DNA of 64,000 nucleotides from Heterotrichella gracilis. Lineage: Eukaryota; Sar; Xanthophyceae; Tribonematales; Xanthonemataceae. Positions 1-64,000 of this stretch are shown here, in pieces; positions within the stretch are counted from its first letter, which is position 1, and every line of letters starts with the position of its first letter. Position numbers and translations under genes: made by a program. A model generated the notes under the pieces. The model saw nothing but the letters and a program-made list of their open reading frames with translations. It was not told the origin of the DNA and did no database searches. The stretch spans positions 1 to 64,000 of the forward strand of contig JAULBX010024628.1 in NCBI GenBank assembly GCA_032358255.1. Reading direction: 5' to 3'.

Positions 1-895
1 AGCAAGAGTATAAGCAAAGATGGCAGTGCTTTGCTGTGGTGGGTGACTGCTGCTTGGATTGTGTATGCGGGTGTGGGAGGGTGGGTGATGGGGGGTTTGG
101 GGGGGAGGGGGGGAGGGCGAGGGAGTGGTGATACATGAAATTAAATTGCCATACCCCAAGCAAGGACATGCCCCAAGCGATGTTTGCAAGTGCGTTGCCA
201 CTGGAGAGTGCTGCTAGGTGGTGAAGCGACACATGCATGCATGCCAAGCGAAAGTCACACTTGCAGTGAATACAACAAGGTGTGGGTAAGAGTCAGAGTG
301 CCCAACAATACTCTGACTTGAGAGACAGCAGAGCTCTGTGCCGTCGACGTGGTTTCGGGTTAAATAAGGTCATAGGGAAACAACCGATACCGTCTGCTAT
401 GATCGTTTACACACGGAACGGTGCCATTTACACGTCGGCTTAATCCACCGAGGCAGAAAAATGTCCGCAAATACAACGGAGACACAGCCAAGACACGTGA
501 CACAGGAGTGCACTCGAGTATCACATGGATGAAAGGTGGGAGGGATTCGCGCGCTGTCGTAGCTGCAGAGCGGCGGTGGTCAACGGTGGAGGCTGCGAGC
601 GTGCAGCACGGATGCAAACGGCGGAGCTGCGAGCGTGCAGCATCACAAATGCTTACTTCTAGTTAGGGGACACCAATAAATATTATTTGTTTTGGCTTCG
701 CCTCGCCATGCTCACGAACCAGTACAAATTTTGTCGGCCGTTTGAACAAGTGGCTTATCTGCGTAGATTGTATTTGAATTGAAACAGCACAGGTGTTTAG
801 CTCGCGACGACAGTGAGGAAACTGCAAATTGCCCGTCATTTGGGTGCATGCATGTTTGGGGTTGACGTCGCGCGCCCCTGTCTAAACCCGGGGCA
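1..895. other. Upstream region of the kinase gene, no gene seen
   Basis: No protein family is recognisable on either strand. There is a G-rich purine stretch near 85-125 and scattered TGCATG words. The open frames at 360-666 overlap on opposite strands and look like chance. The right end presumably holds the promoter and 5' UTR of the kinase gene that starts at 896, but I see no convincing core-promoter element. Confidence 0.5.
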
Positions 896-3800
896 ATGCC
901 TACCTTATACCAACCTGGATCGATAATAGGGGAAGGCCCAAACAGCAATCGATGGCAGGTGAAACGGAAGCTGGGGGAGGGGCGCTTCGCGGAGGTGTAC
1001 GAGGTGCTGGACACTCGGAACCAGGACAAGAAGGTGCGCTGCCACTGCACATCAATGCTCTTGCACACAGCAGACGGGCTTGTCGAAGACTGGGAATAGC
1101 CGTCGCCCCTTTCCTCGCAGATGCAGTCCAGCCTGGTTTCTGGGCGCGGGGGGTGCATATGCATGCATGTTACCACGATGCCCTGGGGTCCTGTTATTCC
1201 AGTACCGCCGGTCATAATCAGCCTATAGTTGTTGTTGTCATAAGGAGAAGCTCTGCATCCCTTATGGTACAGCCACGCTTGTATAATCTGCGGGGAAAGG
1301 CGGGCCATACTGGTGAAGGTTAGTGAGGGGCGTGGTATTCCTGCACAGCCAAGGCCATGGGGGTACACCCAGGGAAGGAGGTGCATGCGTGCGCACTGCA
1401 CAATGTGCTGCGATATCATTTCAAGGCGTGCACTCACCCCTTTTCCGGATGAGGTACCCTGTACTGATGCGTTCACACTGTAGGCGCTGAGGCACGTGCT
1501 GCCACTGTCAGTGTACACACAGTCCTGTGCTTGCTCGAGGTGGGATATACCCACCAACAGTAGCCATGCACCATGCACTACTGTCTTTCACAACCGCTGT
1601 CAAGTGCCAGCCCCAATTACTGTCGCAGTCCATTTGAACAAGGGTTACATGCATGTCAGCAATTCAGTTAGGTTAAGAAAAAGCCTTGCACATGCGACGC
1701 CAATGCCGTTTGGTCCTGGCACAGTTCATGCCCTATGAGGGCATGTGGTGCCGCTGCAGTATTATGTACAAGCCCCATCCCGGATGTGGGATGCATCCCC
1801 CAAACAGTGGCTACACGCAGTGCACTCCTGTGTTTCACGGCCGCTGTTAAGTGCCGGCCCCATCCAAACCTTTATCATGAGGTCATTCTTGCGTGCATTC
1901 ATCTGTAAACAATGAGGGTGTGTGGTGCCGCTGCAGTACGCCATGAAGCTGGAGCGAGTGAAGGACACCAAGAGCGTGCGTGCCGAGGTCAAGATTCTGG
2001 GCAAGCTGCAGGCTTGTGCTGACATTGTGACGGTGGTTGATTCAGGCACTCAGGATGAGCGCCATTACATGATCATGGAGGTAGGGTTGGAGGTGGTGGT
2101 GGCGGTGGCGGTGGTGGTGGTGGGTGTGGTGGTGGTGTTGGTGGGTGGTTAACGTGGCCAACCACAGTTCATGTGGCCACTGGGGAAAGCAGGGCTGAAG
2201 ATAGAGCCGCAGGTGCGGGAGTGCAGCTGGGTCATGTCAAGAAAGACAGCGAGTAACATTCTGTGGGGGTGGGACATGAATACACTTGGCAGAATGGGAT
2301 ACACCAGTGTACAGCCACCAGCACAATAGGGATCCAGATGGCTGTCATACAGTGCATGCGCAGCAGATGTGGATACTAACATGACACACATGCGCTGCAG
2401 ATATTGGGGCCTAACCTGGCAGAGGTCAGGAAGCTGCAGACCAGCACTGGGACGTTTGAAAACGCAGCGGTGAAGGTGCGTGACGTGCAGTGGGGAAGCA
2501 CGCAGGCTTATTTCTCAAGCTCATGCAAACATGTAGCCTGCATTACCACATGGGCTGACGGGCATCTGCGCATGGGTGCCGTGCAGAAAGTGGGCAACAA
2601 GTTGCTGAATGCGCTGGAGTTCTGTCACACTCACGGTTTCATACACCGGGACATCAAGCCAGCAAACCTGGTGATCAATGCACGCAATGTACAGCCAACA
2701 GAAGGTGAGTCCCAACTCCAAACTAGCCTATAGCGGAGGGTAGAAATGACGATTTTCTATGGGTAGTGTAAGCACACGAACCATGGCTCTGCATCCCACC
2801 AGCAATGTATGCACTCATCACATGTAGTCGATACTGGCATCAGCGCCAACCACAATTTTCCGTACGCACCAAGAGGTAGAATATTTTTACTACCAGTGAT
2901 GATCATGCCACGCGGTTCAAACTGTACTCACTGTGCATGATACGCTGCATTGCACAGCAAGGCATGACTCATGGCACCAGGAGCATGGCAAAAACCATGC
3001 AGGGACCCCAAGTAACCGCCACATACCGTTACATTACTCCTCAAGGTCCATGTCAAGTGATTTCGCCATGGCAATTGTTCTGCCCATAGCGATTGTACAT
3101 GGCCGACTGCCAATCTGGCTGCACTACTGGAATGCATATCACTGACTAGCTTACCTCCCAGGGGCATGGCGGCTGATCGACTTTGGCCTGGCGCGGCGCT
3201 ACACCGATGAGCACGGCAAGGTGATGCCCCAGCGCACCAACGTGTCCTTCCGCGGCAGCACGCAGTACGCCTCGGTGAACGCGCACCTTGAGCAGGACCT
3301 GGGGCGGCGGGACGACCTGTGGTCCTGGCTGTACGTGGTTGTTGAGCTGATGGAGGGGTCGCTGCCCTGGACCAACCTGTCCAAGGAGGAGGGCAAGGGG
3401 GACATCATGAAGAAGAAGCAGGCGTGCATCAGCGACCCCAAGAGCCTGATGCAAATGCACCAAGTGCCAGGCAAGCTTGTTCTTGATTTTTGTTTTTTGT
3501 TTTTTATGATTATTATATCAAAATGGTGATATTGTTATCAATTCTTTCAGCTCTGTGGCTGTGAGCCCAATTAATGCCACTGCATGTGCCAATATCCCCG
3601 AGTGCATCTCTTGTACAAGGCCTTGGCACCCAATTCATACTTGAACATGCTTGCTCTGCTAGGTCCAGATTCTGCTGTGATGCAACATCCACGATTTGCC
3701 ATACCACATGACAAAGCTCATGCATGACGGGGTATACCATGGTAGCTCTGCAAGGGCTCTAGCATGTGACCTTGCCATGTGCGCCCCTGACATTTGATCC

Positions 3801-6065
3801 CCTGCCTGCCAGACCAAGTCTGCAAGATGTCCCGCTACATCGAGTCGCTCGAGTACGACGCGGAGCCTGACTACGCTCAGCTGCGCCAGCTGCTCAACGA
3901 CATGCAGCAGCCCAGCCCGCCCCTGCCCCCGCCCGTGCCACAGGACGGCACCGCCACCGCCGCCCACATGCCACAAGGGCCTGTACCAGCACCCGCGCCC
4001 CCTGCAATGCCTCAAGCAATGGCGCCAGCAGTGCCCCCTGCATTGCCGCCAGCGATGCCTCAAGCAATGGCTCAGACCATGGTCATGCCAGATGGAAAGG
4101 TGGTGATGGCCTCGGCGCCTCCGGTGCCCTATGTATATCAGGTGGGCACCGTGTCCTTCAGTTCCAGTCCTAGTTGGTTCCAGGCATTCTACCAGTACAG
4201 GAAGGCAACCCTGTACAAGCGTGTGCCACCTGCTCCTTCCCTTATGCTTTTGTTGAGTCCATTGGCTGGAACACGAATGGGTATCGCCCAAATTTAATGG
4301 GCAACACCCATGCATACCCATGCTGCACGGGGACCTCACCATGCCAGGAACACACCCTCCCTTTCAAGCGACTAAGCCCCTTGCCCCGCCATGCAGCACA
4401 TGGTGCCCGGCCCATACATGGGCATGTTCCCGCCGCCAGCCCAGCCGCCCCCCGCCACCGACGGCGAGGCGCCTGCAGCCAATGGCGCCATAGACCCCAC
4501 TATGATGCTGCACCACCAGCAACAGCAGCAGCAGCACTACGCAGCCTACTACCAGCAGTTGGGCTACCCGCCCATGTACCCGCACCCCATGCCCTTTTCA
4601 GCGGCGCCATTGCCCACCCCGCCTACGTTACCGGTGCCAGGGCCGCCAGGGCCACCCAGCGCAAACCCAGAGCCCGACTGTGTTACCGTCCAGGTGGGGA
4701 TGTGCACATGCATGAGCTGCTGGCGCATGGCAATGGCACCTCTTGCCGCTGTTCGCCTCTGCAGGGATTTCACCTAGGGTTTCCCTGTAGGGTTTCCTGT
4801 AGGGTTCCCTGTTGGTTCCCTGTAGGATTTTGTTCTGCACGTCTGCCTGGTTGCACCAGCATGCGGTCAGGCGGACAAGTAACATAACCCCTACAGGAAT
4901 ATAAAGGGAACCCTGCAGGGAATTTTCAGGTCACCCGGGCTGTGTCATGTGGTGGTAGCAGTCCCTACACCCTAAACCCTCTTGCCATCCATGCAGCTGA
5001 CCGGCATATGTTGTGTTGACGGTGCACGCCATTGTACCATTGTATACGTAGTGCATGTGGGGCCAGCGTGAGACGTCGTGGCTCACTGCGCTCTTGCCTG
5101 TGCAGAGTGGCAAGGACAGCGACAAGCGCAGCCGGCACCGAGAGGAAGAGGAGCAGGCCAGGGACAGGGCAGACAGGGACAGGGATGCAAAGGGGCATGC
5201 AAAGCGGCGGCGGCGAGACGACGATGATGGTGGAGGTGCGGGTGCACCCATTGTTTGCTGGGCCTGTTGTGAAAGAGGTGGACGTTTACATGCTTTGCAC
5301 CACATCCGCTAGAATAACAACCTAACTGTTTTGAAGAGGGTTGCAAGCAATTGCGTAGTGCATGCATCTGCATTTCCAAATAACCCTGCGCCAGTTCAAA
5401 AGGCTGAATTGGCGCAAATTGGCAGGGTGCGATTACCCCCTATGAACCTGGCAAACCTCTTGCAACAGCGGTGTTCTTCTCTCGCTGCAGGTAACGAGGA
5501 TAAGGGCGGGGCTGGGAGGGACATTCCCTCTGGGAAGCAGTCCGTTGACGTGATCACGGAGCGTTTCATCAGGTTCAAGGAGGTGCGGGAGGGTGCAGAC
5601 GCGGTGCGGGCGGGCACCCTGTCACGCGACGCCGCTGATGCCGCCAAGGCCCTGTGCAAGCTGGACCCTGCTGAGGGTTTGGCGGTGGTGGCCTACCTGC
5701 TGGACCGCATGACTCACAACGTGGGGAGGGAGGGGCTGGACTTGGTGAGCGCATGCTGTTGTCTTGGCTAGAACCCTGGAGTCCTTGACCCCAAACGGGG
5801 TATTTCGACGCAAGCTGCCATACTAGGGCACATGCATCAGCAGTGGATCGCAGAGTCTGTGGTTGAGGTGGCTGCTCCTTGTGCCTGCCTGCTACATTCC
5901 CAAACGTTCCTGCAGCTTCCCTTCCTTGGTGGTGTGGCCAGGTTGCTCATCAGATGCTCTTTTGCTGTGCAGGTGTCAAAGTGGCAGATGGACCTTGCGG
6001 CATACAGCATGACGTTGTCACAATTAAGCAGAAGCAGGTGGAAGAAGCACAGGAACAAAGACTAG
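896..6065 (+). CDS. CK1/TTBK-like serine/threonine protein kinase with Pro/Gln-rich tail
   Basis: Ten exons fit in phase: 896-1033, 1937-2080, 2401-2475, 2587-2704, 3162-3470, 3813-4141, 4397-4693, 5106-5235, 5491-5744 and 5973-6065, giving about 628 residues. Kinase landmarks seen: glycine loop GEGRFAEVYEV, lysine in YAMKLERV, catalytic loop HRDIKPANLV, DFGLARRY, and the CK1-type RGSTQYASVNAH followed by GRRDDLWSW. This pattern belongs to the casein kinase 1 group, closest to tau-tubulin kinases. After the kinase domain come a Pro/Ala/Met-rich region, a short polyglutamine run near 4519, a charged RDRADRDRD segment and an unassigned helical C-terminus. The intron after 3470 appears to use a GC-AG donor (CCAG|GCAAGC), since no GT keeps the frame. 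Substrates cannot be inferred. The kinase assignment is firm; the last two exons are less certain. Confidence 0.88.
1736..1947 (+). repeat. Tandem duplication around a kinase exon acceptor
   Basis: The acceptor region of kinase exon 2 (GTGGTGCCGCTGCAG|TA, 1922-1938) has a near copy at 1743-1759. The sequence upstream of each copy (about 1573-1640 and 1816-1890) is also related, so roughly 180 to 240 bp was duplicated and then diverged. The upstream acceptor copy is an exon-edge echo. Confidence 0.7.
4766..4925 (+). repeat. Degenerate TTCCCTGTAGGG repeat with inverted partner
   Basis: About four degenerate units of TTCCCTGTAGGG lie at 4778-4830 in a kinase intron. Complementary words (CCCTACAGG, GGGAACCCTGCAGGG) follow at 4889-4922, so the intron could fold into a long imperfect hairpin. 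Confidence 0.6.
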
Positions 6066-7366
6066 CACCAATAGGAAGCATCAGGGGCAGGGATAGGCAC
6101 AGTGGCTATAGCTGTCAGCTGCACCCATAGCTTCTACTATGTTAAAGTTTGTTGGGTTTAGGCAGAGGAAAGGGGGGGCAGGTGCTGGGTATGAGGACAG
6201 CACCCAATAGAGTTCTGGTGGATGCAAGGTGCATCTATGTGCTGTATATGCATGTACTGCGATTTTAGCTTGCAGTAAAGTTTTACCTATTGGACATGCT
6301 GCTGCATCGGTGTAGCATCCCACCGGTGATATAGTTTCCGCCATGGCATGCCTCTGAGAGTCACTACAGCAACTTTCTGAGTATTTTGTAATCTGACTCT
6401 GATTCCAACTTGTCTATTCCAGTAAGCTACGCAGGTGTTCAAACAAAATCTGGGCACAGTGTGATGGGTCACGGCAACTGACCCAACTTAGCTGTAGATC
6501 AGGCTGCTTCCCGTTGCTGAGTGTACCATTGATACACAAGCAGTCGATGCTCTGATTTAGCACCTATCTAGATTGAGCGGCAGGCTGAAATTCGCACCTT
6601 GGAGGTGCCTGGCAAGAGACAGGGGTGTGCGTCGCAAGTGTGCCTGCAAGCAGTTCGTGCGCCGACAACCCGAAATTTTTATGCGATGTTACGAGACATA
6701 TAGTAGTGGGTCCCTGGGTCAAGCAAACGTATAGTCACATATCAAGTTGATTCAAGCCCTTACTGTACTTTGGTGGGTGCCCACCAATTTTTGCCGATGC
6801 CGTGGCATGCCATCTGTAGACTTCCGAGTGCACAACGAGACGTTTCAGCTGACCATAGGATACCAACGAGGCGAACTACTGGAGTATCGCTGTTGCTTCT
6901 CACGGTGTGTCACGCACTGTTCTTGCTGATGTCGTTTCTGGCATTGCAGGCGGCACCACAAAGGCGGGCGGCGGGTGGTCAACAGCCGCAGAAACGGTTG
7001 TAGGTTTTGGTGTTACCCCTGACCTTCTCTGACTAAAAACTTGGTACATGTTCGTCGGCAGTCACGAAACACCGAGACAGGACGCATTCTCAGCCCCAAG
7101 CTGACGCTCAGCGCTCTCATTCACCTCATTAAGCTTAAAGAGACGTCACTGGGCAGTGGTTTAGCAAAACATCCACTACTGGCCCTCGCGTTTCGTTGCA
7201 CCAGGGTGTCGACGTATCTAGTGCACTACGTTACGACACAGCCAATTACCGGCTGTTGGTCCACCCTTATCACCACACTTATCGCACATTGTGCCCACCA
7301 CACACGCCAGTCGGGCCTCCTGCAGCAGTCAGAACCCACCAGAACGACCAGTAGCAGAATACCACG
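6066..7366. other. Intergenic region between kinase and Rubisco activase genes
   Basis: No gene family recognised on either strand. The region should contain the kinase 3' UTR and the promoter and 5' UTR of the activase gene. Open frames at 6747-7003 and 7041-7370 show no family signature and are not called. Confidence 0.5.
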
Positions 7367-10300
7367 ATGATACAGGCACGGCCACTTTGCCACTTGAAGC
7401 AACCTTCAGCTGCGTTCTCTCGCCCTTTGCTGGCGGGCAGAGCATGCCAGACAAACCCACTGCGGCTGGTTGTGAAGACCAGACCAGGATCCTCGGCTAG
7501 ACCCCTCAGGGCCACCACACCTGGTAGCACCCGGTCAAGGCTACAGGTACGGCCAGCAGCTATCCTGGGTTCATTGGGTGCCAAAGATCGTCCTCTTGTA
7601 CGCTTGGTTGCTTGTTTGGCCGTGCCATCACCCTCTCGGCAGCATTGAAGGGGTGTGCTGCTTTGCCGTACTGTTGTCAACGACCCAGTCCGCTGATTGC
7701 CAGTCCTGTGGGCACAGGTGGTGGCTGAAGATGTCAAAGTCTCATTCCAGTTGCAGCAGCAGGTGAGACAACCCTTAGCTGCGTGCTGCTGGTCTACACC
7801 ACGACACCGGTTTTTCGTTTCGCCATGGGCACATGTGATGACTCAGCCCACCACCCTCCCATGCCTGTGGGTTGTCCCTTGTAGCTGTTTGGTTGTCTGC
7901 TGCCATGACACTGCTTGACGATGTCCTGCAGCTGAAGTTTGGCGAGATATTCAAGCTGGTGGGCAACCACCCTTCCCTGGGCAGCTGGGACCTGGCCTCA
8001 GCACCTACCCTCACGTGGAACGAGGGCCATGTGTGGACTGCAGACCTGCATGTTCCACCCAACGAGCAGCTGGAGTTCAAGGTGAGGGCTTTTACCAGCA
8101 GGCTTGTACCTCCGGTAGTGGTGAAGGTTACTAAGGCATAACTTTGTTGAGTGACATGTCTCTTGGATGTTGGTGCTGTGCAAGCTGTTTGCTTGCAGTC
8201 CCCTGTCAGCACTTCGACTTGGGAACTCACTCGCGCGCGCCCTTTTGTGCAACTGTGCAGGTGGTTCTCTGTGGGCCCGAGTTTTGTGTATGGGAGGATG
8301 GGTGGAACCGCGGACTGCAGGTATGGTCACTACAAACACAGCCGTCGTACTTGCAAACGGGGCTATACACTGGTATCGCTGTGTGAAATAGACTGCTCCA
8401 CTGCTGCGGAGTGAGGTTCTGAAATATGGCATGCTACCCAGATAGTTACCAGTTATATTACCAGCCAGCCTTGCACATTGCGGCGCCAGACGTTTTCATC
8501 CTGGCGCTGTTTATACCGTTTGTTGACCTTGTATCGGGTGGTGAAGTCTACTTTTTGTACTGCTGCAGCTACCTGCTGAGCGTGATGCAAGCATGGCAGT
8601 GACACTCCAGTGGAACGACACCAACGAGCAGCATGTTGAGGTCTCGCTTCCAGAGCAACGCAGTGCGCCTAGCAGTGGGAGCTGGGATGCACCCCGTGCA
8701 CAGTCCTCCAAAAGGGGCAGAGCAGGTCAGCCACGCCAGCAAGCTGATGATGAAGGAGATGTGGTGTTCTTCCGCGGCCGTAGCATTCCACGCTCACAGG
8801 TACAGGGCTGCCTTTGTTTCACTTCCCAAAAAGGAAAATAAGAAAAGAAAAGTAACTTTGTTTAGTGGACTAAATAATTGCTGGTTATTTATTTGGGCAC
8901 TTCCCGCACGTCTGCAACTAGGCTTGTGCACTTCATACCAACTGGGTGCAGTGGTTGCGTGCGCAGCTGTGTGTTCTGAACCTGTTTGGAAATTGCTGCT
9001 GCAGCTGCCGCCAACAATGAGGGGCAAACCCACCATCAAGCCTGCTTCCCCTCCAACCTACTCCAATGGCCATACCAAAGCGCTGGACGCCACACCTGAG
9101 GTGAGCAAGTAGCGAGCATTAAATGCCGCATTTGCACTTTATGCCCAGGCCTTGTAATCTTGATATGGAACAGGCGGGGTTGTCCCCACAGAGTGCAAAG
9201 TGATGCTCCTCGGCCTCCACCCTGTTGATACTGGATCGAACATCCTGTGAGTGAGTTTAACCTGACCCCCCCCCTACCACTACCCTATGCCAACCACAAT
9301 GCACACCACTCTCCCGCAGCCACCCAGCAGCAGCGCACCTGCAGCCTCTGCAGGCAGCTCATCCAGCGACGTGGGTGACTCTGAATACGTGTATTTCCGG
9401 GGGCGCCGGGTGCCCAGGGCACAGGTGCCTGCACGCAAGCCAGCAGCCGGGTCCAGGCTGCCAACCAACAGCTATGCCAATGGACACTCGACTCCAACGA
9501 CAATGGTGAGCCCCTGTCACTGCTGTGTGAATGTGAGGGGATGTGCATGAGAGTGTGTTGGCACCAGCAGGAATACAATCCTAATAACTTTTCCTTTAAA
9601 ACGATTAAAGGAAAACCCGTTGCCAAACATATAAACAAATAAAATAAGTTCAAATGAACGAAAAGCATCATCAATTTTTTGTACTGCCAGTTGGCTGCTT
9701 TGAGGAGTGACACTGGTGTTCCCGCGTGTGCAGCACGTGAATGGCATCTCCCCAACCCCGTCCAGCAGTGCTCACAAGGAGGAACCAGCTTACCAGGTAA
9801 ACGCAGCCGCTTAAGCTGCTGGCCTACTCTGCAATCCATCAAGAGCAATGGACGTGCCCTGAAAATCACTCATCGCAACACCCAACAAAATGGCATTTTA
9901 CTGCATTTAGGGCCATTATTAGTCAAAACCAGGACCAGTAACGAAGTCTGGCACCGCATGTGCAAAAATTGGCTGTTTTTACTAGAATCCCCGCGCCCTC
10001 GTCTGCTGCAACGGAGGAACAATATATATGACTTTATTTCTGCGGCCTGCCCAAGTAGACCCCTGATACACCAGTCAATATAAAACTGGCTGGGGCTTTT
10101 AGAAAATAATGTATATTTCTTTCTTCAAAAGATTTATTTGAGATGGCTCCACTGCCTGCAGCCCGCCCAAGAACCCCCGCGCCACACCAACGGCCACAGG
10201 ACACCCAACCCCCGCCCCGCTCCAACCCCGCGCAGCATTAGCCCGGTGAGGACAGAGGCAGACGAGCTGCTGAACGCCACCCTGGCCAAGCTGGATAACA

Positions 10301-12599
10301 AGCAGGTAATTATGGGGCGACCGGGCGACTGGGTGATAAGCAGCAGCGTCTATGTGGCAATGCGCGGGGCTGAAGCTGGTGGTTGAGCAGCATTGTACAC
10401 AGCCACATGCACATGCTGGGACGGCGGTCATGATTCGGTGAAGTATCAGTTCACTAGCATTGGCAGCATATTGTGTGACATTCGGTACGGGGTGCAAGCT
10501 TGATTGCAGCAAATTGTTGATGATGCTGATATCAGCCTTGTTTCCTATTGACAGGGTTTATCTCACGCTAGCTGCGCTGTGTCAAACCGGGTCTACATGC
10601 TGAGTACAGCAAACAATCCACTGTGATCTGCGGCAGTCCAAACTTGCCGTGGCTTGCAGTAGTAATGGGTTTACTGATTTGCAGGATGGGTTCTACATTG
10701 CGCCCATGTTCTTGGACAAGCTGGCCATCCACATCGCCAAGAACTTTCTGGAGCTGCCCCAAATCAAAATCCCACTCATCTTGGGCATCTGGGGGGGCAA
10801 GGTGAGCGCGAGGTGCATAGCATGTGAAATGGAGGGGTAGGCTGCTGGGTTGGCATAGCTGCATCGACTTGCATTCAATCATCTCAGACGTGGAGGAAAA
10901 TGGGGGATAAGGATGCTGGCTGACACAAGCGCAGCGACTTGCAATCATTTTACTTTCCATTTGTATCAAGTCCTCTGCATTCAACGCCCTCGTCCATCTG
11001 CATTACCAACAGCACTGCTCATCTGTGACGTCCACATCCTTATCTCACTGCCCCCACCCGCGCCATCCCACAGGGCCAAGGCAAAGGCCTTGCAGTCTAC
11101 ACCTGCCAACTGGGTACCTCTTCAAGTGCCCCACACCCCTTACCCCTCCATCCTTCGTCCCACAGGGCCAAGGCAAGACCTTCCAGTGCAACCTGGCCTA
11201 CAAGAAGATCGGCATCAGCCCCGTCATCATGTCCGCCGGGGAACTGGAGTCGGGCAGTGCGGGGGAGCCCGCCAAGCTCATCCGCCAGCGCTACCGGGAG
11301 GCGTCCGACGTGATCAAGAAGGGCAAGATGTGCTCGCTGTTCATCAACGACCTGGACGCGGGCGCGGGGCGCATGGGCGACTCCACCCAGTACACCGTCA
11401 ACAACCAGATGGTCAACGCCACGCTCATGAACATCGCAGACAACCCCACCAACGTGCAGGTGCGGCCAGCCGCACTTGTTTTCTGGATGGCCGGTGGGCC
11501 TTATCGATGTGAACATTTATTGAAGTGACAGGGGGTGGGGCTGATACTGGGAAAACCGCTCGAGCAGTGCACTTCAGCCCTGCCCAATCGGTTTTCCCAG
11601 TATCAGCGCAAGGCCTGGTATGTTAATCCCCCAGATTGTGCCATCAATGACTCCGCATCATCGACGGTAGCCGCTGATTTGCAAATTCCAGCTGCATTCC
11701 TACCTCCAGCTGAGTATATATCAGGCTTTGAAGTTTCCTGGTGTGTGGCTGCAGCTCCCTGGGGTGTATACCATGGAGGAGATCCCCCGCGTGCCCATTG
11801 TGGCCACCGGCAATGACTTCTCAACGCTGTACGCGCCCCTCATCCGCGACGGCCGCATGGACAAGTTCTACTGGAACCCCACGCGCGCGGACCGCATCGG
11901 CGTGTGCCAGGGCATTTTCAGGAACGACGAGGTCACGGAACAGGAGATCGAGCGGTTGGTGGATATGTTCCCTAACCAGTCAATCGACTTTTTTGGGGCA
12001 CTGCGCGCTCGGGTGTACGATGACAAGGTGGGGCTGCATTACCGCAAACCATGCGTTTACTTATGTCAGAAGTACTCAGTTGGACCACTGAAGGGTGTGT
12101 TTGGTGCGGTAGAAGGTGTGGATGTGCATGATGGCAATCGGAAGCAATGGGAGGGGTTGCTCATTGCACGTAGCAGCCTGCATAAAATTAACGCAATATT
12201 CTGCTGGACAAGGAAATGTGGTGATAGCGGATTGGAACATCATACTATGGGCGTGCCAGGATATGAAGCTGGACAACTTGGCTGAGGATTATGCCCCTTC
12301 ATGTTCCATAGCAATGTAACCAACCAGCTGCTGACATATCCACGAATTGCGTGCAGGTGCGTGACTGGATCAACACTATTGGATTTGAGCAGATCGGCAA
12401 GCGCCTGGTCAACAGCCGCGAGAAGCTCGATTTCAAGAAGCCAACTATGGACCTGCAGCTGATGATGCATTACGGCAATGCCCTGGTTGACGAGCAGGAG
12501 AATGTGCGGCGGGTGCAGTTGGCAGATGCGTACATGCATGGTGCGGAGCTGGCAGGTGTGAGTGGGTCATCCTTGCCGGAGGAGTATGTGAAGGTGTAA
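7367..12599 (+). CDS. Rubisco activase fused to an N-terminal CBM20 starch-binding domain
   Basis: Thirteen exons, all joined in phase 0: 7367-7546, 7718-7762, 7932-8081, 8261-8320, 8569-8799, 9005-9100, 9320-9505, 9734-9796, 10162-10305, 10685-10801, 11166-11459, 11755-12027 and 12357-12599, giving 693 residues. Residues 1-60 look like a plastid transit peptide (rich in R, S, A). Residues about 61-165 form a CBM20 domain ([27 protein letters not shown]). Residues about 166-385 are a Ser/Pro linker with two FRGR motifs and repeated NGH words. The rest is Rubisco activase, the AAA+ ATPase that removes inhibitory sugar phosphates from Rubisco: DGFYIAP, Walker A GGKGQGKT split by an intron, Walker [48 protein letters not shown], and [16 protein letters not shown]. 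The activase exons offer no in-frame Met before the conserved DGFYIAP, which supports a single fused gene. The fusion itself still needs transcript support. Confidence 0.87.
8746..9423 (+). other. Two FRGR linker motifs within the activase gene
   Basis: Two exons each encode a similar short motif behind an acidic stretch: [13 protein letters not shown] (about 8761-8799) and [13 protein letters not shown] (about 9388-9426). The shared pattern is V-x-F-R-G-R-x-[IV]-P-R-x-Q. The intervening linker repeats the words YSNGH, YANGH, HVNG and HTNGH. I do not recognise this motif; repeated short linear motifs in disordered chains often bind a partner. Confidence 0.65.
11065..11093 (+). repeat. Exon-edge echo in the activase Walker A intron
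   Basis: CATCCCACAGGGCCAAGGCA at 11074-11093 copies the true acceptor and exon start CGTCCCACAGGGCCAAGGCA at 11158-11177, which encodes GQG of the Walker A loop. The copy diverges soon after and is not needed for the reading frame. Confidence 0.75.
11540..11607. repeat. Perfect 19-bp inverted repeat in an activase intron
   Basis: GCTGATACTGGGAAAACCG (11540-11558) and its exact reverse complement (11589-11607) are separated by 30 nt. This can form a strong stem-loop in the pre-mRNA. It could be a small foldback element or a hairpin with a splicing role; no target-site duplication was established. Confidence 0.85.
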
Positions 12600-13911
12600 A
12601 GGGTCGCTGGTGCAGAGGTAGTTGGACTGCGGTGTGGATGTGATGGTTGGGTGATGTTATGATGGGTTGGAGAGGCCAATCCTAGTGATGCAGATCGTGG
12701 GAGGATTGAATGGCGACTTACGTGCGTCCTACAGTGTAGCACACAAGAGGTGAGAAGAGATTGGTGCAGTTTAAAGGCCGTGATATAAAGCAGCAGTCTT
12801 CACTAAATGGCTGTCTGGGAAGTTGACCTGATGGATGAACTGGCAATGTTTTGCCTGGGAAACGGGATTTATTGACAATAGCGGTGCTTGGGTGCCCTGC
12901 TGTGTCTAGCAAACACTGCTGATGTATAAGCAAAAGCTTTTGCCACGTGAAGGAGGGGGATGCTGGATACTTGTGTGCTAAGAGCTCTTCAACTGCTCTT
13001 CAGTCACTTGCTTGAACTTGTGTACACCTTCTCTCGATAGTCCTGGGCAGCACTAGGATTTAACTGTCTGTAGTCGCAGCGTGGTTGGCTAGTAGCCACT
13101 TGTCCTGCAATTTGACAAATTAACAGAGTATCTACAAGCATTGGACAGCATTTGGGGTGGAGCTGTACAGGGTGTGAAGGGGTTTACCCGGTGTGGCTAA
13201 CATTGCGCCCAAGCCTTGATTCGTCGCAAAATTTCAATATTTCAACTTAGGAACTGACTACCAGACACACTTTCTTCCATGACATGCATTTCATTGTTGC
13301 ATATATGTTAATGATCCGTGGCAGTCCCCATACTTTGAAGTTTTAACACGTTTGTATGCGACTAACAGTTGCAGATTTGGCGTTGTAGGATCATATATGG
13401 TGCCACCCCTGTGCCACCACAACCGTTGACGACTGCCCCCCATATTATTAAAGGCCTGAGACTAGGGCTTCGTCAGGAACTTTTGCCGGTCAAGGTCAAC
13501 TTGCCAGCATCTGTGCACAATGTGCAGCACATGGATTTCGTTGGACCCGGTCAAATCCTAGGCTAGGGTCACCCAGCGGCTAGCCCCCAATTCTCAAATA
13601 CCCTAGGTTAGGGTTTACTACTTTGCCACTTCGCTCCCCGCCGTCCCTCGAGGATAGTGCACGTGAAGACCGGCAGAACGGTCTTGTCGGGTATACTTAG
13701 GCAGCAGAACAGCCCGTTCCTATAAATTCACGGAAGTATTCGTAAGGCTATCTTCCAGCTGCACATCGGGTCAACCAAAAAAGTGCCGCTGACCGAACTT
13801 TAGGTTGCCACTTTTAGCGCCATCACCAGCACTGGGCGATTGCAAACGCTGTGACCTTGAACTGTTATTACTAGCACTGCATAGCAACCCCACTGCTCTG
13901 AATCCCCTCCG
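12600..13911. other. Intergenic region between activase and PWD genes
   Basis: Contains the activase 3' UTR and the PWD promoter region. Short telomere-like words occur near 13600-13616. No gene family recognised. The absence of any gene between the two CBM20 genes matters for the duplication hypothesis. Confidence 0.5.
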
Positions 13912-16900
13912 ATGGGTGCCATCACTGTCGGTGTGCCTTCCAGCACCTGCAATGTTGTCCGGCCAGTGCAATCTCGCCAAGCACTAGGAGTGCGAAACCC
14001 AAGATGTAGCAGCAGCAGTGTGACGCGGTTGATGCACCCTCGCCACAGCGTCCAAAGGACCTTTGGGTCAAGTGGTCGCACGCAGCCTCCATCGCGATCT
14101 GGTCGTGCCGTCAAGGTATGCTCTCCACATGGGGTTTCCTAATGCATGGGGTGTTCACAACGAGACAAGTAGCTGTTGTATGGTCATACCCTGTAGTGCT
14201 TGATATCGTTTCCAGTTGTCAAGACCGTTTAGTACAACCGTGAAACAGAACTCAACACTCATGGTGGACGGCCATCGCCAAGCTGGCAGTTACAAGGTTT
14301 GAGTTTTGAATCCTGCTGTGTGTGCAGTGTGTGGCGGCAGATGTCCCCGTAACTTTCTCCATCAAGAAGGAGGTACGTGTGATTGAGCTTGCACTCCTCT
14401 CCTTGTGATCAATCTGCAAGTTTTGCCACGATGGCCCCTCCTTGGTAGCTGGTGAGTAGGCACCCATCCATGACTAAGCACCGCAAATGTCCAGGCAAAC
14501 TTTGGGGAAAGCTTCAAGCTCGTTGGGAATCACCCAGTGCTGGGCAACTGGAAGGTCCAGGACGGCCCAAGCCTCTCCTGGGGCGAAGGGCACAACTGGA
14601 CCACCCAGCTGTCACTGCCTGCTGGCCACGAGCTCGAGTTCAAGGTAGGCGCAAGCAGTACTAGCTGCTACACAGTTGTTTCTGCAAGGCGGGTGACTAC
14701 CTTTGCCCCTCAGGCAGGCTTATGCACTTTGCCAAGTCTCTTACACATGCATCCGCTAAGGAGCTAAACCAATGCTCACACCTAGTGTCAATGTTTGCCA
14801 ACTACTTCGTTGTTGCAGTGTGTGCGGGTTGGAGAGAGCAACGAGAGATGGGAGGACGGGAACAACCGCAGCTTGAAGGTAAGGGTGTTACCTACTCTCA
14901 GCCTTTGCACCCCGTGCAATTAGTGTGACGCGCTTCAGGCTGGGGTGGTGCCACGTTTATGTAGCTAGATGTGCATTTATTCAACTCCCTCTACGTGTGG
15001 TAGCAGTTACTTGTAGAAATGGAAGGAAAAATACACTATGCCACACCGAATACCCACTACTCCATACTCACTAGTGTTGAGGTCCACCTCATCACCCGTG
15101 TATAATAATCCAGTTACCAGATTGGGCTGTTTGGCAGCTACAGCATTAGACTGGCTAAATGGAACGGGGCATCGATTGCTGCATCAGGGAATCCAGCAAA
15201 CACCTTGAGTACCTGTGCCCTGCATGGTTGGCTTTTGCAGAGCGTTGACACGGAAACCCTAAACCCTAATCATGGTCAATCTGGATTGTAGTCCTGACTC
15301 TCTCGTGAATGGGCCACAGGTGCCCGGCGAAGCGGTGAACGTGGCGATGGAATGGGGCAAAACGCACAAGACTGTGGCGGGATCGACTTCAGAGGCTTCA
15401 CCTGCCGTCCGCAGCGTGCTGGCCAGCATGGTGGGTTATCCTAGACCCTGAACCCTGGAATCTGATGCTCAATCGCAGTCTGCTGCCCAGTCACGAGAGT
15501 GATCCGCACTGGGGTGTGGGACACAATTGTTGAAACCAGCACTTTCCTGCAAGACGTTGCCACCATGTTTGTGCACAGTAAAATGAGGAAGTCAGTGCAT
15601 TTCTCATTACGAGTTCCGTTTTTCTTTGAAACTGAACAACATGTACAACGCTGGCAAGGAGCTGAGCGAGCCCTGTGGCCTGCTGCAGGACAATGGCAGT
15701 GGTGCCGATGTGACTGCCTCCTTTGACGGCATGACCACCGGGGGCTGGGAGGTGAGTTGGCACCTGGGGTGGTGGCGCTGGAGGTGGTGGTGCGGGTACT
15801 TGGTGTGGGAGTTTATGGTATGGGCACCCGTGCACCAAGAGGAAATTTGCTCCACTCTGCTGCTTGTCAGGACTATTTTGCCAAGCTGAGCCTGCTAGCT
15901 CCTGTTGGTATTGCTGTGTCCATTTGCAAGTCTCAGTCGGGGATGGGTGCATTCATTATGAGACGGGAAGGGTCCAGGAAAGGCAAGGGGCAAGATCTGA
16001 ATAGCATCACGTACATGCACGCGTTCCAGCAGTACAGCCATATTCGCATTCAGTCCTCAAATGCCTTGCGCCAATCAGCCCTGTCCTTGCGCTGCTTATA
16101 CCATCTGCCCCCACTGTCAGTGGTTTAAGCTGATTCAGTAGTTTAGCCCCCACCCCCCTCCCTCCCTCGCTTAATATAACATTCGACTTTAATAATAATG
16201 CAGGGCAGGACCGTGAACTTCATGAAAGCCAATGAGCACTCGCGCGATCGCCAGGGGAAATGGGACACTAACGGCCTGGAGGGGGCAGCGCTTTTCCTGG
16301 TGGAAGCGGACAGCAAGTCAGCAAAGTGAGCAATTCACACACGCCACCACTTCGCTTGCACACACACAAACGTACTGCGCTTCTGAAAGCTTTTCTGGGT
16401 GTGCAAAGGCGCCATGCTTGCATCCCACATATACTGTGCACATTGGGGTGCGCAAGCATGGCACCATGTGATTACAGGGTTTAGGGCTGCGGGGTTAGGG
16501 TTTGGGCTCACGTGCCTCCTGTGTCATGCAGCTGGCTGGCCAAGCTTGAAAAGGTGAAGCAGCTGCTGGTGGATCTGGCACCACAGGGGCGCCCCGAGCC
16601 TGACGCCACTGTGTGCGCATACATCTACCTGTCCTGGATCGCCAACGGCGCCGTCCAGTGCGTGGAGGGAGGCGGCCACCACCGCCCCAACAGGCATGCC
16701 GAGCTCAGCCGGACCATGTTCAGGTAAGCGAGGGAGGAGGAAAGCCTCGGGAAATAAGACACAAACTTAAACAACCAGAATAAACTTCTTCCTAGATGCA
16801 ATTGTGTACATCTACATCTCATGGATCGCGAACGCCATTAAATGCTGGGGGGGCATGCAAAGCTCAGCCGCACCGGTTCAGATGATCCGAGGGCAACAAG

Positions 16901-19900
16901 AAATGGAAAATGTCCGATTACTGAAAACTTCAGCCCTAACAACGTAATGGTGTTTATTATGGTACATTTTCCTGTTTGCAGGTCTCTGGAGTGGGTTGTT
17001 GGCGAGCAGGGCGGCTCAGTGAACGGTCTCATCGCGCGGCGCATGCACGCAAAGCTGCCATCCTTCTCCGGCCAGTACACCGCATCCACCCCCCTCACAC
17101 GCATCAGGGACATCGCGCACAGGTATGTTAGGGTTTAGAGTTCAGGTTGGAGGTGTTCAGGATGTAGTGGTAGAGGGTGTTGGGCATCAGGGACGTCGCG
17201 CACACATGAACGCATACAGGAGATGGGAAGGGGGTGTGGGTTAGCCCTGGCAAAACGGCCGCATGGCGGGGGTTGGTGCAAGGGTTGTAGGTGGAAGCAG
17301 GGGGGGCACAGAGTGATGTCGTGTGGCCCGCAATATTAGGTGCCTGGCCTGCAGCAACAGATAAATCGCACCCTATGCCCTAAACTTTGCACTCTGGAGG
17401 AACAACAATCCAACGACTTGAAGCATGGGAGCGAGCATAACCAACCCCAACCCCAAACGCTGAACCCTAACCCTATTTCCGCAGGAACGACATCCCCCAC
17501 GACCTGAAGCAGGAGATCAAGCACACCATCCAGAACAAGCTGCACCGCAACGCAGGACCGGAGGACCTGGTGGCCACAGAGCTCATGCTGGCAAGGGTCA
17601 CACAACAACCAGGTAAGGGTTTGGGCAGGCGGGACGTGACATGAAAACCCAGGCGAGGGTTTGGCTACAGAGCTCGTGCCGCGAGTGGCTCGCAAACCCC
17701 AGGTAAAAGTTTGGGGTGCAGCCAGGTGGACGCTGGCACCCATGCGAACCACCCCTCCAGCTCTCCCTCTCATGGTCTGATTTTTCTGGGCGCATGCGGG
17801 TTGTTGATGAATGGGTAGAAGTTAAGTACCAAATCGAAGTACAGAGAACAGATATATTCACCCGGATGCTGAGTACTATGAATACAGTAACCTTGGTTGT
17901 TTTGTTGATCTGTCCCCCCTCTTCTGCTCCCGCAGGCCAGTACAACAACGACTTTGTTGAGGAGTTCAAGAAGTTCACCATTGAGCTGCGCGACTTCTTC
18001 AACGCAGGCAGCTTTGCAGACCTGCTGCTGTCGCTCAGGGAGTCGCTGGACAGCGCGGGCATGCAGGTATGTGTAAAGGGTACGCTGTGTCAGATGACAG
18101 GCGCCAGCAGGGATGCGCAGGTCGGTCATACGTTGCATGGGCAGTTGCACAGTCCCTAACTCGATAGAGTGGCGGGTGGGGTGCCCCGGGGCTCAAACGG
18201 CAACTTTGCCATTTGCAAGCTGCTGCCGTTGCTCAAATGGCTGGACAATGCGGGGGTGCGGGTGGTGCAGGGAGCGCTCGACGTCAAATCAAAGTCGCTG
18301 TGGTTGGGCATGCGGTGCGCATGCCACACCTTAGATTGCCCTGGCACCTATGGCAGACGTAGATCGAAAAGGACTTGCTGACAAAGCGTTACATGGGGCT
18401 GGCACTTGGCAGTGGTTTGTGAAAGAGAGCTCACCCCAGGTGCGGGGTGCATGTTACTCACCCATTCACCCACCCCCAGGTGCTGGACTCTTTCCTGGCC
18501 GCCAAGTCCGTGGTGGACTCCCCCGATGGCAACAACCTCAACGCCATCACCGAGGCCCTGCACAAGGTGACCACCCTGCGGGCGCTGCTGTCTGCGGGCC
18601 TGGCCAGCGGCCTGCGCAACGACGCCTCGGACAACTCCATGGCCATGCGCCAGCGCTGGCGCCTGGCCGAGCTCAAGTGCGAGGACTACTGCTTCGTGCT
18701 CATGTCGCGCTTCCTCAACGTGGTGGAGGAGCAGGTGGGGAGGGGTGCAGGGTGCAGGGGTGGGGTTTAGGTATAGGTTTGGGGCAGCGACTGGCGCAAC
18801 GATGCTGGGGACAATCTCTGGCGCGCCATGGCGCCTATGTATTGGCTGTACCATTTGAGTAGATATAATCTGATATCATGCCTGATAGGACAGGTTCGTC
18901 CATGCTCACCATCCCACGGCTGTAAATGTTTGTAGCCACGCACTCACACATTGCGTTTGGCGCGCTGCAGGGAGGCGCGGAAGGCATCGCCAACGGGGCC
19001 GACAGCGGGTGGGGCCTGCCCATCGGCGCCGCTGTGCTTGGTGTGCGCAACATGGGGCTCACTGGGTGGCAGCCTGCTGAGTGCATGGCGCTGGAGAATG
19101 AGCTGGCTGCCTGGCAGAAGCAGGGCGCGTTTGCTGACAAGGAGACGGCGCTCAGGTGCGGTGCCCGGGTCAAAGGTCTACAGTTTTGGTTTAGGGCTTT
19201 GGGTTCAGGGTTAATTCCTATGTGGAGCTTGTGGCATGGCAGAAGCAGGGCGGCAGTACCTGCATGGCATTACTAGATATGGTGTATGCATCCTCTCGGT
19301 GCACTACCATATCTGGTTATCTCCCCCTTTGCTGGAGACCTGGAGTATCTGATGTATGAGTGTTGAGGGCGGATGTGCATTGGTGCAGGGTGTGGTGGGA
19401 GGTGTAGCTACAATTCAACACCCATCCGCCATTATCACTGATACTGCAGCGCCCCAAACTACCTTGAACCACTCCTGCCCCTCCGCCCGCAGGCTCAAGG
19501 CCAGCCTGGAGCGGCTGCAGCGCATGACCGAGTCCATCTGCGAGTGCCTGCTGGCTGACCTGCCCCAGCGCGCGGTGGCCATGGGCCAAGCGCTGGGCAT
19601 CAGCCCTGAGCGCTACTCTGTGTTCACCGAGGCCGAGATCAGGGCCAGCCTGGTGTTCCAGCTCAGCAAGCTGGTGCAGGTGCTGGTGAAGGCCACGCGC
19701 GTGGCGTCGGGGGGCGCGGAGTGGGACGCGCTGGTGGCAGGTGGGAGGGGAGGCGGGGGTGATGCGAACAGCTTGATGCAATTCCAATGTGAACTGCCTT
19801 CCTGCCGTTTATCCCAACCCTCCATCCCCATGCAGAGATGCATGCAGTCCATCCCCAGTCCCACAAAGTGGAGTTCATTAGCATCCATATCATCGCATCC

Positions 19901-22900
19901 ATGGGCCACAAGGGAGAGTCACCATTAATCAAATCAGAATGATCATCCCGCATCACATTGCATCCCATACCCATCCCAGTTCCGTCACGCGTCGCAACCC
20001 CGCTCCCCTCCTCCCCAACCCTACCCCACCCCCCACCCACAGGCAAGGTGGTGGGCAAGCTCATCGAGGTGGACGCCATGGAGCCCGGGTGCGTGCCCGA
20101 GGGAGGGGACGTGGTGCTGCTGGTGAAGCGCGCGTCAGGCGATGAGGAGGTGGCGTCACTGGGCAGGAACCTCAAGGGGGTCATCCTGTGCCACTCGCTG
20201 CCTCACCTCAGCCATCTGGGTGCGTGCGCTTGGAAGGCATTGGGTTTGGTTTATGACAGGATATGCCCAAAGCGCAGTGCAGCTGTGCCATGATGCCCCT
20301 CGTGCCGATTTTCCCTGGACAGCAGCCTCTGCACGGTTCCCGCTAGACTGCAGTTGAGCTGCCACATGTACAGGCAGCGTCTACCTGTCACCTTGTAACA
20401 TTCCTTGACTGGCGACTCACACATTTGCCTGTGTGCAGGTGTGCGTGCCCGTCAGGAGCGTGTGGTGTTTGCAACCTGCGAAGACGAGGGCACCGTCAAC
20501 GACCAGGTGCGTCCATCTGTGTGTCCTGGGTCTGCGTGGCTTGCATGCCCGTTGTTGTGTTGATTGCCGCCTCCTTGAACCCTGCTTATGTGCTTCTTTC
20601 CCTTCTTGCTTCTGGTCATGTTCAACACCTTCAGAATGTGGGACCAATCAGGCCGCATTGCTCCTGCCTGCATCTCGTTCGTGTCTGTATTCATCTTCCT
20701 CTCTAGTGTGTGTTCATTACCCTATTTTGAAGTAATATAACTCACATTTATTTACCTGTCTAATACTTATCTGTGTTTCCTTCTCAGGTGCGGCCGCTGG
20801 TGGGGCGCCAGGTGACGCTCAATGCCACCTCCAGCCGCGTGGTGGTTGCGGCTGCAACTGATGAGGAGATGCAGCCGGCAACCAACGGAGCAGCGCCCGC
20901 CGCCGCCGCCGCCTCCAACGGTGCGCTTGGTTCACAAGACTGCCATGCCAGCATGTGCCAGCCTGCACGCATGGCGTGCTGCACATCCGCTGGCCAGTTG
21001 CAAGCTCTTGATCCAGAGCTGACTACGATTGCATTTATTGCTTTTAACTCAAGATTGCCTACAACCGCAAACCCTAAATCCTAACCCGAGGCTGTCCACC
21101 GCAGGCGCGGGCCCTGCCAAGCCCACCGTCGTCAAGCGCTCATCAGGCGCCAAACTACTCCCCCTTGCCGAGGCCACCGTTGCCACCTGCGGCGCCAAGT
21201 CAGCAGCCTGCGCCAGCCTGGCCAAGCTGGCGGCTAGTGGGGGCACATTTGAGGTGCCCTCGGGGGTGTGCCTGCCATTTGGATCCATGGAAGCGGTTGT
21301 CAAGGTACCTTTTGGTTTGCCTGGCGTGCGGGCATATGGCCCTCTACCCACACCACACCACCGCATAGCTGTTGTCTTCCTGGTCGCGAACGTTTTTGGG
21401 ACGGAATACCTTTTTTGATTGTACTACCTGCTTAACCGTCCTTTTGCTGCAGCTGACCTGCTGGCGTGCGTGTGATAAGTAATTTAAACTGTTCATTCTT
21501 TGCTGCAGGCCGCTGGTAAGGAGAGCCAGTTCAAGGAGCTGCTTGCGCAGGCGGAGACCGCCCCTGCCTCTGGCCACCAGCTAGAGGAGGTTTGCGAGCA
21601 GCTGCAGGCGCTGGTGGGGGGCTTGAGGCCACCGGCAACGGTGCTGGCTGAAGCAGGTGAGGATCTCATGGTGGTTAAATGGTAATACAAGCATTCTGCG
21701 TGCTGAGATCGGTGTCCCCGACCTTACGGGATGTGTATTAGCCAATGCTGTGTGCAGGCCAGGCGCTTTGGGACCTCAGCCAGAGCCATTGCCTGCTCCT
21801 CCAATGATGCATGTCTCAGCTGAAACTACCGAATAATTTTGACGTCACATTCCAGGTTTTAGTATTTGCTGTGGCTCGGTCAATGCGATGTGTCCTACCC
21901 AGCGCTGTGTGTTCCCGCAGGCAAGGCGTTTGGCGGCTCTGCCACTGTGATCGCCCGCTCATCAGCAAACGTGGAGGACCTGGCGGGCATGTCGGGGGCT
22001 GGGCTGTACGACTCCATCCCAAACCTCAACCCCCAGGACCCTGAATCCCTGGGAGAGGGCGTGGCCAAGGTGTGGGCGTCGCTGTACACGCGCAGGGCGG
22101 TGCTGTCAAGGAGAGCGGCAGGTGCGCAGAGAACCCCTGTACAATAAACCCAAAAACTCGGATGTAAGAACTGAAGTCTAATTGGAACCAAGCCTGACCC
22201 TCTTAGTCAAGAATTCAGAAGTGCTGTTTACCAGGCCTGGTCATTCCTCACCTTCCCCTACCATTCCACTTTTGATGCGCACACATACGCCATGTGCCTC
22301 ACTGAATGCGCACCCCATCCAACTTCGCTGAATTCTGAACCCCCTCTTAGCCTTGCAGGCGTGCCCCACAAGTAGGCCAGCATGGCGGTGCTGGTGCAGG
22401 ACATGATCCTGCCCAACCTAAACCCTAATGACAACCTCAAACCTGCACACTGAACCCTAGAACCCCTCCTCTTCCTGCAGGGGTGCCCCAGAAGGAGGCC
22501 AGCATGGCAGTGCTGGTGCAGGGCATGATCCTGCCCGACCCAAACCCTAAACACAAATCCCAAACCCTACACACTGAGCCCTAAACCGCCTCCTCCCCCT
22601 GCAGGCGTGCCCCAGAAGGATGCCAGCATGGCAGTGCTGGTGCAGGACATGATCCTGCCCGACCTGTCCTTTGTGCTGCACACCGTCAGCCCCCTTGACC
22701 AGGACCCCAACGTGCTGTATGCTGAGGTGGCAGCAGGGCTAGGCGAAACCTTGGCCAGCGGCACACGCGGTTCGCCGTGGAGGCTGGCGGTCAACAAGGA
22801 GACAGGTGTGGAGTAGGGTTTTTAGGGTTTAGGGTCTGGGTCCAGGGGGGGTGTGGGCGCCTGCGTCGATGTCGCTTGTGCAGGTCTTGACTGCTGGTCA

Positions 22901-23393
22901 AGATGTATTGCTCGAGTGAAAGTACCTGACCAATTCACCCTACACAAAATCCCTAGCCTGTGGCACTCGTGGGCTAGCTGGCGGTCAACAAGGAGACAGG
23001 TGGGGAGGGCTGCTATGAATCACTTGTACAAGGCTGACTGCTACTCTGGAAGTGATGCTGGATTGCATGTACCTTGATCTGTACTTATCAGCTCCACTCA
23101 CCCGCCATTTGCCCCACCCCCCTGCAGGCTCTGTGACCACCCTTGCCTTTGCCAACTTTGCCTCTGGCTACTTGGCCTCTAGCAGCGGCAACGGGCGTGG
23201 CCAGGTGACCTCCCAGATTGTTGACTATAGCACGCACCCCCTGTCAGCATCGGTGGAAACCCGCGTGGAGCTGGGGCAGAAACTGTCGGCAGTGGGGGTG
23301 CTGCTGGAGGGCGCATTTGAGGGGGCGCAGGATGTGGAGGGGGCGCTGGTGGAGGGGAAATTGTACGTGGTGCAGACCCGGCCCCAGCCCTAA
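13912..23393 (+). CDS. GWD3: Phosphoglucan, water dikinase (PWD/GWD3) with CBM20
   Basis: Twenty-two exons fit in phase from the Met at 13912 to TAA at 23393, about 1,173 residues, close to the family's usual size of roughly 1,200. Exons: 13912-14115, 14328-14372, 14495-14644, 14819-14878, 15320-15430, 15596-15751 (start uncertain), 16204-16325, 16532-16723, 16982-17122, 17485-17612, 17936-18066, 18480-18734, 18971-19155, 19493-19740, 20043-20219, 20439-20506, 20788-20920, 21105-21304, 21509-21656, 21921-22121, 22605-22805 and 23128-23393. A transit-peptide-like start precedes a CBM20 ([21 protein letters not shown]). The phosphohistidine site is [13 protein letters not shown], and the nucleotide-binding domain has [49 protein letters not shown] and VVQTRPQP. 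The enzyme phosphorylates C3 of glucosyl units already pre-phosphorylated by GWD, opening plastid starch for degradation. Confidence 0.95.
16806..16880 (+). repeat. Exon-edge echo (long) in PWD
   Basis: TACATCTACATCTCATGGAT and following sequence repeats the 3' part of the exon ending at 16723 (TACATCTACCTGTCCTGGAT, 16620-16639), including the later GAGCTCAGCCGGACC-like segment near its donor. About 75 bp, diverged and lacking a clean donor. Confidence 0.8.
17183..17205 (+). repeat. Exon-edge echo in PWD
   Basis: GGCATCAGGGACGTCGCGCA copies the end of the exon at 17122 (CGCATCAGGGACATCGCGCA). The authentic donor is followed directly by TTAGGGTTTAG, a telomere-like run. Confidence 0.8.
17661..17705 (+). 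repeat. Exon-edge echo in PWD
   Basis: GGCTACAGAGCTCGTGCCGC through CCCCAG|GTAAAAGTTTGGGG mirrors the end of the exon at 17612 (GGCCACAGAGCTCATGCTGG through ACCAG|GTAAGGGTTTGGG), including a plausible donor site. Confidence 0.75.
19224..19252 (+). repeat. Exon-edge echo in PWD
   Basis: GAGCTTGTGGCATGGCAGAA and the following GCAGGGCG repeat the exon segment GAGCTGGCTGCCTGGCAGAA at about 19100-19127, a short distance downstream of the donor at 19155. Confidence 0.75.
22359..22664 (+). repeat. Exon 5' edge present three times in PWD
   Basis: The first 60 bp of the exon starting at 22605 also occur at 22359-22418 and 22481-22540, each preceded by a pyrimidine-rich GCAG acceptor. The period is 122-124 bp. 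Both extra copies end at the same base (after CCCGACC or CCCAACC) and run straight into AAACCCTAA. The first copy has a stop codon; the second stays open but has no donor. The third, full copy is the one that continues the PWD reading frame. Confidence 0.92.
22974..23002 (+). repeat. Exon-edge echo (donor side) in PWD
   Basis: CTGGCGGTCAACAAGGAGAC followed by AGGTGGGG copies the 3' end and donor of the exon ending at 22805. This exon therefore has echoes on both sides. Confidence 0.85.
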
Positions 23394-25057
23394 GGGCCCT
23401 CTGTGGGTGGTGAGGGTGGGTGGATGCATGGTTGTGGGAGCGGCGGTGGGGAGGGTGAGGTGTACCTGGTGCAGGACCAGGGCGTAGCCTTGGGGGCCTG
23501 AAGAAGGAGGGAGGTGGGGTGGGCGGGGTGGAATTGGCACTTGGTAGCATCTTGTGAAGGTTTGGGGTGCATGTTGTTACATCCCACCAAGGGGAACGGA
23601 TGTGGCTGGTGATGTGGTATCCAGACAGACTCTGTCAGCTGGATGAATTTGCAATGTGCGCTGCGTAGCAGTGTGTGGGCAATGGAGGGGTGGGAAAGGG
23701 ACTTTTGGGGACTGTGCTCAGTGAGGACGGGGTGTGGTTGTGGAATATGTGTCAAGAATGGGCAGGGGGTTTGCGGCTGTACGCGGTATTACTAAGATTA
23801 TTTTATTTGTGGGGCAGGAGGAAGTGTTGATTGTTATACTAATTGCTGCGGCATTTGTAATATTAAATTGGATTTCTTCATTAATGAATTTCCACCCGGG
23901 CCGGTGCCCTGCGATGGATCAACTACATTCATTGACCTGTTGGCAGTCGGAACAAGGCTTTGCGTCAACGTTCAACATTCATGTTGGCTATTGCCATCGA
24001 TGGTTGACAACATGGCATTGCCAACACTGTGCTGATATATTGTTGGAGCGCAGTATCATATGGCTGACAGCTTGACTTTGACAACGCCAGAGTGGTAGCA
24101 GCTGCAGCCTGGCGTGGTAGCAGTCAGCTGCCGCCTATCAAGCCACGCATGGCATTACAATATATTATCCGGTCTAGAGGTATAAACGTCTGTTGTGGTA
24201 TGCGGTCACTGACTGTCAGTGAGTTCAGAGTGCAACTCAACAGTTCTACACTAGAAAACATGTTTATCCTGCATCAAGCTCGGACTTAAAGACAGCCTCA
24301 TAGCACAGTACGAAGCAAGTCAGGCTTGCAGCATTGCCAATATTGATATTGATATTGCTGCATCACTGAAGACAAAATAAGACTGTGCAGCTGCAACTGT
24401 CACAGGATTGAATCCGATCATGGCATTCTGACAAAAATCCACACCTGTGGCACGTTATGGTCTGAGAACAACCCTTCAAAACTTCTTGAGTGGGCTGCGT
24501 TTCCTGTACTTATTATAATTATGCATACGTAGTATGATTCAACGGCGACAATGTGCCCAATGGCATTCAATTGATGTGCAATTTGTGGCATTCTAAATGC
24601 TCTGGCAGGCTCAGCTGGTAGTACCAGCAACATCAACACGTCATGCTGTCCTCAAACTAGCCGAGAACAGCTTGCTAGCGTACGCATGAACAAGACTAAG
24701 TCTTGTTGTTCACGACAATCACATGACATGAGACTTTGCGCTGCAGCCATGGACTCAGTGTGTGGCCAACAAATATGCATGGCCAGGCACACTGCGAACG
24801 TAGCTTACTTCATGAGGTGATAAGCATCACATACTTGAATCCCATTAAGTCCAATGCTCCATCACATCTGCCATGGCAGTAGCTGCAGTGACAGAAACCT
24901 GAGGGTTGCATTCCGCGTCACGGCATCTGATGAGTATGCGGCTGAGACGCAGTGGGCAGACGAACCCTGATGATGGAAGAGCCATGAGATGATGATGATG
25001 GCGGCTAGGCTGGGCTGAGCGCCTCAAGAGAGAACCACATCAGAAGGCACCCGCCGC
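23394..25057. other. Convergent intergenic region, PWD and transporter 3' ends
   Basis: Holds the 3' UTRs of two convergent genes. A GTGTACCTGGTGCAGGACC segment at 23459-23477 resembles the PWD C-terminal coding end near 23362 and may be another echo. From about 23800 the base composition is more AT-rich. No gene recognised. Confidence 0.5.
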
Positions 25058-28000
25058 CTACGCCACGGCAAGGGAGCGCTGCGAGCCTGGGAAGTGCACG
25101 TCGTATGTGTAGTTGTAGCGCGTGAACTTGTCAGCATCCAGCTTGCGCTGCACGGCGTCTGCCTCTGGGTTGTACAACTTGTGCTTGCCCCGCCACATCT
25201 CGTAGGGGGACAGGTACTTGGGGTTGATGGCCTCGCCGTGGTACTCCTCCTCGCCCCCCGCCTGCACGGAACAGGAGGCAATATGTTTGCAATATTTAGG
25301 GTTTAGGGCTTAGGGAGACATAATGGTTGGTAGAGTTACCCTTGCACGGGAGGCAAGCGTGATGAAGTGCAATCACTGGTAGAATAATTTGGAGTTCAAT
25401 TCCTAACATTATTCCTTTGGGGCTGGGGTTGACTCAATACCCTAAATCACAAATCAGCTTTGCGCTGTACCTCCTGCCCACGAGGTGAGGAGGGTACCGT
25501 GCAGTGAAAATGGATTGGGAGCCATTGGTAGTCAATTGTATTATGATGTCTGCATGCTGATATTGCACTTGGTTTCACTGACTCACCTTTGTGTAGTCCC
25601 ATCGCGTACAATTTTTTAAATTGTATTTTTTAATTTAATTCATTTTTTTAATTTTTAATTTAATTCATTCGGAACTTTTGACTAAATTTTAAATACCCAT
25701 TTTTTATTAATGTTGTTTCTTTACGATTTTTTTTGTGTTGTTGTTCCTTTTCACCTTGATGTAGTCCCAGCGCCTGTCAGCCTCAGTGAGGTCAAGCCCT
25801 GTGGTGTCAGGCAACCACAGCCAGGTCACCACCCACCCAGCCAGGCCAAACCACGTCACCACCCAGAACTTGGTGTGATCATCGATGTAGTTGTACAGGA
25901 TAGCGGGAGCCAGGGCACCCAGCTTGCCAGAAGCTGCCGCCAGGCCGTGGGCGGTGGCGCGGACAGGGGTAGGGAACACTTCAGCTGCACAAGTGGAAGG
26001 GAGGGATTTCAGTGGCCTGGGATTTTTGGGGCACAATGGCTGGTGCTGATGTTTTGGGCGATTGAAAACGGGAGTTATATCACCCACTGCCATGCGCACT
26101 GGTGCTGCTGTCAGCTGGATGTCACTAAACCCAATCTGGTGCCAAAACAACAAATGTTAGGGGTGTAGGGTTCAGGATTCAGGGTTTAGAATGTACCCCC
26201 TGTTGCGGAAATGATGGGATTTGGCGCGACCTCTTTCAACAAGATGGACGGTAGGATTCTTGTAAGGTGTAAGGGTTCATGGTAGATCTTTTAAGATTTA
26301 GACTTACCTGCTGTGAGGAAGGTGGTGCAGTTTGGCCCCAGCTGGTTCCAGAAGGATGAGAAGAGGTACAGGAACTGGAAGGCGTGGATGCCTGATCGGC
26401 TGCCACCTGTCAGCGTGTGGTACAGGCAGGCGCACAGCAGGAAGAGGATGAACAGGAAGAAGAAGCCGACCATCTGCATGCGGCGCCGACCGTACCAGCG
26501 CCTACGGTGGGGGATTCAAGTTCATGGTGAAAACGCCCATTCCAGGCGCTGTCCATGCGCGCATTGGTCCCTGGTGGGGATGTATGCAATATCATGTAAT
26601 TTGTTTTTTGAAGTCTACCATTATCGTTTTCTTTATATAATGTAGCATGCACCCATCTTTCACTCAGAAAACAGTACAACTGCCATATCCAATACTGTAT
26701 GTGCAACCCTAGTGGTGGGAGTCATGTGTGCTTCTAGCATTATAACAGGCAGGAGCAAGGCAGCGTTCACCCAAAGTCTGAGCCCTAAACCCTTAACCCT
26801 CTCAACCCTAAGCTCTAGGGTAACCCTACTAGGTGGAGCACCCTGGCCCAGCACGCAAACCTACTTGTCGATGAAATAGGCTAGATTTTGCGGGATCAAT
26901 GGGGACGTATGCAACTTTTTGCAAAAGTCCTTAACAGACGTCCTGGAAATGCCGTATCATCAAAAATCTACATGCAAATGGAAGCAGCCTGAGGCCCAGG
27001 CTACTGTCCTGCATGTAGGTAACCAACCAGTAGACAAAACCCTGAACCCTGCAACCTAAAACCTTTAAACTTTCAACTGAGCGCAGGCCACCTACTTGTC
27101 GATGAAGTAGGCTGCCATGTAGTAGCCCACCAGCGCCACCCCCGAGTTGAGCATGGTCCACAGGAAGTTGGTCTCCAAGCTGGCGTTTGGCCCCACCAGG
27201 ATCTTAATGAAGGTGGCCTGGAAGATCTTGTCGCCGTAGAAGGCAAAGTCGTTGGCAAACCAGGCAAAGCAGGTGCAGAAGAGGCGGTGCCAGAACCTGC
27301 GGGAAAGGGCAATGCTGGTCACTGCTTGGATCCTACACAGGTATCCTACAAAGCGTGCGCGTCATAGTTTGTGACTATAATTGGCAACTGCAGATTGCGT
27401 GTGATGCGATGTAATCGCGATGGCAGTACTTGCCATGCGCATATCATGATTGCGGGGCAGTTACAGTGATTGCACTTGTCACCTGGTACTTATCATTGTG
27501 CCAAGTTGGTTGAACCCTTGAACCCAGCTACGCACAACTGGAGCAACGCACAACGACTGAACCCTAAACCCTAGGGGCTATCACAGGAGAGGACCAGCAT
27601 GTCCCGCGGGACGCGCCATTTTACACGCTTGATCAGGACATCTGCCACACAGAATCGCTAGAAGATACTTCAAGCTACCTTCCTGTCCATTTGGCAAACA
27701 GTGCATCGTTTGCTGCTCCCAATTGGCCATGCTAGAATGAACCAGGTTGGGTCTCGAAAACGACCAGCGGTGGGGGGGTGAAAAACTTGCCGTAGGGCGG
27801 ACCACACTTACATTTGTCCCATGAGCCTGCCTGACTTCAGTCGTAGCCTTTCCTCTCGGTGTGCACCTTGTCGGCCTCGAACACCGCGCTCTCGCGCAGG
27901 CGGTAGAAGCGCCAGTACAGCATGAAGATGGCAAAGGGGAGGATGAAGGCAAAGGAGGTGCGCCACAGGGCGCCAAGGCCAGACTTGCTGTAGGGCGGAC

Positions 28001-31000
28001 CACCTGAGAGAAACAAACAGTTGGGAGTAATGGAAGATGGAAAAACTGTGATGCACCTCATCGGAATTTTAAGTTTGAGGACATTGGGTTTTTGAATTCA
28101 GTGACCTGCGGGTGTTCGGAGTCAGTGGAGTTTTGTATTGTTTCTGTCTGATGCATGCCCAGCCACTTACGCCTGTACTTTGCAAATCAAATTTGCACAG
28201 AAGCCCTTAGCCAGGGGAAACGGAGGCAGGCAATCACCATGGTTCGACGTCAATTGAATAAGGTACCCACATGTTGTCGACCAAGACCTAAACAGGGTTT
28301 GGGGTTTGATCAAGGTTTGGCCTGGCTCACCGTGCCCATTGAAGACCAGGAGGAACACTGTGAGGATGGCGATGTTGATGAAGTTGCCCAGGCCCTGCAG
28401 GCAACGTCATGGAGTAGGAATTAGTCAAATGGGTTTGTAATGTTGACTCAGCAACGACTTATTTTCCTGCTGGCATACATAATTAGGTTTATTTGGCCAA
28501 GATGGGACACGCAGCATGTTCACAGTCATGCCTGTAATATTAAGCTGGATAGCCCTGTCGCTATGCTTTATAGGCCCTTAGGGTAGCCATCAGCATGCCT
28601 GGATGTCTGCACATCATTGACAGAGCGCCCTTCCTGCACGCCCACCCCTCACCGCTTTGCATGCTGCACCCACTTATAAGCCATGGCCCCCACCATGGCA
28701 TGCACTTCACCCTCTCTGCGCCATGCCCAAACCCTAACTTTTGCACACACCTGTGCAGGCATGGAGAACCAAAACCATCTCCCTGCACCCACACGATTTG
28801 GGTCCTTGCTCACCCTAAACCCCAACCCTAATCTTCCTTAAAGGTAATATCGCTAGCATCATGCCAGCGCTCCAGTGACAGGAAGCACTAAAAACATTGC
28901 CGTGCACAGCCACACTATGCACCTGCATGGAGAAATTACCATCTCCCTGACCTCCTTAGGGTCCATGTTGGCCTCTGGCCCGTAAACCCTAAACCCTCAC
29001 GCGGTCATCGGCACATGCACATTACCGTACCTGCATGGAGAAAGTGAGCACCGTCTCCCTGCCCCTCCTTGATGTCCTTGTTTGCCTCTTCCCCCTAAGC
29101 CCTAAACCCTAAACCCTCACCTGCATGGAGAAAGTGAGCACCGTCTCCCTGCCCCGCAGCTCCTTGATGTCCTTGTTTGCCTCTGCGCGCTCGCTGGCTG
29201 ATGCAGCCGACATGGGGTACTCGCCACCCACGCCCAGGCCGTAGAAGAACTGGCTCCAGCTGAACATGATCACAAAACCCTAGGAAGGGTTCAAGGGGAG
29301 GTGGTCAGTGATTGTGCAGGAAAATACTGCTGATTTGTAGTGCGCACAACACCCTAGGAGGAAATGGGGCACAAAACCCTAGGGAAGGGTTCACAAGGCA
29401 AGCCATGAAACACATCCTGGGAGGTTAGCAGTGGGCGCTCCTGCGGAAAGCAAAAGGTAAGCATACAAGCGCAATGTAAGTTCCCACACACACCTATGGT
29501 CTGCGCAATAGCTACACGGGACAACCTTCAACGCTAGACATTGGCAAGCAGGCTACCGCCAGAAACCCTACACGCCCCTGCAGGGAAGCCACTGCCAAAA
29601 CCCTAAACCCTAACCCCACCTCCAGGGAAGCTGCTGCCCAAACCCTAAACCCTAAACCCACCTCCAGGGAAGCGCCATCCGAGCAAATCAGCATTATTAT
29701 TCCGATTATCATGATGATTGCCGTGGTGATGGACCCCCGGCGCCGGCCAATGACGTCAGCAAAGAAACCCAGCACAATCTGGCACAAGCGCACGGAGGTG
29801 TGTGAATATTTCAGTAGTTCAGCCATATATTACACCAGTCGAGCTTGATTCTTCGTCATTCTTAAGCACTGCTGAAAGCTGCTTGATAACAGCAACATGC
29901 AGCAAGCTAGTGCCTTGCTGGCAGATTTCTAATCTACTGACAATAGCCTCTAAATCACAATGTGGAGCACCGGTACTTGACACCCTGTAAACTTTTATCC
30001 CAAACCCTGGTTGCAACCCCTATCGAGCAAACACATTTCCCCTGGGTGATTTCCAGGTGTTTGCGGCACTTGGCTGCCATGGTAGATACCACCACCAGTC
30101 ACAGATTGCGTAAACATCTCCATGCACACATGTGTGCCACCTGGCTCACCTGGCCAATGATGATCCCCACAATCTGGATGTAGGTTTGGGACTGCACCCA
30201 AGTTTTGTTGCACTCCGTGTACGTCTTGAAGCAGCTGGGGTACATGGTCTTGAACACGCCGCTGAGGTTGCCAATGGAGAAGATGACGTAGCCCTCGGTG
30301 AACATGCCCAGCCCTGCAGATAGGCATTTCGTAAGTCTTGGACCAGTAACTGTGAACACAGTCTTGAGGGTTTAGGGTTCAGGGTTCCAGACTGTGCGCA
30401 TGATGCCCTACCTGCAGCAGCTGCATCCAGCTGCACTGTGCCATGGTTGAAAAAAAAGCTACAAGCTATGATTATCCCTTTGTCACAAGTTGCTAACACC
30501 CTCCCGAGTACCGAATCGGATGGAAAAGATGACGTACCCATCAATGAACATGCCCAAGCCTGCAAGGGAGTTTCAAATTGCAAGCTGCAAATTGCAATGG
30601 CATACTGCTATACTTGATATGTAAAAAATCATTGAATACCAAAAACAGCAGACATGTGCGAAGTTGGATTCACTGTAAAATATATTTTGGGTTGCTGAAG
30701 ATTGCCCACACAGCAGTAGCCAAAAAAGTTGTTGGTGCACCAGACATAACCATCAAATTGGGCACGTCACCTTTCAATTGGGTTGCTAAGCGCTTGGGAT
30801 TGTGGCTGCCCACACCTTGCAAGAACTCAGTGGCCACTGGCACCGGCCATACACACAGTTTGATTGCGACATCTTGGGCATCCCTCTATATACAACGTGC
30901 TGCCCTTGCTGGCACAATCCCCACCTGACTGGCACAATCCCCACCTGGCTGGCACAACCCCCACCTGGTATGGCCCAGCGCAGGAACGACGTCATGAAGG

Positions 31001-31133
31001 CGCCAAAGGGGTCGTAGCGCAGCGGCTTCAAGGGCACCGGACCCTTGGATGTGGCCAGGAATGGCGCCTCGTCATTGCCGGGCTTGGTGTCGGATGCTTT
31101 ATGGGTAGGGGTGGTGGGGGTTGTGGTAGCCAT
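25058..31133 (-). CDS. MFS phosphate:H+ symporter-type transporter
   Basis: About ten exons on the minus strand from ATG at 31133 to TAG at 25058. Exon 1 (31133-30965) and exon 2 (30313-30150) join in phase 1. Conserved stretches in order: MTSFLRW, GLGMFTEGYVIFSIGNLSGV, DVIGRRRGS between membrane segments, FFYGLGVGGEYPMSAASASE, ANDFAFYGDKIFQATFIK, FQFLYLFSSFWNQLGPN, FPTPVRATAHGLAAASGKLG, and LPDTTGLDLTEADRRWDYIK. The order matches the phosphate:H+ symporter branch of the major facilitator superfamily (PHT1/PHO84/GIT1-like), a 12-helix plasma-membrane carrier. Whether it moves inorganic phosphate or a glycerophospho-compound cannot be told. The hydrophilic C-terminus (about 25058-25265) is shared with no family I know. 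Nearly every intron carries exon-edge echoes. Confidence 0.85.
25586..25607 (-). repeat. Exon-edge echo with a strong donor in the transporter
   Basis: On the minus strand GATGGGACTACACAAAG|GTGAGT resembles the exon end TGGGACTACATCAAG|GTGAAA near 25754-25775. The echo's donor matches the splice consensus better than the real one. Confidence 0.7.
25605..25740. repeat. AT-rich tract
   Basis: About 135 bp made almost only of A and T (ATTTTTTAAATTG, TAATTTAATTCATTTTT), in contrast with the GC-balanced surroundings. It lies within a transporter intron between the echo and the true exon end. Confidence 0.85.
26860..26882 (-). repeat. Exon-edge echo in the transporter
   Basis: Plus-strand CCTACTTGTCGATGAAATAG copies CCTACTTGTCGATGAAGTAG at 27091-27110, which is the coding end (YFIDK) and donor of the exon beginning near 27300. 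Confidence 0.85.
27789..27808 (-). repeat. Exon-edge echo in the transporter
   Basis: The plus-strand word CGTAGGGCGGACCAC copies the GGPPY-coding start of the exon near 28003 (TGTAGGGCGGACCAC at 27989-28003). This copy lies on the far side of the exon from the acceptor it resembles. Confidence 0.7.
28923..29185 (-). repeat. Exon 3' edge present three times in the transporter
   Basis: The exon that ends at 29121 (coding ETVLTFSMQ before the donor) has two downstream partial copies of about 55-59 bp at 29031-29089 and 28923-28977. Runs of CCCTAAACCCTAAACCC join the copies. The nearer copy is almost identical and retains a donor-like CAG|GTACGG; the farther one is more diverged. Confidence 0.9.
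29573..29680 (-). repeat. Exon-end plus TTTAGGG tandem repeat in the transporter
   Basis: The exon end GCGCTTCCCTGGAG|GTGGG (minus strand, edge at 29662) is followed by TTTAGGG runs, then two further GCTTCCCTG[GC]AG copies (edges near 29620 and 29575), each separated by more TTTAGGG. The unit is about 45-50 bp. Confidence 0.85.
30519..30562 (-). repeat. Exon-edge echo of the transporter GLGMF exon
   Basis: Minus strand encodes GLGMFIDGYVIFSI after a CAG, copying the start of the exon at 30313 (GLGMFTEGYVIFSI). It stays open for some codons and could act as an alternative exon start, but it lacks the rest of the exon. Confidence 0.85.
30910..30975 (-). repeat. Donor-site array, 20-bp period, transporter exon 1
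   Basis: The unit CTGGCACAATCCCCACCTG occurs about three times in tandem next to the exon 1 donor at 30965. On the coding strand this makes three successive CAG|GTGGGG donor-like sites 20 bp apart. Confidence 0.85.
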
Positions 31134-33218
31134 GGGCGCTGATGTCGCGTTCAGCTTGCTGTTCAACACGTTGGGTTGTTGCGTGGGGAAGTAGGCGCAG
31201 GGCTGCAGCCAAGGGAGGTGTTGATGGTAAAACAATACGTGAGCCAATCTGTGGCGGGTTGCTCATGCCGCGATTAGTGGTACTGCTAACATTGTTAGCT
31301 TAGTCATTCTACAATGCAAGCAAGCAATATACTCTGCAGGGAACCTGAGCCAAAAAGGTGCGCCTGTGAGACAGGAACCTGCCACCAATCCCGTACAGTT
31401 CTATTAGTGTGGTGAGCACGTAGGGTTGGTTGGCAGTTTGCCTAACTTCAGATGCATTCAAGCTCCAGTGTGCTTGTTGTGCGCCCACCTCTCGTGCTCA
31501 GCCACCGGCTGTCGTGCATGCAGATGCCACTGGTGCATATGCACTGCATATGAGCATTGATGGAAAACTGACAGCATTTCCCTGTTGGCCATATGTGAAA
31601 ACCAGGTGTGCATGCTTGTCCTCTGGGTACACATAGTAGGGTTTAGGGTTTCACGCCATGGAGGACCAGTGCACTGCAGTGCCATATTGCCACCTCTAGT
31701 TGTACTTTCAGTCGAGAATGACACGGAATTGCTATAATGCCTGCAGTAATGAGAAGGTGCAAACATCTCCCCAGGTCAATACCCCCAAATTAAGGTGACA
31801 TTGGTTTGGCGGGACGCCAACCTCCAAGAAAGCAAGAACAGTGAACGTAAAATTCGCGATATTACCATAAACATCCAGTTAAATTGCACCTATATCGTGA
31901 ACCATGGAGAACAGTGACAGCCCTCGTCCTAGGACGAAGCACAGCGCTTGTGCCATGGCGTGACTAATACGACTTCCGAAGAGCTGCAACCCTAGCGCCC
32001 TACACAGTCGTTGCACTACAACGCAGGCAGTCAGGGGCAGTCACCACGCAGTTAAAACCGTGTTTAGCCATTTCAGTACTTCAGCTCAACGTTTGCCAGT
32101 CACGGAAGCTTTGACGGTGCCTCCCGCCATGCTGAGCGTTCGTCCCTCCCGGCGCATGCTGCTCTGTCGACCCAAAACACTGCTACACTCACGCTTCTAT
32201 ATGTATGACCTGACACTTCAGCATCACATAGATGTCTCCAAACAGAGCGCACAAACGAACCCCGGTCAGTCTACAAGTGCAGGCCAATGCACACACCTGA
32301 GACTCTCGCCAGTACAAACCCTCCCGCAGCCTCTTGCAGTGTATGCCAATGCGGCCAAGCCTCAGTTGTTAACAATATATTGGAACCAGTGTGCTAGTAA
32401 ATGTGCGTTGTTAACGTCTGTCGCTAGACCGCTGGCGGCGCGTCTGCGCATGCGAGAAAGGACGAACCTTCAGCAATGCCTTGACACCTTCAAAAAAATT
32501 CAGCACTGCGGCTGACGTGGGTTTCGGCCTCCCAACAGGCCAAAACCAGTTGCGCAAAAGGTCTCCTACTGGCTTCCATGGTGCATTCCACTGGCTGAAA
32601 CGTGCGGAATCTCTCGCTCATAGATGCTTTCCTGCACCCACTTGAAGAAGCCACCATGCCGGGCACATGGGGCCATGCCATGCCAGTGTCCACCAACCCA
32701 ATACTTTCGACCATGATTATGCATTCAGATGACATGAACCCGTCAATGAAACCCTAGTTTAGGGTGTGCAGTCATAGAATGCCTTTGCACTAGGCCTAGT
32801 GCAGAAGAATTCGAAGGGAGAGTCTCTCTCAGACAACGAACAGGAAAGCAAGCTGCCTACCGCAGGGTCATCACAATTGAGCTAAAAGGCTTGCATGCCT
32901 TGAAGTTCAAATAGTCTAAGGCTCACAGCATGCCACTAGCCAACGCCAGCATGCAATTCTACTGCCAGCACGAGACTCCCTGAAAGGCGGCAGGAATTAG
33001 AATGGCAGTGTATTGGATTGCATGTAATCTGCCTTGCAGGCATCCCTAGTAGCACACCATACTTGTTTGAACCTCAGATGAAGTACACTGGAATTGCAGT
33101 TGGGGGCATCAAAGTTGGCAGCTTGGGCAAGCAATGCATTCAATGCTGCATTGGCAATGCCGTGCATGATGAGCACCTAATCCAGGCCATGCACGCTTCC
33201 AGCTCTGGCCTTGGCCCT
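31134..33218. other. Intergenic region, transporter 5' side
   Basis: About 2.1 kb without a recognisable gene. It should hold the transporter promoter and the 3' UTR of the coiled-coil gene. A 151-codon open frame at 32060-32515 (+) has no family signature and no splice partner that I can support, so it is not called a gene. Confidence 0.45.
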
Positions 33219-36200
33219 TCATCCCAGATCGAGCTCAAACAGCGCATTGGAGATCACCTTGGTAGAGGGGTGCGCCCTCGCAGGACCGACCTGTTTCAGG
33301 GGCGACCCCGAGAAAGGGTCTGGCAATTGCGCCATCACTGGCACCTCCACATAGCTGCTGCCTTCCTCGAGGCTGGTGTGCCCAGTTCGGCCTGCACTGG
33401 GGTGCAAGTGCTTGGGCTGCGCTGGGCTGGTGGGAGAGCCATGCGCAGCGCTGGCGCTGGTGCCGGTGCTGGCCATGACAAAGTGCAGCAGCGAGGTGGA
33501 GCCTGGGGTGGCGCTGTGGGCTGGCGCAGGCGCGTTTTCATCCCACGACAGCTTCCTGGGCACCTGCCCGCCCCGGTCTGCATGGTTGACAAGGGCCCCT
33601 GTCAATGTCCAAATATACAAGACACACATGTGTATGCACCATTGTCAACCTGCACTTATCAGGTGTAGATGCACTCTTTATAAAACCTGCTCAGGCTGCA
33701 TGATCTGAATCTATCCATAATTTGAAGTGCATGAGTCTTTGGTATACATCATGCAGTGCTCTAGTGGGTCCATGGGCAACCTGCCATGCAGTAAAGCAAG
33801 GGTTATTCCAGCGCAGTGCCAGGATGCCATGCCACATGTGCCCCACCTGCTTCCCCCAAGGGCTTGTTAACAGACCAGCCTGGCGACGGCGTGTGGGCAT
33901 CCTCGCCAAGCATAGCGGCAGCGGCAGGGGTGAGCGATGCAGCGCGGCGCGGCAGCGATGTCGGTCGCTTAAGGGTGCCAAACCTGGGCAGCGGGTCTCG
34001 AGCAGACGACACACCCATTGTCATGCTGATGTCCTGGCAGTGCAGGAGGGGATTTTTTTTATTGTTTTCAACATGCGTGCTCACCACATCACAACATACT
34101 ACAAAACACGTTCATAATCATGCACCCCTGTTTGCAACATCCATGCTGACCATCACACATCCACCACAGCCACAGTACTCTGCATGAATCCGTTCATCTT
34201 TTCTAACAATAGATGGAATATGTGCGTCTATTTTGTACCCTTACTAGATGAGGAGTGAGACAAATGTACAATTCTCCCCACCCACCTGCAGCGGGCTCCT
34301 GAAGGTTGTCTGGTGCCTGGTGAGTGATGCGCGCAGCGTCTTCACCTCCTCAGACTTCACACGCAGCTGCTGAATCAGCTTCTCAGTGTGCTCCTGCAAG
34401 GGCACGAATAGCATGGTTAGTATAAACAACTTGTCATTGAAGAATTAGCTAGTGGTCCCAACGAGTGGTATATTTGGCCACTTCTTCCATAATCACGGCA
34501 TGGACATTCCAAGAGTGCACATTGGATTAGTTTGGTCCAAATGGCTAAAATCCATTTACTCAATATTTCCAATATAAATAGTGTTTCTAACCATGCCGGC
34601 AATAGCCACTGGTATCAGCAGTCACCTGCGCCTGCGCCTGCAATGACGCGTGCGCGCTGTAGAACTCCTCTGCGCGTGCCTCCGCCACCTGGCGGCGCTG
34701 CGCCTCACTGGCCACTTGCGCCAGCATGGCGTCGATGCGCGCGTTGGTCTCGCAGCGGCTCTGCTCAATGGCATTCACCAGGGACTCAACGCGTCCCTCG
34801 GCATCAGCCTGTGTGCACACACAACCCACAGCTCACCACCCCAGATAGTATATTGTATTGCCTTTTGTTATTAATGATAACATTGACATGGTAGATTCAA
34901 GCCCCAGGCATGTAGGGAAGGCGGCTAGTATGGCTGTAATGCTGGAAGGCATGTGAAGATTATTTATTTTATTTTTATTCACTCTACATTCAGGCACTTG
35001 CTGGTTGGGCTTGCGGCGCCAAACTAACCTGGTGCCAAGGCACTGCATGCAACAACCCGACCACGCCCTTTCTCTCATTTAAAAGCACATGAGCAACACT
35101 GCCAACCTTTGCCCGCTGCGCCGATGCCAGCTGCCTGGCCAGCGCCTCAGCTTCCGCCTTGGCCGGGCTGCCTCCGAAGCTGCGCCTGCGCCCCTGCAGC
35201 GCCTGTACCTGGCCCGCCAGCTGGTCGCACTCGCGCTGCAGGCGGTGCACCTCCTCCTCGTGGCCGGCGCGCTCGGCGTCCAGGTCAGCCACCTGGGTGT
35301 AGGGTTTTTGGGGTTAGGGTCAGGGTTTTGGGTTTTGGGTTTAGGGGTTCAGGTTTTGAGTCGGTCACCTGTGTATAATTACAAGGGTTTAGGGTTCAAG
35401 GTGTCAGCATCCAGGTCAGCCACCTGTGAGGCGTTTAGGGTTTAGATTTAGGCATCAATTGTACTTCAATAATGTTGGGGACAACATGGTTGGCATATGC
35501 ACTCCTTGCGGGGAAAGACGGTGTGAATGCCATGGTCAGCATCCAGGGCGCTGCCTGCATGCTTCTTACCCTCTGGGTGAGGTAGTCCACTTGCTCCCGC
35601 GCAGCATGCTCCAACTCCCTGGCATTGGCCCTCGCCCGAGACTGCGCCTGCACAGCACATGGAATCTCTTAAATGGATGACCGAGACACACACACAACCA
35701 CATACCTTACACACGTACACACAGGTTTCACAACGACAAGGAACGCACGCGGCCATCCCACCGTTGGCTGCTGGTACCACTGCCCAGCAGGGCCACACAC
35801 CAAAAAAGGCAAACAAAATAATAAGTAAATAAATAGCTATGCAGTAAGCCCACGCACCCTGCACTGCTGCCTGGCCGCCTCCAGCTCCGCTGCCTGCTGC
35901 TCCGAGAAGCATTGCAGCTCCTCAAGCATGTCCTGGCACTCGCGCAGGGCCTCCCGCCCGCCCTCGTACTGCCCGCCAGCCTCGTCCAGTGCCGCCTCCA
36001 GGTCAGCGATGTACTGCTCCTTCTCGGTCAGTGCGCGCACAAGGATCTCCAGGCGACGCCCGCGGCCTGTGGAGGATACACATTTGGGAGGTTGGTGCAA
36101 TGGTAGTGCATGGCATTTGAATGCAAATGTGGTGCGGTTCGGGGAATACCTGGAATGCATGCAGATGCGACTGCCACAAGGCCGGGCCATTATCAAATTG

Positions 36201-39200
36201 ATTATCCAAGCCTGGGATGCCTGCGCACGCCGTGGATGTACAGCAATGTTGCACTGGATCGTTCGACCAGCAGGTGCGTGCAAGCTCATGCAAAGCGGGC
36301 TCTAGGGTTAAGGCATCACCATCAGGGCTCACACGCTCGCTGGGACCGACATCCTCCTCAGCAGCAGGCAGACGAGCATCACCATCCCCACTCCCTGGTG
36401 ACCGCCCACCATCTACACCGCTGCTGGCTGCACCCGGCGACACCCTAGACCCTACACCAGGGTGTTCTGCGTCCTCCTGGTGGCCCATCTGCTCCACAAA
36501 CGCCTCCTGGAGGCCTGCGCAGGTGCGCTCATGCTTCTGCACCAGCGCCTCAATGAGCGCATCATGTCCCTCCTGCACCTCCTCCAGCTGCTGCCTGTGC
36601 AAAAAAACACAATCCGTTTCACATGCATCCCAACAGTAAAGCCAAATCAGCAGTCAGTATTGCACAAGCGGGCAAACAGCAGTTCTTTCCTTTTACTGCT
36701 TATACCACCTCTGGATACCACCTAAATAGATCCTACATGACTTGATTGCCAGGGAATGGAGATTAAGGATACGATGAGAGAACGATGCAGCCTTGAACAA
36801 GGCGTGGGTCGAGGAAAAGAAGTTGCCAATGAGAAAGGCTTTGCCTATCTGTCCACACTGCCCCCCACCAAGGCATTCCTGTATGCAACTGCGGGGGGAG
36901 GGGGGCGGTGGGCTCAAAACTGAAGTCCCCTACCAAGGCGTTTCTGTTACCTGTGGCTGAAGGATAGCCCCTCTAGCTGCTGCCTATGCTCCACAATGAG
37001 TGCGTCCACTGCCTGCTGGTGCTGCTCCCTGGCTGCCTGCGCCTGCGCCTCATACCGCACCTTGAGCTCCTCTGCATCCTGCTGGCGCTGCTGGGCCATC
37101 AGCGTCTATATCAGATCCATGGAATATCAAAGAGAAATGGACAAAAACCCTCAATTTGTTACTGAGAACTAAGAGCAAAATCATGGATACGTAAAAACCG
37201 TATTGTAATAAAAACATCAAATGTGATATCAAGCATAGACATTTTTGGTCTTTTAGCAGACAGAGTTGAGCCAGCAAAGTAAATTGAATTTCGCATCCAG
37301 TAGAATCAAGTGCATTTCACTGGTGTAATGGGTGCTAACGAGTGTTTTACACAAAACTTACAAGTCCCTGGCCAGGGAAGGTCTTTGCAAGTTGTAACAT
37401 GTCAGGCATGGACTGCTGTAATGCCACGCACAATTTTGCACCACCTGATTGAACCCACCTGCAGCATGTCGGGGTCTGGCGAGGTGGCAGCCGAGCGCGT
37501 GCCCCGGATGTGCGCCACCAGTGCCTGCGTGTCCGACTCCCACTGCTGGTGCAGCGCCCGGTACTCCTGCTCCAGCTCCTGGGCCCTGTGCTCAGCCACC
37601 GCCAGCTGCACAACCAGCTGCTGGTTGGCACCCACAAGCCCATCCCTCTCCCCCGCCAGCTGCTGCAGCGCGGCCGCATGCTGCGCACGCATGTCATCCA
37701 CCTGTTTGGCATGCTTGGCGGTGAGGTCATCTAGGAAAGCTTCCTGAGCCTGCTGCACCCTCTGTAGCTGGTCAAGGAATTCGAGTTGGACCGATTCCTG
37801 CATGGCGGCAATGTCCAGGTGGTCGGGGCGGTGGCTGGCGGCGCATTGCTGCTCCTGCAGTTGGGCATGGGCCCTCTCCAGCTCCCGTGACAGCGACTCT
37901 ATGGTGCTGCTGTACTGCACTTTCACCTGCTCAAGCTCCTCCACCGTAGCTGACAGCTGATTCTGAAGCTGCGCCATGTCAGCAGGCGAGGCAGTGCCGC
38001 TTTGCCCAGACTGTGACCCCCTGCGGGACGCAGCGCCCTGCTGCTGCAGGTGCTCAATCACGCCCTCATAGTCGGCAGCAAGCTCCTGCATGTCAGTCAT
38101 GTGCTGCACCTTGATGCGCTGCACCTCTGCCTGGCATTCCTCAGCGGTTTGCGCAACCTGGATGCTGCAGCTCTCCTGCATGAGCGCCATGGCTGCTGCC
38201 GCACTCTGGCCCTCGGGGGAGCCCCTGCCAGCCGCGCCCTGCTGTGCATGCATCAGGCTGTCCTGCAGCTGCTGCATCGTGGCGTCGTGGTGGTTACGCA
38301 CAGCCTGGACCTCCATGTCATGCTGCTGCTGCACCTGCTGTATCGTTGCATCGTGCTGATCCTGAACAGCCTGAATCGCTTCTTGATGCTGCTGTCGCAA
38401 CTGCTGTGACTTGGACTCGTGATGATCCCGGACAGCCTGAATCTCCGCTTGGTGCTTCAGCTGCAGTTGTTCCACCTGCTGTGCGTGTTGCCCTTCCACG
38501 TCGGCGAGCCGCTCGGCGTTGGCTTGCTGGAGGGCGTCTAGGCTGCTGACAAACTGTGAAGCCATGGCGTGCAGGTGCTGCTGGTTCTCAGTCCTGGCGC
38601 CATGCAGGCTCTCCTCTAGTTGCTGCACAATAACCCCCAGCAAGATTTTCAGAAGATGAAAGAGAGGTTGATTCTGCATTCAAACGAGCCCAAGCTGTGC
38701 GGTGTAATTTGTGTGCAATGTGCAATTTATGCCAAGTGATTACATGCACGATGTGTTGTACAACATAGGAAATCACCTGTTTGATGGACTGCACATCCAC
38801 TGTATGCCTGCTGTTTTGCATTTGCAGCTTTTTGGCAATGTCCTGCCCAAACTGCTGCACCTCAACTTCGTAGTGGCGCTGTATCTCAACAAACAGGGCC
38901 TCGTACTCTGACTGGAGGGATTGCAACGCAGCAGCATGCTCGGCATCAATCTCCACAGTCAGCTGATCAACACGCTGCCGTGCTTGTTGCAATTGTTGCT
39001 GCAGGTCATCTATCTGCTCACTGTGGTTGGCGCTGCCAATGGCATCCTGAAACACACCATTGCGTTTATCCCTTGCTCATAATGTGAAAAAGTGTTTACA
39101 AAAGAAAGAGACACAGACCCTGCTCACCTGCGAAGTTGAGCATGCCTGGGCTTGCTGCAAAGCCTCCTGCAATCTGTTGACATGAGCATCCCTGGCAATA

Positions 39201-41407
39201 AGTTCCTGTTGCAATGTTGCAATCTGGCCTTCAAGGTGCCCCTCAAGCTCACGCATTGAACTCTCTGCTTGCGCAAATGCAGCCTGCAGGTTCTCTACCT
39301 GCAAAATTGTGCACAGAGTCACCACATTGCTGAACGCAGAAAAATCATACATACCACCTGGCAGGCTTGAGCTACGTTCAGCAAGACAGTACTTCCAATG
39401 ACCATTCTGCAACCATGGAGCAGCGTGGGTTGTATCTTACGTGCGAATCTCTCCGTGAAACCTCTTGCAGGAGCGTTGTGATGTCCCTCTCAAGCTGTTT
39501 CCTGGGAGGCTGGTCAATCGCCTCTTGGTCCTGAATACAAAAGATTGGAACTCTAGCATTGTTTTTGCTAGTGGCTTCTCATGTGATGTGTACGCAGGCA
39601 ATGCACAGCGCTTGCTCAAACCCAATGTTGCTGAACACACCTGGGTTGCATCCTGGGTCTGCAGTGAGACATGGTCCTGGCCACGTGGTGTTGGCACCTG
39701 TGACGATTTGTCCTCACAATGGACGGAGGACAGCTGCGTTGTCAGGAGGGCCAGCTGGACTGTTGCTGCTTCCAGGTCAGCCTTCAGGGCCTTGAGCTGC
39801 TCATCCTTCTGCAGCATTTGGTGCTGGAGCTCCTCATTCATGGTGTTGCTGTCAGCCAATCGAGAGCATTCTTCCATTGAGCTAGCTAGCTGCTGGCGAA
39901 GGTCAGATGTGCAGCTTTCGTAGTTCCCAGCCGCCTGCTCAGACAGGTACACTGTGGTTTTCAGCTGGCCCTCGCATGTCTCCAGCCTTGCAGACAGTTC
40001 CCGAGCGTGCTCTTCCACAGCCTGCGCTTGTTGGAGTTGGGACTCATACTGCTGCAGCTGCAGTTCGTGGGATGACATCTGTTGCTGCAGTTGAGTGACC
40101 TCCTCACTCCGCTGCATGGCAATGGATTCACAGCTCTCCAACTGCTGTTGCTTTGCTGCAAGATCCTTCCGCAACTGCATGTTGGCCTCATGGAGTTGCC
40201 TGGCATGATCCTCAGCATCCTGATGGGGCACACAATGCATTCATGTGGTGCCATGGGGGATATGACCTGATCTGCTGGGAGCCCTTATGAATGGTAAAAT
40301 GAATCACCATGGGGCAATCATGAAGATGGACGTCTAACGAGACCTCCTGATAAATTGTAGGTGATTGAGGGGAAGCACGGGGACAATGCATGAACATGGA
40401 TACCTGGAGTCGTTGGTGACGATTCTCTGTATTCATTGCAGTTATGTGCAGCTCCACCTCTGCGTCGATGAGCGCTTTCCGCAGTCGCTGATTGTCCGCT
40501 TGCTTGCTGTCCGCCCCATGCTGTGCTGCTTCCAGCTGGTGTTGCAGCATAGACACCGTATCTGACAATGGATTGGATGTATGGCTGGCCGCCTGCATTG
40601 CATGCACAGAATGGTAGCTAATGCAGCTACTCCATACTCAAATTGCATACAATACTGCAAGAATGATGGAACCTCCTTGTTACCTGCTGCTCCAGCTCCT
40701 GCAGCCTCCCCTGAGCAAGCAGCAGCTCCATTCTGAGGCGCTCCACCTCTGCATTTGTGCTGGTGCTTAGCCCATCTATCAAACCACGGTACAGGATACC
40801 TGGATCGCTTGACATTTCATCGGGCGCTGCTGCAGCGCCGTCCCAGCACCCTGCACATGACAGTGTCAATACACTTCCTCCCATATATCGGTATGACTTC
40901 AACAGGGGATTGATCCGTACCCTGGCCGCTGTGCAGCTGCTCTTGCTGCTGTGCTACCACTTCCTGAAGTTGCCCAGCAACTTTGACCCTGCAGGAACAT
41001 TTGGAGTCAGAAGCAGTGGTTGGACTCTTTACTGGGTCGCCACAGCTGCCAAGCGCTCACCAGTCTTGCAGGCGCAGCTTCAGGTCTGCCACTGAGAGCT
41101 CTGCTCTGTACAGCCGCGAGGCAACAGCCTCCTCTATGGCAGCATCCCTCTCTGTGTCCGCTATGGGGAGGGAGAGAAGGAACTGGTCAACTTCAGTAAT
41201 CACTTGCAGCTTCCAGTCCTCTGGCCCTGGGCTGGTTTCTTCAGAGCTGTCGTCCCCAATGCCGTAACCCACTGCACAGGAGTTGGGTGCAAAGTCTGAT
41301 ATGACATGCAGGTGTTGAGTCTGTCAGTTCGTTTCTATAGGCAAGTGAAGGTGTCTCAAGGTGGGCTTGACCAGGAACCCACCTGCTGTGCTGCACACGG
41401 CCTCCAT
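33219..41407 (-). CDS. Very long coiled-coil protein
   Basis: About 18-20 exons on the minus strand encode roughly 1,500 residues, nearly all Gln/Glu/Leu-rich heptads. The suggested start is ATG at 41407 (MEAVCSTA), whose 25-nt exon joins in phase to VGYGIGDDSSEE at about 41271. Clear coding blocks lie at 41270-41060, 40850-40680, 40598-40410, 40220-39640, 39300-39130, 39050-38780, 38620-37460, 37110-36960, 36600-36310, 36070-35860, 35650-35580, 35292-35105, 34810-34625, 34395-34290, 34040-33850 and 33590-33219. The last two blocks are Ser/Pro-rich and disordered. No transmembrane segment or catalytic domain is seen. Such proteins are often golgins, centrosomal or basal-body scaffolds, or organelle-tethering proteins. 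I cannot choose among these. Exon borders in the middle are approximate. Confidence 0.75.
35293..35430 (-). repeat. Exon-edge echoes with TTTAGGG runs in the coiled-coil gene
   Basis: The acceptor and start of the exon at 35292 (minus strand CAG|GTGGCTGACCTGGACGC) recur upstream at 35401-35428 as CAG|GTGGCTGACCTGGATGC, and in shorter form at 35361-35375. CCCTAAACCC-type words separate them. Confidence 0.88.
38266..38460 (-). repeat. 66-bp tandem coding repeat in the coiled coil
   Basis: Three successive units of about 22 codons read EIQAVRDHH, AIQAVQDQHDATIQQV and EVQAVRNHHDATMQQL. The match at both the DNA and protein level shows recent internal duplication within the coiled-coil coding exon. 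Confidence 0.75.
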
Positions 41408-42204
41408 AGCTGTTGCCCTGATAGGGTGGTGAAGCGGTACAAGAATGGCCTGAAAATTCACGAGGTTTCTACGTGCTTAAGTACAACTCCTTGGCTGCCT
41501 TGGGTGACCAAAGGGCGCTGGCACCACCACCCCTTCAACCGCTGTAGCGCCATGGGTCGTGTTTCGCAGTAGCAACCCTTGCAATACGTTCAAACGGTGC
41601 AGTATAATTGAACGTGTTCTATTTCAAGAACTTGTGCGGTTAGAGAGGTTGTGTGCTTTCTGGGTTCCTCGACCTGGGAGCAGTGCAGTATGTATGCATG
41701 CCAATGTGTACGGAATGTGTCTCTGAGCTCGACTAGACTGTGAGCGGTATTTAAGCGTCGGCACACATGAGGCAATGAGAGTTGACCGCAAGACACCTTT
41801 GCCACAGTACGAGCCGTGTACGACAAGCTGGTGTACGACAAGGACTTCGTGGGTTTTGCAAGGATGTATTTTGAAAATCTGAATCCCCTTCGGGATACCG
41901 TTTGAAAATCTCCCTGAGGATGCCGGGATAACGCGCAAAGCTTGCGCTTCAGCACAGCAAAGACTCTTGCGTGTCATAGCAGGGGAGCTTTCTGTTGCTT
42001 ACCTCAAGTGCAAGTAGCATACAACGGCGAAGATCTGTTGTGGGACATATGCATGCATGCATGCATGCATGCGTGCCACTGGCGTATCCTCAACTGGAGT
42101 CCTCTTGAATTGCCTAGTGACAACGCCCTGTTCTCTGACGTGAATGCACTTTTCCGTATTGTTGACCAGTAAACTTGTCGGTTGCTATACGGGCTATCCA
42201 ACCC
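41408..42204. promoter_or_regulatory. Divergent promoter region, coiled-coil gene and PSF1
   Basis: About 800 bp between two head-to-head starts. Contains an (ATGC)n run at 42049-42072. No TATA box or other element could be assigned with confidence. Confidence 0.4.
42049..42072. repeat. (ATGC)n microsatellite
   Basis: About six units of ATGC, self-complementary, 133-156 bp upstream of the PSF1 start codon. TGCATG words are frequent throughout the window, but this is the longest run. Confidence 0.95.
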
Positions 42205-43410
42205 ATGTTTGGAGCACGGGCTGCCCACCTCCTCCAGGAGGTGGCCTTCATACAAGCGGAGCACCTGCCTCCCTACAACGTAAGCCATCTACCGTAAACC
42301 ATCTGCTGCTTTTCCTGCCATCCTCACACCGTGGTGGCAGATACCGCGGCTGAACTTGACATCCAACCCCGCTTGCAGGATGAGCTGGTGCGGTTGGTCC
42401 TGGAGGAGATACAGGAGCTGGATGCTCAAAACGAGAAAATATCCCAGTAAGTAACCAGAAACCCACTTTGGAAAGTTCACTAGCTGTCACACACGCCTGA
42501 AAAATCAATTCTTGTGTGGCAGGGCGGTCAGCGCAGGAGAGACCGACCGAGACTTGTGGGTGCAATACCCAGCAGAGTCAACGTCAGTGATCATTATTCA
42601 CGAAGCCATTCTGCGCAACAAGCGGTGCTTGATGAACTACCAGTGCGTTGCTGTTGCTGCGTATGCAGATCCTCTGTGTTTGAACTTCCGCTGGTGGTAC
42701 AGTTGCTTTTTCCGTGCCTGAGTCTTTTGTGCATCACCCCTTCAGTAACCAGCGGTTCAAACTGCTGAAAGAGCTCCGGTGGCAAAGTCGCAACCTGCCT
42801 GAAGCCATTCAGAAGAACCTGAGCCCAGGAGAAGTGGAGGTGGGTCTCTCCCTTGTCTCGTGCTGTAGCCCATCTGCACTCGCGCCGCACGGCATGCCGC
42901 ATAAGCACTGAGCCCCGCAGCAAACAATTGCTTACGGCCGACTAACTAACAGCTTGTGGGTTCCAGCTCTACAACGCCTATGACAAGCTTCTGAACAACT
43001 ACTTCAGAAAAGGACCGATGGGCGTGGGGATGGACTTGAGCCTTGTAAGTTTCTGTGACTACCTCAAGCTGATCAGTTCTAACAATGAAATATTCATCCT
43101 GTACGCCATATCCCTCATATTGTATAGTGCAATCTCATGAATGAGCAGGTGTGTGGTGCTTGTGCCAGAGCACACCCTATCCCTGGTCAGGTGTCAAGAT
43201 GAGGTTGACCTTTTCTGCTGCTTGCAGGACGAGCTGCCCCCCAACGACTGCCTTGTCCACGTCACAGTGCTGGAAACAACCGGGTACCTATCCTTGGTGA
43301 ATGGGCCGACGGAGCTGGGGATGGTGGGCAGCCGACACGCCTTGCCTAAATCCGAGGCTGAGCCACTGATCCGCGAGGGCAAGGTGTTGGAGTTCATGCC
43401 TGAGATTTGA
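42205..43410 (+). CDS. PSF1: DNA replication complex GINS subunit PSF1
   Basis: Six exons in phase: 42205-42279, 42379-42446, 42523-42642, 42746-42839, 42967-43044 and 43228-43410, giving 205 residues, the normal PSF1 length of about 200. Landmarks: MFGARAAHLLQEV, LPPYNDELVRLVLEEIQEL, ILRNKRCLMNYHNQR, LKELRW, NLSPGEVELYNAYDKLL and the C-terminal B-domain ending GKVLEFMPEI. With SLD5, PSF2 and PSF3 it forms GINS, which joins CDC45 and MCM2-7 in the replicative helicase in the nucleus. The Met was chosen because it begins the conserved N-terminal helix. Single-copy housekeeping genes of this kind help to place the organism. Confidence 0.93.
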
Positions 43411-44275
43411 TCATTCAATGCCTCTTGTCATGGCCCACCACTGTGGAGTAGGTAGGAGTATGCTTTGGGTGAAAGCCGCTTATGATCTGCTCTCTGTGCC
43501 AATATGTCACCCGACGACGCTGTTGATGCATGTACAGCAACGCAACAGAATTCTATTGGGAGTTGGAGCATGGTTGGGACTTGGAGATGGGGATGTGCAA
43601 GGAACCTTGCAATTTGTTTTCTTGCTTGCTTTCTTTTTACTGTTTTATCGTTCTAAGGGCTTGCTTGAAATGAGTATGGTTATCAGCAGGAACTTGTAGT
43701 CATAGCTCCCAGACTTCTCACCACTGTGTCCACTGGTTACTGTATCGAGGACGAAAGGCCCAGGCATCAATGATTCAGCTTGACAGGTCACCCTGTTTTG
43801 CATAATGTGGTAGACTGTATACGTGTGTGATGGATCAAGGATGATCCTATCACTAATTAATAATCAAGAGTATCCATGTTGACCTTGGTCAAATTGGATC
43901 GGGGTGTCAAGGTCAATATCAGCTAATAACTTCTGAACTGATTTGAAATTCTTGGGGTTTGTAGGTCAATAATATGTGGCGGTGATCACCAAGCAATTCA
44001 TGAACTCGAATTGATTATGAAGTGCTCTTTATGTAATAATTATAAATACACGCGCAGCACAAATAGTCAGCAAGCATCGATGGTCTTTGCATGCATGCGC
44101 ATGAACACATCTGGTCCAATTGTATACCATGCCGCTTGGCATGATTTGCCATGGCAACATGCACAACATTACTGCCATGCATCCAAGTTGGCCCCTCAGG
44201 GTGGGCCAATCAGGGTGACTTGCTGAATCACTAAATCTACATGAATCCAGTGCTGTCAAGGAGCTTGGCTATCGC
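43411..44275. other. Convergent intergenic region, PSF1 and CDC50 3' ends
   Basis: About 865 bp holding two 3' UTRs. AT-richer around 43840-44050. No gene recognised. Confidence 0.5.
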
Positions 44276-46952
44276 TCATTTTCTATTCCATGACAGATAG
44301 GCAGGGTCTCCCAGCTTGCGTGGGTACCGCCATTGCACAAAGAAGAACAGCAGCCCCATGATGAAGCTCACCCCTCCCACGCACAGGTAGGCAATCCCCA
44401 GGAAGTGGTTGGCGCCTCCTAGCCAGCTTGTTGTGCTGATGACAATGTACTTCTTCCCATTGAAGCGGTACGTGTTGTACCTGTTGTCAACCTGTGGAAC
44501 ATAAATGGACAAGTGAGATGCCTGCCCACCTGACATGCCGACATGCATTGCACAGTGACTGTTTTTGTGTCACTGATGTACCTCAGCAAACCCTTCACTT
44601 TGCAGCTAGTTGACGCACAGGAGGATTATACACTGGTGTTAACTACATGGCATGCACTTGCAATGGATTACTTGCAAAGCATACATAACATGTAATTTAA
44701 AAGCAAGCAAGATCTGGATTAAGTGATCCTTCAATTTGAAAGAAAAAGATAAATTTCAATGCGCAGGGCAGTGCAATGGAGATAGATGGCAAACTTGATC
44801 ATGAGGTTCTGAACTTGTACAGAGTATTTTAAGCCCGTGTTTAGTGGTCTGACCTTCCGGTGAATATTTAGCCTAGCGGCTGTGCCAGAACTTTAGGTTA
44901 CCACTTGGTGTGCGGGCAATGCATTTGCGTGCTAATTTGCGTCCTTTACCTGTACTGTGAGGGTAGAGTGTGCCCTGATGTCCTGCGTGATGATGCCCCA
45001 CAGTTTCCTGAAGTGTGGGAGCGCAGCTGTGCGCATCCAGTTCATGAATCGCTCATCAGTGTTCAAAGGCCCTGTCACGGTTGCTCCACCCCGGTGCCAT
45101 GACCATTGCGGGGTGCTGGGGTTGAAATTGGACACATTGTTGTTGCCATACTTGCGTTTGATGTCGCTCTTCCAGGCTATGCCCTTATCTGAGATGGCAA
45201 GTGGGACGGTAGGTGCCCCTGCATTAACTTGATATGTGACCTGCAGGTAGCAGCTTCTTGTTCAGGTGCTGCACAGGACCCACAGTTTTTTCTCTGATGC
45301 TATTATATACCACGGCGTATCCAAATCACCATGGTATGGCATGCATGCGAGTTACTGGTTGCGGACTGTGTAGCTGGGGATGGAATGACAGTGCATGCAC
45401 TGCTTTATGGGAACCCTTGCAAAACCCTTGCTTAGGGCGTCCTACGCTCATGCATGGCTGCCTTTAGTGCATTGTACCTTGTAGTGCGAATGTACAATAT
45501 GGAAGGGGACAATTGTGCACTAGGTGAGACAGTGCAGCATGTGCCAATGGGAAGGGGTTGGAAAAGACCCCTGCCAGTCATACACACTGGAAGCATGCCC
45601 GTTAACATTTAATCCTCCCTGGTCAGACCACATACCTGGTATGAATCATTGAAATTGCTCCACGCTACAAGACCGCAGGGGTTGATAAGTAGTGTCTGTG
45701 CGCTTTCATTCAGCCACTTTTGGGGACTGCATTCATCGAAGGTGGTGCTAGCAGGCACTGTGCCCTGGATTTGTGCGTCGCTTCGGCTTCTGACATATCT
45801 GTACACCACAGGAATACGCCTTTGGCATCAGTACCCAATATGCACTGATGATATCGTGTGCATATAGAACCATTTCTACTGGTGGTGGTGGTTGACATAC
45901 ATGTGTGACCCATAAATTATTTCTCAATTAGAGCGTGGTCACTAGCAAGTATTCAGGTTACCTCCGGTGGTTCTGGTAGAAATTGTCAATTTCATAGTAC
46001 ACATAAACAGGCGACAGCATGTCATCAGGAGCCGTCAAGGTGAGGGTACAAGTGGTGCCCACCCCGCCCGCCTGCAAAAGAGTTAAAACAAATATAAATA
46101 CACAACTATCTTAGTATTCGGGGTTTAGGATGTGCTGAGTGCTAGCTTACTCTCAATGTGCACAATGCATGGTTGACACTCGCAAGGTAAGCAAAATTAA
46201 CTGTGGGGGTACCTGTTGCAGTGTATTCTCCTTTTCCACGTTAGTAGTCCCTGATACGCACACGTCATCATACCTCTGTCTCACCTCTACAACCTGTGAC
46301 GCACAAGAATATAGAGCTTGGATGGAGCTTCCTGCAAGCTGCAAGCAGAAAACCCACCAAGGACTTCCCTGCTGTCAAATACAAACACAAGAACAGGGGC
46401 CAACTTACTGATCGCGATGCTGCCAGACAAGCAGCCCCCAGTGGTACGAATACTGCTCCTATCGCCCAGAACAGACAAATCACCTGCACAACACATGTGT
46501 ACCTGTTTGGTGCCATGGCAACCAGCCCACTACTCAAGATGTGCTACGGTGTATAACGGTAGGTATACTCGCAGTACTGTTTACAGTCAAACAAACATAT
46601 ATCTGTGTATGGGTCCAACAGTTAGAAACACGAGTCACTCTGGTGCTTACCCATCTTGGCGTCAGCAACGGCTTGATTGCAGGCAGGTCTTGCTGTGTGA
46701 ACCGTGTGTCTGCAGGCAAGCACCATAATCAAAGGGTTACTGCAAGATATTGGTGGAGTTTTAAGCGTGTTATTTAAAAGCATATTCGGAGTAGTGCTTT
46801 GACTTACACACTGGCTCCCGTGCCCCTCGTCGTAGCACGATGCTGGACCGGCCTGTGAGCTTGCCCGGACTGGTGCCCGGCTGCCTTGTCGCTGATGTGG
46901 CACTGATACTAAAAGTGCTAGCTCCAGTGTTGCTCTTCGTTGATGACGGCAT
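44276..46952 (-). CDS. CDC50/LEM3 family (ALA-interacting) flippase subunit
   Basis: About eight minus-strand exons from ATG at 46952 to TGA at 44276. Landmarks in order: basic Ser-rich cytosolic N-terminus, TRFTQQDLPAIKPLLTPRW, first membrane helix VICLFWAIGAVFVPLGA, YDDVC, PVYVYYEIDNFYQNHRRYVR, NPCGLVAWSNFNDSY, IAWKSDIKRKYGN, ERFMNWMRTAALPHFRKLWG, and the second membrane helix FLGIAYLCVGGVSFIMGLLF. These are hallmark CDC50 motifs. The protein pairs with P4-type ATPases, allows them to leave the ER and is part of the phospholipid-flipping complex. Two membrane helices with a large lumenal loop carrying conserved cysteines fit the family. Confidence 0.93.
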
Positions 46953-47954
46953 CGTTGCGTATTTGTGGGGCGCTGCGCTTAGGCTTTTGGCTAGCTAGCT
47001 AGCGGCATCTGACATGCCGGCAGCTTCCAAATCGTCCAGTGCCAATATTTTATTGTACCGGTTTGTCAAACGTCCAGCGACGAATACTAGTGTTTCTACA
47101 GCTTCTCCAGAAAGTGTCATATTGATGCAGCACTTGTGGCGTTGGGAAAGAACAGCAATGCAGGCCCGGCATGCATGTGAGTGGCAGGGGTGGTATATTA
47201 CTCAGCAGTGACAGTTCTGCGTTTAAAGTGCATTAGAAATGGAAGATGAACACAGTACAGCATATGGTCTATTGTACCCTGCAACTCCAATAAAAAGGAC
47301 ACCGGCGGGTTCATGTTACAGGATCCTGCTCCAGGCTTGTGTCGCCTTCCATCTCCTCACATGTGTGCAGGTTTAGCAAGTTTTGGTGCAACTCCCGGAC
47401 TTATTGGAAAGTTACCTTCTACAAGCCTCCTCCTGCATCTAATTTCGAATATTAGCTCACGCATAGACATAGACCTTAGCACCTACAACGTGGAACTTTC
47501 CTTGTGCTGCTCCGCCAACTTTACCGGGTTATAGCTAGAACCACACAATTTGCAGCTGGCTCTGGCTCATCTGTGTGGATTGGGTATTGTCAGCAAGCTA
47601 TATATATATTTCTATATACTAGCACATCAAATGTCCTAATGGACTTTGACAGTCACAATGCTCCCCACCAGAACGGCGAGACTGGATGTGGCACAACTTG
47701 CAACTCCCGGACTTATAATACCGTACGCAACAGACGTGCACTAGTGTACTGTGTGACCAAACCAGTAGTGTGTATCCAATCCAATTTGCAAGCCATGCTG
47801 GGGGCAACTGCTCCCCATGACCAGCATCAAGAATCCTAATCCATGTTGGGAAGAAGCTTTGCGCCTGGGGGCAATCTACAAACCTAATCGCTTGTGGTGA
47901 TCTGACTTCTTACGCCAGGGCGGACTCCTGACAGCTGGCAGCGGCTGACTGAGC
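46953..47954. other. Intergenic region upstream of CDC50
   Basis: About 1 kb holding the CDC50 promoter and the 3' UTR of the next minus-strand gene. Words TTGCAACTCCCGGACTTAT occur twice (near 47388 and 47697) as a dispersed direct repeat. No gene recognised. Confidence 0.5.
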
Positions 47955-50233
47955 TTATGCAGTGGGACCTGTCCCAAGTGGTCCACCTGCTGCTGCTCCA
48001 CCACCTGCAAGGTTGGTGCCTGCGGCTCCGGTGGTGGCTGCCCCTGCACCATTGCCAGTCTGAGATGCAGCTGTGGACGCGCCTGCTACTGCCGATCCGC
48101 ATCCCTCCTGGAACCCGTTCCCTGGCGCGCAGCACTCCGCTTGGCTGGCAAATGTACCGTAGCCCCTGCAAGTACCCACAATCACATGCAATTATTCAGC
48201 CACTGCATAATATGGGTGCAATGGCATCCTTCAGTAATATACCAGTCCTATCATGCATTCCGGCAGCCAAATTGCGAACAACAAGACAAGATGTCAACAA
48301 GGGATCGCCAAGCATCATAGCTTGAAGAGAACCAGTCCACCCAGTAACCACCCAGCTGAGCAACTCCGCTAAGCCAGGGTTGATGAGAGGTACCTGTGTG
48401 CCCCAGGTACAACACATCGACAAACAATAATCACACACCACGCATCCGGCTCATTTCATCATAGATTAGAATCCCCACCTGTTGCATGTGGCTGTGTCAC
48501 CAGACTGGCCACAGGTGCGCTGCGGGTAAAACGTCACCGGCAGCCAGCAAGGGGTGTTCCCCTCCTGCATAGCGGAGCAGCCATCTGAAAACGCCGCGCC
48601 AGGCACGCAGCACGCTTGTTGGCTGGGCCAGTACAGGATCGCCGGCAAGCCGCACAGGCGCCTGGTTTTCAGGCAGGACTGTGCCGGCCAGTAGGAGCCA
48701 AATACCCAGCAGCTCTGCCCGCTGTCCTGGTACTGGAGATCGGAGCAGCCTGCAACAGCAAACATCCGACGGACAGTAGTCAGTCGGTGTGTCTGCAAGA
48801 TATGTCCTGCTCATGCATGTATGATGTAAGGAGACAATGTTTGTGGAGCGATTTGCGCCAGAAATGGTGGCGCAACAAGCTGAGACGCTGCTATATTACT
48901 CCCATGTATGGAATGGTATGCAATGGGGTCTTTGCGTTCAGGGCTAGGGTACTGGGTGTAGGGTTGTGGGTTGATGTCCGCCTTTCAGCAACTTTCAGCA
49001 GGTGCAGGGTTTGCTGTAATGCAAAAGCAACACCCCACAACAACACTCGACACCTCTGTACCAGCACGCACCTGTTTGGAATGCCCCAGTGCCAGCTGCA
49101 CAGCACTGCTCCTCACTCTCCCACACGCGGGACCCGGGAGGGCCCCCCTGCGGCTGGTAGCAGCGCGTGTTGTCCTGCACGCACGTCTGATCCACGTCGC
49201 TCTCCACCACCCAGCAGACAGGTGGCGCCTGGGTGCAGCCCAGGGCAAATGCGTTGCCCGGGGCGCAGCACAGGAAGATGGAAGGGTAGAGCTTCAGCCC
49301 TGCATGCGGGCAGGGACCAGGGTATTAGTGCGCATTGAAAAAAAACCACTTCGATGGCATGTGCTGTTTGATTACAGGCTGTAAGGCACAGGGCATAAAT
49401 GCCCAGAATATTTTAGGTTGTGCATGTGCTGTACTTGGACGTCCAAGATAAGCTGCATGCGCCAATGGACATTGCAGGAGGCACACTGCATGATGCAAGC
49501 CTTGTTGCAATCTCTACCCTAGACGTCCCTGAGGAGAGCAATGCGCGCATGTCACCACAGTGCCATTCCAATCAATGGCAATGGCTTTTGGATACTGCAG
49601 CATGCCTTGCATGGCCATCCCAAACCCACCTCCTGGCAGCTGCGAGAACTGGCAGGTCTTCGGGTCACAGATCTTCCTGCACTGCCTCTGCCTTGAGGTG
49701 GCATCTGCCGCGTAGCAACCCGCATCTGGGCATGGGTCTGCAATCCCTGGGGCAGGAGCGGGTGCCACAGAAGTGGGCACACCAGCTACAGGACCTGGTC
49801 CAGGCGCTGTTACTGTAGTCAATGTGCCTTGCACAGCTTGCGGCAATCCGGCAGCCAGCGCTGTTGGGACAGGGGAGAAACTGACAGTGCCAGGCACCAC
49901 GGGGTTGGCTGCTGCTGGGGTGGGTGCTGGCTCTGCGGCCAGTGCGCCGGGTGGTGGGGGAGGGGGCGGCGGTGGGGCGACGGGGTTGGGCGGGGGTAGG
50001 GAGGGAGGGGAGGGGACGGTTGCCTGCTGCAGGCTGCGCCCATGCTGGTTGGGTGCCACTTCATCAAGCACCTCTGGTTGATCAGCCATTGACACAGACA
50101 TCCTTGTCACCAGCAGCAGCACCACGATGGTCCATGGCGCGCATGACGCCACAAAGCCTGGACCTTTACCTCCATTTCTGCCTTGGACTGCACAGGTCGA
50201 GGCATGACGCCCAGCCCATGACGCGCCGTGCAT
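47955..50233 (-). CDS. Secreted proline-rich, cysteine-rich repeat protein
   Basis: Four exons in phase: 50233-49630, about 49300-49070, about 48750-48482 and about 48168-47955. The N-terminus has a hydrophobic stretch WTIVVLLLVT (residues about 34-43) that could be a late signal peptide or signal anchor. A PPPPPPPPP tract and an Ala/Pro/Gly-rich region follow, then a cysteine-rich part. The pattern CC-x-PG-x-[AG]-F-x-x-GC occurs three times (CCAPGNAFALGC, CCVPGAAFSDGC, CCAPGNGFQEGC), together with C-W pairs (VCWVVESD, SCWVFGSY, PCWLPV). This architecture suggests an extracellular-matrix or cell-wall protein. I do not recognise the cysteine module as a named domain. Confidence 0.75.
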
Positions 50234-51865
50234 CCTGTCCTGTTTGACAAAGGAGCTTACCGTCAGTAAAGCAACACCCAGGGCCTGTGGTCACCACCGT
50301 GGCCAGTTATTACTGTGACTCGTCACTGGTGCACCAAAAGCACTGCTTTGTGCATGCAAGCTTCAGCGGCGTTTGCTCGCTTTCAAAGTGTCAATGCCTT
50401 CAAGCGTCCCTCGCTGAGCCTCTGAGAAACTGACCATTGAACTCACCTGAAATTTAGGAGCCTAGTCTAACCCTGTGAAAACAAGGCCAGGCTTGTAAAA
50501 GGGTCGCCTATGCACCTTGGTTGGAATAAAGTCACGCAGTCTACAAACAGAACAGTTCAACGGCTAGCAAATTATGTCCATACCGCAACGGCCTGAGAGG
50601 CTTTGTACAAACGCTTTAGCGGCCAGGCAACCGTTGGGGTACACTTGCGACGTATTGCAACTGAAAGGAGCCTTTTGTAGGCCTGTTATCCGAACAGTAT
50701 CAGCGACAGTCGTTGTGACCGGTGCACCGTTGGACGTCTTCGAGTGGACCAAGGATTCACACCGAGTATTCTGCAGAATTCTCATGAGGCCGCGTGGCAC
50801 ACCATTGCCACGTGTGCCACCACTGGTGGGCCCCAGGATCGGATCACTGGGGCAAAATGCCATTAAATGTAGCACATCCCACTGTGCAGTGCACATCCGT
50901 GGAATTTTGTGCTACATGTATGCGGCACTGAGGCTACTGAGGCTACTGGGGCACTGAGGCTACATGTATCGCATTGCGGCACTGAGGCTCACCGTCCTGA
51001 GGCTCACCAGGTATGGCCCATCAGTCTTGCAAGGCATGTTGGCAGACTGAGTGTCCGGTGGGTTTGGCCGTCAAACAGATCTGATGATCAGCAATGTGTC
51101 CAACTTGAGGACATGGCAGTGGACGCCCACCGTGGCAGTGGCACTGGCGTCCACAATGTGATGCTTGCACAACCATATGCATGCATCACATGTGCACAGA
51201 CGGTCTAGGCTGCGCCATTAGCGGAGGCATGTGCAGGCAGAGGCTACACACACTACTGGAGCGTGTAGCCAGTCCTGAGCAATACATATATTCCAATGTA
51301 CTGCAGTGCATGATGGCCCCGCAGGCTGCAGTATCTGTAACTTCCCAAGTACACAGCCCAGACTGCTGAGAAACAACCCTACCAGGGTTGGAACTTCTGA
51401 CTCAAATCATCCGAATGGTGTTGGGCAAACCACTCTCTTGGTACCCCACGCATGCAGACTGTAACAGGGACTTACTACTGATTAGGTCACTGCTGGGCAT
51501 AGTTCCGGGATCCCGGCAGGTTCTTACATCCCCTCCGGGCTGGCTGCTCTACAGAATTGTACTCCATGGCATGATAGCTTGCAAGCCTTAGGTGTACTGA
51601 TGGTAATGTTACAAACCCACTCCCCAAAATCAAACCAGTCCCATAAATTGTCAATGATTCTGGGGTGGCTTGGTGTTGCAAAACTGCTACAGCCGTTGCA
51701 GAGCGCTCATCTGCTGTGTACCAACACAGCGTCATGGAGTAGCAGTAACCAAAACCACCTGGTCTATTCAAGCTGATCAGCGAGTGTCGCCAATGCTGCA
51801 GCACTGGCTGACCCTTTCTTTTCCAAGGTAACGTACCCCTATGGAGCTGATTCTCTGATGCCCAG
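50234..51865. other. Intergenic region with short GGCACTGAGGCTAC repeats
   Basis: About 1.6 kb without a recognisable gene. At 50926-51010 the words GGCACTGAGGCTAC and CTGAGGCTCACC recur about five times. Open frames such as 50574-50957 overlap opposite-strand frames and have no family signature. Confidence 0.5.
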
Positions 51866-52815
51866 CTACTGTGCCTTCTTGTCCTCCTGCGTGCCATTGG
51901 CTGCCTCCTCTCGGGCCCGCATGCGCGCATTGTGCAGCAGCTCCTTGCGCTTCATCTTGATGAGCAGCCCCGATGTTGCGAGGAGGTAGTTCACCTGCCG
52001 TGGCAGACTGTGGTCAACCACCACGGCATTGGCAAGCCCTTTGGGTGCCATGCAGGTGTATGCAAGGCATGTGCAACAGCAGTTGGTTTGAGCACATGAA
52101 ACAATGTGTAACATGACAACCATGTTAGGTACGTTGCTGACCGCAAACTCACCAGGATTGAAAACATGATCAACAAAAGCGGCGTTGACAAGACGGCTGA
52201 AATGAACACGCCATGCTTATCAAAGTAGTTTTGGCTTGAAAATGCTTCCCAGTGCTGTCCAAGGATTGCATTGAACCTCTCTGCTCCATACACCGTTGCC
52301 ACTGCAAGGATCCAGCATTCCAAGGTTGGTACGATGGGTCGCCAGTTGGCTTGGTTGTGCAGGGGGACGACAAGAAAGATCACAAGAAACCTTACTTATT
52401 GCAAAAAACACTGTGCCCTGCACTGTGTAGTTCTTCCGTGTAATCAGCACGAAGATGAAGAGCAGTGTGTGGAACGTTAGGACGCCGACCAGCCATGGCT
52501 CCTGCAGATGCATAACGTCGCCTTTTAGTGAGGTTCAGGTTTTTAGACAGGTCAGCAGCCTATGACAGCAACTCAACCTCAAATTCCTTGGAGCAATCTC
52601 AGCAAACAAGTCGTGGGGAATGTACAGTGGTCAAGGTGCCCTATGGGAGTAGATATGCACTGCCTTGCCAGGGGTACCTTCCAGTCCACTGCGTGCACAA
52701 ACGCCTTGAAGTCGTGCCACATCCCCGACTGCTTGTTGAAATCTCGGATGTGCCGTTTTACTTCGTCTATCACCCCGTTGAACGTGTCTGTGAAGTCATC
52801 AAGTGCGCCCTCCAT
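51866..52815 (-). CDS. TMEM18: TMEM18-like nuclear-envelope protein
   Basis: Four minus-strand exons from ATG at 52815 (MEGALDDFTDTFNGV) to TAG at 51866. Conserved segments: FKAFVHAVDWKEPWLVGVLTFHTLLFIFV, VYGAERFNAILGQHWEAFS, QNYFDKHGVFISAVLSTPLL, and a basic C-terminal helix IKMKRKELLHNARMRAREEA. The order and the YFD-HG-FIS motif are those of the TMEM18 family, small three-to-four-helix proteins of the inner nuclear membrane. Size (about 165-175 residues) is typical or slightly long. Shares a divergent promoter region with the J-domain gene at 53558. Confidence 0.9.
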
Positions 52816-53557
52816 GGTGGCCAGATGCCCACTTGATGGCTGGGAAGGGCACACCCTGACAGAAGGGCTGTATCTGATATGTGGGTTCAAGTTCAATGTA
52901 AGCAAGCTCTGATGGTGCCACGGCTGCTTAGTATTGCCGGTCAAGCCGTTTGTGTGGAGGTGGTAGTCAAGCTGGTGGGCACTTATTCTTGGTGCACCGC
53001 TACAGCAGAAGTGTGACTACAAACGCACGACAAGCCAAAGTGTACAGGCGCCTTGCAAATACGCCAATAGACAGCCGTGTAGGCTCGCAAAGACGTTTAA
53101 AAAGGGTGGGCAGTTTGCATGCATGGCATCGCAAATGCATGCATATATACCGGTCCACGTGGCTGCGATTCAGCGTGCCATGTGGCGCGCCCAGAGCTCT
53201 GTCTTCCTTTCTCTCGACCAATCAGACGACAGCAAACACTATGCCCTCGACCTTCCAGAAACTTGATGCATGCTCCTCAAGAGCGTCCACAAACGAGGCG
53301 CCGATGTGATGCAGACGCTCTGCAGTGCGAAAACAAATACGGGTGCTGCTTAATGCCCAGCCCGTGAGTTGCTGTGTTTGAAGGTTGATGCCGGATCAAA
53401 CTGCGATTCCAAAGTCCAATCACTGAGGCGCCAAGTGGGCTTTTAACGCTTTGAGCACACTTCTATTCATCACTTATTGGCTTTTATTACCCTTCCAGTC
53501 TGAGTAGCAGCGCATCCTGGCAGCAGCAGTGGCCTGTGGGTGACTGGTCCGTGAGCC
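52816..53557. promoter_or_regulatory. Divergent promoter region, TMEM18 and J-domain gene
   Basis: 742 bp between two head-to-head start codons. No gene. Around 53160-53216 the sequence CCACGTGGC contains a G-box-like palindrome (CACGTG), which is compatible with bZIP control; this is a weak inference. Confidence 0.35.
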
Positions 53558-56500
53558 ATGGGGCCACGCAGCTACTTGTCATGTGTGTCGTTGCTGCTGG
53601 TGGCCTCAGCTGTGCGCAGCTGGGCCATCGTGGAGAGCAAATATTACGATATTCTAGGCGTCCCACCTGAAGTTGATGAAGCACAGCTGAAGAAAGCCTA
53701 CAGAAAAGCTGCATTGTATGTGGAACTGCATTGCAAACTTTGGTTCATGTTTGGGTACCTGGGTTGTCCTGGAGTACCTTTTAGTTCATTGCTGCTGGTC
53801 CAACGTTGCATTGTAAACCTGCGCTGCCCCATGTGTTGTCTGCATGCGGTTGAGAACCTGCTCTGGCTGGGCCCTGAAACAGCTCGTGCATGTTGTTCCC
53901 AGGCGGTGGCATCCTGACCGGAACCAGGACAAATTGGAGCTGGCTGAGCAGAAGTTCACAGAGGTAAGGAACCCTGTGCATTAACCTAGTATTTGCGTAG
54001 CCTTCACCAGCACAGGGGCCACTTCATTAGGTTCATGTGTGCGCTGCAATGGTATATCTTACAAGGGCTAATGGACATCGTCGTGGTGTGCAGATCGGGA
54101 ATGCCTATGAAGTCTTGGCGGACCCTCAGAAGCGGGAGGTGTATGACAGGGTAGGTAGAACAGCTATGCTGATACGGACTTTTACTTTCGCAACTGGTAT
54201 ACATGCACTTGCACCTGTTCCCTTCCATGGCGAACTGACGCGACAGGATTGCCGCCACAGTATGGCGAAGCGGGGTTGAAACAGCAGCAGCAACAAGGCG
54301 GCGGTGGGGGCGGCGGCCAACATGTAAGTCAGCTCATCTTTGCCTGCTGATGTTTTTCTGCAGCTGTGGGCCGTGAACTGCAGGTGAACGCTCATCTGCT
54401 TTAGGGTTTTAGGTACCAACATCGTGACCTAAACGCTGGAAACTTTGCAGCTTGAGCTCGAGCCCTTGTGTTGATTGTATGCAGGGAGACCCCTTTAATA
54501 TGTTCAACTCGTTCTTTGGCGGCGGGGGCGGCGGTGGGCAGCAGCGGATGCGCGTCAACATCAACGGCCAGGAGTATTTCATGGGTGGCGGAGGTACTGT
54601 ACCACCCCACACAACCGTCGTAAACTAGTTAGTGCAAATTTGGTGCAAGCTGTGCTTAGGCTGGCTGTTTGCGTCATCCCGCTGTGCAACAGTTGCCAAC
54701 TGGGTGGATATACTTTCACTCACTGTGAAAGTGGGACCCCGCGCAGTCCTTCATGTCGCCACAAGTTGCACCGCTGACGTCAATTACACCACTTCAGGCA
54801 GCACTGAGGCCACGCACTGCCCTCTGCAGGCCACCAGCAGCACCAGCAGCAGCACCACCAGCAGCAGCAACACCACCAGCAGCAGCAACAAGCGGGGGGA
54901 TTATACGATAACGATCCCTATGTGTTGGACCTAGATTCCACCACCTTCCCGGCTGATGATGGGGGTGGCTGGGTGCACCTGGTGGAGTTCTATGCTCCAT
55001 GGTGTGGCCACTGCCGCCAGCTGTCACCCAAGTGGAAGCAGCTGGCCAAGGCGCTGAACGGGGTGGTGAAAGTGGGGGCGATCAATTGCGAGGTCCACAA
55101 AAACACTTGCAATGGCCAAGGGTAGGTTTGATGCGCATGTGGGGTGTGTGTTGCCCCTGCATGCTTCGCAAGGCTCGGGAGGTGCTGCTGCTTTAGGCGA
55201 GACCTGTGGTTTTACTGAACTGCGGCAGGCATTGCATCACCACAAGTCGTGATGTCATTCCAAGGATAGGTGCATGCTCAGCACGCATAAGATGCATATT
55301 GGATTTATCTTGGGGCATCCATCCATGGCCATGTGCATGCCATGCGTCAGGCGCTGTCAGGCGCTGAGCAAGGCTACACCGGCTCCTGCTTGTGCTCCTG
55401 CTGGTGTGTGCTGCTGCATGCACATGGTGCCTGTTGGATGGTCATGATCGGTGGCATTGCCCTTGCTAGGGTTGAGGGCTACCCCACCATCAAGGCGCTG
55501 GTGGAGGGTGAGTGGGAGGAGTACAACGGGGACCGATCGGCAGCTGCGCTCAAGAACTGGGTGCTGTCCCTGATGCCCTCCAGGGTGCACGTCATTGGGA
55601 ACAAGAAGGAGGTACGTTGGCCGCTGTTTTGCCTGTGCATGGTATTGATGAATAAGGAGGTTTTAAAGGCCATGGGGGGCATGCACCGTCTTTCTTGATT
55701 TTGTTATGATTGCCCCCACATAATTTCTTTTTCGTCGTTCCTTCTGCGGCACCTCTGAATGCATTTCATCATTTAGCTTGGGCACATCACCAAAGCACGC
55801 ACCAATGCTAAAAGGGAATGTTTCTGATCTAGCTCCACGCTGGGCGTGCCTGCCTACATTGCATCTGGTCAGCACTAATCAATCATGGGCCAGTGGTGGC
55901 CTAGCGGCAAGCAGTGTGTTGCCATGCAACCGCAAAGCATGCCTAGGTAATAAGATGATCAACGATTATCGGCGACCCGACATTACAACGAATAAATAAT
56001 GGTGATAAATTGCAAAGTTAAATGTTTGAATCGGTAGAAAATGACAGCAACTGAACTTCTATCAATGCCATTATGCAGGCTGACACCTTCCTCAAATCTT
56101 GCTCCACCGACAAGACGATCCGTGACCGCGCCGCGTGGGGCGTGTGCACCCTGCTGTTCACAGACAAGCATGAGACATCAGCGCTGTACAAGAGCCTGTC
56201 AAACCAGTTTGCAGGGCGGATCAAGGTCGGGGAGGTCAGGGGGGGAAACCAGGTATGGGCACAGCAGGGACAGCGACCTACACGTTTTGAGGTCTCATTC
56301 TATGCGGGCTGCACAACCGTGCCACAAATATGTTAAATGCATTCGAATCGAAAAAACAACTATGCAGTCACGATGTTCACTCATCAGGATGCATTCAAGT
56401 TGCTCACACCGGTGGTTTAACTTTCTGCCTGAGTCAGCACCCCTGCTGTGCGGGGCACTGTGCCTTATTGCCACATGTGCTTGTGTGCAGGACCTGGCCA

Positions 56501-57158
56501 AGTACTTCAACATCACAAGCACGCCCAAGCTGATGGGCGTGTGCAACGGCGACAAGTCCATCTCAGTGGTGTATGATGGGGAGCTCAAGGCGGAGGCGGT
56601 GGGCAAGTTCCTCATGAGTTTTGCAAACGGGAAGAAGTGCAACGCAGGTAAGAAACGGGAAAAAGAAAGGAAATGCGCAAGTGCAACAAGCCCCAAATCC
56701 CTAACCCTAGATGCTCATGGTTGTACTGGGACGCCAGCCATGATGGAGGCTAGCCTTCATGCATTCAGTCACATGCTTCACATGGCCCATGAAGGCTGCA
56801 TCCTCGGATTAAATCAGCCAAAGCTCTGTCCATATCCGCCCCTGAAATATGCCAGCATGAATTTTTTTTTTGAATGCCTACACAAGGGCATGTAGACTCT
56901 CAGTGGAGCAAAGACGTTTGGAAATGGACCCGGACGTCCTTTGCATGTGCACTAAATCACATCACAGGTTGGAATGTCCACTCACTAGAACCCTCCTTTC
57001 ACCTTGCAGCCATTAAGATCGACGCCAGCACGGATTTCAGCAAGCTGCGCGTGAGCCAGCTGAAACAGCTCTTGATGGAGCGCAACATACCCTGCCGCGA
57101 GTGCGTGGAGAAGCAAGACTATGTGGTGCGATTGAAGGACTGGCTGCAGTCGCAATAG
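53558..57158 (+). CDS. ER J-domain/thioredoxin protein with MANF-like C-terminus
   Basis: Ten exons in phase: 53558-53715, 53903-53963, 54094-54150, 54261-54323, 54485-54593, 54830-55121, 55470-55611, 56079-56252, 56491-56647 and 57010-57158, giving 453 residues. Residues 1-23 are a signal peptide. The J-domain (residues about 27-92) has the HPD motif in RWHPDRNQD. Gly- and Gln/His-rich linkers follow, then a thioredoxin domain with active site WCGHC in VEFYAPWCGHCRQL and the cis-proline in VEGYPTIKAL. A second, inactive thioredoxin-like fold is likely next (CTLLFTDKHE, STPKLMGV). The last about 45 residues (LRVSQLKQLLMERNIPCRECVEKQDYVVRLKDW) resemble the SAP-like C-terminal domain of MANF/CDNF with its CxxC. 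The family resembles ERdj5/DNAJC10: BiP co-chaperone plus disulfide reductase in ER quality control. No C-terminal KDEL is present. Confidence 0.9.
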
Positions 57159-58121
57159 CCATGGGCAGGGTGCTGAGCACCACTTGCTGGGGCAACTCAA
57201 GGAATCGGTGCAATTGCAATAGCAGCGTGCAACGGGGAGGAGCGCAGGGTGTCCTGGTGCGCTTGTTGCTGCAGTCAACGACACTTGGTTGAGGGGCTGG
57301 GAAGGGTCTCAGAACGATTGGGTAAACCATGACCCAGGGGGGTTGTGGAGTTGTGACTGATGGGTTGGTACATTGATTTGCTGTAACAGGCTTTTTGATA
57401 ATGTAAAATCCCTGTCGAGCCCCTTGCTCAAGGTGCACGTGCATCGTTGCACACCCCTGTGTTGTAGGGTTTAGGGTAATCCTGGAGGCGGTGCTGCAAG
57501 TCCAACACATTTCTGGTGTGTGCTTCATGCCTGGTGCTCATAGAAAGGTCCCTGCAAAGCGAGTTAAACTAGGCGGTGGCGATCGGCTCCATTAGGAGCA
57601 GTACTCCAGCACTTACTATGCCACACTTGATCAAGCAATTTGAGCTGGTGGCTCGTGTGCCACGCTGGCTTGGCAGGCACCCCCTGCCTTGCCAGCATGC
57701 TGACCGGGTTTGGAGCCCCCAGTGGGTGGGCTGGCCTCGATACATTGGTAACTTCAAGTTCCTGTAGGTGTTGACTGATGCATGCATGCATTTGCAGCCT
57801 CCTCCCACACTGCCCGCACCTGTCTGCAGTGCAGTGCAAAGGGTAATATCATGTGGTACGTGTTTAGGTCGAAGCAAAAGAGTAAAAAGAGGGCAATACA
57901 TCGGTTTAAAGGCAGTTGGAGATAGCATGTTGGCGTAGCCAAAACTTCCCGTTAACGCATGCATAAAAAAGACAAACCATATCGTTACCCGCCATGCGCT
58001 CGCCCACTTGTCGGTCCTTCCCCTGCGTGTGATTACACCTCTCTTTCTTTTGCACTGACGTCAACAACCCGAGGCGCGGAGTCCTAGGCACTGCGTGCAA
58101 CAACTTGTACTGACTTCTACA
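57159..58121. other. Intergenic region, J-domain 3' UTR and next promoter
   Basis: Two TGTAA words, the usual chlorophyte polyadenylation signal, occur at about 57381 and 57401, 220-245 bp after the stop codon of the J-domain gene. A GTAGGGTTTAGGG run lies near 57463. No gene recognised. Confidence 0.45.
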
Positions 58122-59091
58122 ATGGTTATCGACTACTCTAAATGGGACAACATCGACACGGACTCCGACAGCGATATGGAACCTACGACGAAAGCTCCTC
58201 CTCCAAAACCAGCCAGTCTGTTGGGGGCACACCCTGCAGCAACACCAAGCCCAGACAACGTACAAGTGATGCGGGCAAAGTGTAAAGGAGACCCGGCTTC
58301 CCACGTTTTGAACCCACCGAGGTTGGCCCAGACCACCCGGTGTTCACCTCTGGCAACCTTTCACCCGTGTCAGCTTTGTTCCAGCTGCCGCTGCTTGTCT
58401 ACAGGTATGATGGTGTCATCAATACATGCTTGCAAACTGTGTGGCATCTGAACAGGTGGTGTTTGCTCAAGTGCGCCAAAGACTCAACACAAACATGTGG
58501 CCTGTGTGCATCACTATAGCATGACCTGCATGTCTGTGCGAGTGCCACATTATCCTGGCGGTCACTGGTTCCGCAACAAGGCTCATTTGCAATCGCTGGC
58601 TCACTCCATCCTATCCTTCCACAAAGGATTATCTCCTGTCACAGCTTTGTTTGCTGCCACACTGTTTTGAAAATCAGGCAGTGTTTGCTGCACATCATAC
58701 AAATACGTTTGACGTGGTACTGTCATTGCACAGGCTGGACCAGCGCGACCCATCCAGCAACCCGCGAACAGCAGACTTGGACAACCAACCTATGACGTTC
58801 ATCATGATACAGCCGCGCAGTGGGTTTGCAGATTATCAGTGGCAAGCTGGTGGGATTGGCACATGCATTGTCGCCAGGCAAGACAGGAGGGCACTCCTCC
58901 CCGAGCACTGGGAGGCCATTCTCGACTTTTTCCACAACCTGCTGGATGAGTTTGGGAACGACGGGCGAGTGGACCCCAACGTCTACATGACGCGGGAGGC
59001 ATTTGAACGCCACTGGCAAGAGTACAGGGTCCAGTACAGGTCCAGGCAAGATATGGACTTTATGGGCGTCCCAAGTCCGTATGACATGTAG
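58122..59091 (+). CDS. Unknown conserved-looking protein with a one-base frame break
   Basis: Two exons: 58122-58404 and 58734-59091 (VYR|LDQRD junction). The N-terminus MVIDYSKWDNIDTDSDSD is acidic. From about 58296 the coding signal continues in another frame (FPRFEPTEVGPDHPVFTSG, LFQLPLLVYR), with no credible intron between. One extra G in the CCCGGC at about 58289-58294 would join the frames as KGDP-GFPRFEP, so a sequencing or assembly error or a recent mutation is likely. The second exon is rich in aromatic and acidic residues (MTFIMIQPRSGFADYQWQ, HWEAILDFFHNLLDEFGND, EAFERHWQEYR). I do not recognise the family and assign no function. Confidence 0.6.
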
Positions 59092-60146
59092 TGGGCTGGG
59101 ACCTATGGGGGTACTTTCCACTGGCACACGGCTCAAAGCTCCAAGACCATGGCTTCTCTGGCGCATAACATTTCTTAGGGGAAGGCGTGTGTTGACCCTG
59201 CTAACCGCCATTGAGATTGGCAAATGCCCTAGCAGCGTTGTGTTGGACAAAGTGCACTTCCTGTTTAAAGTTTTCAAACAGACCTGCAGCGGTTCCATTA
59301 ACCTTGCTCGCTGCACAACAGTACTGAAACACTGCTGCGGATTCAGGCACAAATTTGACGATATGGGGATTTACTCCAGGTGTATACTGAGTTTCTGAAT
59401 AATCTTGTGAGGCGCCATGCTGGCGCCATTGTCCACAGTTTATCTTGCAATGTCCATTGTGCACCCTAGGGTAACTTGATACGGCATACAAGCACCTGTG
59501 TAGGCACGCGACCCAATCATCATCACAGCCTTACTGTCCTGATATACACATATTTTTGTAAGGAAGTTGCTAGACCAGACCAAGGAACACAAGCAATACA
59601 CATAAGACTCTCCCCAGCATGCTGACATATTGCACACATCACTCCTCATGACCAGTCAAAGACGCCAACGCACGTACACACACATCCTATTGTAAACCAC
59701 ATACACAATGGTACCATACCAGGGTATCAAATGTTCAAAGTTTATTGGAATGAATTTCCACTCAGCATACATGTCATGCCCCTTGCACACTACTATATCC
59801 AAAGTGCTGCAATCTTGTAATCAGTGTACACGCAAAATGCAGCCTGGCGTACTATACATAAGAACCCAGCGCCAAAAGAACTATAATGCAGCTCTTGCCA
59901 ACCTATTGTAAACAACTACTGCGCCCCCGTGGTTCAAAGAAGCTAAGGTGGAGTTGCTTGCTTCATGACCTGCACAAGTCATGCACACACCTAAATTAAC
60001 AACGATGCTGCATCTGTTCTGGCCATCATGACCATCTGGGTCCGTAGCCAACCTATGATACACCCTTGTCTCCAATGACAAAGACTGCATCTGTCACAAG
60101 CAGCCTCTCTTGTCATCCCCGCCCCGCAGCCACTGCTGCGGCCCAC
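59092..60146. other. Convergent intergenic region
   Basis: About 1 kb holding two 3' UTRs. Open frames here show no family signature. Confidence 0.5.
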
Positions 60147-61760
60147 TCACAATGGATCGTAGTCTGGCAGATCGTCAGGATACACGTCGATGAGGTACTT
60201 CACCAGCCCTGCAAACAGAATGGGCCATGCTGTTATCAATGCTGGCCAACGATGCCGCACTCAAGTGCTGGACTGGTCCAATCAATGATTGCAATTGCAA
60301 GCCTGCTCCATGCCATACAAACTCCTTCCATCCAATGGAATGATACAGCGGAACAGAGTAGCACAGAACTTGCTAAAATTTGAACGGTACCCACAGCGGC
60401 ATGGCACTACCCACACATCAACTACAACCACACTATCTTGTACATCCCAAAACCCGACTCCATGCCATTACCTGCACAGCAAGCTGTGACCTCCCGCACC
60501 AGCTCATCCCAGTTCTCCATGTCGGCATGCAGCAGCCCGATATCCGTGATGGACTGCAGGCCCTGCAGATGGGGCTGCAGAATCCCGCGCAAATGCCTGT
60601 CCAGCAAGCCGCTGCCTCCGGGCCGCAGCATGGCCAGCTCCCCCACGTAGTCAGCAAAGTCGGTGAGGCTGGGCACGCAGTCGGCGTAGTATTCCCGCAA
60701 CTCTGTGTTCCCGCCAGCCGCCTGCTGCAGGATGTCTGCCTGGACGGTGGAGTCCAGGGCTACCACTAGGTCGTACCTGCCACACGCACACAGCAATAAG
60801 ATGGGGGGTCGAGGAAAATAAACAAACACCATTAATTTATCTCCCTATAAACAAGTATCTACGCGGGAGAAGGGGAACGTTAATATATCACCTTTAGTCC
60901 TCCTGGCAAGGTCTCCTCGTGGACCAGGCAGGACCCCCCGGTAATACATCACCTTTAAGTAATTTTAACAGTCAGTCCTCCTGGCGGGACCCGCAAGGAT
61001 GCTGCTGGCGGGAGATGAACTCAAGAGCGTCAAATCGACATCGTGTGTGCCTCACCTGGTGAAGTCATCCACCGTGAACCTCTCCCGCTGCTGCGTGAAG
61101 AGCTTCAAGCGGATGTGCAGGCCCTCTGCCAGCCTGCACAGTGTGACCATCCTCCCAAAATCCTCCCGCTCCTGCTCCAAGGCATCCACCCCGCACTTCT
61201 CAGCGATCAGCACCCGCCCAAACCCGTTCCACTCTGCGATGCGCTCAAACATGCCCACAGCCAGCCTGGCCCGCACGCTGTCAGACCTGGAGGCACAGAT
61301 GGTTTAGGGTTTAGGGCTTTTGCGAGGCGGAAAGATTTGCAGCACAAAATTAATAACATTGTCTTAAAAAACGCTCGTGAATAAGACATGGGAGTGCCCT
61401 TGGACAAGCATGACAAGCTCATCTAGTGGAATGCCATGAATATATGGCTATTCACCTGTCTACAAAGAGCACGTTGAGGTGATAGCGCGTCCAGTCAACC
61501 TGTGGCAAGGCCTTTTTGAAGCCACGCTGCAGGCTACTGTCCACCCCATAGGTTGACTGGGCATCGGAGGGGTCCTCTGCAAGGGCGTGGTGCTGCTGCA
61601 AATTGCCACGCTTTGTGTTGGAAGGCCACTGGCTGCCTGGCCTGGGGGTCAAACGTGGAGCAGCTGTGAACCTCAGCTGATGGCGCCAACGCTGCTGTGA
61701 ACCTCGCGAACCAAACCTGCCCAGCACTGTGTCCGCAGGATAGCTGGTACTCTGGTTCAT
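60147..61760 (-). CDS. Low-molecular-weight PTP-like protein, catalytic cysteine absent
   Basis: Four exons: 61760 to about 61455, about 61288-61055, about 60777-60474 and about 60211-60147, joined at R|SDSVRA, R|YDLVV and G|LVKYL. The first about 85 residues are a Ser/Arg-rich, organelle-targeting-like leader. The core HLNVLFVDRSDSVRARLAVGMFERIAEWNGF has the layout of the LMW-PTP P-loop region (family: VLFVCxGNxCRSPxAE), and VALDSTVQADIL and PSLTDFADYVG would follow in the same order. The C-terminal DVYPDDLPDYDPL includes the DP that resembles the family's catalytic Asp-Pro. The position of the nucleophilic Cys is Asp or Arg here, so phosphatase activity is unlikely. The family call rests on layout only and is tentative. 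Confidence 0.5.
61300..61320. repeat. Short interstitial telomere-like run
   Basis: GGTTTAGGGTTTAGGGCTTT lies just inside the intron next to the exon that starts near 61288. Similar runs of 1-3 units occur in many introns of the window (for example 15260, 17133, 22820, 25300, 29110, 29600, 35380, 63160). Confidence 0.85.
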
Positions 61761-62452
61761 GGTTACATCAATCAGCCATCAGGACTGGTTGTACGAGTGT
61801 AGGGTACAAGCTAGGGCCCCAGCAAACAGACTCTAAACGCCACTCTCGCCCAAAATTCAAACTGGCTTTGGCTGGTGGTGAATGTGTGCAATTGAACGGA
61901 ATTTGGTTGACTTCGCGTACCACGGCCGGGTATCCAAGCAGTATATGCGACGAAAAGTTGTGGGTTGCACTATACGGGGTGCGTTTGAACAAAAGGTGTT
62001 TGAACTTGCAAGCAGTTCGCTTGGGCGCTGACACGAAGGTGCAACCAGAAAGGGGAGAGGGACAGTACAGTAGTGGCCAGGGAGGCGGGTCAGTTCCAAT
62101 CCTTTTAAACTAGTGTCGGACAACGTTTAGACTTTCAGCAAGCTTGCTTGGTCAACAGCTTCTTAACAACTCGAAACCGTAATTGGCTTTTGGGACAAGT
62201 ACTCCAGTGCACGCCATGCCAAGCAAAAGCCTGAAAAAACGTGTAAAATAGGGAAAGTTGGGCAGTTGGATGAACAGGAACGGCCCATATTGACGAACAG
62301 AAGGGTAACTGGCAATTTTTGCTGGCACTCCACGCAACCCTTCGTATGTTCAGTGATCTGCGGCATGTCATGCCCCCAGTCTGCCTTGCCGAGAGTGTCC
62401 TAGGCAGACAGGCTTTATGAGCTGGAAGTATGCCCACACGCTGAGTGCTGTG
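61761..62452. other. Intergenic region upstream of the PTP-like gene
   Basis: About 690 bp. Contains its promoter and the 3' UTR of the zinc-finger gene. Nothing else recognised. Confidence 0.5.
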
Positions 62453-63990
62453 TCATCGTCTGTGGTTTCTAGGACCTTTGCTGGAGGATGCTTTGGAGGT
62501 TCCGAAAATCCGTTGGCACACAGGTATGTGGTGCTGGGCAGCTTTGGGGTTGAAGCGCCGGCTGCAGTTGCCAAACACAAGGTCAGTGTATGCTGCAAGT
62601 AGTGTGGGCATACCGCAGATGAGTTGTAGCCACTGCAGCAACAGTGGGCATGGACTGTTGGCGATGGGAGGTGCCATCCCCAATGCCACATTCAGTATGT
62701 CAGACCAAGTACATGGCAAGGGAGCAGGCAATGCGTCCTAGAATACACTGTTCCATACCTGCAATGGGGACAAGGCACCAGGTCAGGGTCTGGCTCAGAA
62801 GGAGCAAAACTTGTGGCATCAAAGTCACCGTAAGCGCTGGGACCCCTGGTGACCTGCAAGGCATTCCTCAACTGCAAACTTTGCTGCCGCCACCTTGGCA
62901 TGCCCTTTTTGATACCACCAAGTAGCCTGTCGTCATCCGCGTGGGCCCTGGTTGAGGCACTGGGTCCTCCGCCGCGTTTGGGTGTGCCTGGACAAACACA
63001 GGCAGCTGAGTCAGCGTCAAGTGACTGGCCAGGCTCTGTCTCAGAGCTGTGATCAGCGGGTATGGCCTTGTGTATCAAACCATAGTTGCAAATAGACAAA
63101 GGAGAAGCCATCAAGCAATAGCGAGTGACCACTACCCCGCTTAGACCTAGGTGGGTTGTTTTAGGGTTTAAGGTCGGTTGACTAAATTACCCTAAACCCT
63201 GGCAGCCCACTGTACCTTGCAACTGAGGGTGGTAGGACGATGCATGCTGTGCTGCTTCTGTGCCTTCCAGCCGTGCCGCCGCTGAGCTGTAAGCTTTGCG
63301 CTTGGCTCCAAATACCTTGGCGCAAATCCGTGTGTGCACTTCATATCCTTTCGCACTGAACTTGCGACCACAGCCGTTGCACTGACGCATGTCCTGATCG
63401 CCAACTGAGCCATTAGCCTGCGCCCGTGAACCTGCAGCCAGCACAAGGATGCTTATGATTCTAATGAAGACCTAAACCCTGAATCTCCCTTGAGGCGTGG
63501 GACAGCATGGGGGTCGAGGTGTGCATGTAGCACACCTGTTGGGAACGTTGGTCGGTTAGGCGCAGCACTAGGCGCTGCATTTGAGCCCTGCTCACTCCAG
63601 CTAGTGGACTGCATCTCACAGCTGTGCTCATTCAGGGCTGCGCGGGATGTGGGCTTACTTTGTGTGGCTGCAAGGCCACGTCGCCGAAGCGGCCCAGAGG
63701 CTACTGGAGGGGTTTTCTGCAGCCGTCCTGCAAGCAAATGCAGGGCTGAATATTGCCAGTATGTAAGGAGTTGGAGGGTTGGGTGTGGACCAGATGTTAA
63801 CCATTTAAGTGGCCAAAACAGAGGAACATAAAATTTAATGTATTGCCAGATCCATGTAAATCGGACACTTGTGCATCTAGTCTCCATGAGCCTCACCTGC
63901 CACAACTTGTGCTGTGGACAACCCCGGAGAGATGAACCCTGCTTGCCTGGTGATGACCTGTTCATCGCCTGACTGCCTGCGGCCATGCAT
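62453..63990 (-). CDS. Two-finger C2HC zinc-finger protein (ZC2HC1-like), possibly partial
   Basis: Minus-strand exons at about 63990-63899, 63731-63532, 63433-63215, 62989-62759 and 62568-62453 join in phase. The first C2HC finger is CNGCGRKFSAKGYEVHTRIC with AKVFGAKRKAY after it. The second, split by an intron, is CPHCSRRFNPKAAQHHIPVC followed by QRIFGT. The spacing C-x2-C-x12-H-x3-C and the K/R-x-x-F/Y tail are typical of the zf-C2HC_2 family (ZC2HC1). The region between the fingers contains RWRQQSLQLRNALQ, also typical of the family. The first exon is open to the window edge, so the ATG at 63990 may not be the real start. Molecular role in plants and algae is not established. Confidence 0.82.
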
Positions 63991-64000
63991 CTGCGCCTTC

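Follow-up and report, generated by a model that had tools for sequence, protein, structure and literature searches.

A candidate starch tether built from a CBM20 domain, shared linker motifs and a Rubisco activase core

Does a gene in which a starch-binding domain precedes a Rubisco activase encode one protein, and what might such a protein do? The question is raised by a locus in a window of 64,000 nucleotides, for which a first-pass annotation had proposed 13 phase-0 exons linking a transit peptide, a CBM20 and a linker to a complete activase, possibly acting at the Rubisco–starch interface. Our gene model is a single open frame of 693 aa on the + strand, from the ATG at 7367 to the TAA at 12599 (Table 1); its 13 exon lengths are all multiples of 3, the introns are GT...AG in 12/12 cases and the frame is unbroken, in agreement with the proposed exon structure. 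Pfam placed CBM_20 (PF00686) at residues 66–152 (53.3 bits against a cut-off of 23.3) and, both over cut-off, AAA (PF00004) at residues 420–562 and RuBisCO_activase_AAA_helical (PF21228) at residues 566–660, so that transit-like start, CBM20, linker and activase do lie in one frame. The remark that no Met precedes DGFYIAP in the activase exons holds as well, since exon 10 begins exactly at DGFYIAP. From these and the following sequence features we favor, with a probability of about 0.57, a reading in which the gene has a single chloroplast product, one that would tie the Rubisco repair machine to starch by means of stickers and mixed rings.

Table 1. Features of the fusion gene and of its tandem neighbour
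Feature	Position	Strand	Remark
Fusion exon 1	7367..7546	+	60 aa; start ATG and, judged by eye, a putative chloroplast transit peptide
Fusion exons 2–4	7718–7762, 7932–8081, 8261–8320	+	CBM20 core; 45/150/60 bp
Fusion exon 5	8569..8799	+	CBM20 end, linker start, sticker 1
Sticker 1	8758..8799	+	14 residues; ends at exon border
Fusion exon 6	9005..9100	+	Linker; frame 0 best of six
Fusion exon 7	9320..9505	+	Linker with sticker 2
Sticker 2	9380..9424	+	15 residues; predicted beta-hairpin (AlphaFold2, exon 7 alone)
Fusion exons 8, 9	9734–9796, 10162–10305	+	Linker where an activase would have its N-domain
Fusion exons 10–13	10685–10801, 11166–11459, 11755–12027, 12357–12599	+	AAA+ and helical domains of the activase, with the stop codon
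PWD/GWD3-like exons 1–4	13912–14115, 14328–14372, 14495–14644, 14819–14878	+	Transit-like start and CBM20
PWD/GWD3-like gene, remainder	15320..23393	+	Gene end judged by eye; exons partly modelled

The tryptophans of LGSWD, VWT and VWED in the fusion CBM20 align with those of solved CBM20 domains and are presumably ligand contacts. The next gene is a tandem neighbour resembling PWD/GWD3 (phosphoglucan, water dikinase), with a PPDK_N match at 21932–22414 that spans introns. Its exons 2–4 equal fusion exons 2–4 in length and share 43/85 identical residues, whereas further on the fusion has a linker and activase where PWD/GWD3 has its dikinase part. The sequence likeness suggests that the CBM20 of the fusion probably came from this neighbour. 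The fusion linker is basic and rich in Pro, Ser and Ala, and its joint with the CBM20 falls within exon 5, not at an intron.

The activase part matches the solved green-type Rubisco activases 4w5w_A (fusion residues 380–682, E 3.4e-150) and 3t15_A (residues 381–670, E 1.3e-145), with which it shares the AAA+ core and the activase-type helical domain, and the last three fusion exons (294, 273 and 243 bp) have the same lengths as in the genome's other activase. Walker A (GGKGQGKT), Walker B, TGND, LIRDGRM and the pore loop are all kept. The AAA+ motifs claimed for a “complete activase” are thus present, but completeness itself is ruled out: tblastn of 7001–13000 with the alga's own N-domain (RWK..DDQQDI..RGR.MVDS.FQG, ~70 residues) gave no convincing match, the same query matching the other activase gene, on C275, at E 2.6e-30. 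The best match in this interval, at E 0.085, was the sticker of exon 5, a weak resemblance on which we do not claim homology between the sticker and the N-domain stretch DDQQDI-RGR. No N-domain exon was found in intron 9, and the end of exon 9 is unsupported as a remnant of the N-domain tail (93/500 shuffles score as well). In contrast to green-type activases, the fusion carries a CBM20 and a sticker linker (~217 residues) replacing the N-domain. According to the excerpt of PMC5437159, N-terminal deletions of tobacco activase keep ATPase activity and lose Rubisco activation, the N-domain being needed for Rubisco engagement; by analogy, because its N-domain is missing, the fusion by itself may fail to activate Rubisco.

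The fusion and the ordinary activase are 79% identical over 308 codons, with a pairwise dN/dS, averaged over both copies, of 0.21 (NG86) or 0.27 (LWL85). Near-invariant columns (≥98% conserved among 113 algal activases, n = 179) are unchanged in the fusion at 173 positions, and one of the 6 changes is a gap that the ordinary copy also has. In the tree, the fusion core falls among green-algal activases with a branch length of 0.91 against 0.20 for the ordinary activase; constraint is therefore weaker and the place in the tree unsure. This long branch, the N-domain not found at the fusion locus and the existence of a complete, one-sticker activase on C275 would all suit a structural tether comparable to SAGA1, with an AAA+ part inactive on Rubisco that serves as a ring scaffold multiplying CBM20 and sticker copies. 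However, the motifs from Walker A and B to the pore loop and the 173 retained columns exceed the needs of a mere scaffold, and we regard such a role as unlikely, its probability not being exclusive of the remaining readings.

The reading of one chain linking activase to starch depends further on the linker, which carries two copies of the motif VYFRGR[KR]VPRSQ (exons 5 and 7), hereafter the sticker. A protein search of the 68.5-Mb genome (E ≤ 10), whose counts are lower bounds, listed at least nine copies in four genes, namely two in the fusion, one in the ordinary activase, four in a repeat protein and two in a coiled-coil protein, so that activases make up 2/4 of the sticker genes. In 6/9 of the copies listed, including one or more per gene, the motif is immediately followed by a phase-0 intron. 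Searched as a DNA pattern, [YF]FRGRx[VIM]P has 8 exact matches in the 68.5 Mb, all in three genes, against 1+1 for the reversed control; a looser pattern has 19 matches against 15 for its control, 10/19 lying outside the four genes. Because the linker motif is otherwise listed only in the other activase, the EPYC1-like repeat protein and the coiled-coil protein, the idea of a starch–Rubisco tether put forward in the first-pass annotation gains independent support, except in that the activase is incomplete, its N-domain being absent.

The repeat protein (232 residues, basic and Ser-rich, pI 10.3 from residue 46 on) is encoded on C275 just upstream of the ordinary activase; its four stickers are spaced by 51, 49 and 55 residues, and it had no match among solved structures. 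Compared with its relative P0121, 50/52 motif residues are identical versus 68/129 spacer residues (Fisher p 3e-9). The predicted structure of P0121 consists of short hairpins between low-confidence stretches and, like the model of exon 7, predicts the sticker as a hairpin, not a helix. The ordinary activase is complete, with its N-domain and one sticker, and the coiled-coil gene on C210, a partial model from open frames with two stickers, perhaps encodes a thylakoid protein. Since four copies recur at a ~50-residue spacing in an EPYC1-like protein beside the ordinary activase, which itself has one, we infer by analogy that the stickers bind Rubisco.

The Rubisco-binding motif of Chlamydomonas, [D/N]W[R/K]xx[L/I/V/A], has no match in the fusion, the repeat protein or the ordinary activase, and the string VYFRGR was not found in the literature searched. 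In Chlamydomonas, a shared Rubisco-binding motif directs proteins to the pyrenoid matrix (PMC10473226, excerpt), and a sticker common to several proteins follows the same logic. EPYC1-like linkers are largely disordered chains in which structured elements recur; for them, the excerpt of PMC11570498 describes a FLIPPer screen for repeated elements 20–120 residues apart, and helical CsLinker stickers with F-x-x-R-K contacts to RbcL. The repeat protein resembles EPYC1 and CsLinker in its four even motifs, its basic Ser/Pro-rich chain and its spacing within the FLIPPer range, whereas its motif sequence differs and is predicted as a hairpin instead of a helix. Note that YFRGRK has the F-x-x-R-K spacing, in a predicted hairpin, CsLinker being compared here by its described contacts, not by sequence. 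Solved structures gave no connection between CsLinker and P0010, the activase model of Chlorella vulgaris. A sticker that does not match the Chlamydomonas motif, and whose predicted hairpin is unlike the helical CsLinker stickers described in that part of PMC11570498, could instead have a partner other than Rubisco, either a factor of the thylakoid or of starch, or the ring of the activase itself, with the CBM20 bringing activase to stromal rather than pyrenoid starch. Yet four even copies in a basic plastid-type protein beside an activase form a layout of the FLIPPer type (PMC11570498, same part), and we give a non-Rubisco partner a distinctly low probability.

Could the gene yield two products? 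If retained, intron 6 would introduce an in-frame TAG followed shortly, at 9153, by TGTAA, which we take to be an algal poly(A) signal, so that a short CBM20–sticker transcript ending in this intron is possible. The activase part would then be unexpressed or decaying, and intron 9, which is devoid of an N-domain exon, fits such a division. Against it stand the continuous frame across 12/12 GT/AG introns between whole-codon exons, the conserved sequence of activase exons that have neither an ATG upstream of DGFYIAP nor a transit peptide, and the presence of one NG[H/I] in each of linker exons 6, 7, 8 and 9. By codon use, scored from a small training set that included fusion exons 10–13, frame 0 is top of six in 5/5 linker exons (5–9), with 4/5 scores slightly below 0, and in 11/13 exons of the whole gene, the exceptions being exons 1 and 4. 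A division into two products appears quite improbable.

A search for CBM20 plus activase architectures, which the first-pass annotation had called for, returned none among the best 120 of 1752 homologues, themselves drawn from 7987 candidates sharing most words. As neither a CBM20 nor a sticker was present among these 120, the fusion architecture is without a second witness. Fusion residues 1–392 matched only four plant CBM20 proteins and no fusion relative, and no activase–CBM20 fusion is described in the excerpt of the review PMC10473226. An assembly join or recent pseudogene, which would account for a fusion seen in one genome only and in none of the homologues listed, is barely credible given 693 codons without a frame break, ordinary introns, a conserved activase core and, between the CBM20 and activase parts, stickers of the ordinary-activase kind, an arrangement that would not result from joining by chance.

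In the single-protein reading that we prefer, the CBM20 would keep the fusion at starch while the stickers would keep Rubisco attached to it, and its AAA+ part would enter rings, in all likelihood hexamers shared with the ordinary activase, which has the N-domain; activase would thereby be enriched at the matrix–starch face. In this reading the gene would have arisen when the 5′ exons of the PWD-like gene next door were duplicated in tandem. A linker with stickers would have been attached to the CBM20 copy within exon 5, and the 3′ part of a duplicated activase to this linker, the second joint falling at a phase-0 intron. The four sticker proteins might divide the work, with the repeat linker in the matrix, the ordinary activase in repair, the fusion at the starch face and the coiled-coil membrane protein at the thylakoid face.

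Other systems combine some of these elements. A cyanobacterial activase that ends in a small-subunit-like domain likewise has its own Rubisco- or condensate-binding module, but that module is folded, located at the other end and without starch binding. SAGA1 and SAGA2, which unite a Rubisco-binding motif and a starch-binding domain in one protein, are proposed to link matrix and starch (PMC10473226, excerpt). Like them, the fusion unites a starch-binding domain with short recurring motifs on one polypeptide, whereas its motif is different, the PWD-like gene beside it still shows where it arose and it has an AAA+ part, none being described for SAGA in that excerpt. We hold it slightly better than an even bet that the sticker system of this alga is convergent with that of Chlamydomonas, the VYFRGR[KR]VPRSQ hairpin having been exon-shuffled into four pyrenoid proteins, with an activase doubling as starch tether.

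Overall, these data describe, in a Chlorella-like green alga, a candidate pyrenoid motif system of four genes, which to judge by the rest of their domains would serve matrix, repair, starch and membrane, and, in the neighbouring PWD-like gene, the probable source of the CBM20 of the fusion. Together, the fusion and the shared stickers suggest a new way to hold Rubisco, activase and starch together; if true, a CBM20 and sticker-bearing activase in one chain would be a compact part for building crop pyrenoids.

The first-pass annotation had proposed that a CBM20 and a Rubisco activase are encoded by one 13-exon gene (here the fusion), and the rebuilt model bears this out: 13/13 exons are multiples of three, 12/12 introns carry GT/AG borders, and the frame stays open throughout. 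Pfam matches, each above its cut-off, follow the order CBM_20, AAA, activase helical domain; against solved-structure sequences, residues 380-682 matched activase (best E 3.4e-150), and CBM20 of starch-active enzymes was matched as well. Three observations back the linker exons 5-9: frame preference (frame 0 ranks top of six in 5/5, with 4/5 scores slightly negative), the sticker, a short motif VYFRGR[KR]VPRSQ, in both exon 5 and exon 7, and NG[H/I], present once in each of exons 6, 7, 8 and 9. Over the whole gene, frame 0 ranked top in 11/13 exons, with a small training set that included fusion exons 10-13. Retention of intron 6 would bring in an in-frame TAG at 9110, soon followed by TGTAA at 9153, which would permit a short alternative product; TGTAA also occurs at 12315 (intron 12) and once overlapping the fusion's stop codon.

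Features of the window and of the genome (G000), with sticker copies and phase-0 introns immediately after them
Feature	Position	Strand	Description	Stickers	Phase-0 intron after sticker
Fusion	7367-12599	+	13 exons, 693-codon single frame, rebuilt from sequence	2	1/2
PWD/GWD3-like gene	from 13912		next downstream of fusion; transit-like exon, then CBM20 exons 45/150/60 bp		
Ordinary activase	G000 C275		8 exons, 447 residues, full N-domain	1	1/1
Candidate pyrenoid linker (L040)	G000:C275:13139-11496	-	just upstream of ordinary activase, same strand	4	2/4
C210 sticker gene (L041, L064)	G000:C210, about 48700-42269	-	from open frames, partial model	2	2/2
Third, divergent activase relative (L020)	G000:C425, about 29869-34054	+			
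CBM20 + coiled-coil gene (L065)	G000:C519:20083-21100	+			
Second PWD-like 5' end	G000 C886				

The activase had also been described as complete, which does not hold for its N-domain. Ordinary green activases carry this domain ahead of DGFYI[AS]P, and its mark (QQDI, QTDI or QLDI) occurs in 115 of the 120 homologues listed, out of 1752; among these 120, P0070 and P0087 begin past the mark, and P0076, P0092 and P0105 are without it. A tblastn search with the alga's own N-domain did not find it in the fusion (best E in the window 0.085), whereas the same query reached E 2.6e-30 at the ordinary activase. Removing 51 or 58 residues from the N-terminus of the tobacco enzyme spares ATPase activity and abolishes activation (PMC5437159). 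To act on Rubisco, the fusion is thus likely to depend on a partner subunit, or else its linker has replaced the contact made by the N-domain.

The genome (68.5 Mb, 903 contigs) holds two further activase relatives, of which the ordinary activase would serve as such a partner. The final three exons of the ordinary activase (294/273/243 bp) equal fusion exons 11-13 in length, and the start of fusion exon 10 falls within a single exon of the ordinary gene. The divergent copy on C425 keeps GGKGQGKTFQ, but its pore loop (GELEHEWAGTPG) is altered. A tree of 119 activase cores places the fusion and the ordinary copy with Chlorella, Parachlorella and Picochlorum in an unresolved group (support 83/77, bootstrap not settled), so that the organism is Chlorella-like; the fusion's own placement is unsure, given its long branch (0.91 versus 0.20 for the ordinary copy). 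Pairwise dN/dS of 0.21 to 0.27 against the ordinary activase and the retention of 173/179 near-invariant columns (178/179 in the ordinary copy) indicate that the fusion's core is still under constraint. Elsewhere among green algae, P0087 (Chlamydomonas) and P0070 are activases with C-terminal tails of DFS[QK]WL repeats, and P0107 (Tetradesmus obliquus) has a long repeat tail with DRW[SA].YS-like stretches; such tails may have been gained several times. The activase gene model P0010 (Chlorella vulgaris), which also includes an unrelated N-terminal part, carries around residue 602, ahead of its N-domain, QLEFMARKRAGG, a stretch compatible with the F-[LM]-x-R-K contacts reported for CsLinker.

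The two stickers of the fusion's linker belong to a set shared by four genes. The exact pattern [YF]FRGRx[VIM]P gave 8 matches in the genome, confined to three genes (reversed control, 1+1), and protein searches at E up to 10 found at least 8 and at least 9 places, all within four genes. The looser V[YF]FRGR gave 19 matches against 15 for its control, 9 within the four genes and 10 outside; none of these 10 encodes the full motif, and two lie in frames resembling translation factor IF-3 by eye. A phase-0 intron immediately follows 6/9 copies, and the sticker of the ordinary activase sits in the exon preceding its N-domain.

The gene neighbouring the ordinary activase encodes a candidate pyrenoid linker; its five exons specify a 232-residue protein that opens with a transit-like stretch and bears four VYFRGRKVPRSQ repeats spaced by 51, 49 and 55 residues in a Ser/Pro-rich chain (pI 10.3 counted from residue 46). 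Repeats at such spacing within a disordered chain were sought in the screen that yielded CsLinker (PMC11570498). The only homologue found, P0121, from a source whose longest contig is 1,328 bases, is 69% identical and keeps the layout, with 50/52 motif residues identical and 68/129 in the spacers. AlphaFold2 without alignment draws each P0121 sticker as a short hairpin (ten-residue mean pLDDT 57 to 94 over the four), a result not to be over-read since strands also appear in the transit region, and likewise the sticker of fusion exon 7 (77 to 82); the models are otherwise of low confidence (mean 61 and 63, respectively). The CsLinker stickers are, by contrast, helices (PMC11570498).

Judged from open frames, the C210 protein appears to combine a transit peptide containing a twin-arginine-like stretch, a coiled-coil region, one hydrophobic segment and, in the C-terminal tail, two stickers; with topology judged by eye, its natural reading is a candidate thylakoid tether like RBMP1/2. 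The C519 locus encodes a CBM20 and then a coiled coil, a layout SAGA1-like by eye; DNA-pattern and protein searches gave no sticker match there.

Its CBM20 5' exons and a PPDK_N match at 21932-22414 identify the gene downstream of the fusion, by sequence, as a PWD/GWD3-type dikinase. Its CBM20 exons equal those of the fusion in length, with 43/85 residues identical, and the simplest account of the fusion's CBM20 would be a tandem duplication of the 5' part of this PWD-like gene. At 22358-22665, two nearby copies, with 92% and 94% identity across 62 bases, precede one PWD-like exon; an in-frame stop interrupts the first copy. Telomere-type heptamers (TTTAGGG/CCCTAAA) number 35 in the whole window, where base composition predicts about 7; tandem pairs account for 7 of the 35, and several heptamers lie within introns.

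Targeting to the matrix in Chlamydomonas requires a single Rubisco-binding motif, which is also sufficient for it; motif proteins that additionally carry a part binding tubules or starch have been proposed to link the matrix with these structures (PMC10473226). The four-gene set would repeat this logic with a different motif: located at the matrix-starch face of the pyrenoid, the fusion would hold Rubisco through its stickers and share its AAA+ ring with the ordinary activase. In the literature searched, which includes few subscription papers and no bioRxiv preprints, VYFRGR was not found, nor, in the portions available, an activase fused to a CBM20 or other starch-binding domain. We file the fusion as a putative motif-guided starch tether, here on an activase base.
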